Below, piece after piece: positions 1 through 35,319 of a stretch of 35,319 nucleotides of DNA. The stretch is taken from positions 1-35,319 of the forward strand of contig JAGSHF010000008.1 in the NCBI GenBank assembly GCA_023954685.1, read 5' to 3'. A model generated the notes under the pieces. The model saw only the letters and a list, made by a program, of their open reading frames with translations. It did not search any database and was not told where the DNA came from. The position numbers and the translations under genes were made by a program. Within the stretch, counting starts at the first letter, position 1; each line of letters starts with the position of its first letter. The DNA is from Flavobacteriaceae bacterium. Lineage in GTDB: Bacteria; Bacteroidota; Bacteroidia; Flavobacteriales; Flavobacteriaceae.

Positions 1-64
1 AGATTTAGGACTTTCGAACGACAGATTTAGGACTAAAAACGACAGATTTAGGACTAAAAACGAC
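1..64 (+). repeat. Direct iterons upstream of rep copy 1 (truncated array)
   Basis: Three copies of the iteron AACGACAGATTTAGGACT are visible: a truncated one at 1-12, then 17-34 and 38-55. A leading half copy (AAAAACGAC) follows at 56-64. Pitch is 21-22 bp, two helical turns. The array continues to the left of the window, judging by the equivalent array at 35016-35130. Tandem iterons beside a Rep_3 gene are the usual initiator-binding sites of theta plasmids. Confidence 0.9.
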
Positions 65-100
65 TTATTTTTTTTGTTGTCGTTTTTTAGTTTTATATTG
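56..100 (+). promoter_or_regulatory. Probable rep promoter with half-iteron inverted repeat operator
   Basis: AAAAACGAC (56-64) and its complement GTCGTTTTT (79-87) form a 9-bp inverted repeat around a T-rich spacer. These are the first nine bases of the iteron, so the same Rep protein could bind here. A weak Bacteroidota-like promoter overlaps it: TTTG at 73-76, then 17 nt, then TATATTG at 94-100. Rep_3-type plasmids commonly autorepress rep through an inverted half-iteron. The repeat is directly visible; promoter and autoregulation are inferred. Confidence 0.6.
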
Positions 101-126
101 CTTTTCAGCATAAATGTTAGTGAAAA

Positions 127-1488
127 GTGGATAACGTAGGAGACAATAAAACAGATAAATCGAAAGAAATTATTGTTCGGGAAGCAAACGAACTGGTTGA
201 AGCGAATTATAAATTTGATATTTGGGAAGATCGAATTTTCTTAATGACTTTGGCTCAAATTCGCCCTAGTGATGAAGATTTTAAAGAATATAAGATTTAC
301 ATTCGAGATTTGGTTACTAAATATGGAATCAACACCAATAATGTGTACAATTTGGTACGTAATGCTGTGGAGTCTTTACGCAAAAAGAAAATTACAATTC
401 CCCAACGATTTGGAGAAGATATGGGATTGTTGACAACTGGTTTGTTAGCTGCTTATGGGGAAGTGAGCAAGGAGGAAGCTTCCTATGTGGTGGTCGAGCT
501 ACATCCTAAATTGAAACCCTATTTATTGCAACTAAAAGAGCGCTTTACTCAATATAATATTTCATTTTTAATGAAAATGCAAAGTTCGCATTCAAAGCGA
601 ATTTACAAGCTGCTCAAGCAATATGAAAAAATTGGATTTCGCCGTTTTGGGATAAAGCAATTAAGGAAGATCCTTTGTATTGAGAATGGAGAATACGAAC
701 GCTATTATGACTTTAAAAGAAGGTTTATATACAAAGCTCAAAAAGATTTAGAAAAGTATACAGATCTGATTTTTAGTTTTGAAGAAAAGAAGAAAGGACG
801 AAGAGTAGTTGAAATTGTATTTTATATCTCGCCTAATCCTAACAAACCTGAATTTCAAAATATGGCAGAAGAAGAGTTTTTGGCATTAAAATCAGTTAGT
901 CCTAAAATAGCAGAAGAAGCTACAGGTTTATATGCAGAAGTAGAGACTTGGGGAGTAACAAAAGACACTTTTGTGAAGTATTTTGAGGCTAGAGGAATCA
1001 AGCATGTAGAGACTTGTATCGAAATCACTAAATCATCTAAAAATACAAAAGATAAGGCTGCATATTTTGTGGCATTATTAAAGAAAGAAGAGGTTTTAAA
1101 TTCTAAAAAATCAGGTCAATCTTCAATTGATGCAGAACGACTAAAACAACAAAAAATTAAGGCCTTAGAACAGGAGTATAAAACTGCTGTGGAGGAGTTG
1201 AAAGCAAAGAAGTACAATGAAGAACAAGCACTCATTATAGAGATGCTTTCAGAAGAAAGTTTTATTGGAGAGTTGAATGCACAACTTCAAGTTATTGGCA
1301 AGTGGCCTAATGATTATAATGAGAGCTTATCCTTCATGGAAAATTATCAACAAAATCGCTTCTTTAAGATTAAAATTGCCAATATAATTATTGAAACATA
1401 TCCTGATTTATTTACTTCTGTAAATGCAAAGCATGATTATAAGATGAGCCGACTTAGGTCTAAATATCAAGAGGCTCTAAATACTTAA
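127..1488 (+). CDS. Rep_3-family plasmid replication initiator, copy 1
   Basis: 453-aa initiator of the Rep_3 (RepB-type) superfamily. It should bind the adjacent iterons and open the origin for theta replication. Residues about 10-130 (ANELVEANYKFDIWEDRIF, then the RDLV and SLRKKKI helices) match the first winged helix. About 140-240 (FLMKMQSSHSKRIYKLLKQY, LRKIL, FKRRFI) match the second. Residues 250-453 are an extension, with a charged probable coiled coil near 335-370; many family members lack such a tail. The start is GTG, whereas the second copy at 35193 has ATG at the equivalent base. The stop overlaps the end of the convergent Lrp gene by 4 bp. Family assignment is confident; host range and copy control are not visible. 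Confidence 0.93.
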   Translation: MDNVGDNKTDKSKEIIVREANELVEANYKFDIWEDRIFLMTLAQIRPSDEDFKEYKIYIRDLVTKYGINTNNVYNLVRNAVESLRKKKITIPQRFGEDMGLLTTGLLAAYGEVSKEEASYVVVELHPKLKPYLLQLKERFTQYNISFLMKMQSSHSKRIYKLLKQYEKIGFRRFGIKQLRKILCIENGEYERYYDFKRRFIYKAQKDLEKYTDLIFSFEEKKKGRRVVEIVFYISPNPNKPEFQNMAEEEFLALKSVSPKIAEEATGLYAEVETWGVTKDTFVKYFEARGIKHVETCIEITKSSKNTKDKAAYFVALLKKEEVLNSKKSGQSSIDAERLKQQKIKALEQEYKTAVEELKAKKYNEEQALIIEMLSEESFIGELNAQLQVIGKWPNDYNESLSFMENYQQNRFFKIKIANIIIETYPDLFTSVNAKHDYKMSRLRSKYQEALNT

Positions 1489-1958
1489 TCTTCTGTTTCT
1501 AATACTGGTACTTCTGTTGATAGTTTAATATCATTCATGACAAAATCGCTTTGTACATGCCCTATATTATCCATTGTGGCTAGACGATTGAAGGTGAAAT
1601 TATGATAATCCTGCATATCTTCTACCATAATTTTGAGAATGAAGTCATATTGTCCAGCAATATGATAGCATTCTAATACTTTTGGAAATTTGACGATCTC
1701 TTGTTCAAATTTCAACAAGACTTTTTTTGAGTGTTCTTTTAAGGATACAGATAAAAAAGCCATCAAACCCATTCCCACTTTTTTTCGATCAACTAGTGCT
1801 ACATACTTTTTGATGAATCCCCTTTTTTCTAATCGTTTGATTCTCTCATAAATTGGGGTAGTAGTTAGCCCTAATTGGGCAGCAATTTCTTTGTTGGTGA
1901 GTTTGGCATTTTCCTGTAAAAGGGCCAATATTTGTCGATCTATATTGTCTAAAGCCAT
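1485..1958 (-). CDS. Lrp/AsnC-family transcriptional regulator
   Basis: 157 aa, typical length for the family. Residues 4-60 form the N-terminal winged helix-turn-helix (DNIDRQILALLQENAKLTNKE, then TPIYERIKRLEKRGFI). Residues about 66-145 form the RAM ligand-binding/oligomerisation domain. Members sense amino acids or similar metabolites and act as octamers or dimers on DNA. It is transcribed away from the marC-like gene across a 197-bp AT-rich intergenic region that carries two AGGTTTATTTT repeats. It may regulate itself and that neighbour; the ligand cannot be told from sequence. It converges on rep with a 4-bp overlap of gene ends. Confidence 0.92.
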   Translation of the reverse strand: MALDNIDRQILALLQENAKLTNKEIAAQLGLTTTPIYERIKRLEKRGFIKKYVALVDRKKVGMGLMAFLSVSLKEHSKKVLLKFEQEIVKFPKVLECYHIAGQYDFILKIMVEDMQDYHNFTFNRLATMDNIGHVQSDFVMNDIKLSTEVPVLETED

Positions 1959-2004
1959 GATTTTAGATTTTTTTTCTATTTGTCAATGATAAGTCCTTCT
2001 CAAA

Positions 2005-2046
2005 AGGTTTATTTTTCCTTTTAATGAGATAAAATAGGTTTATTTT
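2005..2046. promoter_or_regulatory. Paired AGGTTTATTTT direct repeats, candidate Lrp sites
   Basis: AGGTTTATTTT occurs at 2005-2015 and again at 2036-2046, 31 bp apart, about three helical turns. The pair sits between the divergent Lrp-type regulator and MarC genes, where a local regulator would bind. The repeats are visible; binding is inference, and AT-rich DNA makes chance repeats more likely. Confidence 0.35.
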
Positions 2047-2098
2047 CTATTTTATTAAAATAATAAGAAAATATAGCTGAAATATTTGTTTGTCAACC

Positions 2099-2106
2099 TA
2101 CATTTG
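2099..2106 (+). promoter_or_regulatory. -7 promoter element for the MarC gene
   Basis: TACATTTG matches the Bacteroidota -7 consensus TAnnTTTG and lies 50 bp before the ATG at 2156. No good TTTG -33 element is found 19 nt upstream, so the promoter is only moderately supported. Confidence 0.5.
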
Positions 2107-2155
2107 TACTGCAAATAATCACGAAATAATTTAAACAAATAAATAAGACAAAATC

Positions 2156-2824
2156 ATGGGTGAAAATATTGCATTTGCGTTGTTGGCATTTACCTCATAC
2201 TTTTCTATAGTGAATCCATTGAGTACAATGCCAGTATTTATGACAATGACTAGCGAATTGGATCGTAAGGCTCAACGTGCTACTGCAAAAAAAGCAGTTA
2301 TTGCAGCTTTCTTGACAATGTTGGCATTTGCTCTTTCAGGACAACTATTATTTTCATTTTTTGGAATTTCAGCCAATGCTTTTAGAATTGTGGGTGGAAT
2401 CATTTTTTTCCAAATGGGATCTGACATGTTGCAGGCCCGTTTAGGACGTGTAAAAGTAAGAGAGGAAGAAGTGAAATCTTATGTGACTGATATTTCTATT
2501 ACTCCTTTGGCAATTCCGTTAATTTGTGGGCCAGGAGCTATCACCAACTCTATTATTTTAATGCAGGATGCCGATAATTTGACACAGAAAGGGATTTTGA
2601 TTGGAGTAATGGCTACTATCTTATTCATCACCTATTTAGTTTTGCATGCCTCCTCTACCCTATCTAAAATGTTGGGAGAAACAGGAAATAAAATTATGTT
2701 ACGTTTGATGGGATTGATTGTAATGGTGATTGCGGTTGAGTTTTTCCTTAGTGGATTAAAGCCTATTCTTGCAGATATTTTTCCTACTTTGACAACTCCT
2801 GGAGGGGTTGCTTCGATTCTTTAG
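2156..2824 (+). CDS. MarC-family (UPF0056) integral membrane protein
   Basis: 222 aa, family length (about 200-220), with six predicted membrane segments. The N-terminus (FALLAFTSYFSIVNPLSTMP) and the central PLAIPLICGPGAITNSIIL segment are diagnostic of the MarC family, whose transport function is not established. The name came from a proposed multiple antibiotic resistance role that was later disputed. It has its own -7 box and ends at a strong rho-independent terminator at 2870-2910, so it is probably monocistronic. The divergent Lrp-type regulator could control it; Lrp proteins often sit beside amino-acid exporters, but that role is not shown here. Confidence 0.9.
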   Translation: MGENIAFALLAFTSYFSIVNPLSTMPVFMTMTSELDRKAQRATAKKAVIAAFLTMLAFALSGQLLFSFFGISANAFRIVGGIIFFQMGSDMLQARLGRVKVREEEVKSYVTDISITPLAIPLICGPGAITNSIILMQDADNLTQKGILIGVMATILFITYLVLHASSTLSKMLGETGNKIMLRLMGLIVMVIAVEFFLSGLKPILADIFPTLTTPGGVASIL

Positions 2825-2835
2825 ATAGAAATTAA

Positions 2836-2868
2836 ACGTTAAACGTGCAACGTTGCACTTGCAGCGTT
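2836..2868. repeat. ACGT heptad array 1 (downstream of parB)
   Basis: Five 7-bp units have their core tetranucleotide starting at 2836, 2843, 2850, 2857 and 2864: ACGT, ACGT, ACGT, ACTT, GCGT. The register is exact. It lies between the convergent marC-like and parB-like genes, immediately before the marC terminator stem. See the finding on dispersed heptads. Confidence 0.85.
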
Positions 2869-2869
2869 C

Positions 2870-2910
2870 CTAAAATAGGAGCAATTCAATTGCTCCTATT
2901 TTAGTTTTTT
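2870..2910 (+). terminator. Rho-independent terminator after the MarC gene
   Basis: A 15-bp perfect stem (2870-2884 with 2890-2904) with a 5-nt loop is followed by TTTTTT at 2905-2910 on the plus strand. Its right arm overlaps the last codons of the opposite-strand parB-like gene (stop at 2896-2898), so it is also under coding constraint. Confidence 0.85.
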
Positions 2911-3234
2911 CTCAAAGATTTTTAGAAATACATCTTTCATATTCTCGTCTCCTAATGGACGAACTTGCTGAAAATAATAATCTAAGGCATTTGCTAACAA
3001 ATCTGCAATAGATTCATCTCCTTCATGTGTAGCCGCCTCCAAGGTAGCTCGTTGTTCAGGAGTAATTGCAGTGGTAAATGGAATGCGTTTAGGCTTTATT
3101 TTTTTCTGTAGTATTTCTTCTCCAGATACTTTTGAAATGGTTTTTTCTACTTCTTCTTTTGAGGGTAATTTTCCCCCGGTTTTCTTTTTCAAGTCTAAAC
3201 TAAAATTGCTTGTCTTGGATCGTTTTTTACTCAT
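2896..3234 (-). CDS. Small ParA partner, putative ribbon-helix-helix centromere-binding protein
   Basis: 112 aa, basic N-terminal half (KKRSKTS, KKKTGGKLPSK, KKIKPKR). It is followed at about residues 50-90 by a segment reading RIPFTTAITPEQRATLEAAT then ESIADLLANALDYYF, which fits a beta strand plus two helices of a ribbon-helix-helix fold. Its ATG overlaps the parA stop by 8 bp (ATGAGTAA), the tight coupling usual for type Ib parA-parB pairs, where the partner is a small DNA binder rather than a classical ParB. Expected role: bind the centromere, repress par and stimulate ParA ATPase. Three ACGT heptad arrays surround the operon and are the obvious candidate targets. Partner role is supported by context; fold is by pattern only. 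Confidence 0.75.
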   Translation of the reverse strand: MSKKRSKTSNFSLDLKKKTGGKLPSKEEVEKTISKVSGEEILQKKIKPKRIPFTTAITPEQRATLEAATHEGDESIADLLANALDYYFQQVRPLGDENMKDVFLKIFEKKLK

Positions 3235-3925
3235 CTTTTAATATTTTTACAAATTCATTCAACCAAACGGTAAAGTTCAATTTTGCTTTATCTAATGCAT
3301 TTACATCATACAAACTATTAAAGGTGTTAATGTCTTCAAAAAGAGTATAATTTCGCAATCTTGTCATCATAAAATTAACGCCTGCTGTCTTTAGGTTTTC
3401 TATTTCAATAATAAGATCTGTATTGGTTTTTGATCGATCACGATACATATTAACGAACCCACAATAGTGTAAAGGTCGTTCAGAATTAGCTCTTAACTCT
3501 TCCAATTTTACAACCATTTTAAGATATTCCAAACTAGCATCTAGATTGAAATTTCCTGCACGAAAAGGAATGAATAGATGGTCTGCATACATTAGAGCTT
3601 TGGTGATTTCTTGTTGTTGGATATCTAAGTTAATATCCAAACGACCAGCAGTATCAATAAAGATGAGGTCATACTTTTGATCCAAGAGGTGAATTTGTTC
3701 CTGTAATCCTTCTAAATCCAGATCAACTACATCATAAGGCAATTCTCCTTTCCAATCTTCTAGATCGAAATTTCGGGCTTCTATAATACTTTTTTGACGA
3801 TCATTATCAATAATACAAACATCGAAATTGAAGGGAGCTTGTGAAAGTGCATTTGCACAAAGGGTTGTTATTGTGCTTTTCCCTACTCCTCCTTTCTGAT
3901 TCCCAAAGATGATTATTTTACTCAT
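3227..3925 (-). CDS. parA: ParA-type plasmid partition ATPase
   Basis: 232 aa, the short ParA class without an N-terminal DNA-binding domain. The deviant Walker A motif KGGVGKST is at residues 11-18. Motif A' (CIIDNDRQKS) is at 37-46 and the Walker B region DLIFIDTAGR at 86-95. Such ATPases form nucleoid-bound gradients that move plasmid copies apart together with a centromere-binding partner, here the overlapping downstream gene. A heptad array lies 8-47 bp upstream of the start codon, well placed for operon autoregulation and as the centromere. ParA family is certain; its cargo (this replicon) is inferred from linkage with rep. Confidence 0.93.
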   Translation of the reverse strand: MSKIIIFGNQKGGVGKSTITTLCANALSQAPFNFDVCIIDNDRQKSIIEARNFDLEDWKGELPYDVVDLDLEGLQEQIHLLDQKYDLIFIDTAGRLDINLDIQQQEITKALMYADHLFIPFRAGNFNLDASLEYLKMVVKLEELRANSERPLHYCGFVNMYRDRSKTNTDLIIEIENLKTAGVNFMMTRLRNYTLFEDINTFNSLYDVNALDKAKLNFTVWLNEFVKILKDE

Positions 3926-3932
3926 AAACTAA

Positions 3933-3972
3933 ACGTTAAATGTTAAGCGTGTAACGTAAAACGTTGCACGTG
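3933..3972. repeat. ACGT heptad array 2 (parA upstream region)
   Basis: Six consecutive 7-bp units with cores at 3933 (ACGT), 3940 (ATGT), 3947 (GCGT), 3954 (ACGT), 3961 (ACGT) and 3968 (ACGT), with no break in register. The array fills the leader between the parA start (3925) and an AT-rich probable promoter zone near 3972-4000. That is the position expected for a partition operator/centromere. Confidence 0.88.
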
Positions 3973-4058
3973 TAAATTTAAAATATAATTTGTTATCTCT
4001 CTAAAGATATGATAAAATCTAGCTTTTGTCAAGTTTTTTGTAGAAGGAATCAATTAAC

Positions 4059-4098
4059 ACGTTTAACGTTGCACATTAAACGTGAAACGTTAAACGTG
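4059..4098. repeat. ACGT heptad array 3, also an 18-bp inverted repeat
   Basis: Six in-register units with cores at 4059, 4066, 4073 (ACAT), 4080, 4087 and 4094; five are exact ACGT. The flanks make a perfect 18-bp inverted repeat (4053-4070 with 4086-4103, 15-nt loop) that includes the stop codon of the thioredoxin-fold gene at 4099-4101. It could therefore fold as a 3' hairpin in that transcript as well as bind protein. Confidence 0.85.
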
Positions 4099-5241
4099 TT
4101 AATCTTTTGATTTTTTGGATTGGTTGGCTTTCATTTGATATATTTTTGCATGCTTGAGCAAGCCAGCATCTTGGTAGAGAATTGCTAGAATACTAAAAAC
4201 TTCATAGCCTTGGTAGAGCTTTTCTGCTTGTTCTCCCCAAGCAAAAGCCTTGGCTTGTAGATCTTCTTGCCCTTGAGCTAAGTCATAGTAAGTGGTTGCA
4301 GCTTGAATATATTCAATTGCTTTTTCTTTCCCATCAGGCATTTTTGAAACCACTTTTGTTATAAACTCATCAAGAGTGTGACGCATTGCAGAGCGTTGGT
4401 TGTGCTGTTGATGATATCGAAACTTGAAAAGGAGTAAATGTTCTAAATATTCTTCCTGTCCAAAATAACGAACAAAGATAGGCTTGGCTTTTTCAAAATC
4501 AGGCTTTGCACTTGAATTATCCAAAAAGTCTAAAATGACATCAAGCACCAACATCATCCGTTTTTCATGCACAGCTTCTTTCCCAAAAATTTTTTCAAAA
4601 TCGGTAGCATGGATCAAAAAATAATTGAGGGCTACAGTATCTCGTTCTTCTGCTAAATCAAAAATAATTTGCATAGCATCGGTAGAAGACCAATCTTTTT
4701 GGTTTTTAAGAAAGGATTTAAAGTAGGGCTGATAGTTTTTACCTTCTTCTTTTAAGTAATAGGTGTAGTGGAAAAGGCTTTTTTCATTTTTAATAGGTGC
4801 TCTAGATTTTAAATGTTCAGCAATATCTAGAGCTGCTTGTCCATAAGTGATAAATTCTTCAGCGACTTCAGTTACACCTATTTTTTTATAAATCAACTCA
4901 TAGTCTGAATTAAAATAGAAGAGGGTTGGGATAGATTCAATAGGGTGATCATCACTAAAAACACTCCCAATCACAGATTCTAAATCAATCTTGCAGTTGA
5001 TGAAATGTTCCTTATGAAAATTGGCGACTATTTTATCCTTAAAAATTTTTTGATCTAATATTTTACAAGGACCACACCAACTAGCATAAGCATCTATAAA
5101 CAGAATTTTATCTTTCTTTTTAGCTTTACTTTTAGCTTTACTGAGTTGATTGTGTATAAATATTATTTTTTGAGCTTGAATTTCTTCTTGATAGCTTAGA
5201 AAGGCATAAAATACCCCTAAAAATAGAATGAGCTTTTTCAT
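4099..5241 (-). CDS. Exported thioredoxin-fold protein with C-terminal helical repeats
   Basis: 380 aa. Residues 1-23 look like a signal peptide ending QAQ, so the protein is probably periplasmic. A thioredoxin domain follows: WCGPCK active site at 55-60 and the cis-proline loop SIPTLFYF around 103-110. The C-terminal two thirds (about 140-380) is helical and TPR-like, without a recognisable catalytic motif. The redox-active CxxC predicts disulfide reductase or isomerase activity; the substrate is unknown. It overlaps the upstream gene by 4 bp (ATGA), so the two are co-translated and probably work together in the periplasm. Thioredoxin fold is confident; pathway is not. Confidence 0.82.
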   Translation of the reverse strand: MKKLILFLGVFYAFLSYQEEIQAQKIIFIHNQLSKAKSKAKKKDKILFIDAYASWCGPCKILDQKIFKDKIVANFHKEHFINCKIDLESVIGSVFSDDHPIESIPTLFYFNSDYELIYKKIGVTEVAEEFITYGQAALDIAEHLKSRAPIKNEKSLFHYTYYLKEEGKNYQPYFKSFLKNQKDWSSTDAMQIIFDLAEERDTVALNYFLIHATDFEKIFGKEAVHEKRMMLVLDVILDFLDNSSAKPDFEKAKPIFVRYFGQEEYLEHLLLFKFRYHQQHNQRSAMRHTLDEFITKVVSKMPDGKEKAIEYIQAATTYYDLAQGQEDLQAKAFAWGEQAEKLYQGYEVFSILAILYQDAGLLKHAKIYQMKANQSKKSKD

Positions 5242-6239
5242 TGCTTGATTTTCTTTAAAATATCTTTTGGAGTATTGGGGTAATTTTGGATGAATTCAGT
5301 AGCAGATTCTTTCCCCTTTCTCTGAATATAGAGGGATAAATAACGATCCCAAAGGGTCTCAATTTCTTTAAAATTAGGATAGCTTCTAACAAAATAGTCA
5401 TAATCACCTAAACGTGTTCCATCCATTGTCAGTTTGAAGATATTCCGTACAGCTAAATCTGCAAACACACTATTCGGGAAACCAATAATAAAATCTTTGA
5501 AATTTGATAATTGATTACTAGTGGCAATTGGACGGAAATGGACTGCAGCAGCAGAGTCTTTAACATAAACATTGTTTGGAAATTTTGAAGCAAATTGATT
5601 GTATTGGTTCCAACCATTTTCATGCATAAAACTTTCAAAAAGAAACATTTGAAGTAGACTATCTGTTTTTGGAGTGTAAGTTTGAAGAGCCTCTTTATAT
5701 CTAGATCTAAAATTTTCGTAACCCCTATAGCTATCTTTTTTTCTTATTTCTTCCAATCCTCTTTGATTGCGCCAAATCGTTACTTTTTCAAACTGAATAG
5801 GAGTGGGGCCATCAAAATTATCAAGAAAATATTGGTAAGCTATATAAGAATCTTCACTTTTTGCTTTATTGTAGGCAGCATTAACAATTTGTCTTTTATA
5901 GTTTTCTAACATTAATTTTCCAAAGCCAGATTTTTGAGATTTTTTCATATCTTTTTCCTTCAGTTTTAACTGACGATCCAAAGCACTTTTAGCATATTGA
6001 TAAGCCTTTTCCAGCTCATATTCTTCAAAATTTTCATTAAAGTATATTCTTGCTAAATTGTATTCTGCTTCTACAGCAATATTTCCTTTTTTATTGAAAA
6101 TATCAACTTCAAAAGCTGTTATTGCTTCTATATAATTTCCTTTTTTTAAGTATTTATATCCTTTTTTTAGTTGTGCTTGTAGACTAGTAGTAAACAAACC
6201 AATAAAACAGAGCAACCCTAGAGTTTGAGTGAATTTCAT
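5238..6239 (-). CDS. Exported TPR-like protein, unknown function
   Basis: 333 aa. Residues 1-23 form a signal peptide (hydrophobic GLLCFIGLFTTSLQAQ). The first mature segment (KKGYKYLKKGNYIEAITAFE, then NLARIYFNEN) is a clear tetratricopeptide-like repeat; further helical pairs follow, several with the pattern (Y/F)xxFxxxFPN. No catalytic residues are recognised. It is the first gene of a two-gene unit with the thioredoxin-fold gene (4-bp overlap), suggesting a scaffold or client-binding partner. No convincing promoter box was found in the 258-bp gap upstream. Confidence 0.65.
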   Translation of the reverse strand: MKFTQTLGLLCFIGLFTTSLQAQLKKGYKYLKKGNYIEAITAFEVDIFNKKGNIAVEAEYNLARIYFNENFEEYELEKAYQYAKSALDRQLKLKEKDMKKSQKSGFGKLMLENYKRQIVNAAYNKAKSEDSYIAYQYFLDNFDGPTPIQFEKVTIWRNQRGLEEIRKKDSYRGYENFRSRYKEALQTYTPKTDSLLQMFLFESFMHENGWNQYNQFASKFPNNVYVKDSAAAVHFRPIATSNQLSNFKDFIIGFPNSVFADLAVRNIFKLTMDGTRLGDYDYFVRSYPNFKEIETLWDRYLSLYIQRKGKESATEFIQNYPNTPKDILKKIKQ

Positions 6240-6431
6240 AAATGATAGACTATTTTTATTTTTCGTATATCTTTTGATCTGTTTTCTTTGTGTAGAGGAA
6301 AGTTGGGGACAGAATCGAGGGATTAAAGTTAGTGAATTTTTTAGAATGCGCTGAAAAGAGTAGCAAATTTGATGCTAAATGAAAAAATATGTATATTCGT
6401 AACTATATAAGTTGTCTTTATTTTTTTAGTC

Positions 6432-6470
6432 AAAAAAAAACCTCAAAACCATAAATATTTGGTTTTGAGG
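6432..6470 (-). terminator. Rho-independent terminator after the glucosaminidase gene
   Basis: An 11-bp stem (6441-6451 with 6460-6470, arm CCTCAAAACCA) is followed on the minus strand by a run of nine T (complement of the A run at 6432-6440). It lies 28 bp beyond the stop at 6498. The rest of the 6240-6497 gap shows no gene. Confidence 0.85.
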
Positions 6471-6497
6471 CTTTTGCGCGACAACTACTACAATCAA

Positions 6498-7376
6498 TTA
6501 CTTAACTCTATCATATTTGCCTAACTCTAGTTTTTCAACTACAGAAATGAGTGTTTTCCCATATTTTTTATTTGTCGCATATCCTGCCGCTTGTAAGCCA
6601 TGAGCCCAATTTTTATAATCTGTAATATCTAATTTTAGTAAATGTTTGTATCTCTTACCAGTTAATAATTTACTATGTTCTCTAAAACTATACCATGGAC
6701 TTTCGAAAATTCGAAACATATCGTATTTGTCGTCATCTGTATAGTTAGCACAACGACAACCCAAACATTTTGATTTACATTTGATGCCAAAATGATTATT
6801 TTCGTTTACGGATAGTCGACTATCACCCGCATTGCTTTCAACAAGCCCTTGCGCTAACGTAATGCTGGCGGGGATTCCATAGAGCTCCATCTCTTCAATT
6901 GCAATTGGAGCATATTTTTCAATATAACTTAAACACTTTTGTTTCTTAAATTTAACAACCTCAGGAGATACGCCAAGCTTTTTTGCTAACCCTGGATTTA
7001 ACGCAAAACCAAGGTTAGAAAATTTTGCAGCTTCTTTTTTCTGATTTTCAGTAAGTGCTGCACCTACGGCTGTAGCTGTGTTTGCTAGATTTAGTTCATC
7101 TTCAATTGTAGGTTGTTTTTCTTTAATGTCATCCCACCAATCAGAAGGAGTCGGAATGATCGATGCCTGCTGGGTTTTAGAACTTTTTATAGAATTAGAG
7201 CTTAACGCAGAAGGTAACCCTAAAGATACTTGAAATGATAATTCTCGTTGACTGAATAGAAAGAATAGAACCCCGATCACAGCTACGTTTAGAGCGATCT
7301 TTTTATTATGCGATTTGACTTTGTACCAAACTGCACGTAATTGATTTTTGACGAGTGTTAAATTTTTGCTGTTCAT
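6498..7376 (-). CDS. Membrane-anchored glucosaminidase (FlgJ/LytG-type peptidoglycan hydrolase)
   Basis: 292 aa. One membrane anchor at about residues 27-42 (IALNVAVIGVLFFLF) puts the rest in the periplasm. The C-terminal domain (about 150-290) matches the GH73 glucosaminidase family: SITLAQGLVESNAGDSRLS with the likely catalytic Glu180, then NNHFGIKC and later AAGYATNKKYGKTLI. It should cleave the glycan strand of peptidoglycan. Between the conserved FGIKC and the next strand there is a four-cysteine cluster (CKSKCLGCRC, Cys200-209), possibly disulfide-bonded. It is followed by its own terminator and preceded by a palindrome-rich 497-bp gap. Confidence 0.85.
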   Translation of the reverse strand: MNSKNLTLVKNQLRAVWYKVKSHNKKIALNVAVIGVLFFLFSQRELSFQVSLGLPSALSSNSIKSSKTQQASIIPTPSDWWDDIKEKQPTIEDELNLANTATAVGAALTENQKKEAAKFSNLGFALNPGLAKKLGVSPEVVKFKKQKCLSYIEKYAPIAIEEMELYGIPASITLAQGLVESNAGDSRLSVNENNHFGIKCKSKCLGCRCANYTDDDKYDMFRIFESPWYSFREHSKLLTGKRYKHLLKLDITDYKNWAHGLQAAGYATNKKYGKTLISVVEKLELGKYDRVK

Positions 7377-7438
7377 AAAATATTTATTTTGAAGTAGTTA
7401 TCGGAATGTGATTGTTGCGCTGTTCATTATGTATAATG

Positions 7439-7518
7439 CAAATTTAAAACAAAATGTTTCTAAAAACAAGAGTTTTTAAAACATTTTGTTTTAAATTTGT
7501 TTCAATGTTTTAAAACAT
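7439..7518. repeat. Palindrome-rich element upstream of the glucosaminidase gene
   Basis: A 21-bp perfect inverted repeat pairs 7439-7459 with 7479-7499; each arm contains ACAAAATGTTT or its complement. Its loop holds a second short hairpin (AAAAAC/GTTTTT). Just right of it is a 14-bp perfect palindrome, ATGTTTTAAAACAT (7505-7518). The elements share the TTTTAAAACA motif and lie 63-142 bp upstream of the glucosaminidase start, so they could be an operator. Confidence 0.5.
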
Positions 7519-7535
7519 CTGAAAGTCAGGGACTT

Positions 7536-7587
7536 AAAGAGGAACGCCCCATTTTAGTATTTTGTCTAAAATGGGGCGTTCCTCTTT
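7536..7587. terminator. 22-bp perfect hairpin, probable end of the purine transcript
   Basis: Arms 7536-7557 and 7566-7587 are perfectly complementary with an 8-nt loop. Each contains the GC-rich core GAACGCCCC or its complement, unusual in this AT-rich window. It lies 286 bp beyond the purF stop on the minus strand. There is no long T tract, so termination is inferred. A further 12-bp inverted repeat (7651-7662 with 7672-7683) lies between it and purF. The rest of 7377-7873 shows no convincing gene. Confidence 0.55.
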
Positions 7588-7873
7588 CCTGGATTTATTT
7601 TTACTCAGTCTTAGTTTTCTCACAAAATAAAACCATTAATAAAGCTATAATATACTTATTTTTTACATTTTAAAATAAGTATAATATTGATATACAGGCC
7701 ATTAAATCAATGACTTATATAAAGTGTTTTGTTTTTGAAGATTTTGAAAACTGTGTTGGCCCTGATTCTAATTGTCTATATTCTCTAAACTGGAAATAAG
7801 ACTAGAGAGTTCCATATCTTTTCAAGATACGCAAAAATTAACTACAGCAGTAAAACTGAATAAAGGCTTATTT

Positions 7874-9754
7874 TTAATAGGCGCGCTCATCAATACCTTC
7901 CACAAAATTGATGAATGCTTTATTTACCACTTTATTTCCTCCAGGAGTTGGATAATTACCACTAAAATACCAATCTCCATGATGTTGATTACAGGCCTTC
8001 TTCAAGCCTTCTAAACCTTGGTAAATAACTTCTACTTTTGCATGAACGGCTTTAGGTTTGACAATTTCTGCTATTTTATTGCTAATTTCTCCAACAGAAA
8101 AAGGTTCATAGATACGTTTTACATGATTAACTACTTTTTCTTTGGGCAATTCAAGTTGTCTTAAGCAGTCTTTATAAACTTGATCAATGAGGTCTGTTTG
8201 ACCGCTTTCTTTGATTAGTTCAATAGCTGCTCTAAAAGCAACAAAATCTCCTAGTTTGGCCATATCAATCCCATAACAATCAGGATATCGAATTTGAGGT
8301 GCAGAAGAGACAATAATAACTTTTTTAGGATTTAGACGATCTACAATTCTTAAAATAGATTGGCGAAGAGTTGTTCCCCTCACAATAGAATCATCAATCA
8401 GTACCAAGGTGTCTATATGATCATTCACAACTCCATAAGTTACATCATAGACATGAGCCACTAAATCATCTCTAGAATCATCTTGTGTGATGAATGTTCT
8501 TAATTTTGCATCCTTGATTGGTATTTTTTCCGCTCGAGGAGAAATAGACAAGATTTTTTTTATTTGTTCTGGAGTAGCCTTTCCACCTAAAGCATTTATT
8601 TGCTCAGTTTTTTTGAGGGAGAGTGCCGCATGTGCAGCTTTTACCATACCAAAGAAGGAAACTTCTGCAGTATTTGGGATATAACTAAAAACAGTATTTT
8701 CAAAGTCATAATTGATGGCTTCAAAAACTTGTTTAGATACATTCTGACCTAATTGAAGACGTTCTTCATAAATTTCTTTATCAGAACCTCTTGAAAAATA
8801 GATGCGTTCAAAAGAACAAGCTAACTTTTCTTTTGGAGAAATAATTTCCTTTTCTTCTGCATCACCTGCTTTATTGACAACTAAGGCATGTCCAGGTTTT
8901 AATTCTTGGACATCTTCAAAATAAACATTAAAAGCGGTTTGAATTGCAGCACGTTCTGATGCAGCTACGACAACTTCATCATCCTCATACCAATATCCTG
9001 GTCGAATACCATTAGGATCTCTGAAAATGAAAGCATCTCCATGACCAAACATCCCTGAAATTAAATATCCTCCATCCCAATCATTACTAGCTCTACGCAA
9101 TATTTTCTGGACATTAAGATTTTCTGCAATGAGTTGAGAAATCTCTACATTGCTGTGCCCTTGAGATTTGAATTGATCAAAAAGAAGCTGATTTTCTACA
9201 TCTAAAAAGTGGCCAATCTTCTCCATCACAGTGACAGTGTCAGCCTTTTCTTTTGGGTGCTGACCAATAGAGACCATAAAGTCAAATAACTCATCTACAT
9301 TAGTAAGATTAAAATTTCCAGCAACTACTAAATTCCTAGTTTGCCAGTTATTTTGTCTTAAAAAAGGATGACAACTCTCAATACTATTTTTTCCATAAGT
9401 ACCATAACGAAGATGTCCTAGTAAAACTTCTCCTGTAAAGGCTTCATTGTTATACAAATGGTCAACATCTTTTAGTAATTCAGGACTATTTTTTTCTAGG
9501 TGAACAAAACGCTTATTGATATAATCAAAGGTGTCTTGAATAGGCTTACGGCTATTGCTTCTGTATCTTGAAATATAACGATTCCCTGGTTCTACATTTA
9601 GTTTAATGTTTGCTACACCTACACCATCTTGACCTCTATTGTGCTGTTTTTCAAGTAACAAGTAGAGTTTATTGATTCCATAAAAAGGAGTATTATATTT
9701 GTCCAAATAATATTGGATAGGTTTCTTTAAGCGAACAAAAGCAATTCCACACAT
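7874..9754 (-). CDS. purF: Amidophosphoribosyltransferase (glutamine PRPP amidotransferase)
   Basis: 626 aa, the long Bacteroidota form (enteric PurF is about 505). It catalyses the first committed purine step: PRPP plus glutamine to 5-phosphoribosylamine. The Ntn-type glutaminase domain starts at the nucleophile Cys2 (MCGIAFV), which is exposed after Met removal. RGQDGVGVA (40-48), GHLRYGTYG (113-121) and NDWDGGY (224-230) are glutaminase motifs. The C-terminal PRTase domain has the PRPP loop LVLIDDSIVRGTT at 450-462. It is the last gene of the minus-strand purine block, 28 bp after purN, with no promoter evident in between. In other bacteria this enzyme is feedback-inhibited by purine nucleotides. 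Confidence 0.96.
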   Translation of the reverse strand: MCGIAFVRLKKPIQYYLDKYNTPFYGINKLYLLLEKQHNRGQDGVGVANIKLNVEPGNRYISRYRSNSRKPIQDTFDYINKRFVHLEKNSPELLKDVDHLYNNEAFTGEVLLGHLRYGTYGKNSIESCHPFLRQNNWQTRNLVVAGNFNLTNVDELFDFMVSIGQHPKEKADTVTVMEKIGHFLDVENQLLFDQFKSQGHSNVEISQLIAENLNVQKILRRASNDWDGGYLISGMFGHGDAFIFRDPNGIRPGYWYEDDEVVVAASERAAIQTAFNVYFEDVQELKPGHALVVNKAGDAEEKEIISPKEKLACSFERIYFSRGSDKEIYEERLQLGQNVSKQVFEAINYDFENTVFSYIPNTAEVSFFGMVKAAHAALSLKKTEQINALGGKATPEQIKKILSISPRAEKIPIKDAKLRTFITQDDSRDDLVAHVYDVTYGVVNDHIDTLVLIDDSIVRGTTLRQSILRIVDRLNPKKVIIVSSAPQIRYPDCYGIDMAKLGDFVAFRAAIELIKESGQTDLIDQVYKDCLRQLELPKEKVVNHVKRIYEPFSVGEISNKIAEIVKPKAVHAKVEVIYQGLEGLKKACNQHHGDWYFSGNYPTPGGNKVVNKAFINFVEGIDERAY

Positions 9755-9782
9755 CTTTATATACGGTTTTTGTATTTATTTC

Positions 9783-10355
9783 TTAATGCTGTTCAAAAAG
9801 TTCTTTTAGGGCTTTACTGTAAAACAGATGTTCTATAGCTAAACCTCTTTTCTCCACTTCTTCCAAATTATCAGCACCAACTAAATTTACTTCAGCTTGT
9901 CCAATAATTTCTCCAGTGTCTAGATCCTCGTCTACATAATGTACTGTGACCTTAGTTTGTTCTAATTTTTCTTCAAATGCCCATTTGTAGCCATCTAAAC
10001 CTTGGTGTTGATAGGTGTCAGCTGGATGTATATTGATGATACGTTTGGGGAATGTTTGGGTGAATTCTGGGCTCAAAATTCGCATATAGCCTGCTAATAT
10101 GATATAATCAACAGAGTGATTTTTTAGCATTTGAATCACTTCTTGATCAAAATCAGCGCGTTTTTTTCCTTTTGATGGGATAACTTCTGTTGGGATATTT
10201 TTACTCTTAGCATATTCTAAACCTGCAGCTGAAGCTTTATTAGAAAAAATCAAAATAGGTTTGGCAATTCCCTCCAATACCCCATTTTTACAAGATTCTA
10301 CAATAGCTTTCATATTGCTACCTCGACCAGAAATAAAGATGGCGATAGTTTTCAT
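9783..10355 (-). CDS. purN: Phosphoribosylglycinamide formyltransferase
   Basis: 190 aa from the ATG at 10355. A longer frame reaches 10412, but its first 19 residues overlap purD and the family start is MKTIAIFISGRGSN, so the inner start is chosen; it leaves a 10-bp gap after purD. It transfers the formyl group of 10-formyl-THF to GAR. The phosphate-binding SGRGSN (9-14) is present, and the expected catalytic triad is present as Asn108 and His110 (INIHPADTYQ) and Asp146 (DEDLDTGEII). The segment around HPADTYQHQGLDGY differs from the enteric HPSLLP form. No purT is seen, so formyl-THF-dependent synthesis is the route encoded here. Confidence 0.93.
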   Translation of the reverse strand: MKTIAIFISGRGSNMKAIVESCKNGVLEGIAKPILIFSNKASAAGLEYAKSKNIPTEVIPSKGKKRADFDQEVIQMLKNHSVDYIILAGYMRILSPEFTQTFPKRIINIHPADTYQHQGLDGYKWAFEEKLEQTKVTVHYVDEDLDTGEIIGQAEVNLVGADNLEEVEKRGLAIEHLFYSKALKELFEQH

Positions 10356-10365
10356 AATTTTGCCT

Positions 10366-11610
10366 TTAGTTTGATCTTCTTCCAATATCTTTGCGATAAA
10401 AATGACCTTCAAAGCTGATTTTAGCCACTTCTTTGTAGGTATTTTGAATAGCTTCCTCTAGAGTAGGAGCTTGAGTTACTACATTTATAACCCGACCACC
10501 ATTGGTTTTAATCACTTCATTTTCGGCTTTAGTCCCAGCATGGAAAATAAGGGTACCTTTTTCTACTTGATCTAATCCGTAGATAGGAAATCCTTTTTGA
10601 TAAGCTTTAGGATATCCTCCTGAAACCATAACAACATCCACAAAATAGCCTTTATTAAATTCCAATTCTAAATCTGATAAACTACCATTCAGACAAGCCA
10701 AAACCAAATCCGATAAATCTGTTTTTAGAGAAGGGAGAATAACCTCTGTTTCTGGATCGCCCAATCGGACGTTGTATTCTAAAACTTCAGGGCCATTTTC
10801 TCCAATCATTAACCCAAAATAAATAACACCTTTGTAATCAAATCCTTCTGCTTTTAGCCCATTTATTGTAGGAATGATCGCATTTTCTTGAATGGCTTTT
10901 TTTAGTGTTTCATTATAAAATGGAACAGGGCAAAAAGCACCCATACCACCTGTATTGGGACCAAGGTCTCCTTCTAATAACTGTTTGTGATCTTGAGAAG
11001 GGAGGAGGAGGCGAATATTTTGGCCATCTGTAAACCCGATAATAGAAATTTCTTTTCCAACAATTTTATCTTCCATCAAAAAAGGAAATGCTTTCCCATA
11101 TTTTTCTTGCAATTCGTCCAAAGCAATCTCCACTTCTTCCATATTATCACAAACAAAAACACCTTTTCCCGCAGCTAAACCATCATATTTGATAACAAGA
11201 TTTCCTTTTTTGCTTGTTGCATATTCATGAGCACCCTCCAATGATTGAAAGGATTTGAAGTCAGCTGTGACAACACCATGTTTTTTCATAAACTCTTTAG
11301 CAAAAATCTTAGAGCCTTCTAATTGAGCAGCAGTTTTATCTGGACCAAAAACCTTGATGTCAGTTTTTTCTCTAAAATAATTGACAATCCCATTTGCTAG
11401 TGGATCCTCTGGCCCTACAAAAATCAACTCAATAGCATGAGCTTCGCAAAAACCACGAACAGCTTCAAAATCATTAATATCTACTTTATGGGAATTCGGA
11501 ATACCTCCATTTCCAGGAAGGGTAAAAACCTGATCCCAACCCCATTTTTGTGCAAATTTCCAGGAAAGAGCGTGCTCGCGGCCACCTGAGCCTAATACAG
11601 CAATATTCAT
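10366..11610 (-). CDS. purD: Phosphoribosylamine-glycine ligase
   Basis: 414 aa, normal length (about 420-430). It condenses phosphoribosylamine, glycine and ATP into GAR, the second step of the pathway. The N-terminus MNIAVLGSGGREHALSWK is the family signature. The ATP-grasp core shows VIKYDGLAAGKGVFV, the HKQLLEGDLGPNTGGMGAF loop, and the EYNVRLGDPETEV metal/ATP motif. The 81-bp gap to purB upstream holds ACGT heptad array 4, which ends 17 bp before this start codon, so purD could have its own control point or internal promoter. Confidence 0.96.
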   Translation of the reverse strand: MNIAVLGSGGREHALSWKFAQKWGWDQVFTLPGNGGIPNSHKVDINDFEAVRGFCEAHAIELIFVGPEDPLANGIVNYFREKTDIKVFGPDKTAAQLEGSKIFAKEFMKKHGVVTADFKSFQSLEGAHEYATSKKGNLVIKYDGLAAGKGVFVCDNMEEVEIALDELQEKYGKAFPFLMEDKIVGKEISIIGFTDGQNIRLLLPSQDHKQLLEGDLGPNTGGMGAFCPVPFYNETLKKAIQENAIIPTINGLKAEGFDYKGVIYFGLMIGENGPEVLEYNVRLGDPETEVILPSLKTDLSDLVLACLNGSLSDLELEFNKGYFVDVVMVSGGYPKAYQKGFPIYGLDQVEKGTLIFHAGTKAENEVIKTNGGRVINVVTQAPTLEEAIQNTYKEVAKISFEGHFYRKDIGRRSN

Positions 11611-11626
11611 TTGGATAGAATTTTTA

Positions 11627-11680
11627 ACGTTAAACGTTTAAAGTTTCATTTTACACATGCAACGTCAAACGTTGCACGTG
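11627..11680. repeat. ACGT heptad array 4 (purB-purD gap)
   Basis: Eight positions in 7-bp register: cores at 11627, 11634, 11641 (AAGT), 11648 (ATTT, degenerate), 11655 (ACAT), 11662, 11669 and 11676. Five are exact ACGT. The right half also forms a 16-bp inverted repeat with one mismatch (11650-11665 with 11669-11684, 3-nt loop). Confidence 0.82.
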
Positions 11681-11691
11681 TAAATTCCCCC

Positions 11692-13053
11692 CTAAAGGAG
11701 GACTTTAGTTTTAGCAAGTACCAGATCGCAGATACGAACAGCATCTCCAACATAATCAATGGATTCCATCTTGTTGCAATAGTCTTTCATCTCTTGTGGG
11801 ATATCCAAACTATTGACTAATTCCACCAAAGATTCCTTGGTTGGTTTTTTGCCACGAGAAGCTTTTTTGAGTAGTGTATAGGGGTCATCAACACCTACTG
11901 TTTTAAGGACAGTCTGAATTGGTTCAGCTAAAAGTTCAGGACTATCATTCAATTCCTCAATACATTTAGCTTCATTTAATTGTAGCTTTTTTAAGCCTCG
12001 CATTGTTTCTACAATTGCAATAAATGAATAACCTAAAGCTGCTCCCATATTACGTTCTACAGTAGAATCTGAAAGGTCACGTTGCATCCGAGAACGACAG
12101 AGTTTGTCAGAAAGTACAGTTAGCATTCCATTAGCTAACATCAAATTCCCTTCGCTATTTTCAAAATTGATAGGATTTACTTTATGTGGCATAGTCGAAG
12201 ATCCAACTTCATTAGCTTGAGATTTCTCATAAAATAATTCATAAGAAATATATAACCAACAATCCACATCTAAATCCATAATGATGTTATTCAGACGTCG
12301 AGTGTAATCAAAATAAGCTGCCCAAGTATCATGATCCTCCACTTGAGTAGTTGCAATATTGGGTTCAATATCTTGATCTTTCATAAATTGATGACAGAAT
12401 GTCAACCAATCATAATCTGGAAAGGCAGCCATCATTGCGGAGTAATTACCTACTGCCCCACCTAATTTCCCATAAAAACGGAAAGCTTTTAATTCTTTGT
12501 AAATTCGAGCAATTCGATTAACAAATACAGCTAGCTCTTTTCCTGCAGTGCTAGGAGAGGCTTTTTGACCATGTGTCTTAGATGGAAAGGGAACTGTCTT
12601 CCATTGATCTGCCAGAGCCATCAATTTTTCCAATAGCCCTTTGATTTGAGGCAGTTGTTCTTGCTCTAAATAATCTTTGAGCATAAAGGTATAAGCTAGA
12701 TTATTAGCATCTTCTGAAGTTAATGCAAAATGCAATAAATGCACATTACGCAATTGTGTGCGTTCACGCAGGAAGATTTCACAAGCTTTCACATCATGCT
12801 TGGTAACTGCTTCAATTTCTTTAATGCGATTGTAATCTTTTTCAGTGAAATTATCAATACAATCTTGAATATTAGCTTTTTCAGTATCATTTAAGGGCTC
12901 AAAAAGGCCTGTTTTGTCCAAAGCTAGAACATAGAGCAATTCCATTTTACAGCGATAATACATCAATGCATATTCTGAAAAATAATTGCCATGATTAGGT
13001 AGTTTTGAGGCATAGCGCCCATCTAAGGGGGATACTGCTTTATAAAGTCCCAT
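11692..13053 (-). CDS. purB: Adenylosuccinate lyase
   Basis: 453 aa, matching the gammaproteobacterial-type length (about 455). It cleaves SAICAR to AICAR in IMP synthesis and adenylosuccinate to AMP. The fumarase/aspartase superfamily signature SSTMPHKVNP is at residues 285-294, and the conserved THGQKASP with His161 is present. The N-terminus LYKAVSPLDGRYASK is typical. It follows purC by 13 bp in the purine block. Because it also serves AMP synthesis, it would need PurA, which is not in this window. Confidence 0.96.
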   Translation of the reverse strand: MGLYKAVSPLDGRYASKLPNHGNYFSEYALMYYRCKMELLYVLALDKTGLFEPLNDTEKANIQDCIDNFTEKDYNRIKEIEAVTKHDVKACEIFLRERTQLRNVHLLHFALTSEDANNLAYTFMLKDYLEQEQLPQIKGLLEKLMALADQWKTVPFPSKTHGQKASPSTAGKELAVFVNRIARIYKELKAFRFYGKLGGAVGNYSAMMAAFPDYDWLTFCHQFMKDQDIEPNIATTQVEDHDTWAAYFDYTRRLNNIIMDLDVDCWLYISYELFYEKSQANEVGSSTMPHKVNPINFENSEGNLMLANGMLTVLSDKLCRSRMQRDLSDSTVERNMGAALGYSFIAIVETMRGLKKLQLNEAKCIEELNDSPELLAEPIQTVLKTVGVDDPYTLLKKASRGKKPTKESLVELVNSLDIPQEMKDYCNKMESIDYVGDAVRICDLVLAKTKVLL

Positions 13054-13066
13054 TATTATTGTTGTT

Positions 13067-14008
13067 TTAAGCTAGTTCTAATGAATCATTTTCTGCCAGA
13101 AGTCCTGATTTTTTGAGGTTTTGGCGAATTCTTTCTCCTAAATCAGCCACAGGTACATCTAATTTGCTCCCTGTTACCATTTCATAAATCTCCTCATAAC
13201 GATTTGTTGTTTCCTCAATCACTTCAGGAGCTAAAATCAAAGGCACTTCACCATCAATTTTATTAGCTAACATCCACTGACGGACAAATTCTTTGTCAAT
13301 TTGCTCTGCAGTAGTGGGATTTTTCTCATAATCGGACTTACGCCAAAAACGAGAAGAATCTGGAGTATGCATTTCGTCAATTAAAATCAATTGACCATCC
13401 AACAGCCCAAACTCGTATTTGGTGTCTACTAGAATGATTCCTTTTTCTGCTAAGTATTCAGAGCCAAAATTGAAAATTTCTAGGGTTTTAGCCTGCATTT
13501 GTTCCCAAATTTCGGCTGAAACAAGACCTGTTTTTACAATCTCTTCTGGAGTAATAGGGCTGTCATCCTCATCTTTGGTTGTAGGGGTGATGATTGGAGT
13601 AGGAAATTTTTGATTTTTGCTCATTCCTTCGAGAATTAGAGCCCCACTAAATTCGCGTTCACCAGCTTCATAGCCTCTCCAGATCGATCCAGTCAAATAT
13701 CCACGTACAACCATCTCCACTCGGATTGGTTCAGCTTCTTTTACCAACATCAAGTTGGGATCAATCATCTCAATCACATGATTTGGAATGATGTGTTTGC
13801 TTTGTTCAAACCAAAAATTGGCAATGCCATTCAAAACAGCTCCCTTATTAGGAATTGGTGTTTTGATTTTCTTATTAAAAGCAGAAATACGGTCTGTAAC
13901 AACAATCAAACGAGTATTTTCGTCTACTTGAAGACTGTCTCGCACCTTACCACGATGCAAAAACTCCAATTTGCTGCTGTTGGTTTCTAATTTTTTAATG
14001 CAACTCAT
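13067..14008 (-). CDS. purC: SAICAR synthetase
   Basis: 313 aa, longer than the 237-aa enteric enzyme and close to the about 300-aa form of yeast and many Bacteroidota. It joins aspartate to CAIR using ATP. Signatures include HRGKVRDSLQV with TDRISAFN near the N-terminus, VEMVVRGYLTGSIWRGYEAGE in the middle, and ILVDTKYEFG then LIDEMHTPDSSRFW (the substrate and Mg-ATP site). The start ATG lies 5 bp after the purH stop, implying translational coupling. Its substrate CAIR requires PurE/PurK, which are not encoded here. Confidence 0.96.
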   Translation of the reverse strand: MSCIKKLETNSSKLEFLHRGKVRDSLQVDENTRLIVVTDRISAFNKKIKTPIPNKGAVLNGIANFWFEQSKHIIPNHVIEMIDPNLMLVKEAEPIRVEMVVRGYLTGSIWRGYEAGEREFSGALILEGMSKNQKFPTPIITPTTKDEDDSPITPEEIVKTGLVSAEIWEQMQAKTLEIFNFGSEYLAEKGIILVDTKYEFGLLDGQLILIDEMHTPDSSRFWRKSDYEKNPTTAEQIDKEFVRQWMLANKIDGEVPLILAPEVIEETTNRYEEIYEMVTGSKLDVPVADLGERIRQNLKKSGLLAENDSLELA

Positions 14009-14013
14009 TTGAA

Positions 14014-15630
14014 TTAGTGTTTGAAGTGGCGAATGCCAGTTAACAACATACTTACTCCTAAATTATCACAAGCCTCAATCACTTGTTTGTCACGAATAGA
14101 ACCACCTGGTTGTACAATTTGGCGAATACCTTCAGCTGCGGCAAGTTCTACATTATCTGCAAAAGGGAAAAATGCATCAGAAATCATTACAGCACTACCC
14201 AATTCACGCTCATAATAAGCTTGAGCAGCAATTGCTTCAGCTCCTAGTTCACGATCAAGATTTTCTTTTGCTTTTTCAATGGAAAGTTTGGTGGCAATGA
14301 GGCGATTTGGCTGACCAGCACCCATTCCTAATAATTGCATGCAGTTTCCATGTTGGCGAACCAACACAATGGAGTTGGATTTGATACTGCGAATAGCCCG
14401 AAGCCCGAATTCTACAAGACTTTTGTGTCCTTGAGCATCAAACTCTTTGGTTGTTACAGATTCCATCTTATTGTGGAGGAAATCATCTGTATCTTGAGCC
14501 AACAAACTACCATTCAAATAACGATAATCTACCTTATAATCTAAATCTTCGACATTCAACTCAATAACACGTAGATTTTTGTGTTTTTGGAGATAAGCTA
14601 AAGCATCTGCTTCAACTTTAGGAGCAATAACTACCTCAACAAATTTACGTTTGCTACGATCTTCATGATCTAAATCAAAGAATTTAACTGTTTCTAATTT
14701 CAAATCGCTGTTGAATGCGACAATAGAACCAAATGCAGAGATGGGGTCACCAGCCCAAGCCAATTCCATGACTTTGCGTTGGTCATCTCCTTCTGCTAAA
14801 CCACATGGGTTGTTATGTTTGACAACTGAACAAGCAATTTCTGTACTACCCTTGATAGATTCTAGTGCACCATGAATATCTAAGATATTATTGAAAGAAA
14901 GTGCTTTGCCATGCAAGACTTTCATATCAGCTAAAGAAGGTTTGTCTGTAACTTCGCGATAATAACTAGCCGCTTGATGGCTATTTTCACCATAACGAAG
15001 TGTTTTTCCTCCTTTAAAGTTAAGACGGAGGGATTGCTCTCCTACTTCCTTGTCCATTGCCATGGCAATCATCGAATCATAATCTGCAGTATGATTGAAG
15101 GCCTTAGTCATCAATCGTTGGCGAAATTCATAAGATAATGCACCATTGTTGGCTTCTAATTCTTGGACTAATTCAGCATAATCAGAAGGATCTACCACCA
15201 CAGCAACATGCTTGAAGTTTTTGGCAGCAGAACGCACCATTGTAGGACCTCCAATATCAATATTTTCAATTAAAGTCTCAAAATCAGCACCAGCCTCCAT
15301 CACTTTTTTGAAAGGGTAAAGATTACAAACTACCAAATCAATGGCTTCAATTCCCAAAGATTTTGCCTCTTCTGCATCACGATCACGATCAAAAAGTAAA
15401 GCAGATTCAATGTTGAAAGAGATTGTTTTCATCCGGCCACCAAAAGCTTCAGGATTACCTGTAACAGTTGAGATTTCTGTTGTAGAAATACCAGCATCTT
15501 CTAGTTTTTTGCGTGTTCCACCAGTAGAGATGATTTCGCAATTTTGAGCAACTAATGCTTTGGCTAAAGATTCGACTCCTGTTTTGTCAGATACACTTAA
15601 TAATGCACGGCGAATAGGTACGAGACTCAT
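14014..15630 (-). CDS. purH: Bifunctional AICAR transformylase / IMP cyclohydrolase
   Basis: 538 aa, usual length. It catalyses the last two steps to IMP. The N-terminal MGS-like cyclohydrolase domain (about 1-200) opens with RRALLSVSDKTGVESLAKAL and has IISTGGT and DLVVCNLYPF. The C-terminal transformylase domain (about 205-538) has LRYGENSHQ, SVVKHNNPCG and the substrate loop region GMGAGQPNRL. Local wording such as GRMKTISFN in place of the enteric GRVKTLHP marks a divergent lineage. Array 5 lies 46-77 bp upstream of the start, in the gap after purQ. Confidence 0.95.
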   Translation of the reverse strand: MSLVPIRRALLSVSDKTGVESLAKALVAQNCEIISTGGTRKKLEDAGISTTEISTVTGNPEAFGGRMKTISFNIESALLFDRDRDAEEAKSLGIEAIDLVVCNLYPFKKVMEAGADFETLIENIDIGGPTMVRSAAKNFKHVAVVVDPSDYAELVQELEANNGALSYEFRQRLMTKAFNHTADYDSMIAMAMDKEVGEQSLRLNFKGGKTLRYGENSHQAASYYREVTDKPSLADMKVLHGKALSFNNILDIHGALESIKGSTEIACSVVKHNNPCGLAEGDDQRKVMELAWAGDPISAFGSIVAFNSDLKLETVKFFDLDHEDRSKRKFVEVVIAPKVEADALAYLQKHKNLRVIELNVEDLDYKVDYRYLNGSLLAQDTDDFLHNKMESVTTKEFDAQGHKSLVEFGLRAIRSIKSNSIVLVRQHGNCMQLLGMGAGQPNRLIATKLSIEKAKENLDRELGAEAIAAQAYYERELGSAVMISDAFFPFADNVELAAAEGIRQIVQPGGSIRDKQVIEACDNLGVSMLLTGIRHFKH

Positions 15631-15675
15631 GAAAAATGTATTTATGTTAATTTTTAGATTAGTTTCTAATTAACC

Positions 15676-15708
15676 ACGTACAACGTTAAAAGTTAAACGT
15701 TTCACGTG
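15676..15708. repeat. ACGT heptad array 5 (purQ-purH gap)
   Basis: Five units in register with cores at 15676, 15683, 15690 (AAGT), 15697 and 15704; four are exact ACGT. It occupies most of the 86-bp gap between purQ and purH. Confidence 0.83.
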
Positions 15709-15716
15709 CAATTTTT

Positions 15717-16553
15717 TTATTCAGCTTCAACTTCCCTTTGTTCAAGTACATGATTTACAATATTTTTGAAAATTTGTAAACCGTCTCCTTCCTCAGAAAT
15801 GTTAGGATTTTTTCGTTTGATTTGTCCCCAATTAGGATGATTATACAAACTTAAAAATGCTTCAGGGTGAGGCATTAAACCAAAAACCTGACCAGTAGGA
15901 TCACATAAAGCTGCACAATTCAATTCTGAACCATTTGGGTTCTGAGGGTATTCGGAAATCTCGGTGCCATCTGCTAAACAATAAGTCATGCAATTTAATG
16001 CTTTGGTTTTTACAATTTGTCGCATAGTATCATTCCCAAAAACCAATTTACCTTCTCCATGGCGTATAGGTAAGGGTAGAATATCGATTCCTTTCAAGAA
16101 TGGAGTTTCCGACATTTTATTGACCTTACAATAAACCCAGCGATCTTCATATTTAGAAGAATCGTTATGAGCTAAACTAGCTTGTTGGGTAAATCGAAGA
16201 TTGCTATTGGGCAAAAGTCCCAAACGTACCAACATTTGAAAGCCATTACAAATACCCATCACATATTTTCCATCATCCAAAAACTGCTTAATTTCTTCTA
16301 AAAGCGTTTTGCCTGAGGGTAATTTTTTATATCGGATTTTATTAGCCATGACCTTACCTGAAGAAAGGTCGTCTCCAAAAGAGAAGCCACCAGGAAAATG
16401 TAAAATATCATATTGGTGAATAGAGTACCCATTCACTAAAACTTGATTGAAATGTATAATATCTGCATTTGCTCCAGCCATACGATAAGCTGCAGCAGTT
16501 TCCTCTTCGCAATTGATGCCAAATCCTGTTAATACTAATACTTTAACCATCAT
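15717..16553 (-). CDS. purQ: FGAM synthase glutaminase subunit
   Basis: 278 aa, longer than the about 225-aa Bacillus PurQ. A class I glutamine amidotransferase that supplies ammonia to PurL. The nucleophile Cys102 is in MGICNGFQ and the His229/Glu231 dyad in LMPHPEAF; the oxyanion region HFPGGFSFGDDL is also present. Two adjacent ATG codons open the frame, so the start could be 16550. It follows purL after 105 bp, in which I see no array or terminator. PurQ and PurL should form a complex; here they are separate genes, unlike enteric bacteria, where one chain carries both. Confidence 0.94.
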   Translation of the reverse strand: MMVKVLVLTGFGINCEEETAAAYRMAGANADIIHFNQVLVNGYSIHQYDILHFPGGFSFGDDLSSGKVMANKIRYKKLPSGKTLLEEIKQFLDDGKYVMGICNGFQMLVRLGLLPNSNLRFTQQASLAHNDSSKYEDRWVYCKVNKMSETPFLKGIDILPLPIRHGEGKLVFGNDTMRQIVKTKALNCMTYCLADGTEISEYPQNPNGSELNCAALCDPTGQVFGLMPHPEAFLSLYNHPNWGQIKRKNPNISEEGDGLQIFKNIVNHVLEQREVEAE

Positions 16554-16658
16554 ACTGATTTGATAATTTGTCCCAAAGATATTCCTTCAGGGATGAGGAG
16601 GCAATTTGATGATAGCTTACCTCTCATGATGTTTTATTGTTTGATAATTGAGAATTAT

Positions 16659-19600
16659 TTAGATGCCAAGACCTTCATTCCAAGCATTTTGCAATAACTC
16701 ATTTTTCAACTGTACCAAAACTTCCCCCTCTTCTTTAATTTCTAATGAGGGGTATTCTGTTACTGTTCCTAAGAAAGTAGCTCGTTCACCCATTAACTCT
16801 TCAAAAGCCTCTTTATTTTCTGGGGCGATTGACACTACAAAACGAGAATGAGATTCAGAAAACAAACGAACAACTGAACCAAGATTAGGTAATTGATCTA
16901 ATTCAATTTTTGCCCCTAATGTTCCTCCAAATGCAGATTCAGTTAAAGCAACAGCTAAACCTCCATCAGAAAGATCATGACTTGAAGCAATTAAAGCTTG
17001 TTTATTTGCTTCCATCACTTTTAAATAAAGTCCTTTGGCAGCTTCTTTTCGAACTTTAGGTACATTTGCACCTAAAACACTCCAAAGATTATAGAATTCT
17101 GAAGCACCTAACTCATCATAAGTTTCACCTAATTGATAAATAAGATCTCCTGCCATTTTGAATTCAGAAGTAACAGTTTGACGAACATCATTCAACTTTG
17201 AGGTCATTGAATAAAGAATAGTTGGAGGAATTGAAATTTTCTGACCATCAGCCTTAAAATCATTTTTCATACTATCCTTACCTGAAGTTAATGGAATATC
17301 AAAATAGGTAGCCATATCGTACAAAGCTTCACACATTTGCACCAATTTGGCCAATTTTTCCTTTCCATCAGGATTATTCACCTCATCATAAAAAGAATCT
17401 GGCACACAAAAGTTATCGTTAATAGACCAGAAAACACCATCTCCCTCTTCAGTATTTGGTAGGCGTCCCCCAACTGAAACAATCTGACGCACAGCTTCAT
17501 CAAAAGCACCCGCTGACATTTCATAGGCATCAATATCACCATAACGAGGTAAGATTCCATTAGAAATAGCCACCCCCTCATAACTTTCAAAACCAAAGCG
17601 CATTACTCCAGCATCTTGAGGAGCACGACCTTCAGGTCCCATTAAAGGTTTAACAATCGTTTTCCCTTTTACTTCATGATCATATTGTCGGATGATGTGT
17701 TCACGAGAACATATATTCAAACTTCCCATCAACTGGAGGAGAATATCATTATAATCTAATTCATCTGTAATTTCAGGTTCTTCCAAACCCAAATCATTCC
17801 ACTCAGCTTGCATGATTTTTGTAGGAACACCATCATGTAAAAACTTCATTTGAATATAAGCTATTTGTTCTTCTTCATAACGTATATCTAAAAAGCCAGA
17901 ATTCGTAAATGTTCCAATATTGCTTAATTCAACTTCCATTAGAGCTGCTAAAGCAAAGAGTTCTTCTAAGTTCTCTGATTCTACAACCAAAGACATCCGC
18001 TCTTGAGATTCAGATACAAAAATCTCCCAAGGTTTCAAACCCGCATACTTTAGAGGGACTTTATCTAGATGAATTAAAGCACCACCTGTAATTTCTGCTA
18101 GTTCTCCTACTGAAGAAGAGAGCCCACCAGCACCATTATCAGTACTACTCTTGATCAACCCTTTTTCGCAAGCAATCAACATAAAATCATACATCTTCTT
18201 TTGAGTGATTGGGCTACCAATTTGTACAGCAGACATTGGAGAATGTTCATCAATTTCAATGGAAGAAAAAGTAGCTCCATGAATACCATCTTTTCCAACA
18301 CGACCACCTGCCATAATAATATGGTCACCTGCATCAATTGGTTTTTCCCAACTATTTTTCCCTTTAAAATCATAAGGTAAAATTCCACCTGTACCACAAT
18401 AAACCAAAGGTTTTCCACTATATCGTTCATCAAAAACAATAGAACCATTCACAGTAGGTACACCTGACTTATTTCCACCTGCTTCAATTCCTGCAACTAC
18501 CCCTTCCATAATTCGGCGAGGATGTAATTGCCCAGTCAGAAGTGGTTTGTCATAATTAGGAGGTCCAAAACAAAGTACATTGGTATTAAAAAGGAGTTTA
18601 GCTCCACCAACACCCGTTCCTAAAGGATCTCGATTATTCCCTAAAATACCAGTTATAGCTCCACCATAAGGATCTAATGCAGAAGGAGAATTATGTGTTT
18701 CTACCTTCCAAACAAATAACTTATCATCAGTTGCTTTTACAACACCTGCATTATCTGTAAAAACTTTCACCAACCAATCATTTCCTTTTGCTGCAAGACT
18801 TTCTGCAACTTTGTCAGTAGCTCCTTTGATGTAAGTTTTGAAAATAGAAGTAATCGTTTTTTGTTCTCCTTTTACTTTATCTTCATAATGAATAATGGCA
18901 TTAAATTCTTTATGCTTACAGTGTTCTGACCAAGTCTGTGCTAAAACTTCCAACTCACAATCAGTTGGGTGAATAGGCAAGCCCATCTCTTCGCGTTTTG
19001 CTTTAATTTCAGGATTCAGATAATAATCCCGAATAGCTTGCATCTCTTCTAAATTCAATGCAAGTACTTTGACTTTAGATAGTTGAATTAGCTCCTCATC
19101 TTTTAAGCCCTCTAACGCTACAAATTCAATGGTATTATCAATCTCCATTTTCACTTCAGGAACATAATAATTCATTTCAATCTTTCCCGATTCTAGCCCA
19201 GCATAAACATAAGTGAAGTGATTGATTAAAGGGTTGCCCAATAAGCGTTCTCCCACCAATTTGAGTTGATCTTCACTCAACTTCTTCTCAAAAAAATAAA
19301 TATATTGAGAGAAAATATGTTGGGTATTCACATCCAACTCCAAATTGAAAAAATCTGCCAAAGCCATCTGAGCAGAGGTTCCTTCATCATCAGTTACACC
19401 GGGCAATTGAGCCACTGCTACTGCACAAGCAAAGTCAATTGGTTCAAAATAACTATTTACTAAAACCTCATCTGTTATATTATCTTGAATACAACCTTCC
19501 GCAAAAGCTTGAAGTTGTTCTTCTGTCAGATCGTAGTTAATAGAAAATAATTGAGCAGTTTTGACTTTGCCCGTGTTGATGTTGAGTTGAGATTTTGCAT

Positions 19601-19673
19601 TTTGCTCAATACTGTTGCCTTTGGCATCAGTGATGTTATCTCTAAAAAAGCGTTCTATTGTGTTGTAAGACAT
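16659..19673 (-). CDS. purL: FGAM synthase large subunit with fused N-terminal PurS-like region
   Basis: 1004 aa, between small PurL (about 740, needing separate PurS and PurQ) and the large single-chain enzyme (about 1300). Residues about 1-165 are a PurS-like duplicated region. The two catalytic lobes follow, with HPTDCELEVLAQTWSEHCKH, VETHNSPSALDPYGG, GGAKLLFNTNVLCFGPP and TDNGAGGLSSSVGE. The C-terminal glutaminase is missing and is supplied by purQ just downstream. It is therefore best read as a PurS-PurL fusion. It converts FGAR to FGAM with ATP. The start lies 31 bp after the T run of the purM terminator, so transcription is either read-through or driven by an unrecognised promoter. Confidence 0.93.
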   Translation of the reverse strand: MSYNTIERFFRDNITDAKGNSIEQNAKSQLNINTGKVKTAQLFSINYDLTEEQLQAFAEGCIQDNITDEVLVNSYFEPIDFACAVAVAQLPGVTDDEGTSAQMALADFFNLELDVNTQHIFSQYIYFFEKKLSEDQLKLVGERLLGNPLINHFTYVYAGLESGKIEMNYYVPEVKMEIDNTIEFVALEGLKDEELIQLSKVKVLALNLEEMQAIRDYYLNPEIKAKREEMGLPIHPTDCELEVLAQTWSEHCKHKEFNAIIHYEDKVKGEQKTITSIFKTYIKGATDKVAESLAAKGNDWLVKVFTDNAGVVKATDDKLFVWKVETHNSPSALDPYGGAITGILGNNRDPLGTGVGGAKLLFNTNVLCFGPPNYDKPLLTGQLHPRRIMEGVVAGIEAGGNKSGVPTVNGSIVFDERYSGKPLVYCGTGGILPYDFKGKNSWEKPIDAGDHIIMAGGRVGKDGIHGATFSSIEIDEHSPMSAVQIGSPITQKKMYDFMLIACEKGLIKSSTDNGAGGLSSSVGELAEITGGALIHLDKVPLKYAGLKPWEIFVSESQERMSLVVESENLEELFALAALMEVELSNIGTFTNSGFLDIRYEEEQIAYIQMKFLHDGVPTKIMQAEWNDLGLEEPEITDELDYNDILLQLMGSLNICSREHIIRQYDHEVKGKTIVKPLMGPEGRAPQDAGVMRFGFESYEGVAISNGILPRYGDIDAYEMSAGAFDEAVRQIVSVGGRLPNTEEGDGVFWSINDNFCVPDSFYDEVNNPDGKEKLAKLVQMCEALYDMATYFDIPLTSGKDSMKNDFKADGQKISIPPTILYSMTSKLNDVRQTVTSEFKMAGDLIYQLGETYDELGASEFYNLWSVLGANVPKVRKEAAKGLYLKVMEANKQALIASSHDLSDGGLAVALTESAFGGTLGAKIELDQLPNLGSVVRLFSESHSRFVVSIAPENKEAFEELMGERATFLGTVTEYPSLEIKEEGEVLVQLKNELLQNAWNEGLGI

Positions 19674-19704
19674 AAATTAATCTCTTGATTTCGAGTTAAA
19701 TCTA

Positions 19705-19735
19705 TAAAAAAAGACCGTCCGTTTTGGACAGTCTT
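19705..19735 (-). terminator. Rho-independent terminator after purM
   Basis: On the minus strand a 9-bp stem (AGACTGTCC with GGACGGTCT, one U-G pair, AAAAC loop) runs straight into seven T. It begins 7 bp after the purM stop and separates purM from the purL-to-purF run. It may be partial, giving purM higher expression than its downstream partners. Confidence 0.88.
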
Positions 19736-19741
19736 CGCTAT

Positions 19742-20821
19742 TTAAAATTTGTAAGTTAGTTGCACAGTTCCACAGTCAATTTTTATTTGAGAGTTGGAAG
19801 TGATTTTTCCAGCTGCTCGAGCATTGTAGCCAGCTGAGTCTGCTATTTCCAGTAAGGGTTGCACTTCATCTTCTTTGACAATTAGTAACATACCATTCCC
19901 CATATTCCAATAGAGATAGGCATCTTCTGCTTTTACATTTCCAAGTTCCATTACTTTTTGAATGACTTCTAATGGTTCAAAAAGATTGTTGAGTTCTGCT
20001 CCCAAATTGGTTGTTTTCAAAACTCTACGGAAGTTGTCTGCAATTCCACCTCCTGTGATATGAGCAATTCCTCTAGGGAGGATATTTCCTTTAATAAATT
20101 GACTAATAACTGGAGCATAAATTAGCGATGGAGTGATTAAAGCTTCTCCCCATGTTTTATTTTCATCATAAGTTTGACTGTGCCAATCATCTCCAAAATT
20201 AGCTTGCATAATTCGGCGTAAAAGAGAAAATCCGTTACTGCGAAATCCTCGACTTTGAAGTGAAATGACAACATCTCCCTCTTTAACAGTCGTTCCATCA
20301 ATAGGTTTTTCTAGAGCTTCTGGTAAAATTCCAATAGCGGTAGAACACCAATTGAAGTTCATACGATCTCCATAGCCTCCAATACGATCTCCTAATTCTG
20401 CAATTTCGCCACCAGTTATACTCATTTTAGCAAGGTTACAAGCTTCAGTGAGTCCTTTCATCAATTCATTGATAACTTCTCTATCTAATTGATTGACATC
20501 AATAATATTAGAGATGCTTGTAGGCTCAAAACCAGCTGTAGCTAAATCATCTGCAACCATTGCTACTAGGTCAAAACCTAGTGTATTGTAAATTTCAGTG
20601 CGTTCTGCTAACTCAATTTTAGTCCCAATCCCATCAGAGCCAATTCCGATACGTTGGTTGCCAAATTGCAGCATATTTGCAAAGACTCCATCTACATCTA
20701 ACGCTAAAGCACCTGCTTTTTTATTTCGATTGCTGAAGGTTTGTTTTGCCCAGCCAAAAGCGTCTTTTGAGCAAAGATTACCTAAATCAATGTCTAATCC
20801 ACTTTGTTTTTGATCTGCCAT
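19742..20821 (-). CDS. purM: Phosphoribosylformylglycinamidine cyclo-ligase (AIR synthetase)
   Basis: 359 aa (usual about 345). It closes FGAM to AIR using ATP and belongs to the same superfamily as PurL. Signatures: GIGSDGIGTKIELA, DLVAMVADDLATAGFEP, SITGGEIAELGDR, LQSRGFRSNGFSLLRRI and GIAHITGGGIADNFRR. It is the first gene of the minus-strand purine block, divergent from guaB, with a -7 box at 20927-20934 and its own terminator. The N-terminal wording differs from the common YKDAGVD opening, consistent with a distinct lineage. Confidence 0.95.
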   Translation of the reverse strand: MADQKQSGLDIDLGNLCSKDAFGWAKQTFSNRNKKAGALALDVDGVFANMLQFGNQRIGIGSDGIGTKIELAERTEIYNTLGFDLVAMVADDLATAGFEPTSISNIIDVNQLDREVINELMKGLTEACNLAKMSITGGEIAELGDRIGGYGDRMNFNWCSTAIGILPEALEKPIDGTTVKEGDVVISLQSRGFRSNGFSLLRRIMQANFGDDWHSQTYDENKTWGEALITPSLIYAPVISQFIKGNILPRGIAHITGGGIADNFRRVLKTTNLGAELNNLFEPLEVIQKVMELGNVKAEDAYLYWNMGNGMLLIVKEDEVQPLLEIADSAGYNARAAGKITSNSQIKIDCGTVQLTYKF

Positions 20822-20926
20822 TTAGCCTTTTTTTATTGAAGATTTAATTCTAAAAGCTCCATTTGCACTGCTTTTCTACCTTATTAAAAATAAGATGCAA
20901 ACCTCCTTCGCCCCCCAAAGAAAGTG

Positions 20927-20934
20927 CAAAATTA
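20927..20934 (-). promoter_or_regulatory. -7 promoter element for purM
   Basis: On the minus strand the element reads TAATTTTG, an exact TAnnTTTG match, 106 bp before the purM ATG. The predicted leader of about 95 nt holds a G run, a small hairpin (CTTATT/AATAAG) and a TTTGCA/TGCAAA pair enclosing it. I could not match it to a known purine or ZTP riboswitch. Confidence 0.5.
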
Positions 20935-21032
20935 GATTCTTTTCCTTGCTTTTCATAGGATAACGGGTGAAAATTAACAATAAATTAACCTAGGTTTTGT
21001 TCAAAAATGTGTAGAATATGGATTTTCATCCT

Positions 21033-21040
21033 TAAATTTG
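21033..21040 (+). promoter_or_regulatory. -7 promoter element for guaBA
   Basis: TAAATTTG matches TAnnTTTG and lies 78 bp before the guaB ATG, back to back with the purM promoter (about 100 bp apart). This makes 20822-21117 a divergent control region for IMP and GMP synthesis. No good -33 TTTG is seen. Confidence 0.45.
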
Positions 21041-21102
21041 CTCGCAATTTTTTTGGAAATCACAGCATGTAAAAAACTCGAAGGAGTGGGCTATGTGCAT
21101 AA

Positions 21103-22572
<1,470 letters not shown>

Positions 22573-22622
22573 AGCAAAGTTATCCAACATCTATCTTTCA
22601 GACTCTTACAAACTTATATAAA

Positions 22623-24155
22623 ATGACAAATGAATTAGTATTGGTACTTGATTTTGGAGCACAATATAATCAACTGATTGCTCGTCGTGTCCGAGAAGCC
22701 AATGTTTATTGTGAAGTTGTTCCTTCTAGCATTAGCCCTGCTGAGATCAAAAAACGTAATCCTAAAGGAATTATTTTCACAGGTGGACCTAGTGTAGTTT
22801 ATGAAAAAGGGGCACCAACAGTTGACCAAGAAATTTTTGATTTAGGGATTCCTATCCTTGGCATTTGCTATGGTGCTCAACTAGTTGTACATATGAATGG
22901 AGGTGAGGTTGAAGCTGCCGTACGTCGTGAATATGGAAAAAAGGACTTAGTAGTAGAGCCGCATGCTATTTTCAAAAATGTGCCAACCAATACAACTTGT
23001 TGGATGAGCCATACTTACCAAGTAAAGCAACTACCGGCAAATTATCAACCTATTGCAAAGACAGATCATTGTCCTGTAGCAGCTTTTGCTAATGATGTAA
23101 AGCAAGTTTATGGTTTCCAATACCATCCAGAAGTAATGCATACTCCTGAAGGAACTAAAATGCTCCACAACTTCCTCTATGAAGTTTGTGCATGTATTGG
23201 TGAATGGAAAATGAGCAACTTTGTAGAAGAAACAGTTGCCAAATTACGAGAAGAGATTGGTGATCGTCAAGTTTTGTGTGCTTTATCTGGAGGTGTTGAC
23301 TCTTCTGTTGCAGCAATGTTAGTACATAAAGCGGTAGGCAAACAACTCACCTGTATTTTTGTAGATAATGGTCTTTTACGCAAAAATGAAGCTGAAATGG
23401 TTGAAAAAGTCTTCACAGAACAGTTTGACTTGAACTTAATTTGTGTAGACGCTAGAGAACAATTCCTTGATAAATTAAAAGGAATCACTGATCCTGAAGC
23501 TAAACGTAAAGCTATTGGAGAAACCTTTATTCGTGTTTTTGAAGCTGAATCAAGAAAGCTAAATGATATTGAACTTTTAGTTCAAGGTACTATTTATCCC
23601 GATGTTATTGAAAGTGGTGCAGGACATGCTGCTGTAATCAAAAGCCACCACAATGTTGGAGGTCTTCCTGAAGATATGAGCTTTACAGGAATTATTGAAC
23701 CACTCAATCTTCTTTTCAAAGATGAAGTTCGTGCTGCTGGTCGTGAAATGGGGATGCCTGAAATGGTGGTTGCACGACAACCTTTTCCTGGCCCTGGTTT
23801 AGGTATTCGGGTAATTGGGGATGTTACAGAAGAGAAATTAGCTATCCTTCGTGAAGCAGATTGGGCTTATCGTGATGAAATTGCAAAAGCTGATTTAGAT
23901 AAAGATATTTGGCAATATTTTGCTGTATTAACTGGCATTAAAACAGTTGGTGTAATGGGGGATGAACGCACCTATAGCTATACTATAGGTTTACGTGCAG
24001 TAACAAGTACGGATGGAATGACAGCTGATTGGGCACGTATCCCTTTGGATGTCTTAGAAAAAATCTCTACTCGTATTGTTAATGAGGTGAGTCATGTTAA
24101 TCGTGTAGTTTATGATATTACTTCCAAACCACCTGCAACTATTGAGTGGGAATAA
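22623..24155 (+). CDS. guaA: GMP synthase (glutamine-hydrolysing)
   Basis: 510 aa, normal length. It aminates XMP to GMP. The class I glutaminase domain (1-195) has nucleophile Cys82 in ILGICYGAQ and the His168/Glu170 pair in QYHPEVMH. The ATP-pyrophosphatase domain has the P-loop SGGVDSS at 222-228. The C-terminal dimerisation domain ends KPPATIEWE, the canonical C-terminus. It is cotranscribed with guaB and closed by the terminator at 24205-24235. Confidence 0.97.
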
Positions 24156-24204
24156 ACTAATATGATGATTTAAAACCCCCAAACTAGGGACAAAAATTCA
24201 TTAA

Positions 24205-24235
24205 AGATTGGAGCTAAAACTCCAATCTTTTTTTT
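24205..24235 (+). terminator. Rho-independent terminator after guaA
   Basis: A 9-bp stem AGATTGGAG/CTCCAATCT (24205-24213 with 24220-24228) with a 6-nt loop is followed by eight T, 50 bp after the guaA stop. Confidence 0.9.
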
Positions 24236-24250
24236 GCCCTTAAAAAAGGC

Positions 24251-24282
24251 GAAGCACTAAACTCCCCCAAGTTTAGTGCTTC
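24251..24282 (-). terminator. 13-bp hairpin, possible minus-strand terminator
   Basis: GAAGCACTAAACT (24251-24263) pairs perfectly with 24270-24282 around a 6-nt loop. On the minus strand GCC and then six T follow, so it may stop transcripts coming from the right. The T run is offset by 3 nt, which weakens the call. Confidence 0.45.
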
Positions 24283-24534
24283 TATAAATTTTCCCCAAAA
24301 TTTACCCTTTAGTTAGTTTAACCTAACTAAACTATGAAACGAGGAGATTTAATCTCCTTTGTTTTAAGAACTATATTTCTATTTTTTGCTTGTTAATACA
24401 AATTTGCTATAAATACAGAGAAAAAACAACAGCAATTTTCTTATTTAAGAATTTTAGGTAATTCACTTAGCCACATACTATTAAGCTTGAAATGCAATAT
24501 AGGCTCATAGAATTAAAATGAATAAGAAAAGTAC
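24283..24534. other. Gene-free stretch between guaA and the AsnRS-like gene
   Basis: No convincing ORF or RNA gene is seen in 24283-24534. Short symmetric elements are present, for example GGAGATTTAATCTCC (24343-24357) and AGTTTA/TAAACT near 24315-24333. It is flanked by minus-strand terminator-like hairpins on both sides (24251-24282 and 24535-24565), so a small minus-strand transcript is possible but unsupported by a promoter. Confidence 0.3.
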
Positions 24535-24565
24535 AAAAAAGCGGTCAAGTAGAGCACTTGACCGC
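24535..24565 (-). terminator. Rho-independent terminator after the AsnRS-like gene
   Basis: GCGGTCAAGT (24541-24550) pairs with 24556-24565 around a 5-nt loop; on the minus strand six T follow (24540-24535). It is 143 bp past the stop at 24709. This 3' gap contains no gene. Confidence 0.82.
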
Positions 24566-24708
24566 ATATAGAGTTTCCTCATAATCCACCTTAACTAACC
24601 TCTGAAAATCGGAATAAATCCCTCTCTATTAGAAGGATATAACAAAAAAATCGAAAACTAGAGGATATCCACATTTAGCTATTTTAGGTAAAAAATGGAT
24701 AAGCTTGC

Positions 24709-25617
24709 TTAGCCCAATAAATTAGACATTTGCATAGCACGAATCATTCTTGTCACACCAATTCCTCCACCACTTCGAGGAAAAAACTTAAAAGATAAAA
24801 ACTCTTCTAATTCTGCGATAACTCGATCTTTCCCAAAGAGTTCGAATATTTTTGCAGCATATGCTCCATTTTCGATGGTGTGAAACGTATCCCACATCAT
24901 TTGAGCATCACAACTGCGTTCTGCAGAACCAATTGTTTCTTGTCCATGCAATAATACATCTACCTTTTCTGCAATTCCTTCTTTAGTATCACTACGCTTC
25001 ATATTCCAAAATGGACTACTGTATTCTGGGAAATGCTTTAGAAAGAAGACAGGCCCATGATCGGCTTCAATCAGTGCTTCATGCTCACTCTCTAATTCTT
25101 TAGTCTCATAAAACTTAGCAACATCTAAATATTCACCTTCAGGATAACTTCCATTTTTAGCAAAGCCTAAAAACTCAACTAATTCTTCCTCTAATTTGAT
25201 CATCTCATCCAAACCTCCATGCATTTCAAACTCAAACATGGGAAAGATCATACAATGACGTCCAATTTGAGCTTTGGGCTCATTTCGGTAACTTGTGCTC
25301 ACACAAAAATAGCCTGGCACATCTGGCTTGTGCAACAATTCATACTCCAACCACATTTGTCCAGTTTGAGGTAGAGGCCAAGTTTTTCCCGCATAATCAT
25401 AGGTTCCAATATTAAAAGGATCCTCACATGCAGCTAAAATACTTAAACGATTTTGGGTATGTACCTCAACAAATCCCTTTTGGACAAAAAAAAGCCTCAT
25501 CTTTTCAACAACTTGTGAAAATAGATGAGGCTCAATCATTGGAAACAATGGTGAATGAAGAGAATGCTTCGTTCTGTCTGTTTGGCTCAGCGGCTTGGCT
25601 GATGGCATTACAATCAT
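24709..25617 (-). CDS. Class II aminoacyl-tRNA synthetase-like catalytic domain, AsnRS/AspRS type, no anticodon domain
   Basis: 302 aa. It contains the catalytic core of the AspRS/AsnRS subclass: a motif 1-like helix/strand (FFVQKGFVEVHT, 43-54), motif 2 FCVSTSYRNEP (Arg111, Glu113) and motif 3 SGGGIGVTRMIRAM (Arg290). The N-terminal OB-fold that reads the anticodon is absent, so it is unlikely to be an ordinary tRNA synthetase. Archaeal proteins of this architecture make asparagine from aspartate with ATP (AsnRS-derived asparagine synthetase), and that is the best guess. AsnA proper has the same fold but different motifs. It is a single-gene unit with its own terminator; the gap to its neighbour (25618-25796) shows no gene on this strand. 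Confidence 0.72.
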   Translation of the reverse strand: MIVMPSAKPLSQTDRTKHSLHSPLFPMIEPHLFSQVVEKMRLFFVQKGFVEVHTQNRLSILAACEDPFNIGTYDYAGKTWPLPQTGQMWLEYELLHKPDVPGYFCVSTSYRNEPKAQIGRHCMIFPMFEFEMHGGLDEMIKLEEELVEFLGFAKNGSYPEGEYLDVAKFYETKELESEHEALIEADHGPVFFLKHFPEYSSPFWNMKRSDTKEGIAEKVDVLLHGQETIGSAERSCDAQMMWDTFHTIENGAYAAKIFELFGKDRVIAELEEFLSFKFFPRSGGGIGVTRMIRAMQMSNLLG

Positions 25618-25784
25618 TTTAACTACTTTTTTGGTTCAATAAATTTAATCTGGTTTTTTGTCATTTAGTCTTTGGTTCCGACTAAATTGGCGCAAATAAC
25701 GGGCAGTGAATCCCTATCCTCCAAATCTAAATTTACTTTTTTTTAAAAAAGTGCTAAGCTTAATTGATCTCAACTAAAAAGTTG

Positions 25785-25792
25785 TATTTTTG
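25785..25792 (+). promoter_or_regulatory. Orphan TAnnTTTG promoter-like box facing an antisense region
   Basis: TATTTTTG at 25785-25792 is preceded 18 nt upstream by ATTG (25763-25766), a fair Bacteroidota promoter. It points rightward into the 3' end of the minus-strand lipoprotein gene and no plus-strand gene follows. It may drive an antisense transcript or be a chance match. Confidence 0.25.
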
Positions 25793-25796
25793 CTCT

Positions 25797-27191
25797 TTAT
25801 CCTTTTGCTAAAAATCCTGTTATTTTAGAGGAAAATTCGTCTTTAGTACAAGCCTTGAATTCTAGCTCTAGTTTGTTTTCCCCTCTAATTACTGAATGTT
25901 CTTTCATTCCATAATACATTTGAGTCCCCTTAACACAACTTCCAATTAACCTTAAACGAGTTTTTAAAGGAACATCTTTAAATACAATGTAATCTTCTGT
26001 ATAGGCAGAGGGAGTAACTACAGTATTCTTATCTACAAACATTAAGTTAAGATTTGCATTACCTTCTCGCTTTACTAGAACATGTGTCCTTTCTTTTATA
26101 TCGGGTAATTGGATTTTTTTATCTATATTCAAAAAGCCCAAACCTCCTAAAGTAAAGAATTTGCGTTTATCTGATGTTGACTTGTCAAATTCATTCCAAA
26201 CATCCAACATTATTTCATCATAGGCTTCTTGACTTTCTAAAGTATCTAAAGCTCCTCGAGTCATTGATTGAAAAGTAAAAGTTGGAGAAAGTTGACAATT
26301 CTCTTTTCTTTTATAAAAATTATGGTTTTTCATGAAATTCACAAAGTATTGGCTTGCCCTAGCTTTAAGACTATCTCCTAAAATATTATCCCATCCAATC
26401 ATATTGCCTTCTCGATCTAATGTGAGACTTACAGTCCATTCTTTTCCTAATAACTGAATCATATCATTTTTGGGCAAATGGAGCTCATCAATAAAATATG
26501 TTCTAGCTATTTTGCTGAATCTACCAGCTGTAAGAACTGCAATAGGAGCCATTTCCTTACTATTTTCATCTAAAACCCAGTAAATATCATCTCTCTCATC
26601 AGCTACTCCATAATACATCTCCATTTCTCCATCAACAAAATCTGGCATCTTTAAAATCAGCTCACTATTGGGAGCTAAATCTATTATTCCTTGGTCTGTA
26701 GAAGCTTCAATATGAAACATTCCAGCAGACTCTAGTAAACCTCCGTTCGTAGTCATTGTAGTGAGTTGTTGTACATAAGCATCTTTTTGATCTTCATACA
26801 CTCTCATACTTATTTTTACAGGTAGATCTGTATCAAAACTCCCTTTTGGAATAATTAGTTCTGTTCCATTTATAGTAGTTATTCTTTCTGTTTCATTAGG
26901 GTTAATTACAAACTCTTCTAATTCTGGTAAGTAAGCACTCAAATCAGCTTTTTCAGCAAATAATGCTTTTTCAGAACTTGCCACTCTAGCCTTTTTGGTA
27001 CAAAGTGAGCGTTGATCCGTTTCTATAATTACTACACCTTCTTTTTCAGTAGTATCTATTGTAATTTCTTCTTTTTCAATTGTGCTAATTTGAGTAATTT
27101 CTTTTTCAGGAAAAATCTTATTGATTTGATCATTTTGGCAAGAAATGACCAATCCTCCTAAAAAGAGGATTAAAAAGGCTACTTTTCTCAT
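25797..27191 (-). CDS. Large lipoprotein, unknown function
   Basis: 464 aa from the ATG at 27191. A longer frame (to 27245) would put 18 non-signal residues before the signal peptide, so the inner start is preferred. Residues 1-18 are a lipoprotein signal with lipobox VISC (Cys18). The middle has INGTELIIPKGSFDTDLPVKISMRVYE, a pattern common in Bacteroidota surface lipoproteins and reminiscent of ZU5-type beta domains. The C-terminal half is beta-rich with no catalytic motif. It sits alone on the minus strand; heptad array 6 is about 117 bp upstream. Surface or periplasmic anchoring is well supported; role unknown. Confidence 0.7.
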   Translation of the reverse strand: MRKVAFLILFLGGLVISCQNDQINKIFPEKEITQISTIEKEEITIDTTEKEGVVIIETDQRSLCTKKARVASSEKALFAEKADLSAYLPELEEFVINPNETERITTINGTELIIPKGSFDTDLPVKISMRVYEDQKDAYVQQLTTMTTNGGLLESAGMFHIEASTDQGIIDLAPNSELILKMPDFVDGEMEMYYGVADERDDIYWVLDENSKEMAPIAVLTAGRFSKIARTYFIDELHLPKNDMIQLLGKEWTVSLTLDREGNMIGWDNILGDSLKARASQYFVNFMKNHNFYKRKENCQLSPTFTFQSMTRGALDTLESQEAYDEIMLDVWNEFDKSTSDKRKFFTLGGLGFLNIDKKIQLPDIKERTHVLVKREGNANLNLMFVDKNTVVTPSAYTEDYIVFKDVPLKTRLRLIGSCVKGTQMYYGMKEHSVIRGENKLELEFKACTKDEFSSKITGFLAKG

Positions 27192-27307
27192 AGTTTCAGT
27201 TTTTGAATAAAGGCAAATAAGCATCCCAAGTCCATCTTGAGACACCTCATTTTTAGTATAATGATGAAAGGTTAAAAGGTTACAACTTTATCCTAAATTT
27301 ATCTTAG

Positions 27308-27332
27308 ACGTTACACGCTAAACGTTAAACGT
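27308..27332. repeat. ACGT heptad array 6 (lipoprotein/pyrEF divergent gap)
   Basis: Four units in register with cores at 27308 (ACGT), 27315 (ACGC), 27322 (ACGT) and 27329 (ACGT), the shortest of the six arrays. It lies in the 287-bp gap between two divergent genes; the rest of that gap holds the pyrEF -7 box and AT-rich DNA. Confidence 0.75.
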
Positions 27333-27432
27333 GTATGCTATTTATTTTCTATTCTTTTCTCTAAACTTCCTAAATTCAAATATTTTCAAGAATAGATTTA
27401 ACAAATAGGCTATATTTTTCATGGACTTGTTG

Positions 27433-27440
27433 TAGTTTTG
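27433..27440 (+). promoter_or_regulatory. -7 promoter element for pyrEF
   Basis: TAGTTTTG followed by CAGCAAAT matches TAnnTTTG and lies 38 bp before the ATG at 27479, giving a short leader. No clear -33 element. Confidence 0.5.
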
Positions 27441-27478
27441 CAGCAAATAAATCCAATGCTCATCTTTAAACAAAAATC

Positions 27479-28891
27479 ATGGATAAAGAAAAACTTGTTC
27501 TCCAGCTCTTCGATTTAGGTGTCTTGCAATTCGGACAATTCACACTAAAAAGTGGCTTATCTTCTCCATTTTACCTTGATTTTCGCCGTGTAGTGGCCTA
27601 TCCTGAAACTTTAAAACACATTAGTGACCAACTTTGGGAATTGATTAAGGAATTAGACTTTGATCATCTTTGTGGAGTGCCTTATGCTGCACTTTCACTA
27701 AGTTCTGCTATATCTATGCGCCACAACAAACCAATGATTGTCAAACGCAAAGAAGTGAAAAAGCATGGCACTAAAAAGATGGTGGAAGGAATTTATGAAG
27801 AAGGGGAAAAAGCTGTCGTTATTGATGACGTAATTAGTAGTGGTATTAGTATGATCGAGACCCTTGAGGTTATTGAAGATGAGGGTTTAGAGGTAGATTA
27901 TGTAATTGCAATTGTAGATCGTATGCAAGGAGGAGTATCTACCTTAGAAAAACAAGGTTATGAAGTAAAAAGTGTCTATACTATTGAGGAGATTTTAAAT
28001 ATTCTCCATAAAAACAATAAAGTAGATGATCATACTTATAAATTAACCTTAGAGTTTATTCATAATAATCAAATTGGTTATGACAAACTTCGTTTGCAAC
28101 GTAATGTCGTTCCCAAACTAAGCTACTCTACAATCAAAATCAATACTGCCAATGAAATCACCAAACGACTATTGACAATCATAGAAAGCAAACAAACCAA
28201 TCTTTGTTGTTCTGCAGATGTCAATACTAAAAAAGAATTATTGGAATTAGCGGAACAAGTAGGGCCTTACATTTGTATGCTAAAAACCCATATAGATACT
28301 GTTGCAGATTTTGACTCTGAATTGATTGTCAAGCTAAAATCCTTATCTCAAAAGTATAATTTCCTTCTTTTTGAAGATCGGAAATTTGCAGATATTGGGC
28401 ATATCGCCAAACAGCAGTTCACCTCAGCTCCATTAAATATTGCAGATTGGGCAGATATTGTTACAGTGCATGTAGTTGCTGGATCTTCTAGTATTGATGC
28501 TCTTCGCTCAACAGAACAGTTAGATACTACTGGTTTAATTGTGGTGGCACAAATGTCTACTGAAGACACCCTAACTTCTCGTGATTATACCAAAGAAGCA
28601 CTAAAAATTGCACAAAAGCATCAAGATGTAGTAGTCGGTATTGTAGGTCAGAATAAGCGTCCTCGAGATGCAGGCCTTATGATGTTTACTCCAGGTATTA
28701 AACTAGAAGCTGGAGGAGATGCTCATGGCCAAGTCTACAATACACCTCAAGAAGCATTTGAAATGCGTGGAATTGATGTAATGATTGTAGGTCGTGGCAT
28801 TTACCAATCAGAAAATCCTGCTAAAAAATCTGCAGAATACAAACAGGTTGGTTGGAAAAGTTATCTCAAGCGGTTAGGTTTAGAGGAATAA
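27479..28891 (+). CDS. pyrEF: Fused orotate phosphoribosyltransferase / OMP decarboxylase (UMP synthase)
   Basis: 470 aa. The N-terminal OPRT domain (about 1-200) has the KRKEVKKHGTKK substrate segment and the PRPP loop VVIDDVISSG (113-122). The C-terminal OMP decarboxylase (about 215-470) has CCSADVNTK, MLKTHIDTV and the catalytic FEDRKFADIGH (Lys302, Asp305), the eukaryote-like class. Together they convert orotate to UMP. Domain order and decarboxylase class match animal and plant UMP synthase (about 480 aa), whereas most bacteria use two separate genes. It is monocistronic with a promoter box and a bidirectional terminator. OPRT uses PRPP, as PurF does, linking it to the purine block. Confidence 0.94.
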   Translation: MDKEKLVLQLFDLGVLQFGQFTLKSGLSSPFYLDFRRVVAYPETLKHISDQLWELIKELDFDHLCGVPYAALSLSSAISMRHNKPMIVKRKEVKKHGTKKMVEGIYEEGEKAVVIDDVISSGISMIETLEVIEDEGLEVDYVIAIVDRMQGGVSTLEKQGYEVKSVYTIEEILNILHKNNKVDDHTYKLTLEFIHNNQIGYDKLRLQRNVVPKLSYSTIKINTANEITKRLLTIIESKQTNLCCSADVNTKKELLELAEQVGPYICMLKTHIDTVADFDSELIVKLKSLSQKYNFLLFEDRKFADIGHIAKQQFTSAPLNIADWADIVTVHVVAGSSSIDALRSTEQLDTTGLIVVAQMSTEDTLTSRDYTKEALKIAQKHQDVVVGIVGQNKRPRDAGLMMFTPGIKLEAGGDAHGQVYNTPQEAFEMRGIDVMIVGRGIYQSENPAKKSAEYKQVGWKSYLKRLGLEE

Positions 28892-28912
28892 GATCCACTT
28901 GTCATTCCCTAT

Positions 28913-28947
28913 AAAAAAAAGGTCAGAACTCTGTTCTGACCTTTTTT
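28913..28947. terminator. Bidirectional terminator between pyrEF and the KilA-N gene
   Basis: GGTCAGAAC/GTTCTGACC (28921-28929 with 28933-28941) with a TCT loop is flanked by eight A on the left and seven T on the right, so it works on both strands for the two convergent genes. It abuts the KilA-N stop codon at 28947. Confidence 0.92.
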
Positions 28948-29660
28948 TATTTAACAGCTTGTTCCAGAATACTATGATGATAAGTATTTACATTACCATA
29001 TTTTGCATCATAAGCCTTCCCTATTGGAAAATCTTTTTGATTACTTAATTTTGTTGCAGCATAACCCCACTTCTGAGCTTTATCTAAAGGACAAGCAATA
29101 GCATTTAATGCACAATAACCAGATATGCTATAGTAATTTTCATCAATACTTGTGATTTTTGCATCCAAGTCAGAAATATAATCCTTCACATGGCTCAAAT
29201 CCTCTTTAATCTCACCTAATTCTTTTTCATGATACTCCAACTGATCTGCAATTAAACGAATACTTTTCACTAACCCCATATTAGGCCTATGAGTAACAAG
29301 TTCAGTTTTTCCTTGAATTAGCAATTCGTAAATTCGATCATAAACCCAAAGTTCAAAATCAACAGACAACCAAGAAGCGAGTTTTAAAGCTAATTTTTCA
29401 TCCATCCAAGTTCCTTGCAACTCAGGTATTCCTCCTTGCACAACCCTCAAAACTTCGCGTTGATCTTCGTTACGGGAATTCTCGTAACGTCTTTCTAAAG
29501 CTAAAATATATCCTTTGGTTTGTTTCAAACGTAAAAAATCATTCACCCTTTTATTTTTAAAAGGTTTAATCATTTCTGTTGCATTTACCATCTTATTCCC
29601 ATCAGAAAATTCAAAAGAAATCATTTTTCCTTCATATTCAAATTTGTGGAGATTTCCCAT
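28947..29660 (-). CDS. KilA-N domain DNA-binding protein
   Basis: 237 aa. The KilA-N domain (residues about 5-105) is recognised from KMVNATEMIKPFKNKRVNDFL, YILALERRYE, VVQGGIPELQGTWMDEKLAL and KLASWLSVDFELWVYDRIYELL. A probable coiled coil follows (about 125-170, KELGEIKEDLSHVKDYISDL) and a C-terminal segment (180-237) without clear homology. KilA-N proteins are DNA-binding factors typical of phages, plasmids and integrated elements, so it is the most mobile-element-like gene apart from rep and par. A 22-bp perfect palindrome lies about 107 bp upstream and may be its operator. Its target and role are unknown. Confidence 0.85.
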   Translation of the reverse strand: MGNLHKFEYEGKMISFEFSDGNKMVNATEMIKPFKNKRVNDFLRLKQTKGYILALERRYENSRNEDQREVLRVVQGGIPELQGTWMDEKLALKLASWLSVDFELWVYDRIYELLIQGKTELVTHRPNMGLVKSIRLIADQLEYHEKELGEIKEDLSHVKDYISDLDAKITSIDENYYSISGYCALNAIACPLDKAQKWGYAATKLSNQKDFPIGKAYDAKYGNVNTYHHSILEQAVK

Positions 29661-29766
29661 ATTTTAGATTCAATTAAATTGAAATTCGATAAAAACCCTA
29701 TTTTATGATTTATTTTATAAGAATAAATATATTATATATCTATGTTTTAGATAGAATAAATATTTC

Positions 29767-29788
29767 ATTAAAAAGGATCCTTTTTAAT
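29767..29788. promoter_or_regulatory. 22-bp perfect palindrome upstream of the KilA-N gene
   Basis: ATTAAAAAGGA is followed immediately by its reverse complement, with no spacer, in the 220-bp gap between the KilA-N gene and the small membrane peptide gene. A spacerless palindrome suits a dimeric DNA-binding protein. No T tract follows, so it is unlikely to be a terminator. Confidence 0.4.
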
Positions 29789-29807
29789 ATAATAATTCAA
29801 AACATAT

Positions 29808-29852
29808 AAAAAAAGCTGAGCATTTCTAAGATAGAAATGTTCAGCTTTTTTT
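29808..29852 (-). terminator. Terminator after the small membrane peptide gene
   Basis: A 15-bp stem including one G-T pair (29813-29827 with 29833-29847, 5-nt loop) with A and T runs outside. On the minus strand it follows the 44-codon gene by 29 bp and ends in a T run, which supports that this gene is transcribed. Confidence 0.85.
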
Positions 29853-29880
29853 ATAAAATTAGATTTACCAAATTACTCTA

Positions 29881-30015
29881 CTATTGTACAGCTGGTAAGA
29901 AATTATCATTCAAGTAATATACATAAGACCACAACATTGCAAAAACAATAAGAAAAAGTACTAAACCCAATAAAAAGCGTTCGGTTCCCCAAACATTATC
30001 ATTATGACCACTCAT
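29881..30015 (-). CDS. 44-aa single-pass membrane peptide, unknown function
   Basis: The frame runs from ATG at 30015 to TAG at 29881. The product begins MSGHNDNVWGTERFLLG, has one hydrophobic segment (FLLGLVLFLIVFAMLW, about residues 14-29), then YVYYLNDNFLPAVQ. The layout suggests a small membrane protein with a polar N-terminus and an aromatic belt, as in many small subunits of respiratory or transport complexes. A dedicated terminator lies just downstream and gene-sized gaps surround it, which argues for a real gene. No family was recognised. Start and reading frame are directly visible; function is open. Confidence 0.62.
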   Translation of the reverse strand: MSGHNDNVWGTERFLLGLVLFLIVFAMLWSYVYYLNDNFLPAVQ

Positions 30016-30166
30016 AACTATATGATTTTAATTATTTAATTTCTATTTAAAGTCTAGCGCTAAGTTAAAAAATAATGCTAAAAACCCTATGCTTCCAAAC
30101 CTTTTTTTAGTTTAAGCAGAGACAAAAAGGTATTTATGCCCAAACAATACCTAAAAACTTATAACT

Positions 30167-30184
30167 TAGAGTATAGATACTCTA
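30167..30184. promoter_or_regulatory. 18-bp near-palindrome upstream of the OmpA-family gene
   Basis: TAGAGTAT and its complement ATACTCTA flank a 2-bp AG centre, ending 20 bp before the ATG at 30205. It could be an operator or a 5' leader hairpin. The rest of 30016-30204 shows no gene. Confidence 0.35.
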
Positions 30185-30204
30185 TATAGAACAATATTAG
30201 ACCT

Positions 30205-31551
30205 ATGAAAAAAATTATACTTTACTTCTCTTTCCTTTTGTCCTTTCATTTGCTTTCCGCTCAAGCCCCCTCAGATTATGCGGTAGAGTTAGCTGCTTTT
30301 GATCAATCAGTTCCTCTTAGTTATTTTAAAAAAATTAAAGGTGTTTATGAAACTTATGATGTAAATCAAATCTATCGTTATCATATTGCTGCTCCTACAA
30401 AGGAAGAGGCTGATGTTATCTTGGGTCGAGTAAAAAAACAAGGATTTCCTAATGCCCGAATTATTGATTTTGCTTATATCCGGGAAGTTTGCGAAGCAAA
30501 ATGTGGTTATATTCCTCCCAAAAGAACTACTTTGGGAGCTATCCCAAATAATATTAGCAACAACACTACAAGTCGAAATGCTAACAATAATACCCCAACA
30601 AAAAACACAACATCACTTAGTGCCACAGCACTTTTAGGCAAAAATGCAGAAAAAATACCTGAAAGCCTACAAGATGAAGTATGGTTAGCATTTTATGAAC
30701 AATATAAGGACCTTGGTCTTAAGGAAGAATTTCTTTACCAAATCTATAAAATATTTGGTAGTTCTATAAATATTGACAAAGCAGCTTGGTTTGAATTTTT
30801 AGAGAAGAACAAACATCTTGGAGCTACCAATGCGGAACTTTTCGACTTTTTTATGAAATATGGGGATCTGAGCATTAGCCAAGCAGATTGGTTTGTCTAC
30901 AAAAATGGTGATGATGAAAATTTTAAAAATTGGATGCAATTTAAAGAACGTAACAATAATTTAGGAGCTACCAATTCGGAACTTCTAGCATTGTACAATG
31001 AGTTTGGTAATATTGTGATAAGTCAAGCTATGTGGTTCTTATTCAAAGAAGATCAAAAAAAGAAAGGTAAAGATCCTAGTGATTTTGAAACAGGTGATTG
31101 GGGAGAGCCCACAACTAATAATTATGCAGATATAGAAACTATTGGTTTTGTACTTTTTGAATTTGGGGGAACTAAACTCTCAACTAAAACCTATCAAGAA
31201 CTAGACAAAGTAGTTAATGCACTCAAAAGAAATAAAAATCTAAGTGTAGAATTAGTTGGTCATGCTGATGCAATTGGCAATGCTGCTAATAACAGAGCAT
31301 TATCTTTACGTCGCGCAAAACAAGTACAAAGTTACTTACTAAAAAAAGGAGTTCCTAGCCAGCAAACCAAAGCTACAGGAATGGGAGAAGACTCCCCTAT
31401 TGCTATCAATAATACAACTGATGGAACAGATAGCCCTGAAGGACGAAAATACAATCGACGTGTTGATTTGCGAGTGACAGATCCAAATGGTAATTTGGTA
31501 CAATTAGTCTCCCTAGTTACTATTCCAGAACAATTGCGTCGAAGAAATTAA
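30205..31551 (+). CDS. Exported SPOR-like/OmpA-family protein with internal tryptophan repeats
   Basis: 448 aa. A signal peptide (1-20, ending LLSAQA) is followed by a SPOR-like fold at about 24-95 (YAVELAAFDQSVPLSYF, then YRYHIAAPTKEEADVIL). After an Asn/Thr-rich linker come three related units of about 34-50 residues, each with LG(A/L)(T/K)xxE(L/F) and ending near AxW (about 155-280). The C-terminal OmpA domain (about 325-435) has VELVGHADAIGNAANNRALSLRRAKQV and NRRVDLRV, residues that bind peptidoglycan diaminopimelate. It probably sits in the periplasm or outer membrane tied to the cell wall. The middle repeat is the unusual part. A bidirectional terminator follows. Confidence 0.82.
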   Translation: MKKIILYFSFLLSFHLLSAQAPSDYAVELAAFDQSVPLSYFKKIKGVYETYDVNQIYRYHIAAPTKEEADVILGRVKKQGFPNARIIDFAYIREVCEAKCGYIPPKRTTLGAIPNNISNNTTSRNANNNTPTKNTTSLSATALLGKNAEKIPESLQDEVWLAFYEQYKDLGLKEEFLYQIYKIFGSSINIDKAAWFEFLEKNKHLGATNAELFDFFMKYGDLSISQADWFVYKNGDDENFKNWMQFKERNNNLGATNSELLALYNEFGNIVISQAMWFLFKEDQKKKGKDPSDFETGDWGEPTTNNYADIETIGFVLFEFGGTKLSTKTYQELDKVVNALKRNKNLSVELVGHADAIGNAANNRALSLRRAKQVQSYLLKKGVPSQQTKATGMGEDSPIAINNTTDGTDSPEGRKYNRRVDLRVTDPNGNLVQLVSLVTIPEQLRRRN

Positions 31552-31556
31552 AATAG

Positions 31557-31589
31557 AAATGCCGATTCTAATTATTAGAATCGGCATTT
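31557..31589. terminator. Bidirectional hairpin between the OmpA-family gene and kynA
   Basis: A perfect 14-bp stem (31557-31570 with 31576-31589; arms contain GCCGATTCTA/TAGAATCGGC) with a 5-nt loop, between convergent genes. Short T/A runs flank it on both sides. Confidence 0.8.
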
Positions 31590-31609
31590 TGATAAAAAAC
31601 AAACACCCC

Positions 31610-32671
31610 TTAGAGTCTAAATGATAGTTTACTCTCTAAACCTTTAGGAAGTTTTGGTAATTTTTGTCTTGGAACTAGATAGGTCGCCAAACTATTCAAC
31701 TCTGCAAAAATCTGATGTTTTTCCATTGCTCCTTTAAGGTAACCAGCTCCTGAAGATCCTCCAGTTCCAGCACGCATCCCAATCATTCGACGTACCATAA
31801 TGATGTGACGATAACGGAAAGTTGCCATCAACTCATCAATCTCTAAAACCATATTTAGTAAACGATAAGGTTGTTGCAAAAGAGGGTATTCACGATATAA
31901 TGTGATAAATAAAGCTGCTCGACAAGCATTAGCACTTAAACGCATTTCACGTCCATCCATACCCATAAAAATTTGATCAAAAGCTTTCATACTAATTGAT
32001 TCTCGCTCTCCAGCTTGAAGTCCAGCTTGATAAATCTTGCGATAAGCTCCCCAAAATGGGTGCAAACTCTCATCTGCTCCCTCAGGCAATTCAAAATTAG
32101 CCCAATATTTATCGACAATCCAAAAAGGCATACGACTCAACCATTGATCCAATAATTCAAACAAAGAAGGATTTGTCTCAGCTTTCTCAACAGCTTGGAT
32201 ATGCTCTTCTCTTAATTGTTGTTGGTAATATTTTTGAGCAAACCGATGCTCCATTTTTAGACCTAACTTTGTTTCCAATAAACGAAATTGAAAACTCTGA
32301 AATCCAGATGCAGGAGTCAATAAATCTCTAAAGTCTAAAAAATCCATAGGAGTCATAGTTTCTAAAACTCGTACCTGATTTACCAAAAGCTTCCAAATTT
32401 CAATAACTCTTCCCAAGCGATGTGTAGCAATCTGCATTCCTGCAGAATTATCATCAATCTCGTCGTTCATAAAAATCTCCAGAATGGAGTCTAAATCATG
32501 CATAATTTGCTTAAACCAAAGCTCATAAGCTTGATGTATAATAATGAACAACATTTCATCATGTGCTTCCACATTTTGTGCCTCACTTTCAGGAAACTGT
32601 GCATCTAGAATTTTATCTAGAGCTAAATAATCCCCATAATACTGCTCCTTTCCGGTATAAGAGTTTTTCAT
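31610..32671 (-). CDS. kynA: Tryptophan 2,3-dioxygenase
   Basis: 353 aa. A heme enzyme that oxidises tryptophan to N-formylkynurenine, the first step of the kynurenine pathway (degradation or NAD synthesis). Recognised from HDEMLFIIIHQAYELWFKQI (His46, distal), FRDLLTPASGFQSFQFR (Arg115/Arg130) and FRYRHIIMVRRMIG with the proximal heme ligand His289, then the GTGGSSG loop (302-308). Longer than the about 280-298-aa proteobacterial form, closer to eukaryotic and Bacteroidota enzymes. It lies 38 bp after a small chagasin-like gene on the same strand. No other kynurenine-pathway gene is present in the window. Confidence 0.95.
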   Translation of the reverse strand: MKNSYTGKEQYYGDYLALDKILDAQFPESEAQNVEAHDEMLFIIIHQAYELWFKQIMHDLDSILEIFMNDEIDDNSAGMQIATHRLGRVIEIWKLLVNQVRVLETMTPMDFLDFRDLLTPASGFQSFQFRLLETKLGLKMEHRFAQKYYQQQLREEHIQAVEKAETNPSLFELLDQWLSRMPFWIVDKYWANFELPEGADESLHPFWGAYRKIYQAGLQAGERESISMKAFDQIFMGMDGREMRLSANACRAALFITLYREYPLLQQPYRLLNMVLEIDELMATFRYRHIIMVRRMIGMRAGTGGSSGAGYLKGAMEKHQIFAELNSLATYLVPRQKLPKLPKGLESKLSFRL

Positions 32672-32709
32672 ATTCTATGAATCTTTAAATGGTTGGTATC
32701 TATCCTAAT

Positions 32710-33033
32710 TTATTTAACAAAAATCCTAAATTGGTATTCTTCTTCTAAATCAAATCTAAAATATTTTCGAATAAACAGTAAAGTCGTCCCTTCTAACTTT
32801 GAATTAAATGTAAATGTAGTTTGAGCAGCATCTCCCCCAGTCATCCCTGACTTCATTCGTTCAGCATTTTCATATTTAGTATTTGTTTCCATGTGTCCCA
32901 AAACCTCCGCATTTTCAATCTCAAATTCAGCGGTATACCCTACTGAAACATGTTCATGGTAAGTAAAAGTACATTTGTCACCGATCTTCAAATGAATTTC
33001 TTTTTCCAATGGTGATAATTTTACTACTTTCAT
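32710..33033 (-). CDS. Small protein resembling chagasin-type (I42) protease inhibitors
   Basis: 107 aa from the ATG at 33033; the frame extends 27 bp to a TTG that is unlikely to be used. No signal peptide is seen. It is beta-rich, with loop spacing reminiscent of the chagasin family: VSVGYTAEFE (loop 1), GMTGGDAAQTTFTF (the Gly-Gly loop) and GTTLLFIRKYFR in place of the usual RPW loop. Family members block papain-like cysteine proteases with these loops, but the key wording is degenerate here, so inhibitor activity is uncertain. It is 38 bp upstream of kynA, probably cotranscribed, and diverges from the lipoprotein gene at 33095. Confidence 0.5.
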   Translation of the reverse strand: MKVVKLSPLEKEIHLKIGDKCTFTYHEHVSVGYTAEFEIENAEVLGHMETNTKYENAERMKSGMTGGDAAQTTFTFNSKLEGTTLLFIRKYFRFDLEEEYQFRIFVK

Positions 33034-33094
33034 TGCTACTATATTTATTTTGATCGCCAAGATACAGGAATTCCCCGCAACTTAAACATTCAGT

Positions 33095-34198
33095 ATGAAA
33101 AAATACATGATCTTCATCATCCTTCTAGGGTACTTGAGTAGTTGCCAAATGCTTCGAAATAGTTCCTCTACCAACAACTCTAATTACATTGCCCAAACTT
33201 TGGAGGAAGGCTTAATAGATTGCTTCCCTCCTTATTGGGATTCATTGAAAAACCGTTGGACATTCTGTGAATTATCTGCTGCAGTAGCCTATCAACAAAA
33301 ACTCTTTGTTGCTAGTGATAAAACTATTCCAAATCACAGCTCTGTATTGAAAATGACGATAGATGATGGCAATATTAGCAATCCTAAATCTCCTACTTAT
33401 GTAGATAGAGAACTTTTGCAAGCTGCTATAAAATTTGAAGATTTCAGTATTAGTCCTGACCAAAAATATATATTTTTGACTACTGGTTTTGATCGCTTAA
33501 AGCCAGATGATTGGGATGCATACAATTGTTTATTAGCTTGGCCTGCTGACCAAGTAGAAAATGTACAACTCTTAGCATCTAGTGATAGAAATGGAGTAAA
33601 ATCCTCCATCAATTTACGTCAAAAAATAAAAGCTGCTTTAGCAGATAATAACCAACCTGAAGGACCTAAATATTTTAAGGTTGAAGGTCTTGCTGCCACT
33701 CCTAATCAACAGTTAATTTTTGGGATAAGGGAAATGGGAAATCGTTATGATGATTTTCAATATAAAATTGTGTTATTAGCTATCAATTATAAAATTGACG
33801 AAAAAGGGCAAATCAAACTTGGAGAAAGAATGGACGCGATTTATGAGTTTAATCCATTCAAACAAGACTATCCAAACCTCCAACTCCCAATCGCCTTATC
33901 AAGTATCGAGTATGACATCCACCACAACCACTTTTATTTGACTACAAGTTTTGAGCATGATGAAAAGTTGGGAGCTTATCTATGGATTTTGGACCAAAAG
34001 TCAATTGTGGATGGTGCTGCTCCTCAACTTCTAAAAACAATTGAAAATCTGCCTTTTGAAATGAATCATAAAGCAGAAGCAGTTAGTATTATTGGAAAGA
34101 ATAAACTTTTGATTATTCATGATGATGATCGCTCTTTAATTGAAGGAAGAAAACCTCATCAATCTGCTTTCCAAATCCTAAACATTAATACCCCTTAA
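33095..34198 (+). CDS. Lipoprotein with propeller-like repeats, unknown function
   Basis: 367 aa. Lipobox LSSC with Cys17 follows a short signal (MKKYMIFIILLGYLS), so the protein is membrane-anchored in the cell envelope. The mature part contains repeated strand patterns (FSISPDQKYIFLTTGFDRL, VEGLAATPNQQLIFGIREM, LSSIEYDIHHNHFYLTTSF, AEAVSIIGKNKLLIIHDDD), suggesting a beta-propeller. The EGLA...GIR wording recalls DUF3616 or phytase-like esterase domains, but I cannot confirm it. It is divergent from the chagasin-like/kynA pair with a 61-bp gap and is the last full gene before the origin region. Confidence 0.65.
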   Translation: MKKYMIFIILLGYLSSCQMLRNSSSTNNSNYIAQTLEEGLIDCFPPYWDSLKNRWTFCELSAAVAYQQKLFVASDKTIPNHSSVLKMTIDDGNISNPKSPTYVDRELLQAAIKFEDFSISPDQKYIFLTTGFDRLKPDDWDAYNCLLAWPADQVENVQLLASSDRNGVKSSINLRQKIKAALADNNQPEGPKYFKVEGLAATPNQQLIFGIREMGNRYDDFQYKIVLLAINYKIDEKGQIKLGERMDAIYEFNPFKQDYPNLQLPIALSSIEYDIHHNHFYLTTSFEHDEKLGAYLWILDQKSIVDGAAPQLLKTIENLPFEMNHKAEAVSIIGKNKLLIIHDDDRSLIEGRKPHQSAFQILNINTP

Positions 34199-34260
34199 AT
34201 TTTAATCCTAAGCGACTATTAATTCTTTTACTAGTAAGACTACCAAGTTTAATCAAAAGT

Positions 34261-34294
34261 GCCTTAAAAAGGCAAAAAAAAGCCTTTCGAGGCT
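34261..34294 (-). terminator. Minus-strand terminator with overlapping alternative hairpins
   Basis: On the minus strand AGCCT-CGAA-AGGCT (34294-34281) runs into a T run (34280-34274). The neighbouring GCCTT/AAGGC pair (34261-34265 with 34269-34273) can form a competing hairpin. There is no minus-strand gene between it and the window end, so it would end a transcript arising in the origin region. The 5-bp stem is short. Confidence 0.4.
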
Positions 34295-34409
34295 AATTCA
34301 ATCTAAATAAAATATTCTTGGCAGAATCTCTAATTCTAATCAACAGAAAAATATTAAATCTAGGAAAATTCTAACTGAGTAAAAATTATTCCTAGAAAAT
34401 AGCTAAAGC

Positions 34410-34772
34410 AGTCCTAAATCTGTCGTTTTTAGTCTATTTCGAACGACAGATTTAGGACTTTGGGTATTCAATTAGCAGAAATTTTAAGAAAAAAGTCCTA
34501 AAATTGTCGTTTTTTGAGCAGCTCATCGGTGGTTTTTTAGTAAAAAATAAGAATCGAGTCCTAAAATTGTCGTTTTTCGAGCTTTAAAACGACAGATTTA
34601 GGACTTTTGGGCGACTTCATGCCTATTTTCGCTAGAATCAAGTCCTAAAATTGTCGTTTTTCAATAAAAATAGCTTGATTTTGCAAAGGAAAAGCTGTAT
34701 TTTATCTTTAGGAGAATATCCAAGTCCTAAAATTGTCGTTTTTCGATGCTTTAAAACGACAGATTTAGGAGT
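34410..34772. repeat. Origin-distal iteron cluster: three inverted pairs alternating with two singles
   Basis: Leftward copies start at 34410, 34494, 34557, 34641 and 34723; rightward copies lie at 34442-34459, 34586-34605 and 34753-34772. They give the order pair, single, pair, single, pair. Spacings of leftward copies are 84, 63, 84 and 82 bp. Four of five leftward copies carry the variant AACGACAATTTTAGGACT (read on their own strand), while rightward copies have the canonical AACGACAGATTTAGGACT (the last ends GGAGT). These are probable Rep-binding sites. Confidence 0.88.
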
Positions 34773-34799
34773 GAAAAATCTAAAACTGGAGTCAAACTT

Positions 34800-34904
34800 G
34801 GTAAAATAGTACAAAACTATACATTTTTATGTTCTACTTATTTTATTTTTTTAAGTATTACGTATTTTATTATGTTTGCAATTTAAAAAAATCTTTAAAA
34901 AAGG
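34800..34904. other. AT-rich segment, candidate DNA unwinding element
   Basis: This roughly 105-bp stretch between the two iteron clusters has very few G/C bases, including long T and A runs and TTATTTTATT-type repeats. AT-rich DNA beside iterons is where Rep-driven melting usually begins. No DnaA box of good quality was found in it. Confidence 0.5.
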
Positions 34905-34949
34905 AAAAACAACACCAAAATCTGGAAATTTCCTTGTTGTTGTTTTTTT
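34905..34949 (+). terminator. Hairpin with T run between origin and rep copy 2
   Basis: AAAAACAACACCAA (34905-34918) pairs with 34934-34947 with a single G-T mismatch, and T residues continue on the plus strand. It could insulate the rep promoter from upstream transcription; A/T flanks on both sides make it possibly bidirectional. Confidence 0.5.
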
Positions 34950-35015
34950 ATTAATTTTAATCTTTTAATCTTTTCGGTGCTCTACAGCCCACTGTTTATC
35001 GGGCTTTCAGATTTG

Positions 35016-35130
35016 AAAAACGACAGATTTAGGACTAAAAACGACAGATTTAGGACTAAAAACGACAGATTTAGGACTTTCGAACGACAGATTTAGGACT
35101 AAAAACGACAGATTTAGGACTAAAAACGAC
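35016..35130 (+). repeat. Direct iteron array upstream of rep copy 2
   Basis: Five complete tandem copies (35016-35036, 35037-35057, 35058-35078, 35079-35100, 35101-35121) with a 21-bp period, one being 22 bp (TTCG replacing AAA at its start), plus a half copy AAAAACGAC at 35122-35130. The inverted half copy GTCGTTTTT follows at 35145-35153, as in copy 1. Confidence 0.93.
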
Positions 35131-35192
35131 TTATTTTTTTTGTTGTCGTTTTTTAGTTTTATATTGCTTTTCAGCATAAATTTTAGTGAAAA

Positions 35193-35319
35193 ATGGATAA
35201 CGTAGGAGACAATAAAACAGATAAATCGAAAGAAATTATTGTTCGGGAAGCAAACGAACTGGTTGAAGCGAATTATAAATTCGATATCTGGGAAGATCGT
35301 ATTTTCTTAATGACTTTGG
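35193..35319 (+). CDS. Rep_3 initiator, copy 2 (5' end, cut by the window edge)
   Basis: The first 42 codons are visible, encoding exactly the same residues as the gene at 127. It starts with ATG where copy 1 has GTG. The coding part differs from copy 1 at three further bases (35282, 35288, 35300), all third codon positions and all synonymous (Phe, Ile, Arg). The frame is open to the window edge. It is either a second rep paralog on a larger replicon or the overlap of a circular molecule with sequence variation. Its length and 3' end cannot be seen. Confidence 0.85.
   Translation, partial: MDNVGDNKTDKSKEIIVREANELVEANYKFDIWEDRIFLMTL

Follow-up and report, generated by a model that had tools for sequence, protein, structure and literature searches.

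In descriptions of type Ib plasmid partition systems, the centromeres are local sites found at the promoters of par or of plasmid-maintenance genes. In the par2 system of pB171, parC1 and parC2 flank parAB, and we know of no dispersed distal arrays belonging to it. The delta/omega system of pSM19035 uses heptads: one omega dimer binds per heptad, full activation of ParA takes a minimum of four contiguous heptads, and the sites double as operators; the plasmid has heptads at three separate sites, all of them in two copies (PMC9499535, PMC5016525). These sites lie at the copS, delta and omega promoters, their unit WATCACW is non-palindromic, and delta and omega are transcribed separately. In ParF/ParG of TP228, a type Ib system, the RHH protein is small and encoded downstream of its ParA, and the centromere is one continuous upstream site (PMC5016525). 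Sites scattered over the replicon are found in type Ia plasmids (N15, the OB sites of KorB; PMC5016525), where inverted-repeat iterons go together with an HTH ParB.

Here we compare with these systems a par locus in a window of 35,319 nt, the whole stretch of DNA analysed. The window is a plasmid, and the replicon is circular, since positions 1-253 overlap positions 35067-35319 at 98%. The overlap runs through 21-bp iterons (35016..35130), which adjoin rep, and through the start of the gene for a Rep3-type replication initiator (127..1488, plus strand). Five mismatches between the terminal overlaps suggest that two variants of the plasmid were present in the sample. The cargo (7874-24155 and 27479-28891) comprises a near-complete set of purine-pathway genes (purF-like, purN, D, B, C, H, Q, L, AIR synthase-like, guaB and guaA) and a pyrF/E-type fusion; the replicon is chromid-like. 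Its host is uncertain. The contig (G000:C229) is one of 242 in a 3.04-Mb bin, its genes match Saprospirales, and a second purH in the bin, on contig C233, is 40% identical to the plasmid copy. Cargo and Rep thus point to Saprospirales, whereas the bin has a divergent purH of its own; the contig has probably been misbinned or transferred, and the source looks like a Saprospira-like bacterium.

The par operon is read from the minus strand. The first gene, parA (3227..3925), encodes a Walker-type ATPase of 232 aa and overlaps the partner gene by 8 bp. The P-loop NQKGGVGKST occupies residues 9-18, so that there is no N-terminal DNA-binding domain (HTH). The protein matches AAA_31/ParA-type Pfam families, and a PDB search returned ParF as its closest solved relative by sequence. 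No relatives emerged when IMG/VR was scanned with ParA and with the partner. A Walker ATPase nearest to ParF, encoded in an operon that is conserved in the Aureispira plasmid pAUEa (see below), upholds the original prediction, which had called this a par operon.

The second gene (2896..3234, minus strand) encodes a 112-aa protein, the putative centromere-binding partner and analogue of parB, omega or parG. Alone, it matches no Pfam family above threshold. A profile built from the partner and three Aureispira relatives was searched against 5826 ORFs from 82 loci with ParA genes, the ParA scan of genome contigs having given, among the matches listed, distant ParA loci; the top four ORFs all adjoin parA and lie just downstream of it, and three of these four have RHH_10 matches (E 4e-5 to 4e-4) that fall short of the curated cut-off. 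A wider family profile gave nine matches among all PDB sequences, eight of them RHH proteins, although more distant family members may partly drive these matches. They include ParG (E 0.013) and omega (E 0.18), as well as 2kel and ORF56, which are RHH proteins. By hhalign, with omega and ParG sequences checked against the PDB, the same segment of the partner aligns with the RHH domains of ParG (P=2e-5) and omega (P=3e-4). These profile comparisons argue that the partner is of RHH ancestry, as had been proposed from a probable RHH segment. Structure prediction, put forward as a check, gave weak models. The single-sequence AlphaFold model was uninformative and the six-sequence one somewhat better; the latter has, at modest confidence, helices 59-71 and 76-91, corresponding to the RHH pair, and a further C-terminal helix, but the strand is absent and the ribbon was not modelled (mean pLDDT 48 and 62 for the single-sequence and six-sequence models). 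Being a monomer, the model is compatible with RHH or with another fold. Foldseek found nothing significant for it, the match to pCXC100 ParB having an E of 6.7. Type Ib partners bind the centromere repeats, stimulate the ATPase of ParA and have a flexible N-terminal tail with an arginine finger; here the N-terminus is conserved and basic (KKRSxTSxFSL) and forms a low-confidence coil in the model.

A period-7 scan of the window revealed six arrays of the unit MACGTKN. Three surround the par operon, where the original prediction had placed them. Array 1 (2835..2868, five units) lies in the gap between the convergent MarC and partner genes and ends 28 bp from the end of the partner stop codon at 2896; array 2 (3932..3972, six units) occupies the leader of parA, which starts at 3925; array 3 (4058..4098, six units) follows 85 bp further upstream, 1 bp less than predicted. 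The description of an operon bracketed by three arrays is accurate as far as it goes and incomplete, because three distal arrays, 7.5-12 kb from the operon around the circle, had been missed and the motif is in fact dispersed over the plasmid. They are located in the purB-purD gap (11626..11680, eight register positions, the central ones weak), in the purQ-purH gap (15675..15708, five units) and in the gap that separates the OMP decarboxylase/phosphoribosyltransferase gene from a divergent ORF (27307..27333, four units). Thirty dinucleotide shuffles of the window contained no period-7 array of MACGTKN. When no unit model is assumed, 35 of 36 pairs of ACGT at most 35 bp apart are spaced by exact multiples of 7. 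None of the six arrays includes a coding base, although the intergenic share of the plasmid is 13.8% (chance about 7e-6). At loci L050, L052 and L053, in other Bacteroidota, perfect or near-perfect heptads of other sequence (ATTGCCT, AACTAAT and CAACTGA) stand near ParA genes.

The unit consists of a near-palindromic six-base site and one free base. Across 34 units the core is conserved (A 94%, T 97%, C and G 88%), in part by construction, as positions 1-6 served to find the arrays. Position 7, which was not used, carries 0.17 bit, and neighbouring units are identical there at a rate of 0.29. A conserved core with a free seventh base is what one would expect of an array of binding sites, unlike copied tandem repeats. 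This bears on a rival reading, in which we are dealing with ordinary STRR-like repeats (dispersed tandem heptamers, e.g. TAACTGA) that came to lie near par by coincidence. Repeats of the TAACTGA type occur in Beggiatoaceae, cyanobacteria and some Bacteroidota, and intergenic heptamers of other sequence are known in this last phylum (PMC4679880). Tandem heptads of other motifs do accompany some ParA genes, and AACGTTC/AACGTTG arrays occur on unrelated IMG/VR contigs that lack this ParA. In those IMG/VR arrays of the same motif, however, neighbouring units agree at every position (0.65-0.99), as in copied repeats, a comparison to be read with their retrieval in mind: the search pattern accepted exact matches, a bias towards regular arrays, but left position 7 free. 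On the plasmid, by contrast, the units are not mutual copies outside the core. The IMG/VR contigs had been considered as relatives; having near-perfect unit copies and no related ParA, they were treated as unrelated. In the rest of the 3.0-Mb bin, sites with up to two mismatches occur only at control level, which also speaks against ordinary repeats; since the plasmid may have been assigned to the wrong bin and its true host may be another organism, this is a weaker control than the Aureispira plasmid pAUEb.

Aureispira anguillae provides both a relative and a contrast. Its plasmid pAUEa (NZ_AP026868.1) has the order AsnC-MarC-partner-parA, as in the window plasmid, with ParA 66% and the partner 54% identical. 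It carries eight MACGTKN arrays, all between annotated genes. Three precede parA, one occupies the gap between the convergent partner and MarC genes (92945-92999, the counterpart of array 1), and four are distal, near unrelated genes and not near pur genes. With operon and flanking heptads shared, arrays have been retained on both flanks of par in two diverged plasmids. The strain's other plasmid, pAUEb, contains no MACGTKN array in 87 kb, and none is present on the CCB-E plasmid. Both encode a ParA that is 42% identical and a different partner of 89 aa, and in both, TTCTAGAA palindromes are clustered upstream of parA, a candidate third centromere code (L027 2739-4700 for pAUEb and NZ_CP133672.1 36751-37744). 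The putative DNA-contacting strand of the partner, KRIPFTTA, is identical in the two plasmids with MACGTKN and different in plasmids without the motif. Eight arrays against none within one strain, together with the retention of the motif at both par flanks, make a chance vicinity of ordinary repeats to par improbable in our judgement. The same comparison, arrays on the pAUEa flanks and none on pAUEb, supports the proposal that the arrays are a candidate centromere.

With respect to the described systems, the locus shows the sequence features of type Ib: an N-terminal Walker A motif without HTH, a small downstream partner with an RHH profile, and iterated upstream sites. With delta/omega of pSM19035 it shares an RHH partner, a ParA that lacks an HTH, arrays of four or more 7-bp units, the presence of several such arrays at separate places on one plasmid, and arrays at the par promoters (PMC9499535, PMC5016525); the six arrays here have 5, 6, 6, 8, 5 and 4 units, the array of eight being weak in its middle part. 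It is nevertheless not delta/omega itself, as motif, operon layout and array placement differ. The unit is near-palindromic, parA and partner form one operon with overlapping genes, arrays lie also in a convergent gap and in gaps between metabolic genes, and the partner is unlike omega in having 112 aa and, by prediction, an additional helix at the C-terminus. ParF/ParG is matched in the small downstream RHH protein with its ParG profile match, in a ParA nearest to ParF and in the order parA-then-partner, but the window plasmid has several heptad arrays in place of a single site. The par2 system of pB171 likewise has two centromere regions, parC1 and parC2, with parAB (PMC4270457), and its motif is unrelated to MACGTKN. 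Scattered sites are shared with type Ia plasmids, which differ in having no RHH partner of the present kind. The original prediction had regarded the motif on both sides of the operon as an uncommon layout. Both sides do carry it, but pB171 par2 and pSM19035 provide precedents, the latter already for separate heptad sites on one plasmid; what is truly unusual is the distal arrays rather than the two-sided layout.

Taken together, we consider it likely that the locus is a type Ib-like ParA-RHH partition system with a delta/omega-like mode of action, in which the arrays are candidate parS sites and operators. The six heptad clusters are most likely docking sites, candidate centromeres that serve to bring the plasmid into each daughter cell. 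The RHH protein would bind as a row of dimers, one per MACGTKN unit, over four to eight units, and, by analogy to delta/omega and ParF/ParG, the protein-coated array and the ParA ATPase would form a segrosome that moves the plasmid. A candidate par promoter (TTG N20 TATCTTT; 4003..4032, minus strand), matching the Bacteroidota-type consensus, is located between arrays 2 and 3, a placement that fits autoregulation. Because these two arrays flank it, the partner is probably an autorepressor acting on its own operon through them. Array 1 and the distal arrays may serve as additional parS sites. As array 1 lies between converging genes, where it can hardly regulate initiation, it is the array most likely to be a pure parS.

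The position of arrays 2 and 3 around the candidate promoter would also suit a system of operators only, with the RHH protein as a plasmid-wide regulator of par and nucleotide-synthesis genes and partition relying on another site. The distal arrays, upstream of purD, purH and pyr genes, agree with this as well. We regard it as unlikely, given that array 1 lies between convergent genes in both plasmids, that the distal arrays of pAUEa are near unrelated genes, and that other type Ib partners do both jobs at the same sites (PMC5016525). A PurR-like role as purine regulator, suggested by the pur cargo, was rejected, since the pAUEa arrays are not near pur genes. In the partition system that we favour, the distal arrays could additionally affect the nearby pur and pyr genes.

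Saprospira grandis and CCB-QB6 have plasmids with the same cargo (guaAB, purLQHCBDNF, pyrF, tryptophan dioxygenase, MarC and AsnC), with purH 64-65% and Rep about 44% identical to those of the window plasmid; the S. grandis plasmids with nucleotide-biosynthesis cargo measure 53-55 kb. Their ParA has only the Walker region in common with the window ParA, and their partner, of 76 aa, is RHH-like (RHH_10 E 0.0014, below cut-off). The Saprospira plasmids have no MACGTKN arrays. Instead, each of the two that were scanned has 11 arrays, dispersed over the plasmid, with TAAMGAAN as their 8-bp unit, where shuffles gave one at most; the S. grandis arrays are all noncoding, and on both plasmids one array lies about 85 bp upstream of parA. 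The spacing of TAAMGAAN is almost always a multiple of 8 (L134/L135, L136/L137). Dispersed arrays, one of them beside parA, are therefore seen again where both the motif and the par pair differ. The gaps that hold the distal heptad arrays of the window contain other repeats in Saprospira, so that some distal arrays may be passengers. These findings suggest that plasmid-wide centromere arrays turn over together with the par module. A wider scheme, which we offer tentatively and hold to be somewhat doubtful, is that in Saprospirales dispersed short tandem operators are distributed RHH centromeres, the whole set being swapped with the par module (heptads MACGTKN, octads TAAMGAAN), and that the sites draw the replicon together in a single partition complex, to which the expression of nucleotide-synthesis genes would be coupled.

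Established here are the arrays, their conservation, their link to the par pair, the identity of ParA and, at profile level, the RHH ancestry of its partner. New are a palindromic heptad code in Bacteroidota, its spread into gaps between metabolic genes and an apparent replacement of the array set together with the par module. Two related plasmids with one par family use a single heptad code across the replicon, and the same cargo with another par pair goes with a different 8-bp code, spread likewise. If the link holds, such plasmids would form natural pairs in which to study how a DNA motif is specified by the RHH strand, and the question of why a plasmid has many scattered partition sites would become directly testable on a 35-kb plasmid.
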